The notes under the pieces are model-generated. The model did not search any database. It was given only the letters and a program-made list of their open reading frames with translations, and had not been told where the DNA came from. From NCBI GenBank assembly GCA_964034945.1, contig OZ035960.1:72000652-72064651 (forward strand): a DNA stretch of 64,000 nt, in the 5' to 3' direction. Source of the stretch: Chrysopilus asiliformis. Lineage: Eukaryota; Arthropoda; Insecta; Diptera; Rhagionidae. Below, one piece after another: positions 1 through 64,000 of this stretch; positions within the stretch are counted from its first letter, which is position 1, and every line of letters starts with the position of its first letter. Made by a program: the position numbers and the translations under genes.

Positions 1-2945
1 AAGATGGCTATGTCCACATAATATTATTGGGTGCCTTTGGTCATATGATAAATTTGTATTTTCTAATCGTCCACCTACTCGTAATATACCTTTATCATCT
101 AAAAATGGGTTCAAATTTAATATTTTGCTTTTATTCGGTAATGGAACTTGCTTTTTCAAACACATAATTTCCTCGAAAAAATGTGTCTCTTGGCTAATTT
201 TAATTAACATAACTAATGCATTTTTTAATTCTACTACTAATAATGAATTGTTTTTTATACGTTCTTTTGGATAACGTAAATTATGAAAAAATCTTAAACA
301 ATATGCGGTTACTCTAATAGTTTTGGTTAATGAAGAAAATGAGAATATAAAATCACTGTCAATATTCATTGTTAATGAAATAATTTGTTTTCGTTCATAA
401 TCCGTTGAACTTATGTCTTTTTGTACTGGCCAAGAATTGTTATCATTTAACCATTTTGGTCCTAACCACCAAATTTTTAAATTCAAAATTTCATCTGGCG
501 TTAATCCACGCGTGGCACAATCTGCTGGGTTATCCTGTGTTTTGACATGTCCCCAAATTACACCTTCTGATTTATTGTGAATATCTGCAATCCTATTTGC
601 CACGAATGTTTTCCATTGGTGAGGATATCCATGGAGCCAGGCAAGGACTATTTTCGAATCAGTCCATGAAAATATTTTAACTCTATCTTGATCTAATTTT
701 AAATCATTAATTACATTTTTAATAAGCTTACTTAATAAATGAGCGCCACATAACTCTAATTTTGGAATAGTTATAGTTTTTAAAGGCGCTACTTTCGTTT
801 TTGATGTGAGTAGATGCGAAGAAATGTTCCCATCTTTATTAATTACGCGTAAATAAACAACTGCTGCATAAGCTTTGTTTGAAGCATCACAAAATCCATG
901 AATTTCATAAATTTGTTGTTCTGAACAAACAACCTTCAACCACCTAGGAATTTTTAATTGTTCTAACTTATTTAATTCATTTCTATGATTTAACCATTTT
1001 TCGGCCAAATTTTTAGTCACTTCATCATCCCAATCAATATGATAAAGCCAAATTTCCTGCATTATAATTTTTCCTACTATTATGATTGGAGAGATCCATC
1101 CCAATGGATCGAAAAGTTTGGCTATGTCAGAAAATATTTTTCGTTTTGTTATTCTATTTTCTATTTTAGGTGTTGATACCTTATAACTAAATTCATCTGA
1201 TATTGGATGCCAATTAATTCCAAGTGTTTTAATAACTGGATCAAAATTTATTTCTTTAATTCCTGGTGCATCTAAATAGTCTATCGGAAGATTTTCTAAA
1301 AGTTTTGGAGAATTTGCTGACCATTTTTTTAATGGTAATCCAGCTGTTGATAGCATCTCTAATAATTCTTTTTGCAAAATTAAAGCTTCTGAAATTGTGT
1401 CAGCTCCAGAAAGAATATTGTCTACATAAAAATCATTTAATGTGGCTTTCGCCGCAGCTGGAAATTCTTCACTTTGGTCTAATGCTGCTTGTTGAAGAGT
1501 TCTAATTGCTAAATATGGTGCTGATGCAGTACCGAATGTAACTGTATTTAATTCATATTCTTTTATAAATTTTTTAGGATCATCTCGCCATAGAATTCTT
1601 TGAAATTTTCGTTGTGAGCTATTGATTTTAATTTGGCGATACATTTTTTCTATGTCTGCCGAGAAAACTATATTTTTTAATCTCCATCGTAATAAAATTG
1701 ATGTGAGATTATCCTGAATTGTAGGTCCTACATACATGCATTCATTAAGACTTTTACCTGAACTTGTTTTTTGAGATGCATCAAATACAATTCTTACTCT
1801 GGTTGAACTACTAGATTTTTTGATAATTGCATGGTGTGGCAAATAATAATGATCACTAACTAAACCTTCATGATTAAAAAAATTTTCCTTTTTTAAAGAA
1901 ATATCGTCTGCGTGATTTAAATTAAAATATTCATTGATTACATTTTTATAATCTTTATAAAAACCAGGATCTTTAGCAAATCTTCGTTCTAATTGGAAAA
2001 AACGTGATAAAGCAGCTTTTCTTGATTCTCCTAACTTTAAAATGGATTCGTTAAATGGAAGAGTCACAACATATCGTCCATCTGATTGACGATAATGAGT
2101 TTCCTTAAATATTTTTTCACATTTATTTTCATCCTCTGTCCACTTTGAAATTGAAGAAACTTCTTCGACTTCCCAAAACTTTTTAATTTGAGCCTCAAAT
2201 TCTAATGTATTATGGCAAGTTGTTATTTTCAAAACTTTGTTATTTGAACTAATAGATTCACTTTCTACTGTACCCGAGATAATCCATCCTAAATGTGAAT
2301 TTTGAGCTAATAAAGAGGAATTAGATTCCTTTTTAATCCCTTCTAATAAAATCTTTGAATATACATCTGCACCCAAAATTATATCTATCAATCCTGGAGT
2401 TTGATAATGTGGATCTGCCAATGGTAAATTGGATAAAAATTCAAATTTATTGCATTTTACTTTTTTGGGTGGCATCGTTTTAGCTACATTTTTTAAAACT
2501 AAAGCTTCTACTTCGGTGTGGAATTCTTCATTATATAAAGATTTAAAGGAAAATCTTATTCTAGCATTACAGTTTATCAATTTTTGTCCTCCAAGACCTG
2601 ATACCTGAGCATTTATTTTTTTCTTTTCGCAATCCTAATCTTTGTGCCAAAGATTCAGACACAAATGAAGATTGTGAACCTTGATCTATTAAAGCACGTG
2701 CTATGTGAACTCCGGTATTTGTGATGATTTTAATTAATGCTGTAGCGAGTAAAACGAAAGAATCAATATCTGTACTAAAATGTGATGCTACATTTTGTGT
2801 AACTATTTTTGATGTACTGGGTTCTATGCTAAATTGGGACGCATCATTTCGAGTAATCGTTCCTAATGTAGCAGATTCTTTAGGATTATCTATACTAAAA
2901 TGTGTTGATACATTTTGTGTAGCTACCTTAGATTTCTCTAAAATT
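1..2945 (-). pseudogene. BEL/Pao retrotransposon pol (protease, RT, RNase H, start of integrase), broken and cut by window edge
   Basis: Reading the minus strand, this stretch encodes the pol part of a BEL/Pao LTR retrotransposon. An aspartic-protease segment (ALIDQGSQSSFVSESLAQRL, about 2620-2710) is followed by a reverse transcriptase with YLPHHAI, VRIVFDAS and ADIEKMYRQ motifs. Next come an RNase H-like part (FCDASNKAYAAVVYLR, FSWTDSKIVLAWL, NPADCATRG) and the integrase zinc-binding lead-in (FLDDKGILRVGGRLE, ending HPIIL near position 15). The frame from about 2615 to 1 appears open and leaves the window, so the rest of integrase and the 3' LTR are not visible. The copy is damaged. The protease and RT frames are separated by one extra base in an A7 run (2616-2622), a TAA lies at 2948-2950, and the RT catalytic box reads YVDN instead of YVDD (1417-1428). 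The clade assignment is from motifs and is fairly secure. Confidence 0.88.
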
Positions 2946-2947
2946 TC

Positions 2948-4202
2948 TTAAGGTTGAGATTTATCTGATTGTTTAAAATATTCTTTATGTAGTAAAGTGT
3001 TATGTCTTTTCCCACATTTCAAACAATTAAATTTACTTAGACATTGATTAAGCATGTGTTTTGTGCTAAGACAATTAAAACACATTTTATTGTTCTTTAA
3101 GAATTCAGTACGATTTTGTACATCCATATTGATAAATTTAGAGCATAATGCTAATTTATGTGCTTCAGAACACAAGGAACATTTGAAGACAACGTTGGAA
3201 TGGAGAGATTGAGAATTTTTGATATTCTTTTGGATATTTAAATTTTGAAATGATTTCTTTGATTGCGTAATTTCAAGGGTGCGATATCTTTTTTCTAAAA
3301 ATTCTTGCAAAACTTGAAATTTGGGAATTTTTTTCTAATTCATGAATTTTTTGTTCCCATAAAATATGAGTGTCTGAATGCAATTTTTGAACTGTTATGT
3401 GAATAACAATTGCATCCCACGAACCTGTAGAAATGCCTAAATTGTTTAATGTTAGAAGACATTCTGTAGTGATATCTAATAATCGTTTGATATTAGCTGC
3501 ATTATCCGCAATAATAGCAGATTGCGAAAGTAATTTCGTGAGTGCAGTAGAAACTAAAACGCGTTGATTTGAATATCTTTGAACCAGGATTTTCCATGCA
3601 GGCTCATAATTTAATTCTGTTATTTGATAAGAATGAATTAAGCGTTCAGCTTCTCCAGTAAGTTTTGATTTTAAATAATGAAATTTGTGAATTATTGAAA
3701 TTGTGGGATCATCATGTATCATTGTTTTGAATAGATCATGGAACGAGGGCCATAAATAATAATCACCTGCAAAGCTAGGGATTTCAATAGGAGGAAGTTT
3801 GATTGGTTTTATTATTGATAAAACGTCATGTGATTGATTTCTAGAAGCATTCATATTATTATGTGATGACTGTTGCAGTGCTTCAATAGCTTCATTAAAT
3901 TCACTATCTGTCTCTAAATAAAACTCTTGAGCTTTATTTAATAATTCCTCAAATTGTTGAGACAATGTTTGATTTTCTATTACATTTACAAACTCAATAT
4001 CTAAATCAGATATTTGAGTCCAATAACTTCGCAGTAATTTTTGCTTAGTTGTAATTGAAACCGCTGTTTGTCTTTTACCATCTGTGATAAATTTGTTTCG
4101 AATTGTCTTCATTCGACTAAAAATTCGAAACAATTTTTGAATTAGAATTGTAGTATCTGATGATACCGAATCTTGTTCAATAGTTTCAATTGGCTCAGAC
4201 AT
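2948..4202 (-). pseudogene. BEL/Pao gag with CCHC zinc knuckle, frameshifted
   Basis: This is the Gag portion upstream of pol. It starts with an ATG at 4202 (MSEPIETIEQ...). The N-terminal part resembles the Pao/BEL Gag capsid-like region (IEIPSFAGDYYLWPSFHDLF, then motifs of the LPHLKS/GEAERLI type). After residue ~295 the frame is lost at an A7 run (3328-3334). It resumes one frame over with LQEFLEKRYRTLE and ends in a knuckle region with CFNCLSTKHMLNQC (CX2CX4HX4C) followed by a second Cys/His cluster (CLKCGKRHNTLLH). A TAA at 2948 then separates Gag from the protease, although BEL/Pao elements normally use one long ORF. Both frame breaks in this element lie in seven-A runs, so true decay and homopolymer sequencing errors cannot be told apart here. 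Confidence 0.82.
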
Positions 4203-4284
4203 GTTAACAGACGGATAAAATCAATTGAAATAAAAATTGAAAATTTTAAAACAATTCACACTTCGAATCTTCACCAATTTAAAA

Positions 4285-4302
4285 ATCCGGCTCGAAGGAC
4301 CA
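4285..4302 (-). other. Primer-binding site of the BEL/Pao element
   Basis: On the minus strand, two bases after the CATAACA that ends the 5' LTR, the sequence TGGTCCTTCGAGCCGGAT occurs. Its position between the LTR and gag and its tRNA-3'-end-like complement fit a tRNA primer-binding site for minus-strand DNA synthesis. I recall this motif from insect BEL/Pao elements but cannot name the tRNA with certainty. Confidence 0.65.
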
Positions 4303-4304
4303 AA

Positions 4305-5221
4305 TGTTATGCCCGAAAGCAAAACTTTAAATTAAAAATACTGGATTTTAAAATGGGCGAAGTAAAACAAAGCGATAAATTTATATTGAAATTAACAATT
4401 TAATAAATCAATTAAAATAACAATTATTATGACAATTTAATCAAACTTAGATTAATATAAAAAAATAAGATTTGCAATTAATAATTGAAGAGAATGAGTA
4501 TCGTTGATAGCACGATTAAAGTATCGTTTATTATCGGAAAGTATTCCTTATAATAAACGATTTTAAATGAAATTGAAATATTTGCCTATTATTGGAAAGT
4601 ATTCCTTTTAATAGACAAATCAAATGAATTATTGGAAATGAAAAAACCTTTATGTAAAGGTATCGTTTATTATCGGAAAGTATTCCTTATAATAAACGAT
4701 TTTTAAATTAAATTGAAATATTTGTTTATTATTGGAAAGTATTCCATATAATAAACAAATCAAATAATAGGAACAAACGAATTTATACGCGAGAAAAACC
4801 CTAACACATGAATTTAAACGCGAGAAAAACTCTAATGAAAAAAGAATCGTTTATAGTCGGAAAGTATTCCTTACAATAAACGATTCAACTACAATCAGAA
4901 TATTTGCCTATTATCGGAAAGTGTTCCTTATAATAAACAAACAAAATGATTGTTTTGTCCCTAAGAATTCTTTTAAGGCCTTACCGAGAGAGTGCTCAAG
5001 GGCTTCAGCCGAAAGAATTCCTGAGCTGTCGCATTACACGCGCTTTTATATGATTTTTTGGACTTCTTTCGGTTACTTAGATTAAACTTAAATTTAATTT
5101 GACAAATAATATTAAAACAATGTACAGTAATATTAAAAATGACTAAACATAAATTAATGACTAAATATAAAACTAAATAGAAATATTAAAATTGAAAATT
5201 ATGATGCGAGTGGTCGGAACA
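4305..5221 (-). mobile_element. 5' LTR of the BEL/Pao element (boundaries inferred)
   Basis: The minus strand reads TGTTCCGACCACTCG at 5221 and ends ATAACA at 4305, next to the primer-binding site. This gives a roughly 917-bp LTR with TGTT...AACA ends. The inner boundary is well fixed by the primer site. The outer one is inferred from the TGTT start because the partner LTR is outside the window. The LTR is AT-rich and contains six long hairpins (listed separately) and a direct duplication of a motif with CGCGAGAAAAAC near 4775-4830. No open frame of note lies in it. Confidence 0.55.
4523..4941. repeat. Six alternating long hairpins (A-B-A-B-A-B) inside the LTR
   Basis: Type A hairpins lie at 4523-4561, 4662-4700 and 4846-4884 (arms ATCGTTTATTAT and ATAATAAACGAT). 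Type B hairpins lie at 4580-4620, 4720-4760 and 4902-4941 (arms like TTTGCCTATTAT and ATAATAAACAAA). All share the core GGAAAGTATTCC, itself a GGAA/TTCC stem, so each folds into one stem of about 17 pairs with a tiny loop. The A-B pair appears to be a ~140-bp unit present three times. Confidence 0.85.
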
Positions 5222-5489
5222 GAGCTGTTATATTGTTTAAGAACTTATGTTTCCCTTTTTGACAGATAATGTTGTGACTCGGTTAACGCAAATGACTCGG
5301 TTATTGCAAAAGGCTCTGTCTACTATAGTTGCGATTACCGAGGTCACACTGTATCTCATACTCTCTGATGGTTTGGTGAGGAGGCAAAAAAATCGCTCTG
5401 AAGAAATCGTGGTCCATTTTGGTTAAAGTTTAATTGTTGTTCTTGATATATAAAGGGTATTTCTTTTGGTATAAAAGAAATACCCTTAG

Positions 5490-5800
5490 TGATAGCTGAC
5501 AAACCTGGCGATGTTGGAAGAATATCCGTTGTTTTACCGCAAAACTGTGTTCAGTGATGAAGCCCATTTTCGGCTCAATGGAATTGTCAGCAAGAAAAAG
5601 TGTTTTTTGGCTTTTGGGAAGAGATATATCCACAAGTGATATTGAAGACTCAACTGCACTCACAAATATGCACTGATTGGTCTGTCAGATTGAGGCCGGA
5701 GTTGAAGACACGATTCGGCGACAACGTTATTCCGCGTAATTGACGTGTCAATTGCGCTCCACGATCATATGACCTGAGACCCCTCGATTATTCCGTGTGT
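5490..5800 (+). pseudogene. Decayed Tc1/mariner-type transposase remnant
   Basis: The plus strand encodes recognisable pieces of the DDE transposase of a widespread insect mariner-like group. FSDEAHFRLNG followed by a Trp-containing stretch lies at about 5548-5600. A later stretch resembles the family pattern 'REKFGDNVISRNGPVNWPPRSCDLTPLD' and here reads TRFGDNVIPRN, a stop, then APRSYDLRPLD at about 5710-5795. Internal stops, missing residues between the two blocks and loss of the C-terminal part show that it is a dead fragment. Terminal inverted repeats were not found. Confidence 0.6.
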
Positions 5801-5839
5801 TTGACAGACTGCCACAGACTGTTCGACAGACTTGTACTT

Positions 5840-7116
5840 TTTTTTAAAGTTCTAAATTTCTTAGAAAACCTGCTTTATTGATCTCTTGTTAATTTTCACA
5901 ATATTATAAGCTAGTTGTTGCGTAACTCGTTATTTTGTTGCATTAGGCATAGTACAAGGAAGCTTAGAAAATTAGTTCCTGAATGAGTGGCTTCAATAGT
6001 TACCTGTCAAAAATAATAAAAATTTTCTACACAAGTAATTTTCGACAGCGCAGAAGATTTTTAAATGGTATTTTTAATTATTTAACATAATTTTCTTAGA
6101 TATATATTCGAAAATCACTAATTTGAAAATCGAAAAAAATAACCAAAATGAAGCAATGTTATAGTTGATAATGATTATTTCGTTTATTGAATAAGTTACT
6201 AATTGTAAAACACAAAGTGCATTTTTTAGACGATAAATCAAATTGATGTTATTTAATATAAAGTGTTTTTTTCAATCCAATGCAGAAAAGATCCCATTAT
6301 CTTAATTTAAATTCTGTTGTAATGGAAATTTTATATCAAATATGGAAAGCATTTAAAATTTCTCTTTGCAATAAGACGAATTTGAAACACATCTAATAGC
6401 TAAAACTCCCAAGTGTGTTTGTTTAAAAAAGTGTTTTTTTACGGAATATTGATTAAAACCAAATATAAATTTGAAAATATCAAAGAAATATTTCTTTTAG
6501 TCATTTAATTACAATTTTTAATAACTTCTTAGAGAATTTTCATATATTTGTATTTTCAAAAATACTTGTCAGTGAACTAATAAAAGTTTTATTATCAGCT
6601 TACGAATAGAATGTACCAATTAAATTTTTTCTAACTACAAACGACATATAAGAGGTTTAATATCGGCAAACTTTAGGGGCGAAAAAGGTCTAACAGAAAT
6701 GTTAATTATAAAAATCGTAAATAATGTAACAGAAAAAATAACAGTATACATTTTGAAAGTGAATATGCATGACATAAAATTGGCTGACAAATAATTTTTT
6801 TTTTATTTTTCTTCTGTAATAATAATATTAACGATGTTCAGACTAAAGAAAATGGACAGATATATAAATTATCACAAAAAAATTCATATACCTTAAATTA
6901 AAAAAGAAAAATGTTCAATGGAAAAATTATATTTGAAGTCGATTATATTTTCTCCTTCGTAGTGGCTCTCACACATTCTTTTACATACACTTATTTCTGT
7001 GACCAGTTTTAATATTGTTCGAGTTTAACAATAAACCGTTTCGTACTTCTGACAACTTCCGAGTGAATTTTTTTGCAGTAATACTGAACATTGAATAATT
7101 ATTTGAAAAGGAAAAG
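5840..7116. other. AT-rich intergenic DNA upstream of histone H1
   Basis: About 1.3 kb of AT-rich sequence has no convincing open frame, RNA gene or repeat that I recognise. The promoter and leader of the histone gene must lie at its right end, but I see no clear TATA box at the expected distance and do not assign a start site. Confidence 0.5.
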
Positions 7117-7782
7117 ATGGCCGAAAACACGGCTACTGAAACAGTAGCCGCACCGCCAGCAGAAGTGAAGAAAAATATGAAAGCGGCGATTGGTGGAGCA
7201 AAGAAGGCTCCAAAAGCTAAACCAAATCATCCACCAACGTCTGACATGGTAAATAGTGCCATCAAAAATTTGAAAGAGCGTGGCGGTTCTTCATTGTCAG
7301 CTATAAAGAAATATTTGGCTATCAATTATAAAGTTGATTCAGATAAATTGGCACCTTTCATCAAGAAATATTTAAAAGGAGCCGTAACCAGTGGCAAATT
7401 GATTCAGACGAAAGGGAAGGGAGCTTCTGGTTCATTCAAGCTGCCAGCTGTTGCTAAGGAGAAGGGTCAAAAGGTCAAAAAATCCAAGCAACCAGCAACA
7501 GAAAAAAGAGTTGCCAAACCAAAGAAGAAAACCACAAAACCAGAAGCTAGAAAGTCCACAGCAACTAAGAAGGCAGCGATCAGTTTGAAAAAGAACAAGA
7601 AAAAGGAGAGCGCCTCAGCAGCAAAAACTGCAAAGAAAAGTGGAGTAGTTAAGGCTAAATCAAAAGCGGCCCCAAAACAGAAGCCAACCAAACCAACGAA
7701 GGCAGCTGCTAAGAGTCCAAAAGCGCCTAAACCAAAAAAAGCTGCAGGTAAAGCTAAAAAACCAGTAGCTTCCAAAAAGTAA
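7117..7782 (+). CDS. H1: Linker histone H1
   Basis: This is a 221-residue, intronless, Lys/Ala/Pro-rich protein with the three-part layout of histone H1. The N-terminal tail (1-37) is short. A winged-helix globular domain (about 38-113) runs from [20 protein letters not shown] to [10 protein letters not shown] and includes the hallmark [10 protein letters not shown] helix and [11 protein letters not shown] long basic C-terminal tail (about 114-221) is built of KKA, PKK and KPKA motifs. H1 binds linker DNA at the nucleosome dyad and compacts chromatin in the nucleus. The start is supported by an AAAAG-ATGG context and by conservation of the [12 protein letters not shown] beginning. A histone-type stem-loop 61 bases after the stop shows that it is a replication-dependent, non-polyadenylated histone gene. 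No core histone gene accompanies it within the window, unlike the five-gene histone unit of flies. It is surrounded by mobile elements. Confidence 0.96.
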
Positions 7783-7842
7783 TCTACACATCTTGACATT
7801 TGGTAATCATAAAAAATGTATGAGTTTACCGCAACCAAAAAA

Positions 7843-7858
7843 AGCTCTTCTCAGGGCT
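7843..7858 (+). terminator. Histone mRNA 3' stem-loop (SLBP site)
   Basis: AGCTCT-TCTC-AGGGCT forms six base pairs (one G-T) around a four-base loop. It is preceded by CAACCAAAAAA and followed by ACCA, matching the metazoan histone stem-loop layout (6-bp stem, 4-nt loop, CCAAA before, ACCCA-like after). It begins 61 bases after the H1 stop codon. A purine-rich AAAGAG at about 7873 could be the downstream element that pairs with U7 snRNA. The loop reads TCTC, where the usual loop is TTTC or TTTA. Confidence 0.85.
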
Positions 7859-7879
7859 ACCAAAAATATTTTTAAAGAG

Positions 7880-8700
7880 CATTCAAGTTACCGTATGATT
7901 TTGAAAATTCCCCTATTTAGCTCACCTTCGTATCTGTTTGGCTGTCGGGGTCAAATCTTGCAATCCAATTTAGACCCGCTCTCCATCCGATTGACTTGAA
8001 ATTTTGCACACGTCCCATGACAATACCATATTTTCACTTGTTTGAACTTCTAAGGACAAGTGAAGGCTACGCAAGGATGACGTTATTATTCTTTTCCTCA
8101 AATTTTCCTAACAAAAATTTCGGAGTTTTTGGGGTCGCTGAATTCGATTTTAACGTTAAGAAGTCTGTAAGGATAAAGCACAAGACCTTTCGAGAAATAT
8201 CGGTAGAGAGAAATGTCAAAACCCTCGATTTTCGAGATAAGCAATCAGGCATTAAATTCGAGAAAACGAACGAGCCCAAGGGAAAGTTTTGGGAAATTTC
8301 AAATGCATTATATATTTTTAAGTTTATCGCAGTTTTTTGCTTTATGCGGATAAATTCTTTCAAGTGGTATGCTACAAAACCCTTTAAATATTTATTTGGG
8401 TTTTACAAAAAACCACTAATATCAGAATTTTGTATTAATTCTATGTGCGTTCAGTAAAAAATTATTACTTTCGAAAGCACATTTTTTTGTGGTTTTTAGG
8501 TATTTTTAAAAGCCAGCATCCACTTTTTTTTCTTTGGAAATGCGAATTTTGCGATATTTATGCAAAAAAATATTGTTTCGACTACTCTTAAACAATGTCG
8601 AGCACAAAATCGAAATAGGCAATACCAATTCATGGTTTCTCGATCGTACTAGCGTTTGTTCGAGATCCGCAATATGCCCCCTGTTTTTTGTCCAAAAAAG
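7880..8700. other. Non-coding repeat debris
   Basis: The segment contains phrases shared with other dispersed repeats in the window, such as GACTTGAAATTTTGCACA near 7995 and a stretch near 8115-8230 resembling the 122-bp repeat unit. No intact element or gene is visible. The open frames present have no family resemblance. Confidence 0.4.
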
Positions 8701-8710
8701 ATACCATCTT

Positions 8711-9140
8711 AGCTATACATAAAAAGGAGGGGTAGATATTAGTGAGCAAGAATTTTTCCTGCGGGCTGACCTCTCTCATGGTGAAAACCAGATCCAAAAC
8801 CCTTAAGCGCATAAAGAGGTTTCAAGACAGGGAGTTTACAGAGAGGGAAAGGGGTTGCTATTAAACTGGATCCGACACCCTTGAGTAAGAGATATCAGAA
8901 GAAACGGGGATTGACATCAAAAAGAATCATATCCTGTATTCTGTCAATAACTGTACCTGTGTGCGAAGTTTGATCAAAATCGGCCGCGCCGTTTTTGCGT
9001 GATGCCGGAACAAACATTCAGACGAACAGACAGAAATACCGACTGACATACAGACAAACGGACAAACATAAATTTTAAGCATAACAAAACCTATAATTGC
9101 CAGTCTGGCAATTATTAGAAACTCGTATAGTGATATTCCT
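8711..9140 (+). repeat. Dispersed element family B, copy 1
   Basis: This ~430-bp stretch recurs as a reverse complement at 26941-27360. It ends in the hairpin ATTGCCAGTCTGGCAAT (about 9098-9114) and carries a degenerate (GTCY)n tract near 9020-9065 (GACAGACAGAAATACC...). The hairpin and GTCY tract are shared with family A, so I infer another non-autonomous DINE/mini-me-like (Helentron-related) family. It carries no gene. Confidence 0.65.
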
Positions 9141-9595
9141 ATCAAAATTCGAACAGTTGTATCAAAATTCCACTTTGAAGCCAAACTTTCCAATAAGATT
9201 TTTTAAAATTTATTCCAATAGGATTTTGATGTATGGGAGTTTTATTTAGAATCATATCCTAAATAACTTTTGTTCTTGGACTTTTTAGATAAGATGCACC
9301 GTTTCTGAGATATTCGCAAAAAACATTTTCGTTCATATGGGGGGTCCCCCTAATGGTTCATTTTTGCCCATTAACAAACTTAGCCTCGCATTTTCCGAAA
9401 AACGGATCTGCACAAAATTTCAAGTCTCTAGCTCGTGCGCCCGCAATCCGCGCCACAGACGGACATGCAAAAATCAATTTTGTTTATCATTATAAACACA
9501 CTGGTGTAATTCATTTTTATGTGTGATGACGGGGTCTTGGCGTTACAAACGGTAATGCAAAGTTAATATACCCTTTGGTTTCACATACGGGTATA
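9076..9595 (-). repeat. DINE-1/mini-me-like element, family A copy 1 (GTCY tract lost)
   Basis: In element orientation (minus) the copy starts with the hairpin TATACCC...GGGTATA and ends with an ATTGCCA...TGGCAAT hairpin and CATAAC. These features, the 'AGACTTGAAATTTTG' phrase and a central (GTCY)n site match the architecture known for DINE-1/INE-1 and mini-me elements of flies. Here the GTCY tract has shrunk to about two units (near 9460). The right part (9076-9140) overlaps the family B end, so the exact border between the two is uncertain. Confidence 0.7.
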
Positions 9596-9597
9596 AA

Positions 9598-9840
9598 AAT
9601 GTCATTTTTGGCATCAGTATTATACGACAAAAATTACAAAAAATTGTCCCCCTTACAGTTTTTATTATATAGATGGGAAAAAAAGTAAAGTGGACACATC
9701 TACAGATAGAGAGCTTTCATTTAAAAAAAGCAAGGTGTCTGTCTCGTAGAGACGGCCAGAAGACGTGGATCCGCCTACAACGATCGCCAATAGATATTTA
9801 AGTAAGAAATTTTAGTGAAAAGGAAATTAAGGAAACAAAT
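9598..9840 (-). repeat. Dispersed repeat fragment (family C)
   Basis: A stretch including CCCCCTTACAGTTTTTATTA, a TATATAGATGGG phrase and a 'GTGGACACATCTACAGATAG' phrase recurs inverted at 26701-26900 and partly at 22655-22790 and 24716-24760. It has no coding capacity. The class is unknown. Confidence 0.5.
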
Positions 9841-9849
9841 TTTTATTTA

Positions 9850-10087
9850 AAACATAACAAAAGCTATAATTGCCAATCTGGCAATTATTGAAAATCCGTA
9901 TGGTGATTTAAGTGAACGGCGAACAGTTGTATCAAAATTCCAGTTTGAAATCAAACTTTCTAATTAGATTTTTTTAGAATTTTTTCCAATCGGATCTTGA
10001 TGTATGGGAGTTTTATGTAGAATCATATCCTAAATAACTTTTGTTCTTGGACTTTTTTGATAAAATTCACCGTTTTTGAGATATTCG
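9850..10087 (-). repeat. DINE-1/mini-me-like element, family A copy 2 (truncated)
   Basis: The copy retains the ATTGCCAATCTGGCAAT hairpin end and the next ~200 bp up to the phrase TTTTTGAGATATTCG, then breaks off. The GTCY tract and the TATACCC hairpin are missing. Confidence 0.7.
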
Positions 10088-10109
10088 GTTTCATAATTTT
10101 ATTTATAAT

Positions 10110-11190
10110 AATAACTAGCAGACCCTTCGTTGCCAGCTAAAAGTTTTTTGTATAAATTTTAGAATGCCAAAAAAACATAAATAACTTAAAAAGTTTTTAA
10201 AAAATAGGTTATCCTTACAGGACCTTCAGTTTAGAATTTTAAAAACCTAACACCAGATCCGCGATTAACGACCCCGGAAACCACCTTATGCCGATTTTTC
10301 CCGGGAAAAACGGGAAAAAGGATATTTGCGTTATCCTTTCAGGATCTTCCGTTTCGAATTGTGAAAATTGAATACCGGATTCGTGATCAGCGAAGCCCAA
10401 AAACCCGATAATGCCAGTTTTTGCGGGAAATATGGGAAAAAGAATATTTTCGTTATCTTTATAGGACCTTCAGTTTCGAATTTTGAAAATCTAGAGCATA
10501 ACTAGAACCTCGCTCCTGACAACGCAGATCATTTTACAATGAACCAAGTAAAAATCGGTCCAGTAGTTTTTGAGTCTATTAATTTTTGCACATATAGATT
10601 TAGAATACCAAAAAATCAACTTAAAAAACTCAAAAATCAACGTAATACTTACAGGACCTTTCGTTAGAGTTATTGAAACTGAAACACCGGATTCGTAATC
10701 AGCGACCCCGAAAACCCTATAATGCAAATTTTTCCCAGGAAAAACTGGAAAAAGGATATTTGCGGTATCTTAACAGGACCTTCTGTTTCGAACTTTGAAA
10801 ATCTAATACCGAATTCGTGATTAGCGATCCCAAAATCCCCATAATGCCGATTTTCCCCGGTAAAAATGGAAAAAAGGATATTTTCATTATCCTTACAGGA
10901 CCTTCCGTTTCGAATTTTGAGAATCTAATACCGGATTCGTGATCAGCGATCCCAAAAACCCTATAATGCAAATTTTTCCGGGGAAAAATGGGAAAAAGGA
11001 TATTTTCATTATCCTTACAGGACCTTCCGTTTCGAATTTTGAAAATCTACATAGCTAAAAACCTGCTCCTGGCAACACAGATCATTTTGCAAAAAAAACC
11101 GCGTAAAAATCGGTCCAGTAGCTTTTGAGTTTTGTAATCTCAAACGGATAGACAGACAGACAGACAGACAAACATCCATTTATATATATA
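10110..11190. repeat. Dispersed element with internal ~122-bp tandem repeat
   Basis: Starting near ACTAGCAGACCC and ending with a (CAGA)n tract and TATATATATAGAT, this element contains repeats of a unit that begins TTATCCTTACAGGACCTTCC. The units begin at about 10209, 10331, 10453, 10643, 10767, 10888 and 11011. Spacing is 121-124 bp except one interval of about 190 bp. A single unit exists elsewhere (about 24600-24690, opposite strand), so the tandem state is local. The element's TAAAAATCGGTCCAGTAG and CAGA tail resemble common insect dispersed repeats. The class is not assigned. Confidence 0.65.
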
Positions 11191-11194
11191 TAGA

Positions 11195-11640
11195 TTTTAT
11201 ATAATAATTTTATTTATAAGTAATTGGTTTATGATAAGAGAAGTATGAAGTAAATATCATACATACAGTGTTCAAAACACTCCCATTTCTAGTCTTTCGT
11301 TCAAATTAGTTATATATATAATGACGAAGGTTTTACATAAATTTACTACTATTTCATCGAATCTACTACTATTCTTCGGCCAATTTACTACGATTTCGAA
11401 AATCAAAAGTCACAACCCTGAACAGAACTTTAATGCTGGGAGCGAAATATCGCTTTCTTACTAATGAAATACATGTGTGGCACTCATACATATATGTGTG
11501 TGCATCATACCCAACAGCCATCGCTCGAGGCTTTCATTCATTTTTATGCGAGACCAGTGTTGCCATTTTCAGCGACTTGTCTCATTTCTAGCGACTTTCA
11601 TGCCTTAAAAAGCACGTGTTGAGATTTGAGATTTTAGTGG
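11195..11640. other. AT-rich spacer without recognised features
   Basis: About 450 bp of AT-rich sequence lies between the tandem-repeat element and the 3' tail of the LINE. I see no gene or known repeat in it. The LINE target-site duplication should start here but I could not match it to the other side. Confidence 0.4.
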
Positions 11641-11718
11641 TCTTTATTATTATTATTATTATTTTTACAAATTTCATCAAAATACTGATTACTGATTAAA
11701 ATTATTTACAATAACATA

Positions 11719-14577
11719 TTAAAGCTTACTCTTCAGAAGCTCCAAACTATTGTTAAAATCAATATTTTCAAATTTCAAATTGAAATTACGGCATATGTTG
11801 GATATAGGTTCGTTAAGACCATAGTTTGTACGATGCATAGCAACATGAAGAAAATTATGACATCTACGTGGACGAGAAGGAGTAAGTATAGATATATTTT
11901 CTAATATTTGAGGCGAGCTAATCAGTCCCGTTAACAATTTGAACATAAAGGTAGTCTTTGTGATACTCCTTCTTTCTTTTAAAGTTTTTAAATTTAGCAG
12001 CGCAAGTCGATCTGCATAAGGAGGTAGACTTAAGACGTTGTTCCAGGGCAGTCCCTTCAGCGCAAAACGACTAAATCTCCTTTGCACCATTTCTATCCGA
12101 TCACAATGTATCGCATAGAAAGGGTCCCAAACTACAGAACAATATTCTAATATTGGACGAACCAGAGAGCAGTATAAGGATTTGGTGACCAAAGGGTCAG
12201 AAAATTCCTTAGACCACCTCTTGATACAGCCCATGAGGGAATTAGCTCGACTCAAAATCGAATTTATATGATCAACAAAAGTAAGAGAAACGTCAAAAAT
12301 TACACCAAGGTCCTTAATTTGTTGAAGCCTGATCAGATCAGTCCCTTCATGGGTATAGTCATAAAATAAAAATCTTTTCTTCCTACCATAACTAAGGACA
12401 GAGCACTTGTCAACGTTTAGTAACATACAGTTTTTTTTACACCACACATAAAAATTTTCAAAGTCATTCGATAAAAGTACACAGTCATTTATGTCACGAA
12501 TAGGGCGGTATATTTTCATATCGTCAGCAAAGAGCAAAATAGAGCTATTTTTTATAATCAAATAAATGTCATTCACATATAACACGAAAAGCATCGGACC
12601 CAGATGGCTTCCCTGAGGTACACCAGAAATATTATATATAGTTTTCGAAGTTTTCCCTCGAAAACAAACTCTTTGAGTACGATCACAAAGGTAAGAGTTT
12701 AACCACTTGAGAAATAATGGGGGAAAACCCAGAACAGAAAGCTTAAACAACAAAATTTTATGCGAAATTGAGTCAAATGCTTTGGCTAAATCAGTATATA
12801 TGCAGTCGACCTGCAGCCCATTCTCGACGATATTTTGGCAGAAAGATGTAAATTGAACTAAATTTGTTTCAGTAGATCGACCTTTTAGAAATCCGTGTTG
12901 CTGCGGAGTAATGATAGAGCTTATATGAAACTGTAACACAGAACAGATAATAGACTCAAATAGTTTAGGAATGGATGACAATTTAGCAATAGGTCTATAA
13001 TTTGCAACATTCGATCTATTGCCTTTTTTGTGGATTGGGATTATATAAGATGCTTTCCAAATATGAGGGAAAATCCCATCACGAAGAGACAAATTAAATA
13101 AATAAATAAGTGGTTTGACAAAACTATTATTACAATACTTAAGCACGGCAGCGGGGACGCCATCGGGACCAGACGAATAATTTAAGTCAAGTTTATTTAT
13201 TGATTCACAGATAGTATGCTCGTCAATGCTCAAATCCTTCATGGTCAAGGTAGTTAAAGGTATTTTAGTCAAGAAATCAAAATAATGCTCATCAATATCA
13301 CAGTTTAAATTATCACTAAACGCGCCTTGAAAAAGATCTGCAAACAAGTTATAGATTTCCTCAGAGTTGTCAGAATTAAAATTTTTCAAAAATAATGACG
13401 TCGGGTAACCGTCGACGTTTCTCGTACTATTAATAAAATTCCAAAAACTTTTTGGATCTCGTTTTAATTTGGTTTTCATGCTCGACACATAGCTATCATA
13501 AGCTTGGCTAGCAGCAGAAAGGAATTTGTCCTTAAAATAACAGTAAATTTTAAAATCGTACTCACATTGGGACTCAACAAATCTTTTCCAGTGTTTCGTT
13601 TTTAGGTTTCGCAGATGCATAATTTCAGTATTAAACCATTTAGGACGTGTTAGAAGATTTTTCTTCGTAAAGTAGGGTACTGTCAAATTTAAAATTTCAA
13701 AAATAATCATATAAAAATTAGAAGTTGCAATGTCAATATTTGCTTCATTTAAGACCACGTCCCAATTAACCATGTCAAAAAGCTTAGACATTTCTGAAAA
13801 GTTAGCTTTTCGAAAATTAAAATCTTGAATATTACAAAAAAGACTACTTGAAAGTGAACAATCAGTATGCAAGAAACAAGTTAACGCTGGATGATGACCA
13901 CTCGCTGGCAGGATTGGAGAGATGCAGGTGCTCACAACCAAAGAAGAAGCATCTGACGTAAATATGAGGTCCAAAACGCGACCATTTGCATTGAGTATGC
14001 TATTAACTTGGCAAATATTGTGTGAGTATAGTTCATCCAGGAATGCAGATTCAGCTTGACATGAAGTACTCGGAATAAGGAAACTCTCGTCGTCACATGG
14101 AGACCAGGAGACTGATGGCAAGTTGAAATCACCAAAAATTAAAATGTCATCTTCAGGATTCATTAGGTCCAGCACAAATTGGATTCCTCTATTAAATGTA
14201 TGGTAGATTTCGATTTGAGATGACGGCGCAGTGTAGAAGATTATTACAAAGATGTTGCGTGAGCATAATTTAAGTTTGACACATAAAAACTCCAATTCTA
14301 GAACGTCAGGCACGTTGACAATACAAGAGTCCAACGACGAACGAATAGCACAGAGAACGCCACCTCCAACTGTAGCATTGTAGGAACAGTGTCTGTCACG
14401 TCGAAAGACAGTAAAATCAGAACTAAAAAGTTCGTTGTTCAGAAAACTGGCATTTAACCATGTCTCAGTGAAGCACACTACGTCAAAGTCGCATCCAGTC
14501 GATGCGCAGAATAGCTGAGGAATTTTTGTACGAATCCCGCCTACGTTTTGGTAGTAGCAGGAGATGCGAGTACTCCG
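11719..14577 (-). CDS. LINE ORF2: AP endonuclease plus reverse transcriptase
   Basis: This frame encodes the enzyme that nicks the target and copies the LINE RNA in place. From 14577 inward the endonuclease starts almost at once (YYQNVGGIRTK), then CFTETW and IFGDFNLPSVSW. The last endonuclease motif reads SGHHPAL where SDH is usual in many relatives. RT motifs follow: SGPDGVPA, NYRPIAKLSSIPKLFESII, GFLKGRSTETN, TDLAKAFDSISH, SGVPQGSHLGP and the catalytic FADD (LLFADDMKIY). The thumb and C-terminal part end in the family-typical LLTGLISSPQIL and a final Arg/Asn-rich segment. The first in-frame AUG is near 14163, inside the endonuclease, and a stop lies upstream at 14607. An intact enzyme therefore cannot start at an AUG in this frame. 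The frame joins ORF1 at a -1 slippery heptamer (14583-14577). I give 14577 as the first ORF2 codon for that reason. Confidence 0.88.
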   Translation of the reverse strand, partial: RSTRISCYYQNVGGIRTKIPQLFCASTGCDFDVVCFTETWLNASFLNNELFSSDFTVFRRDRHCSYNATVGGGVLCAIRSSLDSCIVNVPDVLELEFLCVKLKLCSRNIFVIIFYTAPSSQIEIYHTFNRGIQFVLDLMNPEDDILIFGDFNLPSVSWSPCDDESFLIPSTSCQAESAFLDELYSHNICQVNSILNANGRVLDLIFTSDASSLVVSTCISPILPASGHHPALTCFLHTDCSLSSSLFCNIQDFNFRKANFSEMSKLFDMVNWDVVLNEANIDIATSNFYMIIFEILNLTVPYFTKKNLLTRPKWFNTEIMHLRNLKTKHWKRFVESQCEYDFKIYCYFKDKFLSAASQAYDSYVSSMKTKLKRDPKSFWNFINSTRNVDGYPTSLFLKNFNSDNSEEIYNLFADLFQGAFSDNLNCDIDEHYFDFLTKIPLTTLTMKDLSIDEHTICESINKLDLNYSSGPDGVPAAVLKYCNNSFVKPLIYLFNLSLRDGIFPHIWKASYIIPIHKKGNRSNVANYRPIAKLSSIPKLFESIICSVLQFHISSIITPQQHGFLKGRSTETNLVQFTSFCQNIVENGLQVDCIYTDLAKAFDSISHKILLFKLSVLGFPPLFLKWLNSYLCDRTQRVCFRGKTSKTIYNISGVPQGSHLGPMLFVLYVNDIYLIIKNSSILLFADDMKIYRPIRDINDCVLLSNDFENFYVWCKKNCMLLNVDKCSVLSYGRKKRFLFYDYTHEGTDLIRLQQIKDLGVIFDVSLTFVDHINSILSRANSLMGCIKRWSKEFSDPLVTKSLYCSLVRPILEYCSVVWDPFYAIHCDRIEMVQRRFSRFALKGLPWNNVLSLPPYADRLALLNLKTLKERRSITKTTFMFKLLTGLISSPQILENISILTPSRPRRCHNFLHVAMHRTNYGLNEPISNICRNFNLKFENIDFNNSLELLKSKL

Positions 14578-15488
14578 TTTTTTGAATTTCCCTTGAAGTG
14601 GGTTTTAAGATTTCTAGGCTGAAACTCCTTGACGATCATATCAGAAGGCCAAAAATTTCCGTTTATTACATCCGCAAAGCAATATTCTGGTAGAAAAACT
14701 TTAAATGACGATATAGTTGACCCAGGTTTTTGCATAAACTTGGACGATGCAATTTTATCGCCATCTTTAAATTTATAATTTGATTGGAGGAAACCAAGTA
14801 CGTCGTCTGTTGTCGTTGAGGGATCCAGTCTGGATAAGAACAATACCCTTGGTCGGCTGACTGTTTTCAGTGTTGTTATCGAAGAGATAGCAGTTTTGGC
14901 GACAACATCAACCACTTGGCTATTTCCCGAGTCCCTTTTTTCGTGCTCTGCGAGATCTTCAACCGATTCGACGCCACCATCAGGTAACGACGCTGATTTT
15001 TGTTCCGTGCCAAGTGGACGTCCTGCATCAGCATTTTCCAAAGGAATCCCAGATTTGGAACTGCGCGACTCATTTAAGTCAACGTGGACAAAACTTTTGG
15101 TTGGATTTTGCCTATTTTTTTTGGTGATACTTTTATTGTTTATATTATTCAACGTCGTATTTAGTAAGTCAGAAATCGCATCCATTTTAGAAGTTAACGT
15201 CTCAAGTTTCGCAGTGTAATCGGTTTTTAAAGTATCGATTTGAAGAGTTTGAGATTTTAATATAGTTAAGACATCGCTTAAAGTAATATTGTTGCATTTG
15301 TCGCATCTAAAAGTTACATTTGACGATTTAGCACATGTATCCAATGTCGAAGTAGGCAGTTGGTAGCACTTTAAATGATAGGACCGATAACAAGGTCCAT
15401 CACATGCTATAAATCTACTGGATCTTGACTCCACCTCTCCACATTTTCCACATTTTGGGTCGCAAAAAGAATTACTAGCAAATGCCAT
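14541..15488 (-). CDS. LINE ORF1: PHD-finger, coiled-coil RNA-binding protein
   Basis: This 315-residue protein is the nucleic-acid chaperone-like partner of ORF2. It opens with a C4HC3 PHD-type zinc finger (C13-C16, C29-C33, H38-C41, C62-C65) as in CR1-type ORF1 proteins. A coiled-coil-prone stretch follows (about 69-118, with LKSQTLQIDTLKTDY). A Ser/Asp-rich linker and a C-terminal folded domain (about 213-298, RPRVLFLSRLDPSTTTDDVL... FWPSDMIVKEF) complete it. The C-terminal domain looks like the RRM-type domain of insect LINE ORF1 proteins. The start is the first ATG of a long open frame and places the zinc finger at the N-terminus. The last ~14 codons overlap the start of the ORF2 frame. 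Confidence 0.88.
   Translation of the reverse strand: MAFASNSFCDPKCGKCGEVESRSSRFIACDGPCYRSYHLKCYQLPTSTLDTCAKSSNVTFRCDKCNNITLSDVLTILKSQTLQIDTLKTDYTAKLETLTSKMDAISDLLNTTLNNINNKSITKKNRQNPTKSFVHVDLNESRSSKSGIPLENADAGRPLGTEQKSASLPDGGVESVEDLAEHEKRDSGNSQVVDVVAKTAISSITTLKTVSRPRVLFLSRLDPSTTTDDVLGFLQSNYKFKDGDKIASSKFMQKPGSTISSFKVFLPEYCFADVINGNFWPSDMIVKEFQPRNLKTHFKGNSKNGVLASPATTKT
14577..14583 (-). promoter_or_regulatory. Candidate -1 ribosomal frameshift site A_AAA_AAC
   Basis: In the ORF1 frame the codons are TCA-AAA-AAC-GGA, which gives the heptamer A_AAA_AAC exactly in the X_XXY_YYZ phase used for -1 slippage. After a -1 slip the next codon is CGG (14577), in the ORF2 frame, eight codons before the endonuclease QN motif. 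The overlap window (14604 to 14541) is short and this is its only such heptamer. A GGAG...CTCC pairing and the palindrome GAGTACTC follow directly. I could not define a convincing pseudoknot by eye. Confidence 0.7.
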
Positions 15489-15690
15489 AGTTTTTGCTTT
15501 GCGATTTCACGTAAATTGTTTTATGTAATTTGTTTGCTGTGCGTATAAAATGTTAATGATTACCAAAAATCCCGTTGGCGCTGTTATCGTTTTAAAAAGG
15601 TTTGAAGCTCAGAAGCGGCAAAATTTTCAAAAATTTTCACACTGACAACACGCAGAAATGTCAAAATTTGAAATGTTTATGTTTTGAAAT

Positions 15691-16420
15691 TTTTATAAAC
15701 AATGTCGATCAACGACAGTAAAAAGCGCGGCAAACTGATAATTGTCTTTTTCAATATATATATGTGTAATTGTGTGAAATTGTCAAAAAGTTTTAAAAGT
15801 TTTTACGAAAAAAAGAAGACTGCGCAAAACTACGATGACAATTTTATAATCACCAGGACAGCGAAATGTGAACTATCGACACAGCAAGACACTTCGTATG
15901 AAAGTAATTTCTAAGCACTCAAAATTATAATTTTATTAGGCAACAACTCACTAGGCAACAATTCTGTTAACTGCACGTTTTGATTATATGATTCTATATT
16001 TAGTTGAAAATCTGTTTCAAGTTTTGTGCATTTAATAAAATTTATTAAAAGGGAATTTTTAATGACCAAAACTATTATTGTAGATAGTTTTGGGGACTTT
16101 TCGGAGATTTTCAGCGATTTTCAAAAATTTCTTTAAAAAAACTGTGTTTTGCTAATAGACATCATTTTTCACAATTTTTTACATTTATGTTACACAAGAG
16201 CATTTGATAAAAATGCAAAAAAATAATGAAAATTGAATTAAGACCTAACAACAGTGTATTTAGACATAAATAAATCTTTGATCTCAGATGTGAGTAAATT
16301 TTATGTAGATATTTTGACTTGAAGTCTATTTAGTTATTATTTTTCTAAGAAGAACTTAACAATTTTTTATTTTTGTGTTTTTTAAGAAGACAAAGTTGTT
16401 TTTTTTTATTATTATATTTT
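15691..16420. other. AT-rich spacer
   Basis: No gene or recognisable repeat is visible in this ~730-bp stretch. It is long in A and T runs. A 70-codon open frame at 15702-15914 shows no family resemblance and is not called. Confidence 0.4.
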
Positions 16421-16427
16421 ACTAGCT

Positions 16428-17045
16428 TGAAAGAACCCGGCGTTGCCCGGGTAGTAATAAATTTTTGAATATGAAAAAATCCTTTTTTTTCAAAAGTATT
16501 TTGATGTATAGAAAAATTATGCAGTAATTATATTTCAAACAATTTTCTGTTCATATTTTTTTTGGTTTGACGCACTGTTTTCAAGAAAATTGCAAATATT
16601 TTTTCCATCTGCTTGGGAGAAAGGGAATAGAGCGAATTCCCTTATTGCCAGACACTTAAGATTTTTGCATTTATGTTGTAACATATGTTGAACAACCATA
16701 AAATAGTTTCAGAGATAGCTGAGGAGGGGATTGGTCGAAAATTTACCCTGACAGATAACCTATCCAACACTAAAAATTGTATAAAAATCCGTTCTGTAGT
16801 TTAGTAGATAGCAGGAGAGGGGGCTCGCACCATGTAGAGCGGAGTAGTTTGAGTGGATGAAAATTTCTTTTATGATTGACCTGCCCAACACTGAAAACCG
16901 TATTCAAATCCCTTCAGTGGTTCAGAAGATAACAGGCGAGGGGGTGAAAGGGGAGCCGATACCGCGACCACACCTAACTATAAATCGTGGTCATGATACA
17001 TAGTCTATGTTGGTGCAGTAGTTCTTGAGTTTATACGTTACTTCA
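16428..17045 (+). repeat. Dispersed repeat starting ACTAGCTTGAAAG
   Basis: The start (ACTAGCTTGAAAGAACCCGG, then CGTTGCCCGGGTAGTAAT) and the end (a 'GGTGCAGTAGTTCTTGAGTTTA' phrase split over 17010-17035) resemble a class of short dispersed repeats common in insect genomes. Such repeats open with ACTAGCTGACCCGG and close with TCGGTNNAGTAGTTT. There is no coding content. The class (SINE- or RTE-derived) is not resolved. Confidence 0.45.
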
Positions 17046-17136
17046 TCTCACAAATCAAAAAAATTTATAACTCTATCTCACAAATAAAAAAAAACGTTTC
17101 CGCACCCCAATAAGTTTGTTGCTGCATTCCAGATTG

Positions 17137-17953
17137 CACTGAGAGAAATGAACATTTTAAAATTAAACAATTTCCACCCTAGATCTAAAAATCTAGTTAC
17201 TTGTTTGATTTAAAAAGAAATATCCTAGAATCAGCAGAAAATTTTATTATTTAGTAACACATGATTTTAAATTAAAAAGCTTGTTTTTAGATTTAAAAAC
17301 CCCAAAATGTTTAAATTTAAAATTGCCCCTACTAGAATTAAAAAACCAAAATGTTTAAATTTAAAATCTTTCTTTTTGATTCAAAAATGACCTTTTTAAA
17401 TTTAAACAAGTGAATTTTAAAATTTAAATGCATTCTTTCAAGCGAGATAGAAACCATTCATGTTTAGACTCGCTTCGTTATTTTACTTCGGTGGCCGTAT
17501 GCGTTGGCGAGTGGACTTCAAACCTTCAAACCTAGGGATCTCGGGTTCGAATCGCGGTAATGAGCAGGAGTTTTTCAACATTTAATTAATACGAAAGAAA
17601 ATATTTATAATTTATAAATACTGTAAAAAGTAAAAAATGCAATTGGGAAATTGGTAAAAATCTACTATTACTATCGTAAAACCATGAAAAATGAAGATTA
17701 TATTTTTTTCCCTCAGTGAAGCTTTTTAAATTCAAAAAGGTTTTCTTTTAAAATTAGTGTAAATCTTTTAGAATTAAAAATCTCGTCTTTTAAATTTAAA
17801 GAAATAAACACTAGATTTTAAAAGGGCTATCACTAGAATTAAAAAGAATGTGGTTTTTATTTTTAGTATGAACTTGTTTAGCTCGTACGCAAACAACAAA
17901 TTACTAAAATCTAGAGCATTTCTTTTTGATTTTAGTATATTTTTCTCTGAGTG
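17137..17953. mobile_element. MITE-like element with CACTSAGAGAAA ends and a tRNA-like centre
   Basis: The left end reads CACTGAGAGAAATG and the right end, on the other strand, CACTCAGAGAAAAA, a 12-bp imperfect terminal inverted repeat. The interior is built of TTTAAATTTAAA-type words on both sides of a tRNA-like block (17480-17575). No clear target duplication is seen, which lowers confidence in the exact ends. Confidence 0.45.
17485..17575 (+). repeat. tRNA-like module (A and B box)
   Basis: The block has an A-box-like TTGGCGAGTGGACTT and a near-perfect B box GGGTTCGAATC with tRNA-like spacing, followed by a T run. The acceptor arms do not pair, so it is not a working tRNA gene. It could be a SINE head or a decayed tRNA copy. 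Confidence 0.4.
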
Positions 17954-18000
17954 TGGGGACCTCCACACTATATGTGTATCAAACCAAACCAATCGCTGGA

Positions 18001-19078
18001 CACAAAAATGAACTACACCAGGGTGTTTGGAATGACAAAAGATTTTAATTTTAGCATGTCCGACCGCCTGTCGTCTGTCCGTCTATATATCCGTGAATAT
18101 CATAACTTTCGGAAGGATTGATCTAGAGATTTGAAATATTTTCAGTTGCGTTTCTCGTAAATGGCAATTCTAAGTTCTTGAACTGGCAAAATCGGACCAT
18201 TCCCTTCTCCATATAAATGAAACTTTTTTCGCAATTTTCTCGAAAACGGTGAATCGCATTGACAAATTTATAAAGCTGAAATGTTTTTTATACCCGTATG
18301 GTGAAACCAAAGGGTATATTAACTTTGCTTTACCGTTTGTAACGCCAAGATCCCGTCATCACACACAAAAATGAATTACACCAGTGTGTTTAGAATGATA
18401 AAAAAAATTGAATTTTGCATGTCCGTCCGTCTGTCCGTCCGTCTGTCTGTCTGTCCGTCCGTCTGTCTTGCCGTCTGTCTGTGGCGCGGATTGCGAGCGC
18501 ACGGATTGAGCTACAGACTTGAAATTTGGTACAGATCCATTTTTCGTAAAATGCAAGGCTAAGTTCGTTAATAGGCAAAAATGGACCATTAGGGGGGGTA
18601 CCCCCCATACGAACGAAACCGATTTTTGCGAATATCTCAAAAACGGTGCATCTTATCAAAAAAGTCCAAGAACAAAAGTTATTTAGAATATGATTCTACA
18701 TAAAACTCCCGTACATCAAAATCCGATTGGAATAAATTTTAAAAAATCTTATTGAAAAGATTTACTTCAAAGAGGAATTTTCATACAATTGTTCGAATTT
18801 TGATACGAATATCACCATACGGGTCTCCAATGATTGCCAGATTGGCAATTATAGCTTTTGTTATGTTTTGAATATGATTTTACATAACTTATCTATACAT
18901 CAAAATTCAGTTAGACTACCTCTTTCCCCTCCCCGATACCCATTGAATACTTTTTCCTTATTTTCTCGAAAACGGTGCATCGTATCGAAAAGTTTATAAC
19001 GACGAAATGTGTTTAGAATATGATTTTATACAACTTATCTATCCAGTTGGACCACTCCTACCTCCCTCTCCCATACAA
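18001..19078 (+). repeat. Older family A-like copy, split by a younger copy
   Basis: Sequence at 18001-18288 (with AAATGAACTACACCAGGGTG, a degenerate GTCY tract at 18058-18095 and a GAGATTTGAAATATTTTC phrase) continues at 18869-19078. A younger family A element sits between the halves. The inner ends are AAATGTTTTT and GAATATGATT, matching the uninterrupted phrase AAATGTGTTTAGAATATG at about 19008-19025. This copy is clearly more diverged than the others. Confidence 0.65.
18289..18868 (+). mobile_element. DINE-1/mini-me-like element, family A copy 3 (full length)
   Basis: The copy starts with TATACCCGTATGGTG and the matching GGGTATA, has a ~60-bp (GTCY)n tract at 18421-18482, and ends in the ATTGCCAGATTGGCAAT hairpin and TTATGTTT. 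It is flanked by T on both sides and is inserted into an older relative. Non-autonomous, no ORF. Confidence 0.8.
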
Positions 19079-19900
19079 ATAGATTTTTTTAAATAAACGA
19101 ATTGGTCGGTGACAAAATACATTATTTAAATTCGTTCTCTATAAAATGAATAATTTAAATTATCAAATTGCACAAAAGCAGTGGATGAATAAAGGAAATT
19201 TGTGTTGATGCAAGTCCAGATTCTATGTGTCGCTAACCTCACTTTTGGAAATCACTATGTTCTGGAAAAAATCACAAAATTCAACACCAATCCATTTACG
19301 TTCACGTGGTCACTGAGTAAATTCCTTGATTTACTTCGTTGTACACAAAATAAAATACTTTCGACGATTTAAAAGTGGGAAAAACAGCGATAATTTGCTC
19401 ACTATATCGATAAACAACCGCTTCGCATCGATCATCAATGAGGAAAGAGCAAATATATTTCTCAGTTGTCAAACGCGAGTCTGAGAGCGTAACGGGATCT
19501 GTTGGCGATAAAATTATTGTGAGGTACAAAATTTTCCGTTTTTCAATTCCAAATACAATATTTTCTCTTTCCATACCAAAATCCCATACAAAATGCAAAT
19601 TTCAATTTTTCCGATATTCCCGTTTTTCCCCAAAATTTTTCTCGACTTTTCCAACAAAACGAAAAAAGATTCGAGATTTTTGATTTGGAATTACTGAAAG
19701 TGCAAACCAGAAAACCGCTCCCCTGAAAGTATGCAATTTCGGTTTTCCAAGATTTTCCAACTTTTCCGGTAGAAATTTCCAATTTTCGGCTCCGTTGTGT
19801 TTTTATATGTTGCAATACGAATCCAACAAAAAAAAACCCCATGCAAATCGGATTATATTCAGCCGAGTTATGGATAGTCAAACGGACCACGATTCATTTT
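19079..19900. other. Non-coding spacer
   Basis: About 820 bp without a recognisable gene. Short open frames on both strands around 19300-19890 overlap one another and show no family motifs, and their words (TTTTCCAA, GGAAAATTTT) suggest low-complexity repeat debris. Confidence 0.4.
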
Positions 19901-20461
19901 TATACCCGTATGGTGAAACCAAAGGGTATATTAACTTTGCCTTACCGTTTGTAACGCCAAGATCTCGTCATCGCACACAAAAATGAATTACACCAGTGTG
20001 TTTAGAATGATGAAAAAAGTTGAATTTAGCATGTCCGTCCGTCCGTCCGTCTGTCTGTCTGTCTGTCCGCCTGTGGCGCGGATTGCGGGCGCACGGATTG
20101 AGCTAGAGACTTGAAATTTTGCGCACATTCGTTTTTCGTAAAATGTGAGGCTAAGTTCGTTAGTGAGCAAAAATGGACCATTAGGGGGGGTACCCCCCAT
20201 ACGAACGAAAACGTTTTTTGCGAATATCTCAAAAACGGTACATCTTATCAAAAAAGCGGAAGAACAAAAGTTATTTAGGATATGATTCTACATAAAACTC
20301 CCATACATCAAAATCCGATTGGAATAAATTTTAAAAAATCTTATTGGAAAGTTTGACTTCAAAGGGGAATTTTGGTACAACTGTTCGAATTTTGATACGA
20401 ATATCACCATACGGGTCTCCAATGATTGCCAGATTGGCAATTATAGCTTTTGTTATGTTTA
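19901..20461 (+). mobile_element. DINE-1/mini-me-like element, family A copy 4
   Basis: Full-length copy with the TATACCC/GGGTATA hairpin, a ~42-bp (GTCY)n tract (20032-20073) and the ATTGCCAGATTGGCAAT hairpin end. It forms the left arm of an inverted pair with the next copy. Confidence 0.82.
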
Positions 20462-20478
20462 TATATAAAGATTATTGT

Positions 20479-20884
20479 TAAACATAACAAAAGCTATAAT
20501 TGCCAATCTGGCAATCATTGAAGACCCGTATGGTGATATTCGTATCAAAATTCGAACAGTTGTACCAAAATTCCACTTTGAAGTCAAACTTTCCAATAAG
20601 AATTTTTAAAATTTATTCCAATCGGATTTTGATGTATGGGAGTTTTATGTAGAATCATATCCTAAATAACTTTTGTTCTTGGACGTTTTTGATAAGATGC
20701 ACCGTTTTTGAGATATTCACAAAAACCGTTTTCGTTCGTATGGGGGGTACCCCCCCTAATGGTCCATTTTTGCCCATTAACGAACTTAGCCTCGCACTTT
20801 ACGAAAAACGGATCCACGCAAAATTTCAAGTCTCTAGCTCAATCCGTGCGCCCGCAATCCGCGCCACAGACAGACAGACAGACG

Positions 20885-20919
<35 letters not shown>

Positions 20920-21059
20920 GGACGGACATGCTAAATTCAACTTTTTTCATCATTCTAAACACACTGGTGTAATTCCTTTTTTTGTGCGATGACGGGATCT
21001 TGGCGTTACAAACGGTAAGGCAAAGTTAATATACCCTTTGGTTTCACCATACGGGTATA
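20479..21059 (-). mobile_element. DINE-1/mini-me-like element, family A copy 5
   Basis: Full-length copy in opposite orientation to copy 4, tail to tail with a 17-bp spacer. Its (GTCY)n tract is ~60 bp (20873-20932). Parts compared by eye differ from copy 4 at only a few positions (for example AAAAAAAGGAATTAC against AAAAATGAATTAC). Confidence 0.82.
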
Positions 21060-21108
21060 AAAAGAATAAAAGCGCTTTGAAAACAAGATATATGTTTAAA
21101 TATGCATT

Positions 21109-22654
21109 GAAAAATATCAGTTGTGGTCAACACAAAACTTTCTTCTACAAAATCTACGACCCTGCGCAATTCACGCTAGAGCCCTGTCGCGTTGTCAACC
21201 TAAGACGACCTCCCAATAAATTCTTGGTTTATTCAAAAATATCAAAAACGTACAAAATTTGAGATAACTTGAGAACTGTAAAATATATCAATTTACGGTA
21301 AATGGCAAAAATGTAGAAAATGTTAACATCTTTAATTATTCTTTTAACTGGTTTGTCGAAAAACCGTTAGTTTGCAAGTAATTTGCAAAAATATATTTTT
21401 TTTATATTTTAATCTAAATATCTCAATAACGGTAAAAGATAACGGATAACGGTAAGAAACAAAATTGTGCAGAATGCCATTCTCATTAATTCACTTCATA
21501 CATTCAGTCAGCAAAAACCTGTTAGTTTTCGAGATAATCGCAAAAAACTGTTTTTTTGGAAATAACGGTTTATCTCGATAACAGGTGGAGATATCGAGTT
21601 ATAGCTAAAGACAAAAGTGTGGGAAATTTTATTTTCTCCAAGTTTTGTCATACTTAAGGCCACTAAAAAACGCGTAGTTTGGGAGTAGATCGAGAAAAAC
21701 GAAATTGCGATTTTTGAAAAACCGCCATTTTGGATACTTCCGGTTAACGGATTTCCACCAAAAGTTGATAGGATCGTCCCATTTCAGGACCCAATATGCC
21801 TATAAAATTTCATGGCGCTAGCTCTATTAGTTTTTGAGAAATCTTGTACACAGACTGACAGACTGACAGACAGACTGACAGACAGACTGACAGACAGACT
21901 GACAGACAGACTGACAGACAGACTGACAGACAGACTGACAGACAGACTGACAGACAGACTGACAGACAGACTGACAGACAGACTGACAGACAGACAGACT
22001 GACAGACAGACTGACAGACAGACTGACAGACAGACTGACAGACAGACTGACAGACAGACTGACAGACAGACTGACAGACAGACTGACAGACAGACTGACA
22101 GACAGATTGACAGACAGACTGACAGACAGACTGACAGACAGACTGACAGACAGACTGACAGACAGACTGACAGACAGACTGACAGACAGACTGACAGACA
22201 GACTGACAGACAGACTGACAGACAGACTGACAGACAGACTGACAGACAGACTGACAGACAGACTGACAGACAGACTGACAGACAGACTGACAGACAGACT
22301 GACAGACAGACTGACAGACAGACTGACAGACAGACTGACAGACAGACTGACAGACAGACTGACAGACAGACTGACAGACAGACTGACAGACAGACTGACA
22401 GACAGACTGACAGACAGACTGACAGACAGACTGACAGACAGACTGACAGACAGACTGACAGACAGACTGACAGACAGACTGACAGACAGACTGACAGACA
22501 GACTGACAGACAGACTGACAGACAGACTGACAGACAGACTGACAGACTGACAGACAGAAAGACATTTTTTAAATATGACTCCAATCGACTCAGGAGTGAT
22601 TGGGAAATGTTTTTTAGGCAAAATGAAGAGGTTGAAATTTTTCATGAATACAAT
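21109..22654 (+). mobile_element. 12-mer host element, copy 1 (array of about 59 units)
   Basis: This dispersed element has a ~740-bp body beginning GAAAAATATCAGTTGTGG. It contains TAACGG-rich phrases and the conserved sequence GCGCTAGCTCTATTAG just before a tandem array (21851-22557). A ~95-bp tail (TATGACTCCAATCGACTCAG... TTCATGAATACAAT) follows. The array phrase order, GTCY-type repeat then an 'AGCTCTATTAGTTTTTGAG' block, mirrors family A. The last ~35 bp of the element, present in copies 2 and 3, are missing here. No coding content. Confidence 0.8.
21851..22557. repeat. 12-bp satellite array, about 59 units
   Basis: Unit CAGACTGACAGA, the reverse complement of the TCTGTCTGTCAG unit of the giant array. 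It is nearly uniform, with a few units lacking one tetramer and one C-to-T change (22107 region). Open in several frames only because the unit contains no stop codon. Confidence 0.95.
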
Positions 22655-22800
22655 CTATATATTTAAAAGGCAAAGCGATTTTGTATGGATTTCTTTCGAC
22701 AGAGCTCCTGCAGTTCCTATTGAACCGATTTTGATGATTCTTTTTTTAAATGGAAGCTCTATAGCTCTAGATATGTCCGTTTTACTTTTTTTTTAATTTT
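22655..22800 (+). repeat. Dispersed repeat fragment (family C)
   Basis: The segment from CTATATATTTAAAAGGCAAA to ATGTCCGTTTTACTTTTT matches 26708-26850 and, inverted, parts of 9598-9760. No coding content. Confidence 0.55.
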
Positions 22801-22829
22801 TAATAATACTTTATTAGTGATTTACCTTT

Positions 22830-23130
22830 CAAAATTATCAATATGCCGCTAACTAAGTCTTCAATGTTAACACGACATTACATACTGCCTGATCAGCACA
22901 GTGAGTTAGCAGTTGGACTACCATGCGCCAGGCACCGGGTTCAAATTCATATCGGTGACAAAAATTTTTTTTTCTTTTCAAATTCTTTTTTGCTGATTTA
23001 TTTACTTTTTTTTAATATTTTATTACTTAATTTATCTTTAAGTTTACAGTTTTACTCCTGAATAAGTATTAGACTACAATGCGCCAGATGTGCGGGTTCG
23101 ATTCCGAGTGGTGACATAATGTTTTTTTTT
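22830..23130 (+). repeat. Two tRNA-like modules in tandem
   Basis: The first module has TTAGCAGTTGG (A-box-like) and GGGTTCAAATTC (B-box-like) around 22908-22950. The second has GGGTTCGATTCC around 23093-23104. Both share GACTAC...ATGCGCCAG and end in a T run. They look like tRNA-derived repeat heads. No acceptor stem forms. Confidence 0.45.
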
Positions 23131-23350
23131 TAATTTTTTTTTTGGCCTTAAATTACTTATTTTATTTATATTATACTTCTTTAGGCGCGTTGGGCGATTT
23201 TTGGATGGGTAAAATCTCATGAGTTCGCGTCACCGACATGCTAATTTAACAGCTTAAGAATGCTGATTTGCTTTCATTTGATTTTTTTATACAGAAAAAA
23301 TCGAATTTTTTTTTGAAAATATACAGCAAAATAAAAAATTACACAGAAAA

Positions 23351-23439
23351 TTTCTGAACAGCACGTGGCATTCTTATACAGAAAGAATTAAATATCTCTA
23401 GCTATTTGTTGTATAAGAAAATCATGTGCTGCTCAGGAA
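23351..23439 (+). ncRNA. Candidate miRNA-like hairpin
   Basis: Arms 23351-23380 and 23410-23439 pair over 30 positions with three mismatches (70:20, 69:21 and 58:32, in last two digits) and a few G-T pairs, around a 29-nt loop. The ten inner pairs (TTCTTATACA with TGTATAAGAA) are perfect. Length and pairing fit a pre-miRNA, but a small foldback repeat would look the same. Confidence 0.35.
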
Positions 23440-23624
23440 TTCAAACCTTAATATGCATATTGACTTTTATTTGAAATTTACTGTTTATTAACATATATTT
23501 TCGAAATTTCAGGTTGAAAAATATATAGGTATAAATACACGACAATATAATTATTACCTTACATATAATATCGTTTTCATTTCTGTTGGCAGTCCCCAAT
23601 GACTACCTGTTTTTTATTACTTCA

Positions 23625-23715
23625 TTTATCTTTAAAATTTATATTCTTACTACTGAATAAGTGTAAACTACATCGCGCCAGGTACGGGTTCAATTCTGAG
23701 CGGTGGCAAAATATT
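23625..23715 (+). repeat. Third tRNA-like module
   Basis: GAATAAGTGTAAACTAC, GCGCCAGG, GGGTTCAATTC and GAGCGGTGGC repeat the module seen at 23050-23120, again followed by T-rich sequence. Confidence 0.4.
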
Positions 23716-23762
23716 TTTATTTAATTTTTTTTTTGTTGAAATTGAGTTTTTTAAACGTAAAA

Positions 23763-24348
23763 TTAAACATAACAAAAGCTATAATTGCCAATCTGGCAAT
23801 CATTGGAGACCCGTATGGTGATATTCGTATCAAAATTCGAACAGTTATACCAAAATTCCACTTTGAAGTCAAACTTTCCAATAAGACTTTTTAAAATTTA
23901 TTCCAATCGGATTTTGATGTATGGGAGTTTTATGTAGAATCATATTCTAAATAACTCTTGTTCTTGGACTTTTTTGATAAGATGCACCGTTTTTGAGATA
24001 TTCACAAAAACCGTTTTCGTTCGTATGGGGGGTACCCCCCCTAATGGTCCATTTTTGCCCATTAACGAACTTAGCCTCACATTTTACGAAAAACGGATCT
24101 GCGCAAAATTTCAAGTCTCTAGCTCAATCCGTGCGCCCGCAATCCGCGCCACAGACAGACGGACAGACAGACGGACAGACGGACAGACAGACGGACAGAC
24201 GGACAGACGGACGGACATGCTAAATTTAACTTTTTTCATCATTCTAAACACACTGGTGTAATTCATTTTTGTGTGCGATGACGAGATCTTGGCGTTACAA
24301 ACGGTAAGGCAAAGTTAATATACCCTTTGGTTTCACCATACGGGTATA
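23763..24348 (-). mobile_element. DINE-1/mini-me-like element, family A copy 6
   Basis: Full-length copy with both hairpin ends and a ~66-bp (GTCY)n tract (24153-24218) made of mixed GGAC and AGAC units. No coding content. Confidence 0.82.
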
Positions 24349-24387
24349 AAAACATCTGTTACGCATCGTCTTTTATTGGAAAAAGTG

Positions 24388-24990
24388 AAAACCATCTTCT
24401 CTATATATAAAATCGATTAATCTGACGCCCAGCCCAAACCCCTGAAGATAGAGACTTGAAACTTTCAGAATATGTCCCACCATCGAGATTTTTCGAAATT
24501 TTAGCGCTAAGGGGGTGAACGGGGGGTAAAGGGGGTTTGGGTATTTTTAAACCGTGATTTTCGCCATGAATCCTGCTCAATAGGAAGCTGAAAAGTATCA
24601 CTCGGGGGTTTTTGGGGTCGCTGATCCCGAATCCGGTTTTTTCAGATTTTCAAAATTCAAAACGGAAGGTCCTGTAAGGATAATGCAAATGCAAGAAATA
24701 ACTTTTAGAAAATTATTTTTAGATGTGTCCATTTTACTTTTCCACCAATTTTTAATAATATTTTACTAGATGCAGACCCATCGTTGTCGGGCTAAAGTTT
24801 TTTTTGCACAATAAACTTCCAGAAATAACTTTTAGAAAATAAACGTGTTCGCTTCAAGACTTTCGGTTTTGAATTTTAAAACTCTAATACCCAATTAGTT
24901 TTTCCAGCCTCCTCATGGGCAAGCTAACTTCAGTCATAAAATATTATCATCACGGACAATGGTGAAAATCTGATCAAAATCGTTTTCGGT
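24388..24990 (-). repeat. Dispersed repeat debris containing one 122-bp unit
   Basis: A stretch near 24610-24690 (GATCCCGAATCCGG ... GGAAGGTCCTGTAAGGATAA) is one unit of the tandem repeat at 10209-11060, on the other strand. An ACTAGATGCAGACCC phrase at 24767 matches the start of that element. The remainder is unclassified, with a G-rich stretch near 24500-24535. Confidence 0.5.
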
Positions 24991-25000
24991 TTATAATTAG

Positions 25001-26488
25001 TAGGGCTGCCAAAAATATGCACTAAAAAAGGCGAAATATGCGCATATAATATGCACTAAAAACGGCAAAATATGCACTTAAATATGCACTTTAAAAACAT
25101 TAAAAATCCGAAATATAGTACCTATATTTCACCCAAAATAGTGAACGGAACTTGTTAAAATGTGGTTAATTCGACTTATGTGGAAAATAAAAAAATTGAA
25201 AAAATAATAGTCTGTAAAAAAGATTGACATTTTGACTGACAAAAAATTTTTTTACTTGTTTCTAAATTGCAACTGTTAAATTTTAAGATATTTCGAAAAG
25301 AGGTTCAATACTTCATATTGTCTATGGTATAATCGGGGCTAAAACTTGTAGAAAAATCTCAGTTGTTGCTACCACAAAACTTTCTTCCACACAATCTACG
25401 ACCCTGCGCAATTTACGCTATCCCTATCGTTTTGTCAACCAAAGACGACCTCAAAATGTACAAAATTTGAAATAACTTGAGAACGGTAAAAGATATCAAT
25501 TTACGGTAAAAGGTAAAAATGTAGAAAATTTCATTGCCTTTAATTCGTTTTTTAAAAGTTTTTTCGAAAAACTGTTAGTTTGCAAGTAATTCGCAAAAAT
25601 ATATTTTTTACATTTTAATAAAAATATTTCAATAACGGTAAAAGATAATGGATAACTGTAAAAGACAAAATTGTGCAGAATGCCATTCTCATTAATTCAT
25701 CTCATATATACAGTAAGCTAAAAACCATTTTTTTTTCGAGATAATGGAAAAAAATTATTTTTTTTGAAATAACGGTTTATCTCGATAACAGGTTGAGATA
25801 TCGAGTTATAGCTAAAGACAAAAGTGTGGGAAATTTTATTTTCTCCAAAAAACGCGTAGTTTGGGAGTAAATCGAGAAAAACGAAATTGCGATTTTTGAA
25901 AAACCGCCATTTTGGATACTTCCGGTTAACGGATTTCCACCAAAAGTTGATAGGATCGTCCCATTCCAGGACCCGACATGCCTATAAAATTTCATTGCGC
26001 TAGCTCTATTAGTTTTTGAGAAATCTTGTACACAGACTGACAGACAGACTGACAGACAAAAAGACATTTTTTTAATATGACTCCAATCGACTCAGGAGTG
26101 ATCGGGAAATGTTTTTGAGGCAAAATTAAGAGGTCGAAATATACAATACTTTAATACAATACTTTGTTATACTTCGTAGAAGAAAGTAAAAACACATATT
26201 TATTTATTTTTAATATTTATTCTAGCTGAAACAGTCGAATTATAATTTGAATTGTACAAAAAAAATTTGGTTGTTCATGAAAGTTGTAAAATATGCAACT
26301 AAATATGCATTATATGCATTTATATGCATTTATATGCAAATATGCACTAACGTGTCAAATATGCGAAATATGCAACAACAAGTGACCTTCATTCGCTTCT
26401 AAACTTATTGATTCGGATGAATAAAAAACTCCCGGAGCCGAAATCATAACGAGAAGAAATATGCAAATGCATATTTTTGGCAGCCCTA
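25001..26488. mobile_element. Non-autonomous hAT-like element, interrupted by a 12-mer host element
   Basis: Both ends carry the inverted repeat TAGGGCTGCCAAAAATATGC (perfect over at least 20 bp). They are flanked by a perfect 8-bp target duplication ATAATTAG (24993-25000 and 26489-26496). Eight-base duplications and TAGGG/CAGGG-type ends are typical of hAT transposons. The interior is rich in ATATGCA words and has no transposase. About 840 bp of it (25351-26190) is a later insertion. Confidence 0.88.
25351..26190 (+). mobile_element. 12-mer host element, copy 2 (array of about 2 units), complete
   Basis: This copy has the same body and tail as copy 1 but only about 25 bp of array (26033-26057). 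It ends in AATACTTTGTTATACTTCGTAGAAGAAAGTA broken into two recognisable parts: AATACTTTGTTATAC and GTAGAAGAAAGTA. Near the left end lies ACTTTCTTCCAC, so the ends carry related inverted words. The end can fold through TACTTT...AAAGTA, like the TATACCC...GGGTATA hairpin of family A. It sits inside the hAT-like element. Confidence 0.82.
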
Positions 26489-26700
26489 ATAATTAGTGTC
26501 TCTATTTTTGTTTTAAACAGTTTTCACATACAAAAAAAAAACACAAAAATCACAAAGAAAAAAAATTTGTTTTAACTAAATGAAAAAAAAAAAATTAAAT
26601 TAAAAAAACAAAACCTTGGCACCAGCATCCCTGGCTTCGAGCATGGGTATTTTACCCCTTCATTAAACGCCCAGCTGCGATCCGTGTTGTTAAGATCGAA

Positions 26701-26900
26701 GACTCATCTATATATTTAAAATGCAAAGCGATTTTGTATGTATTTCTTTCGACACAGCTCCAGCTTAGAATCGATTTTGATTATTCTTTTTTTAAAGGAA
26801 AGCTCTCTATCTGTAGATGTGTCCACTTTACTTTTTTCCCATCTATATAATAAAAACTGTAAGGGGGACAATTTTTGTAATTTTGGATTTTCTCAAAAAT
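26701..26900 (+). repeat. Dispersed repeat fragment (family C)
   Basis: CTATATATTTAAAATGCAAA through AACTGTAAGGGGGACAAT matches 22655-22790 and, inverted, 9620-9745. No coding content. Confidence 0.55.
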
Positions 26901-26940
26901 ATTGACATACATTGATGTATTTGGTCGTATAATACTGATG

Positions 26941-27360
26941 GCTATACGAGAATATCACTATACGAGTTTCTAATAATTGCCAGACTGGCAATTATAGGTT
27001 TTGTTATGCTTAAAATTTATGTTTGTCCGTCTGTCTGTATGTCGGTCGGCATTTCTGTCTGTTTGACTGAATGTTTGTTCCGGCATCACGCAAAAACGGC
27101 GCGGCCGATTTTGATCAAACTTTGCAACAGGGACAGTTATTGACAGAATAAGGGATCTGATTCTTTTTGATATCAATCCCCGTTTCTTCTGATATCTCTT
27201 ACTCAAGGGTGTTGGATCCAGTTTAATAGCAACCCCTTTCCCTCTCTTGAAACCTCTTTATGCGCTTAAGGGTTTCGGATCCGGCTTTCACCATGAGAGA
27301 GGTTAGCCCGCAGGGAAAATTTTTGCTCACTAATATCTACCCCTCCTTTTTATGTATAGC
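26941..27360 (-). repeat. Dispersed element family B, copy 2
   Basis: Reverse complement of 8711-9140, with the hairpin ATTGCCAGACTGGCAAT (26979 region) and a degenerate GTCY tract (27025-27070). At its right end it meets the 8-bp word TGTATAGC next to the inverted-repeat element at 27361. Confidence 0.65.
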
Positions 27361-27864
27361 TAACGATGGTATCTTTTTTCGGACATTAAACAGAATATTT
27401 CACCTAAAAATTTAAAAAAGCAGTAAATCGATTTGAAAAAAAAGTATTTTTCACAGTATAAATTTTATTCAATGAAAATTTGTGTCTTTGCTTTTAATTT
27501 CGACATTTTTATTCTTTTAAATTAACAATGGAAAGCAAAATCAAAGTAACGCGTTCTGAAGAAGGATGAATAATGACAAGACAGTAATCGATGGGGAAAG
27601 GAAGAAGCGAATCTATATGACATGTTGCCTTCAATACTTCGATGTTCGTCGTTTGAATGTATTTACACTTGCCATGTGATGCCACTGTTTTGTGTTGCCA
27701 CTGACGTTTTGCATTGCTATTAATAAATTTGAATTTCGAAACGTTAAAGAATTAAAGTTTTCTGAGTATTTAAATACAGTATTTTCGGGAAAAAAGCAAT
27801 TATGCAGTATTGGAGTCTGAAAAACAATATAATAATGCGAAAAAAAGTATAGATACCATCGTTA
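27361..27864. mobile_element. Small inverted-repeat element with 8-bp target duplication
   Basis: The ends read TAACGATGGTATCT and, on the other strand, TAACGATGGTATCT, and both flanks are TGTATAGC (27353-27360 and 27865-27872). This fits a hAT- or P-type non-autonomous element of 504 bp. No ORF. The left end and its flank also occur in the family B copy at about 8700. Confidence 0.6.
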
Positions 27865-27899
27865 TGTATAGCCCTCACCTGCTATCTTCTACAATTCTA

Positions 27900-28090
27900 A
27901 AGGGATTATGTGCTTCAATATATGACATGAATTAAAAAGAATAACATTTCCCACAATATTGTCTTTCCCCGTGTGGATAACCACTTTTTACCGTTATTGA
28001 ATATATTGTAAGTAAACAGTACGATTTTGTAATACACCGTTGGGTCACAAAGAAAAATGTCTCTAAAAAATTTTTCCTTTTTTGGGTTAA
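27900..28090. other. Unassigned non-coding sequence
   Basis: AT-rich sequence between the small inverted-repeat element and the GC-rich hairpin string. I recognise nothing in it. Confidence 0.35.
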
Positions 28091-28107
28091 CTATATGCAT
28101 TTGACTC

Positions 28108-28323
28108 GAGGCCGAAGGCCGAGTAAAGAGGAAGGCGAGAGCTGAAATATATTTAAATAATTTTACGTAACATCTCCATACATCAAAATCCAACAATTCA
28201 AGCGCGAGGGGCGAAGCCGAAGGCCGAGTAGTTGTGGAGGCCGCAGGCCGACGGGGGCAGGGAGGCCGAAGGCCGACCTGCGGAAGGGGGATGAACCGCG
28301 AAGCGGTTCGGGGCGCAGCCCCT
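28108..28323. repeat. GC-rich string of GNA-triloop mini-hairpins
   Basis: At least six short hairpins with GAA or GCA triloops: GGCCGAAGGCC (28110-28120), GGGGCGAAGCC (28208-28218), GGCCGCAGGCC (28239-28249), GGCCGAAGGCC (28264-28274), GAACCGCGAAGCGGTTC (28293-28309) and GGGGCGCAGCCCC (28310-28322). Base composition differs sharply from the surroundings. Confidence 0.7.
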
Positions 28324-28325
28324 AG

Positions 28326-28438
28326 TACTTTATTATACTCCGTAGAAGAAAGTAAAAAGTCTCAAAACTAGCGATTTTTGTCTATAATTTCGGAGACTTT
28401 TGAGATTTTTACTTTCTTCTACGGAGTATAATAAAGTA
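28326..28438. repeat. Inverted repeat of the 12-mer host element's end
   Basis: Arms of about 41 bp (28326-28367 and 28398-28438) are inverted copies differing by one base, around a 30-bp spacer. Both contain the terminal motif CTACGGAGTATAATAAAGTA of the host element. The right arm is the true end of copy 3. The left arm is an extra inverted fragment. Confidence 0.8.
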
Positions 28439-28533
28439 TTGTATTCATGAAAAATTTCGACCTCTTAATTTTGCCTAAAAAACATTTCCCGATCACTCCT
28501 GAGTCGATTGGAGTCATATTAAAAAAATGTCTT

Positions 28534-31500
28534 TCTGTCTGTCAGTCTGTCTGTCAGTCTGTCTGTCAGTCTGTCTGTCAGTCTGTCTGTCAGTCTGTCT
28601 GTCAGTCTGTCTGTCAGTCTGTCTGTCAGTCTGTCTGTCAGTCTGTCTGTCAGTCTGTCTGTCAGTCTGTCTGTCAGTCTGTCTGTCAGTCTGTCTGTCA
28701 GTCTGTCTGTCAGTCTGTCTGTCAGTCTGTCTGTCAGTCTGTCTGTCAGTCTGTCTGTCAGTCTGTCTGTCAGTCTGTCTGTCAGTCTGTCTGTCAGTCT
28801 GTCTGTCAGTCTGTCTGTCAGTCTGTCTGTCAGTCTGTCTGTCAGTCTGTCTGTCAGTCTGTCTGTCAGTCTGTCTGTCAGTCTGTCTGTCAGTCTGTCT
28901 GTCAGTCTGTCTGTCAGTCTGTCTGTCAGTCTGTCTGTCAGTCTGTCTGTCAGTCTGTCTGTCAGTCTGTCTGTCAGTCTGTCTGTCAGTCTGTCTGTCA
29001 GTCTGTCTGTCAGTCTGTCTGTCAGTCTGTCTGTCAGTCTGTCTGTCAGTCTGTCTGTCAGTCTGTCTGTCAGTCTGTCTGTCAGTCTGTCTGTCAGTCT
29101 GTCTGTCAGTCTGTCTGTCAGTCTGTCTGTCAGTCTGTCTGTCAGTCTGTCTGTCAGTCTGTCTGTCAGTCTGTCTGTCAGTCTGTCTGTCAGTCTGTCT
29201 GTCAGTCTGTCTGTCAGTCTGTCTGTCAGTCTGTCTGTCAGTCTGTCTGTCAGTCTGTCTGTCAGTCTGTCTGTCAGTCTGTCTGTCAGTCTGTCTGTCA
29301 GTCTGTCTGTCAGTCTGTCTGTCAGTCTGTCTGTCAGTCTGTCTGTCAGTCTGTCTGTCAGTCTGTCTGTCAGTCTGTCTGTCAGTCTGTCTGTCAGTCT
29401 GTCTGTCAGTCTGTCTGTCAGTCTGTCTGTCAGTCTGTCTGTCAGTCTGTCTGTCAGTCTGTCTGTCAGTCTGTCTGTCAGTCTGTCTGTCAGTCTGTCT
29501 GTCAGTCTGTCTGTCAGTCTGTCTGTCAGTCTGTCTGTCAGTCTGTCTGTCAGTCTGTCTGTCAGTCTGTCTGTCAGTCTGTCTGTCAGTCTGTCTGTCA
29601 GTCTGTCTGTCAGTCTGTCTGTCAGTCTGTCTGTCAGTCTGTCTGTCAGTCTGTCTGTCAGTCTGTCTGTCAGTCTGTCTGTCAGTCTGTCTGTCAGTCT
29701 GTCTGTCAGTCTGTCTGTCAGTCTGTCTGTCAGTCTGTCTGTCAGTCTGTCTGTCAGTCTGTCTGTCAGTCTGTCTGTCAGTCTGTCTGTCAGTCTGTCT
29801 GTCAGTCTGTCTGTCAGTCTGTCTGTCAGTCTGTCTGTCAGTCTGTCTGTCAGTCTGTCTGTCAGTCTGTCTGTCAGTCTGTCTGTCAGTCTGTCTGTCA
29901 GTCTGTCTGTCAGTCTGTCTGTCAGTCTGTCTGTCAGTCTGTCTGTCAGTCTGTCTGTCAGTCTGTCTGTCAGTCTGTCTGTCAGTCTGTCTGTCAGTCT
30001 GTCTGTCAGTCTGTCTGTCAGTCTGTCTGTCAGTCTGTCTGTCAGTCTGTCTGTCAGTCTGTCTGTCAGTCTGTCTGTCAGTCTGTCTGTCAGTCTGTCT
30101 GTCAGTCTGTCTGTCAGTCTGTCTGTCAGTCTGTCTGTCTGTCAGTCTGTCTGTCAGTCTGTCTGTCAGTCTGTCTGTCAGTCTGTCTGTCAGTCTGTCT
30201 GTCAGTCTGTCAGTCTGTCTGTCAGTCTGTCTGTCAGTCTGTCTGTCAGTCTGTCTGTCAGTCTGTCTGTCAGTCTGTCTGTCAGTCTGTCTGTCAGTCT
30301 GTCTGTCAGTCTGTCTGTCAGTCTGTCTGTCTGTCAGTCTGTCTGTCAGTCTGTCTGTCAGTCTGTCTGTCAGTCTGTCTGTCAGTCTGTCTGTCAGTCT
30401 GTCTGTCAGTCTGTCTGTCAGTCTGTCTGTCAGTCTGTCTGTCAGTCTGTCTGTCAGTCTGTCTGTCAGTCTGTCTGTCAGTCTGTCTGTCAGTCTGTCT
30501 GTCAGTCTGTCTGTCAGTCTGTCTGTCAGTCTGTCTGTCAGTCTGTCTGTCAGTCTGTCTGTCAGTCTGTCTGTCAGTCTGTCTGTCAGTCTGTCTGTCA
30601 GTCTGTCTGTCAGTCTGTCTGTCAGTCTGTCTGTCAGTCTGTCTGTCAGTCTGTCTGTCAGTCTGTCTGTCAGTCTGTCTGTCAGTCTGTCTGTCAGTCT
30701 GTCTGTCAGTCTGTCTGTCAGTCTGTCTGTCAGTCTGTCTGTCAGTCTGTCTGTCAGTCTGTCTGTCAGTCTGTCTGTCAGTCTGTCTGTCAGTCTGTCT
30801 GTCAGTCTGTCTGTCAGTCTGTCTGTCAGTCTGTCTGTCAGTCTGTCTGTCAGTCTGTCTGTCAGTCTGTCTGTCAGTCTGTCTGTCAGTCTGTCTGTCA
30901 GTCTGTCTGTCAGTCTGTCTGTCAGTCTGTCTGTCAGTCTGTCTGTCAGTCTGTCTGTCAGTCTGTCTGTCAGTCTGTCTGTCAGTCTGTCTGTCAGTCT
31001 GTCTGTCAGTCTGTCTGTCAGTCTGTCAGTCTGTCTGTCTGTCAGTCTGTCTGTCAGTCTGTCTGTCAGTCTGTCTGTCAGTCTGTCTGTCAGTCTGTCT
31101 GTCAGTCTGTCTGTCAGTCTGTCTGTCAGTCTGTCTGTCAGTCTGTCTGTCAGTCTGTCTGTCAGTCTGTCTGTCAGTCTGTCTGTCAGTCTGTCTGTCA
31201 GTCTGTCTGTCAGTCTGTCTGTCAGTCTGTCTGTCAGTCTGTCTGTCAGTCTGTCTGTCAGTCTGTCTGTCAGTCTGTCTGTCAGTCTGTCTGTCAGTCT
31301 GTCTGTCAGTCTGTCTGTCAGTCTGTCTGTCAGTCTGTCTGTCAGTCTGTCTGTCAGTCTGTCTGTCAGTCTGTCTGTCAGTCTGTCTGTCAGTCTGTCT
31401 GTCAGTCTGTCTGTCAGTCTGTCTGTCAGTCTGTCCTGTCAGTCTGTCAGTCTGTCAGTCTGTCAGTCTGTCTGTCAGTCTGTCTGTCTGTCTGTCAGTC

Positions 31501-34500
31501 TGTCTGTCAGTCTGTCTGTCAGTCTGTCTGTCAGTCTGTCTGTCAGTCTGTCTGTCAGTCTGTCTGTCAGTCTGTCAGTCTGTCTGTCAGTCTGTCTGTC
31601 AGTCTGTCTGTCAGTCTGTCTGTCAGTCTGTCTGTCAGTCTGTCTGTCAGTCTGTCTGTCAGTCTGTCTGTCAGTCTGTCTGTCAGTCTGTCTGTCAGTC
31701 TGTCTGTCAGTCTGTCTGTCAGTCTGTCTGTCAGTCTGTCTGTCAGTCTGTCTGTCAGTCTGTCTGTCAGTCTGTCTGTCAGTCTGTCTGTCAGTCTGTC
31801 TGTCAGTCTGTCTGTCAGTCTGTCTGTCAGTCTGTCTGTCAGTCTGTCTGTCAGTCTGTCTGTCAGTCTGTCTGTCAGTCTGTCTGTCAGTCTGTCTGTC
31901 AGTCTGTCTGTCAGTCTGTCTGTCAGTCTGTCTGTCAGTCTGTCTGTCAGTCTGTCTGTCAGTCTGTCTGTCAGTCTGTCTGTCAGTCTGTCTGTCAGTC
32001 TGTCTGTCAGTCTGTCTGTCAGTCTGTCTGTCAGTCTGTCTGTCAGTCTGTCTGTCAGTCTGTCTGTCAGTCTGTCTGTCAGTCTGTCTGTCAGTCTGTC
32101 TGTCAGTCTGTCTGTCAGTCTGTCTGTCAGTCTGTCTGTCAGTCTGTCTGTCAGTCTGTCTGTCAGTCTGTCTGTCAGTCTGTCTGTCAGTCTGTCTGTC
32201 AGTCTGTCTGTCAGTCTGTCTGTCAGTCTGTCTGTCAGTCTGTCTGTCAGTCTGTCTGTCAGTCTGTCTGTCAGTCTGTCTGTCAGTCTGTCTGTCAGTC
32301 TGTCTGTCAGTCTGTCTGTCAGTCTGTCTGTCAGTCTGTCTGTCAGTCTGTCTGTCAGTCTGTCTGTCAGTCTGTCTGTCAGTCTGTCTGTCAGTCTGTC
32401 TGTCAGTCTGTCTGTCAGTCTGTCTGTCAGTCTGTCTGTCAGTCTGTCTGTCAGTCTGTCTGTCAGTCTGTCTGTCAGTCTGTCTGTCAGTCTGTCTGTC
32501 AGTCTGTCTGTCAGTCTGTCTGTCAGTCTGTCTGTCAGTCTGTCTGTCAGTCTGTCTGTCAGTCTGTCTGTCAGTCTGTCTGTCAGTCTGTCTGTCAGTC
32601 TGTCTGTCAGTCTGTCTGTCAGTCTGTCTGTCAGTCTGTCTGTCAGTCTGTCTGTCAGTCTGTCTGTCAGTCTGTCTGTCAGTCTGTCTGTCAGTCTGTC
32701 TGTCAGTCTGTCTGTCAGTCTGTCTGTCAGTCTGTCTGTCAGTCTGTCTGTCAGTCTGTCTGTCAGTCTGTCTGTCAGTCTGTCTGTCAGTCTGTCTGTC
32801 AGTCTGTCTGTCAGTCTGTCTGTCAGTCTGTCTGTCAGTCTGTCTGTCAGTCTGTCTGTCAGTCTGTCTGTCAGTCAGTCTGTCTGTCAGTCTGTCTGTC
32901 AGTCTGTCTGTCAGTCTGTCTGTCAGTCTGTCTGTCAGTCTGTCTGTCAGTCTGTCTGTCAGTCTGTCTGTCAGTCTGTCTGTCAGTCTGTCTGTCAGTC
33001 TGTCTGTCAGTCTGTCTGTCTGTCAGTCTGTCTGTCAGTCTGTCTGTCAGTCTGTCTGTCAGTCTGTCTGTCAGTCTGTCTGTCAGTCTGTCTGTCAGTC
33101 TGTCTGTCAGTCTGTCTGTCAGTCTGTCTGTCAGTCTGTCTGTCAGTCTGTCTGTCAGTCTGTCTGTCAGTCTGTCTGTCAGTCTGTCTGTCAGTCTGTC
33201 TGTCAGTCTGTCTGTCAGTCTGTCTGTCAGTCTGTCTGTCAGTCTGTCTGTCAGTCTGTCTGTCAGTCTGTCTGTCAGTCTGTCTGTCTGTCTGTCAGTC
33301 TGTCAGTCTGTCTGTCAGTCTGTCTGTCAGTCTGTCTGTCAGTCTGTCTGTCAGTCTGTCTGTCAGTCTGTCTGTCAGTCTGTCTGTCAGTCTGTCTGTC
33401 AGTCTGTCTGTCAGTCTGTCTGTCAGTCTGTCTGTCAGTCTGTCTGTCAGTCTGTCTGTCAGTCTGTCTGTCAGTCTGTCTGTCAGTCTGTCTGTCAGTC
33501 TGTCTGTCAGTCTGTCTGTCAGTCTGTCTGTCAGTCTGTCTGTCAGTCTGTCTGTCAGTCTGTCTGTCAGTCTGTCTGTCAGTCTGTCTGTCAGTCTGTC
33601 TGTCAGTCTGTCTGTCAGTCTGTCTGTCAGTCTGTCTGTCAGTCTGTCTGTCAGTCTGTCTGTCAGTCTGTCTGTCAGTCTGTCTGTCAGTCTGTCTGTC
33701 AGTCTGTCTGTCAGTCTGTCTGTCAGTCTGTCTGTCAGTCTGTCTGTCAGTCTGTCTGTCAGTCTGTCTGTCAGTCTGTCTGTCAGTCTGTCTGTCAGTC
33801 TGTCTGTCAGTCTGTCTGTCAGTCTGTCTGTCAGTCTGTCTGTCAGTCTGTCTGTCAGTCTGTCTGTCAGTCTGTCTGTCAGTCTGTCTGTCAGTCTGTC
33901 TGTCAGTCTGTCTGTCAGTCTGTCTGTCAGTCTGTCTGTCAGTCTGTCTGTCAGTCTGTCTGTCAGTCTGTCTGTCAGTCTGTCTGTCAGTCTGTCTGTC
34001 AGTCTGTCTGTCAGTCTGTCTGTCAGTCTGTCTGTCAGTCTGTCTGTCAGTCTGTCTGTCAGTCTGTCTGTCAGTCTGTCTGTCAGTCTGTCTGTCAGTC
34101 TGTCTGTCAGTCTGTCTGTCAGTCTGTCTGTCAGTCTGTCTGTCAGTCTGTCTGTCAGTCTGTCTGTCAGTCTGTCTGTCAGTCTGTCTGTCAGTCTGTC
34201 TGTCAGTCTGTCTGTCAGTCTGTCTGTCAGTCTGTCTGTCAGTCTGTCTGTCAGTCTGTCTGTCAGTCTGTCTGTCAGTCTGTCTGTCAGTCTGTCTGTC
34301 AGTCTGTCTGTCAGTCTGTCTGTCAGTCTGTCTGTCAGTCTGTCTGTCAGTCTGTCTGTCAGTCTGTCTGTCAGTCTGTCTGTCAGTCTGTCTGTCAGTC
34401 TGTCTGTCAGTCTGTCTGTCAGTCTGTCTGTCAGTCTGTCTGTCAGTCTGTCTGTCAGTCTGTCTGTCAGTCTGTCTGTCAGTCTGTCTGTCAGTCTGTC

Positions 34501-37500
34501 TGTCAGTCTGTCTGTCAGTCTGTCTGTCAGTCTGTCTGTCAGTCTGTCTGTCAGTCTGTCTGTCAGTCTGTCTGTCAGTCTGTCTGTCAGTCTGTCTGTC
34601 AGTCTGTCTGTCAGTCTGTCTGTCAGTCTGTCAGTCTGTCAGTCTGTCTGTCAGTCTGTCTGTCAGTCTGTCTGTCAGTCTGTCTGTCAGTCTGTCTGTC
34701 AGTCTGTCTGTCAGTCTGTCTGTCAGTCTGTCTGTCAGTCTGTCTGTCAGTCTGTCTGTCAGTCTGTCTGTCAGTCTGTCTGTCAGTCTGTCTGTCAGTC
34801 TGTCTGTCAGTCTGTCTGTCAGTCTGTCTGTCAGTCTGTCTGTCAGTCTGTCTGTCAGTCTGTCTGTCAGTCTGTCTGTCAGTCTGTCTGTCAGTCTGTC
34901 TGTCAGTCTGTCTGTCAGTCTGTCTGTCAGTCTGTCTGTCAGTCTGTCTGTCAGTCTGTCTGTCAGTCTGTCTGTCAGTCTGTCTGTCAGTCTGTCTGTC
35001 AGTCTGTCTGTCAGTCTGTCTGTCAGTCTGTCTGTCAGTCTGTCTGTCAGTCTGTCTGTCAGTCTGTCTGTCAGTCTGTCTGTCAGTCTGTCTGTCAGTC
35101 TGTCTGTCAGTCTGTCTGTCAGTCTGTCTGTCAGTCTGTCTGTCAGTCTGTCTGTCAGTCTGTCCTGTCTGTCAGTCTGTCTGTCAGTCTGTCTGTCAGT
35201 CTGTCTGTCAGTCTGTCTGTCAGTCTGTCTGTCAGTCTGTCTGTCAGTCTGTCTGTCAGTCTGTCTGTCAGTCTGTCTGTCAGTCTGTCTGTCAGTCTGT
35301 CTGTCAGTCTGTCTGTCAGTCTGTCAGTCTGTCTGTCAGTCTGTCTGTCAGTCTGTCAGTCTGTCTGTCAGTCTGTCTGTCAGTCTGTCTGTCAGTCTGT
35401 CTGTCAGTCTGTCTGTCAGTCTGTCTGTCAGTCTGTCTGTCAGTCTGTCTGTCAGTCTGTCTGTCAGTCTGTCTGTCAGTCTGTCTGTCAGTCTGCTGTC
35501 AGTCTGTCTGTCAGTCTGTCTGTCAGTCTGTCTGTCAGTCTGTCTGGTCAGTCTGTCTGTCAGTCTGTCTGTCAGTCTGTCTGTCAGTCTGTCTGTCAGT
35601 CTGTCTGTCAGTCTGTCTGTCAGTCTGTCTGTCAGTCTGTCTGTCAGTCTGTCTGTCAGTCTGTCTGTCAGTCTGTCTGCTGTCAGTCTGTCAGTCTGTC
35701 TGTCAGTCTGTCTGTCAGTCTGTCTGTCAGTCTGTCTGTCAGTCTGTCAGTCTGTCTGTCAGTCTGTCTGTCAGTCTGTCTGTCAGTCTGTCTGTCAGTC
35801 TGTCTGTCAGTCTGTCTGTCAGTCTGTCTGTCAGTCTGTCTGTCAGTCTGTCTGTCCTGTCAGTCTGTCTGTCAGTCTGTCTGTCAGTCTGTCTGTCAGT
35901 CTGTCTGTCAGTCTTGTCAGTCAGTCTGTCTGTCAGTCTGTCTGTCAGTCTGTCTGTCAGTCTGTCTGTCAGTCTGTCTGTCAGTCTGTCTGTCAGTCTG
36001 TCTGTCAGTCTGTCTGTCAGTCTGTCTGTCAGTCTGTCTGTCAGTCTGTCTGTCAGTCTGTCTGTCAGTCTGTCTGTCAGTCTGTCTGTCAGTCTGTCTG
36101 TCAGTCTGTCTGTCAGTCTGTCTGTCAGTCTGTCTGTCAGTCTGTCTGTCAGTCTGTCTGTCAGTCTGTCTGTCAGTCTGTCTGTCAGTCTGTCTGTCAG
36201 TCTGTCTGTCAGTCTGTCTGTCAGTCTGTCAGTCTGTCTGTCAGTCTGTCAGTCTGTCTGTCAGTCTGTCTGTCAGTCTGTCAGTCTGTCTGTCAGTCTG
36301 TCTGTCAGTCTGTCTGTCAGTCTGTCTGTCAGTCTGTCTGTCAGTCTGTCTGTCAGTCTGTCTGTCAGTCTGTCTGTCAGTCTGTCTGTCAGTCTGTCTG
36401 TCAGTCTGTCTGTCAGTCTGTCTGTCAGTCTGTCTGTCAGTCTGTCTGTCAGTCTGTCTGTCAGTCTGTCTGTCAGTCTGTCTGTCAGTCTGTCTGTCAG
36501 TCTGTCTGTCAGTCTGTCTGTCAGTCTGTCTGTCAGTCTGTCTGTCAGTCTGTCTGTCAGTCTGTCTGTCAGTCTGTCTGTCAGTCTGTCTGTCAGTCTG
36601 TCTGTCAGTCTGTCTGTCAGTCTGTCTGTCAGTCTGTCTGTCAGTCTGTCTGTCAGTCTGTCTGTCAGTCTGTCTGTCAGTCTGTCTGTCAGTCTGTCTG
36701 TCAGTCTGTCTGTCAGTCTGTCTGTCAGTCTGTCTGTCAGTCTGTCTGTCAGTCTGTCTGTCAGTCTGTCTGTCAGTCTGTCTGTCAGTCTGTCTGTCAG
36801 TCTGTCTGTCAGTCTGTCTGTCAGTCTGTCTGTCAGTCTGTCTGTCAGTCTGTCTGTCAGTCTGTCTGTCAGTCTGTCTGTCAGTCTGTCTGTCAGTCTG
36901 TCTGTCAGTCTGTCTGTCAGTCTGTCTGTCAGTCTGTCTGTCAGTCTGTCTGTCAGTCTGTCTGTCAGTCTGTCTGTCAGTCTGTCTGTCAGTCTGTCTG
37001 TCAGTCTGTCTGTCAGTCTGTCTGTCAGTCTGTCTGTCAGTCTGTCTGTCAGTCTGTCTGTCAGTCTGTCTGTCAGTCTGTCTGTCAGTCTGTCTGTCAG
37101 TCTGTCTGTCAGTCTGTCTGTCAGTCTGTCTGTCAGTCTGTCTGTCAGTCTGTCTGTCAGTCTGTCTGTCAGTCTGTCTGTCAGTCTGTCTGTCAGTCTG
37201 TCTGTCAGTCTGTCTGTCAGTCTGTCTGTCAGTCTGTCTGTCAGTCTGTCTGTCAGTCTGTCTGTCAGTCTGTCTGTCAGTCTGTCTGTCAGTCTGTCTG
37301 TCAGTCTGTCTGTCAGTCTGTCTGTCAGTCTGTCTGTCAGTCTGTCTGTCAGTCTGTCTGTCAGTCTGTCTGTCAGTCTGTCTGTCAGTCTGTCTGTCAG
37401 TCTGTCTGTCAGTCTGTCTGTCAGTCTGTCTGTCAGTCTGTCTGTCAGTCTGTCTGTCAGTCTGTCTGTCAGTCTGTCTGTCAGTCTGTCTGTCAGTCTG

Positions 37501-40500
37501 TCTGTCAGTCTGTCTGTCAGTCTGTCTGTCAGTCTGTCTGTCAGTCTGTCTGTCAGTCTGTCTGTCAGTCTGTCTGTCAGTCTGTCTGTCAGTCTGTCTG
37601 TCAGTCTGTCTGTCAGTCTGTCTGTCAGTCTGTCTGTCAGTCTGTCTGTCAGTCTGTCTGTCAGTCTGTCTGTCAGTCTGTCTGTCAGTCTGTCTGTCAG
37701 TCTGTCTGTCAGTCTGTCTGTCAGTCTGTCTGTCAGTCTGTCTGTCAGTCTGTCTGTCAGTCTGTCTGTCAGTCTGTCTGTCAGTCTGTCTGTCAGTCTG
37801 TCTGTCAGTCTGTCTGTCAGTCTGTCTGTCAGTCTGTCTGTCAGTCTGTCTGTCAGTCTGTCTGTCAGTCTGTCTGTCAGTCTGTCTGTCAGTCTGTCTG
37901 TCAGTCTGTCTGTCAGTCTGTCTGTCAGTCTGTCTGTCAGTCTGTCTGTCAGTCTGTCTGTCAGTCTGTCTGTCAGTCTGTCTGTCAGTCTGTCAGTCTG
38001 TCTGTCAGTCTGTCTGTCAGTCTGTCTGTCAGTCTGTCTGTCAGTCTGTCTGTCAGTCTGTCTGTCAGTCTGTCTGTCAGTCTGTCTGTCAGTCTGTCTG
38101 TCAGTCTGTCTGTCAGTCTGTCTGTCAGTCTGTCTGTCAGTCTGTCTGTCAGTCTGTCTGTCAGTCTGTCTGTCAGTCTGTCTGTCAGTCTGTCTGTCAG
38201 TCTGTCTGTCAGTCTGTCTGTCAGTCTGTCTGTCAGTCTGTCTGTCAGTCTGTCTGTCAGTCTGTCTGTCAGTCTGTCAGTCTGTCAGTCTGTCTGTCAG
38301 TCTGTCTGTCAGTCTGTCTGTCAGTCTGTCTGTCAGTCTGTCTGTCAGTCTGTCAGTCTGTCTGTCAGTCTGTCTGTCAGTCTGTCTGTCAGTCTGTCTG
38401 TCAGTCTGTCTGTCAGTCTGTCTGTCAGTCTGTCTGTCAGTCTGTCTGTCAGTCTGTCAGTCTGTCTGTCAGTCTGTCTGTCAGTCTGTCTGTCAGTCTG
38501 TCTGTCAGTCTGTCTGTCAGTCTGTCTGTCAGTCTGTCTGTCAGTCTGTCTGTCAGTCTGTCTGTCAGTCTGTCTGTCAGTCTGTCTGTCAGTCTGTCTG
38601 TCAGTCTGTCTGTCAGTCTGTCTGTCAGTCTGTCTGTCAGTCTGTCTGTCAGTCTGTCTGTCAGTCTGTCTGTCAGTCTGTCTGTCAGTCTGTCTGTCAG
38701 TCTGTCTGTCAGTCTGTCTGTCAGTCTGTCTGTCAGTCTGTCTGTCAGTCTGTCTGTCAGTCTGTCTGTCAGTCTGTCTGTCAGTCTGTCTGTCAGTCTG
38801 TCTGTCAGTCTGTCTGTCAGTCTGTCTGTCAGTCTGTCTGTCAGTCTGTCTGTCAGTCTGTCTGTCAGTCTGTCTGTCAGTCTGTCTGTCAGTCTGTCTG
38901 TCAGTCTGTCTGTCAGTCTGTCTGTCAGTCTGTCTGTCAGTCTGTCTGTCAGTCTGTCTGTCAGTCTGTCTGTCAGTCTGTCTGTCAGTCTGTCTGTCAG
39001 TCTGTCTGTCAGTCTGTCTGTCAGTCTGTCTGTCAGTCTGTCTGTCAGTCTGTCTGTCAGTCTGTCTGTCAGTCTGTCTGTCAGTCTGTCTGTCAGTCTG
39101 TCTGTCAGTCTGTCTGTCAGTCTGTCTGTCAGTCTGTCTGTCAGTCTGTCTGTCAGTCTGTCTGTCAGTCTGTCTGTCAGTCTGTCTGTCAGTCTGTCTG
39201 TCAGTCTGTCTGTCAGTCTGTCTGTCAGTCTGTCTGTCAGTCTGTCTGTCAGTCTGTCTGTCAGTCTGTCTGTCAGTCTGTCTGTCAGTCTGTCTGTCAG
39301 TCTGTCTGTCAGTCTGTCTGTCAGTCTGTCTGTCAGTCTGTCTGTCAGTCTGTCTGTCAGTCTGTCTGTCAGTCTGTCTGTCAGTCTGTCTGTCAGTCTG
39401 TCTGTCAGTCTGTCTGTCAGTCTGTCTGTCAGTCTGTCTGTCAGTCTGTCTGTCAGTCTGTCTGTCAGTCTGTCTGTCAGTCTGTCTGTCAGTCTGTCTG
39501 TCAGTCTGTCTGTCAGTCTGTCTGTCAGTCTGTCTGTCAGTCTGTCTGTCAGTCTGTCTGTCAGTCTGTCTGTCAGTCTGTCTGTCAGTCTGTCTGTCAG
39601 TCTGTCTGTCAGTCTGTCTGTCAGTCTGTCTGTCAGTCTGTCTGTCAGTCTGTCTGTCAGTCTGTCTGTCAGTCTGTCTGTCAGTCTGTCTGTCAGTCTG
39701 TCTGTCAGTCTGTCTGTCAGTCTGTCTGTCAGTCTGTCTGTCAGTCTGTCTGTCAGTCTGTCTGTCAGTCTGTCTGTCAGTCTGTCTGTCAGTCTGTCTG
39801 TCAGTCTGTCTGTCAGTCTGTCTGTCAGTCTGTCTGTCAGTCTGTCTGTCAGTCTGTCTGTCAGTCTGTCTGTCAGTCTGTCTGTCAGTCTGTCTGTCAG
39901 TCTGTCTGTCAGTCTGTCTGTCAGTCTGTCTGTCAGTCTGTCTGTCAGTCTGTCTGTCAGTCTGTCTGTCAGTCTGTCTGTCAGTCTGTCTGTCAGTCTG
40001 TCTGTCAGTCTGTCTGTCAGTCTGTCTGTCAGTCTGTCTGTCAGTCTGTCTGTCAGTCTGTCTGTCAGTCTGTCTGTCAGTCTGTCTGTCAGTCTGTCTG
40101 TCAGTCTGTCTGTCAGTCTGTCTGTCAGTCTGTCTGTCAGTCTGTCTGTCAGTCTGTCTGTCAGTCTGTCTGTCAGTCTGTCTGTCAGTCTGTCTGTCAG
40201 TCTGTCTGTCAGTCTGTCTGTCAGTCTGTCTGTCAGTCTGTCTGTCAGTCTGTCTGTCAGTCTGTCTGTCAGTCTGTCTGTCAGTCTGTCTGTCAGTCTG
40301 TCTGTCAGTCTGTCTGTCAGTCTGTCTGTCAGTCTGTCTGTCAGTCTGTCTGTCAGTCTGTCTGTCAGTCTGTCTGTCAGTCTGTCTGTCAGTCTGTCTG
40401 TCAGTCTGTCTGTCAGTCTGTCTGTCAGTCTGTCTGTCAGTCTGTCTGTCAGTCTGTCTGTCAGTCTGTCTGTCAGTCTGTCTGTCAGTCTGTCTGTCAG

Positions 40501-41340
40501 TCTGTCTGTCAGTCTGTCTGTCAGTCTGTCTGTCAGTCTGTCTGTCAGTCTGTCTGTCAGTCTGTCTGTCAGTCTGTCTGTCAGTCTGTCTGTCAGTCTG
40601 TCTGTCAGTCTGTCTGTCAGTCTGTCTGTCAGTCTGTCTGTCAGTCTGTCTGTCAGTCTGTCTGTCAGTCTGTCTGTCAGTCTGTCTGTCAGTCTGTCTG
40701 TCAGTCTGTCTGTCAGTCTGTCTGTCAGTCTGTCTGTCAGTCTGTCTGTCAGTCTGTCTGTCAGTCTGTCTGTCAGTCTGTCTGTCAGTCTGTCTGTCAG
40801 TCTGTCTGTCAGTCTGTCTGTCAGTCTGTCTGTCAGTCTGTCTGTCAGTCTGTCTGTCAGTCTGTCTGTCAGTCTGTCTGTCAGTCTGTCTGTCAGTCTG
40901 TCTGTCAGTCTGTCTGTCAGTCTGTCTGTCAGTCTGTCTGTCAGTCTGTCTGTCAGTCTGTCTGTCAGTCTGTCTGTCAGTCTGTCTGTCAGTCTGTCTG
41001 TCAGTCTGTCTGTCAGTCTGTCTGTCAGTCTGTCTGTCAGTCTGTCTGTCAGTCTGTCTGTCAGTCTGTCTGTCAGTCTGTCTGTCAGTCTGTCTGTCAG
41101 TCTGTCTGTCAGTCTGTCTGTCAGTCTGTCTGTCAGTCTGTCTGTCAGTCTGTCTGTCAGTCTGTCTGTCAGTCTGTCTGTCAGTCTGTCTGTCAGTCTG
41201 TCTGTCAGTCTGTCTGTCAGTCTGTCTGTCAGTCTGTCTGTCAGTCTGTCTGTCAGTCTGTCTGTCAGTCTGTCTGTCAGTCTGTCTGTCAGTCTGTCTG
41301 TCAGTCTGTCTGTCAGTCTGTCTGTCAGTCTGTCTGTCAG

Positions 41341-41342
<2 letters not shown>
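28534..41342. repeat. 12-bp satellite, block 1 (about 1,067 units)
   Basis: 12.8 kb of the unit TCTGTCTGTCAG. Long stretches are uniform (for example 38460-41342). Tetramer gains or losses occur near 30130-30350, 31020, 31434-31500, 32870-33300, 34630 and 37990-38460. Single-base indels cluster between 35160 and 35920. The unit has no stop codon in most frames, so very long open frames appear. They are not genes. Confidence 0.97.
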
Positions 41343-41375
<33 letters not shown>

Positions 41376-41378
<3 letters not shown>

Positions 41379-41514
41379 GAAGGTGGAAATCTTCGAAAGA
41401 TACCGAGCGGTTATGCCGGATTCTTACCGGCTAAAACCACCTTCTTCTCCGTCCATGCACCCCGCGGGACTGCCATTTGGTATTACTTCGCGGGGCTGGT
41501 TCAGCTCTCGCTGC
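41376..41514 (-). promoter_or_regulatory. Structured 3' UTR of Ra
   Basis: The UTR contains hairpin GCCGG-7nt-CCGGC (41415-41431) and a larger stem CCCCGCG...CGCGGGG (41460-41466 with 41489-41495). Both have counterparts at the same places in Rb, with compensating base changes in the first. In R1/R2-type LINEs, 3' UTR structure can be what the RT recognises for target-primed synthesis, so this is the likely role. Confidence 0.7.
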
Positions 41515-44511
41515 TCATCGGGTTGTGAATGCCTTTCTCAGATGCTCCTCGTCTAACAGTTTAATATGTATGGACTGCATTGTGATGTCCACAGCTTTCC
41601 AATTCTCGTGGGACTTTATCATCTCATCTACTATATTTTCTGCAGTTATATTAGTACCGAGTGCAGCTTCCAGTGTTGTTCTTTCTGTTGCAAATCTCGG
41701 ACAAGAGAATAGCACATGTTCCTGGTCTTCCATTACCCCCGTACAACTGGGGCAGTCTGGTGAGTCGTCGATACCGAAGCGGTGCAAGTATTTTCGGTAC
41801 CCTCCGTGTCCAGTTAAAAACTGTGTTAGGTTGAAGCTAACGTCCCCGTGATGCCGGTTCAACCAGTTTCCTATATTTGGAATTAGCTTGTAGGTCCAGC
41901 GGCCGTTTTTCGCTCGTTCCCACTGTTCCTGCCACCGTTTTACGGACTCCTCTCGTTCCGACTTCCGCCGTTCGTTTCTGTCCAATTGTGGGTTCGCTTG
42001 TTTTCCCTTGTACAAGCGACGCGCTTCGTCTGCGAGGATGTCTATGGGGATCATTCCTGCAATCACGCACGCTGCTTGGTCTGACGTTGTTCGAAACCCG
42101 CTGCATACTCGTAGCGCGCTCAACCGGTATACAGTTCTTACTTCCTTTTGGATCACCTTGGTGCTTAGCATTGCGTTCGCCCATATTGGTGCGGCGTACA
42201 AGATGATGGAACTAACTACTCTAGAGACTAGAAGCCTTCTGCTCTGTCGTGGACCTCCAATATTGGGCATCATCTTTGAGAGCGCGTTGCTGACTATTGA
42301 TGCCTTCTCAGCTGTGTATTTTAGGTGAGGTTTAAAGTTGAGTTTTCGGTCAATCATCACCCCCAAGTATTTGATGGTATCCTTGGACTGGATTGTGTGG
42401 TTTCCTAGAGTTACGTTTATTGTCTCCCTTTTACGCCTTTTGCTGATCAGCACAGCTTCAGTTTTCTGCTCTGCTAGTTCGAGTCCAGCGGTTTGAAGCC
42501 ACTGTTTTATTCGACTCATCGTTTCATTTACGTACAACTCTAGTTCATCTGTGAAGCGTGCTACCACGACAACTGCAATGTCGTCTGCGAAGCCTATGAT
42601 TTTAACTTCCTCGGGTACATCTAGCTCTAGTAGTCCATTGTACATCACGTTCCACAGTAAGGGTCCGAGGACTGAGCCCTGAGGAACTCCTGCTGTGACT
42701 TTGTGCCTTTTCGGACCATCGTCCGTGTCGAAGAATAGTTCCCTTTCCGTAAAGTAGCTTCCTATGAGTCTCAATAAATAGTCTGGAATGTTCAGTTCGG
42801 ATAGCGAGCTCATTATTTGGGCCCAACTCGCTGAGTTAAATGCGTTCCTAATATCCAGCGTTACAACTGCGCAATATTTTTGCGAAGCACCTTTTCCTTC
42901 AATTGCTCGTCTAGCCAGATCGGTTACCATGCTGATGGCGTCAATTGTAGATCTCGCTTTTCGGAATCCAAACTGACGGTCTGACAAACCATGCTTTTCC
43001 TCGATTATAGGAAGTAATCTGTTGTAAACGATTCGCTCGAGCAGTTTACCCACCGTGTCTAGTAGACATATTGGGCGGTAAGATGACGGTTCCCCCGGGC
43101 TCTTATTTGGCTTTGGTATGAGAATCAGCTTCTGTTTCTTCCAGGGCGTTGGAAATACTCCCTCTGACACACATGTATTAAATACATCCGCAAACCTGTC
43201 CGGCACAGCCTTAATCGCGAGTTTGAGAGCTTTGTTCGGGATTCCGTCTAGGCCTGGTGCCTTATTGTCCCCCAGCTTCTTGCAGGCCTCCAGCAGCTCT
43301 TCCTTCGTCACCCTGGGTATTTCATCCACCTCTAACGGGGATGGTACTTCCGTCTGAGTATTCGCACTGTGTTGAGGGAATAATGATGAAGTTATTTCCT
43401 TCAGCAAGGCGGGGCAAGTGACTTGTGGCGATCTTTTTCCTTTGACGCGTGACATAACCACTTTGTATGCACCACCCCAGGGGTCTCTGTCTGCTTCTTC
43501 GCATAGTTGGGTGAAGCACTCACGTTTGCTCTTTACGATAGCCACTTGAAGGTTTTTTCGCGCTAGCTTATAAGCTTGTTCTCGTTCTGCGAAATCCGTC
43601 CTTCCTCTACCTCGTTGACTCTGCCTTCTGGCTCGAAGGCACTCGGTTCTAAGATCGTTTATCTCGGAGTTCCACCAGTAGTTCGCCCGTCTATTTTGGG
43701 TTATCCTACGCCTCGGCATCGAGGCGTCGCATGCTTGTTCTAACCGTGAGATGATTTCCTTTGCTTGCTCTGATGCCGATCCTTTTATTTCCTGGTCTTG
43801 TAAGACCTCTTTGAAAGCGTCCTCGTCGATTTTTTTCGTCGACCAACCAGTGGCCCCTACTTTTTTGACTCGTGGCTGCTTTACACGTATATTACCACGA
43901 CCTGTGGAGAACAGGATAGCCTGATGGTCGCTATGAGTGTAGTGTTCGCTAACCCGCCATTTTAAGTCTCTTGCCAGACTGTTGCTGACAAAAGTAAGGT
44001 CCACTATCGATCCTGCTTCGCCCCTCCTGAAGGTGTTTACGCCTCCTGTATTTGCAAGAACAACGTCTAGTCGTGAGAATGCCTGCAGTAAAATGCGTCC
44101 CCTTTCATTTGTGGTTCGACTTCCCCAATCAACCGCCCATGCATTAAAATCGCCAGCTATGATTATTGGATTATGCGTAACTGCATCTATGACCAATTTA
44201 TCTAGCATTAGCTTATATTGCTCAATTGTAGCACTCGGCGGAGCGTAGCAGCTGTAGATGTAAATTCCACCAATTTTGACTCTTACAAAGTTTTCCACCG
44301 GGCTTGCCATGCCTTGTTGTATTGCACGGTTTCCGCATGCCCAAATCGCTGTTTGTCCAACTTTATCTGTTACCCACACGCCGCTATTTAAGTTCTTATA
44401 TGGTTCGCTTATTATAGCGACATCAGCCCCGGTTTCGTAAATAGTTTGTGACAGCAAGTCTTGTGCCGCCTGGCAGTGATTTAGATTTATTTGCACTAGT
44501 TTTAATGACAT
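41515..44511 (-). CDS. Ra ORF2: R1-type endonuclease and reverse transcriptase
   Basis: This 998-residue protein nicks the target and primes reverse transcription there. The endonuclease domain (about 1-215) shows LVQINLNHC, the E of [19 protein letters not shown] and [11 protein letters not shown] motifs (about 420-720) include [71 protein letters not shown] and the catalytic FADD ([10 protein letters not shown]). A C-terminal CX2CX8HX4C finger ([18 protein letters not shown], about 915-935) is typical of the R1 clade. The ATG overlaps the end of ORF1 by ten bases (ATGTCATTAA), which suggests coupled translation. No breaks or lost catalytic residues are seen, so it may be active. Confidence 0.95.
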
Positions 44512-45992
44512 GTCTTGTTGAGTGCCCTTTTATACATTGGGCATCTACTACTTCCTGCCACGTGCTTGCTATCTCTGCCTTCTATTTCTTTACAAAACAT
44601 ACATTCGGGTATTTTTTTGCAGTCTTTGGCTATATGGCCCTTCTCTGCGCATCTCCTGCATAGCTCTGATCTATCGTGTTGGCTGTTGCAAGCTCTTGCT
44701 ATGTGACCAAACTCGAAACATTTGAAGCACCTTTTTAATGCCACCTTTTCCCTAAGGCGGCAGATGACCCAACCGACTCGGATTTTGCCTACTGCTAGTG
44801 CCTTTCGCGCTGCTTCGACTGGGAGACTTATTGTAGCTGTTTTTGTACCACCGTATGCATTTCTAAGGCTCTTTATGGCAGTCTCTGGTATGTCTGCTAT
44901 TTCAAGCTGGTCTATCAGCGCCGTGCAGATGTCCGTCTCCGTGGTTACCTCGTCAAGGTCTTTACACTCTATTAGTGTCTCGTTCCTTTTCATTTTAACC
45001 TCCGCTTGTTGACCCAGGGATTTCGCTACTTGGCTGTGGTAGCTATCTCTATTCCCCTCACTCGACTTCTTGATTTCCAGTAGCAGGTCGCCTCTTTGCG
45101 TTCTCCGAATTCGGCTCACGTTATCTCCCAACTCTTTAAGAGAAGGGTCTGATTTAATTTTACGAAGAATCTCCGCGTATGTAGCTTCCCCTTTCGCCGA
45201 TATTATCATGGCATCTGGTCGACTTCTCGATTGAGGTTTTCTTTTTGCGTCTTTGACTGTGCCTTGTGCCGCTTTAATTGGTTGAGACTTTTCTTCTTTC
45301 GTCGGATTTTGGGGCTTCTTTGGCATGTCCCTTCTTTCTCCCGAGTCTTTCTTTGGCGAACCTTTCTGTCTCTTCGGTGTGTGCATCCGACTGTGGTTGT
45401 CACCCGTTATCTCTCTTCCCCTTTTTTGTGTTCGGTTGATGCTGAGCACTGGTTTAGGAAGCACTATCTTTGGCGTCGTTTGCGTTGCACTCTCCTCCTT
45501 TTTCGGCATTTGAGCGGTTTTTCGAGTTTCAGTTTCCTCTCGAGCCTTGTTGTAGACCCTTCTAATCGCGCGAATCTGCTCCTTGATGGCATGGTGTACA
45601 TTATTTCGGTTCTTTACATATTCCATGAGCTCCACAATCATCACTCCTAGTTTGGAGAACGCATCTTCTTCGTTCTTGGTATTTTTCGCCATATCTACTT
45701 TCGGCGGTGTCTCCTCTGGTGTTTCCGCTTCGGCGGAAATCTCCATATTCTCCTGTTCCCATCTCTGTGGTATCCCTGTTGGGAGCCCTATTGCAGTTTG
45801 AGAGGAATCCATCTCTGCGCCCTGGTCTCTCGTTGCGTTCCTCTTTTCCAGCAAGAGAGATTTGGGACTCCTTTCTAAGGGGGGAGATCTCTGCACCATG
45901 TTGCTTCGCCCAAAAGGGTTCGCATGGTCTTCTCCTATTTTCTCCCTGGCGTTTTCGTCGTTGTTTTTGATGTTTTTTTCTTTTTTATCCAT
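44502..45992 (-). CDS. Ra ORF1: Gag-like protein with CCHC knuckles
   Basis: This 496-residue RNA-binding protein packages the LINE RNA. The N-terminus ([20 protein letters not shown]) and the next ~30 residues are almost shared with Rb. The middle is a highly charged, coiled-coil-prone and basic linker (about 60-270). A folded region follows (about 275-400, with DLDEVTTETDI, SLRNAYGGTKTATISLP). The C-terminus has CFKCFEFGHIARAC and CRRCAEKGHIAKDC (both CX2CX4HX4C) and a third, looser Cys/His finger ending SSRC. This is the R1-clade arrangement. The start is the first ATG after the conserved leader. Confidence 0.93.
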   Translation of the reverse strand: MDKKEKNIKNNDENAREKIGEDHANPFGRSNMVQRSPPLERSPKSLLLEKRNATRDQGAEMDSSQTAIGLPTGIPQRWEQENMEISAEAETPEETPPKVDMAKNTKNEEDAFSKLGVMIVELMEYVKNRNNVHHAIKEQIRAIRRVYNKAREETETRKTAQMPKKEESATQTTPKIVLPKPVLSINRTQKRGREITGDNHSRMHTPKRQKGSPKKDSGERRDMPKKPQNPTKEEKSQPIKAAQGTVKDAKRKPQSRSRPDAMIISAKGEATYAEILRKIKSDPSLKELGDNVSRIRRTQRGDLLLEIKKSSEGNRDSYHSQVAKSLGQQAEVKMKRNETLIECKDLDEVTTETDICTALIDQLEIADIPETAIKSLRNAYGGTKTATISLPVEAARKALAVGKIRVGWVICRLREKVALKRCFKCFEFGHIARACNSQHDRSELCRRCAEKGHIAKDCKKIPECMFCKEIEGRDSKHVAGSSRCPMYKRALNKTCH

Positions 45993-46560
45993 TTTATTAT
46001 ATATGAGTATATATCCAGCGCATCGTGTGCAGGGGGGCGGGCCGTATTAGCCGAGAACGGGTGTACCCTCGGAGATTTTCTCCTACCCCAGTTCCCTGAG
46101 GCTCAGACCTACGCTTAAACAGTCCCGGACTCCGGACGGACCATTGCTCGCCCGTGGCAATGTAGACACTACTCCACATCCAATGCACACTTCCTGATCA
46201 GGGCCCGAGGTGGCTGGTCCCTGCCGATTCCCCACCGTCAGCACATCGGAAGAGTAAACTCACATCAGCCTTCCTCACACCGCATCAAAAGAAAAGAAAT
46301 GCGGTGTTTTGTCTGGCACTCCCCGTGTGACAGCGGGGGCGGCAATCGTTCCTTAAATTTCGGCCGCACCTAACATGGTGACAGACGCCGACCAGTTAGC
46401 CGCCCAATGTGGGTCCGACGCTTCTGGGTTTTACGTTTCGTGATCGGTTTATCAGTTGCGACACTGGAATGTCCACGACTGGACAAACGGTCAGTGCTTT
46501 CCCTGTACGATCATCCCTCCTCCTTTCTCAACCGCGCTTGGGACCGGCTACGGCGGAGTT

Positions 46561-47350
46561 TGTCTGTCAGTCTGTCTGTCAGTCTGTCTGTCAGTCTGTC
46601 TGTCAGTCTGTCTGTCAGTCTGTCTGTCAGTCTGTCTGTCAGTCTGTCTGTCAGTCTGTCTGTCAGTCTGTCTGTCAGTCTGTCTGTCAGTCTGTCTGTC
46701 AGTCTGTCTGTCAGTCTGTCTGTCAGTCTGTCTGTCAGTCTGTCTGTCAGTCTGTCTGTCAGTCTGTCTGTCAGTCTGTCTGTCAGTCTGTCTGTCAGTC
46801 TGTCTGTCAGTCTGTCTGTCAGTCTGTCTGTCAGTCTGTCTGTCAGTCTGTCTGTCAGTCTGTCTGTCAGTCTGTCTGTCAGTCTGTCTGTCAGTCTGTC
46901 TGTCAGTCTGTCTGTCAGTCTGTCTGTCAGTCTGTCTGTCAGTCTGTCTGTCAGTCTGTCTGTCAGTCTGTCTGTCAGTCTGTCTGTCAGTCTGTCTGTC
47001 AGTCTGTCTGTCAGTCTGTCTGTCAGTCTGTCTGTCAGTCTGTCTGTCAGTCTGTCTGTCAGTCTGTCTGTCAGTCTGTCTGTCAGTCTGTCTGTCAGTC
47101 TGTCTGTCAGTCTGTCTGTCAGTCTGTCTGTCAGTCTGTCTGTCAGTCTGTCTGTCAGTCTGTCTGTCAGTCCGTCTGTCAGTCTGTCTGTCAGTCTGTC
47201 TGTCAGTCTGTCTGTCAGTCTGTCTGTCAGTCTGTCTGTCAGTCTGTCTGTCAGTCTGTCTGTCAGTCTGTATGTCAGTCTGTCTGTCAGTCTGTCTGTC
47301 AGTCTGTCTGTCAGTCTGTCTGTCAGTCTGTCTGTCAGTCTGTCTGTCAG

Positions 47351-47352
<2 letters not shown>
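46561..47352. repeat. 12-bp satellite, block 2 (exactly 66 units)
   Basis: The 792 bp between Ra's 5' end and Rb's poly(A) are 66 units in the register TGTCTGTCAGTC, with two point changes (near 47172 and 47272). The integral count shows that both elements joined the array at the same position of the unit. Confidence 0.95.
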
Positions 47353-47381
<29 letters not shown>

Positions 47382-47385
<4 letters not shown>

Positions 47386-47542
47386 GGGAGGTGGAAATCT
47401 TCGAAAGACTCTGGCCGCTTAAGCGGCCAGGTGTGGGATTTTTACCCACTAAAACCACCCCCACTCTTTCTGCTCCCCGCGGGACCACCGCTAGGCATTA
47501 CTTCGCGGGGAGAGATTGCGGCCTACAGGGCCCCTCTTCGCA
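47382..47542 (-). promoter_or_regulatory. Structured 3' UTR of Rb
   Basis: Hairpins TGGCCGCTTAAGCGGCCA (47412-47429), GTGGG-7nt-CCCAC (47433-47449) and CCCCGCG...CGCGGGG (47475-47481 with 47504-47510) lie in the same order as in Ra. The shared flanks are GGTGGAAATCTTCGAAAGA and CTAAAACCACC. Confidence 0.7.
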
Positions 47543-50503
47543 CTACGTTCTGCTGTTTTTCTCCAGTTGTGCAAGGTCCTTCAGTACATAGGCTGCCATG
47601 TCACACACTGCATCCCAATTCTTTCTGCTTTCGAGCATATGCTTCACTATATTTTCTGGGGTCACCAGCTCGTTACAAATGACTTGCAATTTCGCTCGAG
47701 CCCCATTGTACCTCGGGCAGTGGAAAAATACGTGCTCAGCATCCTCGGTTGTTAGTGCACCACAGTGCGTGCAACCTGGATTATCTGCAATCTTAAACCT
47801 ATGCAGGTATGGCTGATAGCTACCATGTCCTGTTAATAGTTGTGTGACATAGTAGTTCACTTCGCCGTGCTTCCTGTTAACCCAGTCCATGATGTTGGGA
47901 ATCAGTCTCCTTGTCCATCGACCCTTTCGGGACCTATCCCATCGCCTCTGCCACTCTTCTATGTTACTGTGTCTGACTTGGCGTTCTCCCTGATTGGTTC
48001 CTTTCTGCTTTCTCTCATAGTAGAGATTCTTCGCTTCCTTTGCAAGAATGTCGATGGGGACCAAACCTGCAATAACATGTGCTGCATCCGTTGATGTGGT
48101 GCGATATGCACTAATTATCCTTAGGGCACATCTTCTGTAGGTTCCCTCTATTGCATGGCAGTAAGAGGACACGCTAGTTTTGTCTGCCCATATTGGCGCA
48201 CCGTACATTATTATGGACCTGACTACTCCACTTAGGAGTCGCCTCTTCTGCTGTTTCGGTCCACCTATATTTGGCATCATTCTACTCAGTTCAGCACATG
48301 TCTGAGCAGCTTTGTTACCAGCATACTCCAGATGCTTCTTGAAGTTCAGCCTGCTATCTATGCAAACGCCTAGGTACTTGAGATGTGGTTCCGTGCGTAT
48401 TGCACAGTCTCCGACCCTTATCATTGCTGTCTCCAGCACCTTGCGACTTGAGACCAACACTGCCTCTGTTTTGTGCTCCGCCAGTTGTAGACCAGCTTTT
48501 CCAAGCCAGCTCCTCACTGCCAGGATAGCAATATTGGTCTTTGACACAGCATCCTCCAAGAATTTCGCCGTAACAACTAGCGCTACATCATCAGCATAGC
48601 CGATTATCTTGACACCGTCGGGTACCGGTACTCGGAGTATGCCATCGTACATGGCGTTCCATAGGAGCGGACCTAAGACTGACCCTTGGGGGACTCAACC
48701 AGTGGTCACATAATACTCCGTCTTTTCGGATGTGTCATATATTAGAACCCTACGCTTAAAGTAGCTATCGACCATTCGGCTCAGGTAAGTGGGTATGTTC
48801 CACCCTGCGAGTGCTTCCGTTATGCGCGACCAATTCGCAGAGTTAAAGGCATTTTTAACGTCCAGTGTAACAATTAGGCAGTACTCTTTTGAGCCTCGGT
48901 TCCAGCTTTTCCCTTCTATGGCCTCTCGTGCGGTTCTTACAAGCTCATCAATGGCGTCAACCGTGGACCTCGCCGTTCTGAAACCGTATTGTCGCTGGGC
49001 TAGTCCTCCTGCTTCCACAATGGCCGCATCCAGTCTGTCACATAAGATTCGCTCCAGAACCTTTCCTGCCGTGTCTAGCATGCAAAGTGGGCGGTACCCG
49101 GAGGGATCCTCTGGTGGTTTGTTAGCCTTTGGAACTAGAACTAACCGTTGTTTCTTCCACCGGTCCGGGAAAACTCCCTCGTTCAGACATGCTTTGTACA
49201 ACTTCATTAATGTATCTGGGTGTAATTTAGCCGCGGTTTTAAAAGCTCGGTTGGGTATGCCATCTGGACCAGGTGCTTTTTTGTCCCCAAATCTTTCGGT
49301 TGCACGTAATATTTCATCCTTCGTAAGGTCCGGGACGTTGAAGTTCTGGTGCTCTGTAGCCAACTGGTTCTCATAATTCTCTTGTCTAGGGAAGAGTTCC
49401 TTCACTATCTCTCTCAGCAACGTTGGGCATCTTGGAGCTGGTTTCCTATAGCATGGGAGTTTTTTCCTTACGAGCCTGTACGCCGTTCCCCATGGCTCTT
49501 CTTCCGCTTGGTTAATTAGATCCAAAAAACTTTTGTTTTTGCTCTCTTTGATGGCGTGTTTCAGCTCTTTTTTTGCGGCCTTGTACTGCTGGTGTAGCTG
49601 TTGGTGTTCTGCGTCATCTCTCGAGCGCTGGTACTTTCTCCGACTTCGGTGGCACTCCTTTCGCAGTTTTGCAATGTGGTCGTTCCACCAATAAACAGGT
49701 TTTTGGTGGCCCCCATAGGTCCTCCTGCTCATTGAAGCGTCACACGCCCCCTCTAGTATTCTCGCGAACTGGTCAGCCATTTCGGCGGCCGAGCCGTTTA
49801 TGGACAGATTATCCAGCATGACTGCAAATGCGTCTGCGGCTTTCCACCCATTGAACATCGGGCCTGTCAATCGTCTTTTGGATGTGTTCCTTGCACTTTG
49901 TAGTTCACAGATGATCGCCTGATGGTCGCTGTGAGTGTATGCATGGCTAACTACCCAGTTAGCTCTTCTGGCCAGTACACTGCTGAGGAAGGTTAGGTCA
50001 ATTACGGAGCCAAAGCCCCTTTTGGTGAAGGTGTGCTGTGTCCCTACGTTCATTAGGGTTAAGTCCAGTGTTCCCATTGCATCCGCTAGGATGCGTCCTC
50101 TCTGTGTGGTTCGGGTACAGCCCCAGTCAGTTGCCCACGCATTAAAGTCCCCAGCAACCACTATCCGGTTCTTACCGCTCGCGTCCAGGACTAAATTATT
50201 TATAGCCAGCTCAAACTCTTCCAGATTTAGGCTGGGCGGCATGTAACAGCTATAAAAGATGATACCTCCAATAGTTGCTCTGGCGTAGTAGTCGCCGCTC
50301 ATCCTATCACAGATTTGTTGAGGTTGGAGGCCGCAAACCCAAATCGCCGCCTTACCGGTGTTATCTTTTTCCCACACTTCATGCGGTTTGCTCCTGTATA
50401 CTTCGCTCAGCACTGCCACGTCAATTTTGAGTTCCCGAACCGTCTGTTCCAGGAGATCCTGTGCTGCTTCACAATGATTGAGGTTTAGTTGTAGTACCTT
50501 CAT
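47543..50503 (-). pseudogene. Rb ORF2: R1-type endonuclease and RT with one in-frame stop
   Basis: The frame runs 50503-47543 (986 codons including one TGA) and resembles Ra ORF2 throughout at roughly half the positions. The endonuclease ([29 protein letters not shown]), RT (KKAPGPDGIPN, YRPLCMLDTAGKVLERI, YGFRTARSTVDAI, VTLDVKNAFNSANW, IIGYADDVAL with YADD) and C-terminal finger (CTHCGALTTEDAEHVFFHC) are all present. The break is a TGA at 48695-48697 where Ra has GGA, at the first Gly of the conserved [10 protein letters not shown] motif. No other damage is visible, so the loss of function is recent or the base is a sequencing error. The ATG overlaps the ORF1 stop as ATGA. Confidence 0.92.
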
Positions 50504-51981
50504 ATCTTACGATAGAGGTCCTTCATCGCCGTCTGGTAGGCTGGACACGCTCTGCTGCCCGTGGGGTGCTCCACGTCTTCCAGTTTCCCCGCTTTACAGT
50601 ATGCGCATGACGCCTTGCCTTTGCACTCTCTAGCATTGTGCCCCATTTCGGAACATTTAAAGCACCTATTGTGCCAGTCCTCTGTGCTATTACACCTTAC
50701 TGCTATATGACCAAATGCCAAGCATTTATAGCAGCGTGTGGGGGATACCTTCTCACGTACTCGGCAAGACGACCATCCAACTTTTACCCTGCAAACGTTT
50801 AACAATGTCGCAGCCATTTGCGCTGGTAGGCTCAACGTTGCCGTCTGTGTTCCACCGTAGGCCTTCCGAAGTGAGCGAATTGAAGTGGGTGGGAGTTCCT
50901 TCAAGGCCTGAATCTGATTACATAGGGCTTCATGAAGCTCATCCTTTGTAGTAATCTCGTCCAGATCTCTGACCTCAACCGTTACCTCATGTGTGAGCAT
51001 CCGCACCTCCGCACTGTCACCTAGGATTTTGCCCATAATTTCTCGGTATTGTGCTGTATTGGGGTCTGCAGGTTTTCCCAGTTCAATGAGTAGGTCCCCC
51101 TTGGCCGTTTTCCTTATCCCCTGGACCGTGTTCCCGATATCCCTCAGCTGTGGTTCGTTTCTGACCTTCTTCAAAATGTCAGCGTAGCTTGCGGCCCCAG
51201 TGCTATGTACCACTATGGCGTCTGGCTTCGCCGGTTTTTTCCTCAGTTTCGCGCGGACGTGGGTGAGTGCGCGGGCTTCCTTCCATCCTGGTTCAACCTT
51301 TTCCTTTTTTCCCTCTTTTTCCCTCCCTTCTACAGCGCTTTTGAGCATCCCTACCTTTGAAGGGGCCTGTCTGCGTCTCTTCGGATTGGAGAAGCCTGAT
51401 GGGCTTGAACTTTCGCTTTCGCCACCATCTCTGCGCCGCTTCGGAGTCTCCGCTGTAAGTTCTACTAGTTCTACCGGCCGGGTTCTATTTAGATCATGCC
51501 GAGATGCTGTGGTTTGGATCGATTTCTCTTCCTTGCGTATCTTGGGTGCCAGTTCTGTCCGGCTCCGCGCGGTCTTCAACGCCTCTGCTTCTAAAGCCGC
51601 CTCCAGCCATGCGTCTTTGATCTGGGCAGCCTTTCTTCTAATTTCGGCATGTATGTTATGCTTGTCCTGCATAAAGTCGATGAGGGCATCGATGTGCCAC
51701 TGTAGCTCCATGAATTTGCCTTTGATGATTACATTCTCCGGCGGTCTAATCTGCATCTTGCTATCCGTGGTCTCCGCCTTTTTCAGCACTTTTGCAGTCT
51801 CTACGGCTCCCTGGTCTCCCGGTGTGTTCCTCTTTTCCACCAAGAGGGGTTTGGGACTCCTTCCCAGGGGAGGGGATCTCTGGACCGTGTTGCTCCGCCC
51901 AAAAGGGTTCACGGTATCATCTCCTATTATCTCCCTAGCATTTTCGTCGTTGTTTTCCTTGTTTTTTCCTTTTTTGTCCAT
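50500..51981 (-). CDS. Rb ORF1: Gag-like protein with CCHC knuckles
   Basis: This 493-residue protein has the same layout as Ra ORF1. The N-terminus is near-identical ([20 protein letters not shown]), followed by a variable charged middle. A folded part contains [14 protein letters not shown] and [17 protein letters not shown]. The knuckles are [14 protein letters not shown] and [14 protein letters not shown] plus a third finger ending GSRAC. The last bases overlap ORF2 in the tetranucleotide ATGA, a stop-restart arrangement known from R1-clade elements such as SART1. The frame is intact. Confidence 0.93.
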
Positions 51982-52114
51982 GTTATATGTAAGTATATCC
52001 AGCGCATCGTGTGCAGGGGGGCGGGCCGTATTAGTCGAGAACGGGTATACCCTCGGAGAGTTTCTCCTACCCCAGTTCCTTGAGGCCCAACCTACGCTTA
52101 AGCGGTCCCGGATT

Positions 52115-62460
<10,346 letters not shown>

Positions 62461-62593
62461 CTCAAAAACTAATAGAGCCATGAAATTTTATAGGCATGTT
62501 GGGTCCTGAAATGGGACGATCCTATCAACTTTTGGTGGAAATCCGTTAACCAGAAGTATCCAAAATTGCGGTTTTTCAAAAATCGCAATTTCG
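62461..62593 (-). repeat. Body of 12-mer host element copy 3, before the gap
   Basis: TCTCAAAAACTAATAGAG, GGCATGTTGGGTCC and GCGGTTTTTCAAAAATCGC match the region left of the arrays in copies 1 and 2 on the other strand. Confidence 0.85.
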
Positions 62594-62793
62594 NNNNNNN
62601 NNNNNNNNNNNNNNNNNNNNNNNNNNNNNNNNNNNNNNNNNNNNNNNNNNNNNNNNNNNNNNNNNNNNNNNNNNNNNNNNNNNNNNNNNNNNNNNNNNNN
62701 NNNNNNNNNNNNNNNNNNNNNNNNNNNNNNNNNNNNNNNNNNNNNNNNNNNNNNNNNNNNNNNNNNNNNNNNNNNNNNNNNNNNNNNNNNNNN
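62594..62793. other. Assembly gap (200 N)
   Basis: Exactly 200 N, which is a placeholder size. The ~57 bases before and after it (from AAATCCGTTAACC to CGCAATTTCG) are nearly the same, so the gap may hide an overlap rather than missing DNA. Confidence 0.98.
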
Positions 62794-63449
62794 TTGGTCT
62801 AAATCCGTTAACCGGAAGTATCCAAAATGGCGGTTTTTCAAAAATCGCAATTTCGTTTTTCTCGATTTAATCCCAAACTACGCGTTTTTTAGTGGCCTTA
62901 AGTATGACAAAACTTGGAGAAAATAAAATTTCCCACACTTTTGTCTTTAGCTATAACTCGATATCTCAACTTGTTATCGAGATAAACTGTTATTTCCAAA
63001 AAAAAAAACAGTTTTTTGCGATTATCTCGAAAACTAACAGGTTTTTGCTGACTGAATGTATGAATTGAATTAATGATAATGGCATTCTGCACAATTTTGT
63101 CTTTTGCCGTTATCCGTTATCTTTTACCGTTATTGAGATATTTTCATTAATATGTAAAAAATCATATTTTTGCGAATAATTTGCAAACTAACGGTTTTTC
63201 GACAAATCAGGTAAAAGAATAATTAAAGATGTTAACATTTTCTACATTTTTGCCATTTACCGTAAATTGATATCTTTTACAGTTCTCAAGTTATCTCAAA
63301 TTTTGTACGTTTTTGATATTTTTGGATGAACCAACAATTTATTGGGAGGTTGTATTGGGTTGACAATACGACAGGGCTATAACGTAAATTGAACAGAGTC
63401 GTAGATTTTGTAGAAGAAAGTTTTGTGTCGACCACAACTGATATTTTTC
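62794..63449 (-). repeat. Body of 12-mer host element copy 3, after the gap
   Basis: On the other strand this matches 21109-21760 (copy 1) from GTATCCAAAATGGCGG to the terminal GAAAAATATCAGTTGTGG. It includes the TAACGG-rich part and the GTAGATTTTGTAGAAGAAAG phrase near its end. Confidence 0.85.
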
Positions 63450-64000
63450 CTCATTTCAGCGATTTTGGGCAACACTGTGCGAGACCCACAAACCGACTTG
63501 AACAAGAAGCGAAAACTTAAATAGAAATCAGTTTCGTTCCCAAGAACGAGAGTCGGAAACCACAGCAAACAATTTTGCCGTTAAGAGCGACACTTTTCAG
63601 AGCGAAAAGAACGAAATAACATGGCTTTCAATACATCAGATTCAATACACATAAAGGAGAAGCATAAAAAGAGTATAAATGTGAAATCTGTACTACAAGC
63701 AGCAAACACAGCATAACAGTGGCAGTGAAAATTTAGATTTTGATTCTTAAAAAGATAATTGAACATAGTTTAACATAACAAAATACCCTAAACAATGCTT
63801 TAATGTAGGCCGGATCTTATAACACAGTTTCTGTTCGGATGTCACCACAAACTATCGAGTTTCATCGATTGCAAATTTGTTATCATGGCAGCAAGCCGAT
63901 TTTCTAATTTGTACCCCCATAACCAAAATCCAAGACGTATCCACGTCAAAAGAATAATCAAAATCGATTTTAAGCTGGAGATGTGTTGAAAGAAATACAT
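63450..64000. other. Flanking sequence without recognised genes
   Basis: This 550-bp stretch has less repeat character than the rest and could be the leader or promoter of a gene to the right, but no coding segment can be supported. Confidence 0.35.

Follow-up and report, generated by a model that had tools for sequence, protein, structure and literature searches.

Waldo and Mino, both members of the R1 clade of LINEs, usually target simple repeats, namely ACAY repeats and AC repeats, respectively. TRAS and SART occupy TTAGG telomeric repeats, and the TRAS1 endonuclease was reported to cut the C-rich strand at a C-T junction (PMC2868851). R1 resides in 28S rDNA, and its target duplications were described as 14 bp long, or 11 or 13 bp in one species (PMC2718515). 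According to previous studies, R2, R4, Dong, baggins and L1Tc carry an HDV-like ribozyme at the LINE 5' junction, and a cut at the element end was linked to a variable register of the 5' flank in such LINEs (PMC3774820). In retrotransposons of the RTE superfamily, truncated, competent twisters are conserved at the 5' ends, as cited from a study that Martin and de la Pena were preparing (PMC7761336).

The window analyzed here, a stretch of 64,000 nucleotides, contains two LINEs, Ra and Rb, which resemble TRAS1 and SART in having two ORFs, an APE-type endonuclease and a location at one position of a short tandem repeat, with AGTC^T as the counterpart of the C-T junction. Unlike TRAS and SART, their target is GACTGACA / GACTGACAGACA instead of TTAGG and lies mostly mid-contig, and copies of their group bear a twister-like ribozyme motif at the 5' end, while the available portion of PMC2868851 mentions none for TRAS1. 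With R1 they share the endonuclease match and probably the duplication length (12-14 bp against 14 bp), but the target differs and the copies carry about 27 nt of poly(A) at the 3' end; the word "ribozyme" does not occur in the available text of the R1 study (PMC2718515). Copies of this group would carry a twister-like motif in the place of the HDV-like ribozyme of R2 and its counterparts, and the RTE-superfamily elements, which also have a 5' twister, belong to a different LINE superfamily.

The endonuclease matched five distinct sequences among solved structures in the PDB at E<=0.01, all of them TRAS1 (best match, E 6e-10) or R1Bm (E 2e-6), in agreement with the R1-clade membership that had been proposed in the preliminary description; no R1-clade reverse transcriptase was among the PDB matches. 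An ORF1 with a CCHC zinc knuckle is located upstream of ORF2, as in the R1 clade, but this arrangement is not exclusive to it, because type I ORF1 with CCHC also occurs in I, Jockey and others (PMC4120745). An AlphaFold model of the endonuclease, with two sequences as input, was of low quality (mean pLDDT 47.6) and was set aside. Judged from the endonuclease sequence, the assignment of Ra and Rb to R1-type site-specific LINEs, a known kind with a different target, is supported.

Two LINEs in a 12-mer array

A 12-mer array (positions 28534..62449), reading GACTGACAGACA in element sense, is the target broken by Ra and Rb, both of which lie on the minus strand together with all their parts. Ra (41343..46560) is full length, extending from its 5' end (AACTCC...) at 46560 to a poly(A) of 33 nt (41343-41375), and encodes an ORF1 of 496 aa with a CCHC zinc knuckle (44502..45992) and an open ORF2 of 998 aa containing the APE-type endonuclease and a reverse transcriptase (41515..44511). 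Its 3' UTR (41376..41514) includes the motif CTTTCGAAGATTTCCACCT and a structured 3' end, for which RNAalifold, run on nine 3' UTRs without a shuffled control, predicted a closing helix with two or three hairpins. Rb (47353..52114; poly(A) of 29 nt, 47353-47381) encodes an ORF1 of 493 aa with a zinc knuckle (50500..51981) and an ORF2 (47543..50503) that a single in-frame stop interrupts at codon 603; it is 5'-truncated, being shorter by about 420 bp than full-length Rb-type copies (reference L155). The ORF2 proteins of the two elements are 47% identical and the ORF1 proteins 38%, and a 5' block of Ra covering part of the 5' UTR and the start of ORF1 (45817..46129) is 85.6% identical to its counterpart in Rb (51806..52112).

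The preliminary description had taken Ra and Rb for related but distinct elements in the same orientation, with both 3' ends in one register of the 12-mer, and this was confirmed, poly(A) being followed by GACTGACAGACA (element sense) in each. The "exactly 66 units" it counted between them are present, accompanied by one extra base and two point variants (46561-47353, 793 bp). The flanks of Ra, which it had called seamless, do rejoin in register (0 mod 12), but they may equally conceal a 12-bp duplication because the array period is also 12. Its argument that such a match is unlikely by chance is weak within the window, as it partly conceded; we estimate the coincidence there at one in 24 (about one in 6 with T-ending primers only). 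The genome-wide junctions settled the register question in favor of that argument.

A dispersed repeat at 25351..26192, which encloses no more than 27 bp of 12-mer, also flanks the 12-mer arrays at 21857-22547 and 28534-62449. Since elements and arrays are intermingled, the arrays could in principle be repeats derived from LINE tails, joined to the elements by origin and not by targeting. This reading is scarcely credible: the dispersed repeat holds 27 bp of 12-mer at 26032 and 59 units at 21857, both without a LINE, while full-length copies have arrays on both sides and the arrays are common to about five groups of elements.

The insertion site across the genome

In the window's own genome (429 Mb), the 3' motif common to Ra and Rb was found at 137 places, and the 3' junctions were read at the 100 listed (83 exact, 17 with one mismatch); the other 37, presumably older copies, were left out of the junction counts, and the stretches L060, L126 and L149, partly or wholly N, were left unjudged. 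Among the 100 matches listed, 85 have GACT and five have GACA directly after the poly(A), which is about 27 nt long in the junctions read; GACT/GACA four-mers make up at least 80% of the first 100 bases past the poly(A) in 90, and no copy lies in a reverse-oriented array. When these matches were grouped into 66 clusters of 150 kb, 57 contained GACT (51 GACT only, six GACT with another) and three GACA only. Neighboring copies may stem from one insertion by growth of the array. Copies selected by their ORF2 protein gave a similar picture: two upstream pieces that lacked a readable 3' end were left out of the 48 rows, and 40 of the 46 readable 3' ends adjoin GACT and 44 the repeat, a poly(A) adjoining a repeat being absent in L199 and L205.

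The copies thus share a target and a register, as site-specific insertion predicts, and neither a prevalence of unrelated flanking DNA nor a spread over all registers was found. The array at the junction is the octamer (GACTGACA)n in 69 and the 12-mer in 15 of the 100 matches listed (raw counts, unscaled to array abundance), and 65 of these 69 octamer junctions have GACT. What is targeted is GACA^GACT rather than the 12-mer as such; the "12-bp target" suggested earlier was right in site specificity and too narrow in extent, because the site mostly sits in the octamer. The ten deviating junctions among the matches listed comprise one in unique DNA (L163), two in degenerate repeats (L090, L117), two one base off (L164, L170), four shifted or interrupted (L040, L066, L082, L169) and one in an (ACACAY)-like, ACAC-rich repeat (L034, an Rb-type copy).

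Copies are concentrated mid-way along large contigs, mostly not at contig ends, a clustering that would also suit unspecific insertion followed by persistence or multiplication only in safe, expanding arrays. Two pairs of copies share a truncation point and neighborhood (L031/L032 at Ra 4911; L040/L041 at 4243), which indicates that arrays do duplicate copies. Persistence nevertheless leaves the single register and orientation unexplained (65/69 octamer junctions with GACT and 0/100 reverse arrays among the matches listed), and the 41 singletons on C1-C5, 32 with GACT and three with GACA, repeat the pattern, so that this explanation is highly improbable. Slightly less so, but still very unlikely, is that the register arises because poly(A) anneals to whichever nick ends in T, without the endonuclease reading the repeat. 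One junction A could belong to either target or tail, and one primer-end T may consequently pair with the poly(A); yet the nicked octamer strand TGTCAGTC offers three T ends, of which one was used in 65 of the 69 octamer junctions listed, a probability of 2e-34 at a 1-in-4 chance under the assumption of independent copies, which does not hold for all of them.

As the array periods are 8 and 12, the length of hidden duplications can be inferred from the flank registers. Among 15 full-length pairs, three unsolvable ones were left out, and all of the other 12 gave residues of 4, 5 or 6 mod 8 together with 0 or 1 mod 12, which would fit target duplications of 12-14 bp and, equally, deletions of 10-12 bp (mod 24). 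Two truncated Rb-type copies, L035 (2 mod 8) and L036 (7 to 2 mod 8), fall outside the duplication fit.

A twister-like motif at the 5' end

The first 46 nt of Ra make up a P1-less twister-like core (46515..46560, minus strand; Rfam alignment 46511-46565). This core occurs at 23 places genome-wide and at none in a reversed control, and in 22 of the 23 the predicted cleavage product coincides with the element start, AACTCC following directly on the GACT/GACA array, although the upstream array registers differ among these copies. The conserved twister core is present (AAC..., CCGGUCCCAAGCCCGG, AAAG..GGAGGG), and P2, P4 and two short pseudoknots can pair, the pseudoknots as possible pairs. Helix P1 has only one or two of its four pairs in the alignments, and inspection by eye revealed no P1 in which the array would supply one strand. 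According to a previous study, P1-less twisters retain near-full activity, and conservation is low at the base that precedes the cut (PMC5408937).

The Rfam twister-P1 score is 32.4 bits for Ra, 36.0-41.6 bits in seven of nine stretches and 38.2-40.8 bits in 11 of 15 at E<=2e-5, all of which miss the gathering score of 67.2 for RF03160 (type P1). These low scores, together with the identity of 21 of the 23 core matches, which match the 24-nt core pattern exactly (Ra differs by one base), would be compatible with a chance resemblance to a twister in a sequence conserved as a promoter or for protein binding, and the same identity means that covariation cannot test the ribozyme fold. We regard such a motif as unlikely, given the conserved twister core and the agreement, in 22 of 23 cases and over differing upstream registers, between the first base of the element and the first base predicted after the cut.

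A search of the 5' end of Rb in the window gave no ribozyme, which is explained by its truncation, no twister was found in the predicted 5' regions of the Rc/Rd-type copies L124 and L127, and no ribozyme-bearing copy was identified in the groups at about 82% and about 70% identity. Matches of the window to miRNA families, all sub-threshold and reaching 101.6 bits, were rejected in our judgement as products of a palindrome and of the array. Their spurious appearance counts against the ribozyme scores, which are likewise below the gathering score.

Copy groups and a proposed insertion cycle

About five groups with 48-100% identity to Ra share the repeat target among the copies selected by ORF2. 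Seventeen ORF2 copies, one in the window and 16 outside it, combine full length and an open frame with 99-100% identity, which indicates a young group; pattern matches in IMG/VR and GTDB genome contigs yielded no confirmed relatives. Taken together, these data make it very likely that a young R1-type LINE group uses (GACTGACA)n/(GACTGACAGACA)n as its site-specific target and has its 5' end set by a twister-like ribozyme.

As suggested by the junctions observed, the ORF2 endonuclease would nick the strand complementary to the element sense at TGTCAGTC^T; the nicked end would then act as primer for reverse transcription, which would start at the poly(A) of an RNA whose 3' UTR is structured and conserved. 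To judge from the registers, the second strand may be cut 12-14 bp downstream, producing duplications masked by the repeat. The RNA probably derives at least partly from read-through of the array and would be freed by the P1-less twister-like ribozyme at its 5' end, so that full-length copies start with the proposed cleavage product, AAC, at the exact 5' end that is observed.

It also seems probable, with more reserve, that an R1-type lineage acquired a natural P1-less mini-twister, which serves as an exchangeable 5' module in at least three diverged groups living on read-through of a satellite, the satellite itself being the expanded inside of a transposon-like repeat. This would be convergent with the HDV-like ribozyme of R2 in rDNA, with another ribozyme class and a microsatellite target. 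Site-specific LINEs would then have recruited different ribozyme classes for one job, namely setting the 5' end of a read-through RNA. The target would be a new microsatellite for R1-type LINEs; the many near-identical copies would allow direct tests of specificity, and the open ones among them make a test system realistic, whether in vivo or in vitro. A compact endonuclease reading GACT/GACA could be compared with those of TRAS1 and R1Bm for how such enzymes choose DNA.

Waldo and Mino likewise use simple repeats, but the site of Ra and Rb is fixed to GACA^GACT, a distinction drawn from the known targets of the two families. ACAY is not the usual target here, with L034 as the one copy of the 100 matches listed in an ACAC-rich repeat. 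This single copy keeps a possible link to the ACAY target of Waldo.

Target register of the LINE family

The two-ORF LINEs Ra (41343-46560, minus strand) and Rb (47353-52114, minus strand) occupy the positions in the 12-mer array that the preliminary description assigned to them. In both, ORF1 has a zinc knuckle, and ORF2 encodes endonuclease and reverse transcriptase; their ORF2 proteins share 47% identity, and one stop lies within Rb ORF2. All PDB matches of the endonuclease were to TRAS1 or R1Bm. According to a previous study, TRAS1 inserts in TTAGG repeats, where it cuts the C-rich strand at a C-T junction (PMC2868851). The tail is followed by GACTGACAGACA (element sense) in both Ra and Rb, a match that rests, inside the window, on these two events only.

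A 19-nt motif near the 3' ends of Ra and Rb was searched across the whole genome (429,065,045 bases, 42 contigs, with the window at C1:72000652-72064651), allowing two mismatches at most, which gave 137 places against 5 for the reversed control; junctions were read at 100 listed places (83 exact, 17 with one mismatch). The relatives were found neither mostly in unrelated DNA nor spread over all registers, as poly(A) was followed by GACT in 85 of these 100 junctions and by GACA in five. The 12-mer satellite, earlier claimed as the specific target, holds 15 of the listed junctions, but the larger target is the octamer array (GACTGACA)n with 69 (GACT at 65 of them), the other 16 being mixed, short or other. 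No reverse-oriented array surrounded a copy at any of the 100 listed junctions, and nicking would take place at GACA^GACT. The ten deviating junctions are those off by one base (copies L164, L170), with extra, missing or interrupting bases (L040, L066, L082, L169), in degenerate repeat (L090, L117), in ACAC-rich sequence (L034) or without repeat (L163). L034 (C1:64280480-64283498) is of Rb type and older (94.7% identity) and lies in ACAC/ACAT-rich repeat, possibly an off-target insertion or a link to Waldo-like targets.

Because a LINE can be copied along with its array, junctions were also counted by cluster. Clustering at 150 kb gave 66 clusters, with GACT only in 51, GACT plus another in six, GACA only in three and other in six, while the 41 singletons on contigs C1-C5 comprised 32 GACT, three GACA and six other; binomial figures for the bias assume independent copies and thus overstate the case. 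A second sample was chosen by ORF2 protein, since the 3' motif could bias the first. Here 46 of 3455 candidates were scored, giving 48 entries, and the 3' end was read for 46: GACT in 40, GACA in one, a shifted or interrupted junction adjoining the repeat in three (L066, L082, L196), and no repeat-adjoining poly(A) in two (L199, L205). By ORF2 identity to Ra the copies fall into groups near 97-100%, 81-83%, 68-72%, 53-54% and 48% (Rb), which is our own division and not a tree. At 99-100% identity, 17 entries, including that of the window, are full-length with an open ORF2.

Candidate twister-like ribozyme and 5' junctions

The Rfam scan of the window gave 74 matches, one of them a ribozyme, twister-P1 (46511-46565, minus strand), at 32.4 bits, which falls short of the 67.2-bit gathering score (E 0.0042 in the scan of the window, 5e-5 in that of 801 bases). 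The score alone proves little, because some other sub-threshold matches outscore it and look spurious; the weight rests on position, as the match sits on the exact 5' end of Ra. The 24-nt core occurs at 23 genome places (21 exact, two with one mismatch, including Ra of the window) and nowhere in the control. In 22 of the 23 the element starts with AACTCC directly after the GACT/GACA array (the exception is L194), and the array flank ends in GACTG (10), GACTGA (five), GACT, GACA, GACAG (two each) or GACG (one). Twister cleaves immediately before a conserved A, so that the AACTCC start equals the predicted cleavage product. Twister-P1 scored 36.0-41.6 bits in seven of nine stretches (none in L124, L127) and 38.2-40.8 bits at E<=2e-5 in 11 of 15 (not L184, L190, L191, L194).

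In the 5' core, P2, P4 and both short pseudoknots are able to pair; helix P1 does not form. Previous work showed that a P1-less twister cleaves almost at wild-type rate, and that the base preceding the cut site is not conserved (PMC5408937). The element would be released from read-through transcripts by an active ribozyme. The sequence after the core has three variants (nine, eight and six copies), which their linked 3' ends or ORF2 assign to Ra, the 53% group and Rb; no ribozyme-bearing copy was identified in the 82% and 70% groups. HDV-like ribozymes have been reported at or near the 5' junction of R2, R4, Dong, baggins and L1Tc, with variable 5' junctions where the ribozyme cuts at the element's end (PMC3774820), and 5' junctions vary likewise in the LINEs described here. 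For RTE elements, 5'-terminal twisters are announced in a review as work in preparation (PMC7761336). Judged by title or abstract, no openly licensed PMC paper listed in the literature searches describes an R1-type LINE with a twister or a GACTGACA-specific LINE.

5' truncation is usual among LINEs. When 5' stretches were predicted from the 3' side and retrieved, eight of 50 carried the ribozyme, the others being array, other DNA, N or truncated, and therefore most copies are 5'-truncated. Registers were compared in 12 of 15 full-length pairs, those with both flanks in one array type, and differed by 5, 6, 5, 5, 5, 6, 5, 6 and 4 (mod 8) in octamers and by 0, 1 and 0 (mod 12) in 12-mers. Target duplications of 12-14 bp would explain all 12 pairs, and deletions of 10-12 bp would do so equally well; R1 is reported to make 14-bp duplications, although one species has 11 or 13 bp and one species group has deletions of 9 bp (PMC2718515). 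Registers also fit in truncated copies L031, L032, L041, L043, L055 and L057, and do not fit 12-14 bp in the truncated Rb-type L035 and L036; L040 and L045 gave no register solution.

Shared 5' module and predicted 3' UTR structure

Ra 45817-46129 and Rb 51806-52112 (5' UTR and ORF1 start) are 85.6% identical over 313 bp, and an alignment of the Rb-type copy L155 with Ra, starting at the first base, shows 90% identity over 494 columns. Among codons for identical amino acids, third-position identity reaches 0.71 in the first 40-codon block and 0.80 in the second, compared with 0.29-0.71, mostly <0.55, in the others, suggesting that a 5' block was probably swapped between LINE lineages. At the other end, an alignment of nine 3' UTRs from the groups predicts a closing helix and hairpins with concerted changes of the paired bases (e.g., GCCGG/CCGGC in Ra, GTGGG/CCCAC in Rb), likely a recognition structure for reverse transcription.

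Arrays and other features of the window

An exact 36-nt run of the 12-mer has 46,547 genome matches (roughly 0.56 Mb) versus 186 for the reversed control. Within a 42-kb span inside the window, three copies of a dispersed, transposon-like repeat differ in 12-mer length, apparently through expansion of an internal minisatellite: 27 bp only at 25351-26192, about 0.7 kb of array at 21109-22638, and >20 kb at 28406-63449, whose flanks border the window's array. The repeat edge was seen at five of 30 loci searched (L045, L049, L050, L053, L060), and the arrays therefore appear to be its expanded interior. LINE copies lie mostly mid-contig (C1 60-83 of 117 Mb, C2 56-77 of 116, C3 42-65 of 115, C4 40-45 of 68), with outliers. 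Some are close together on the same arrays (e.g., C4:21188471, 21193670, 21198743), and the small unplaced contigs C11, C16, C18 and C27 are copy-rich. An N run lies past the array end (about 62594-62793).

The window has the character of animal DNA, with a histone H1-like ORF and further retroelements. Long ORFs at 1-2580 and 3273-4202 (minus strand) presumably resemble a BEL/Pao LTR retroelement. Another LINE (11719-15488, minus strand) has a PHD finger in ORF1, described as a CR1-type feature (PMC4120745). A long palindrome at 20361-20579, matched on both strands by several miRNA models below threshold, is probably an inverted-repeat transposon. Finally, a histone H1-like ORF (7117-7782) is followed by a weak Rfam match to the histone 3' stem-loop (region to 7883; 25.6 bits, short of the gathering score, 34).
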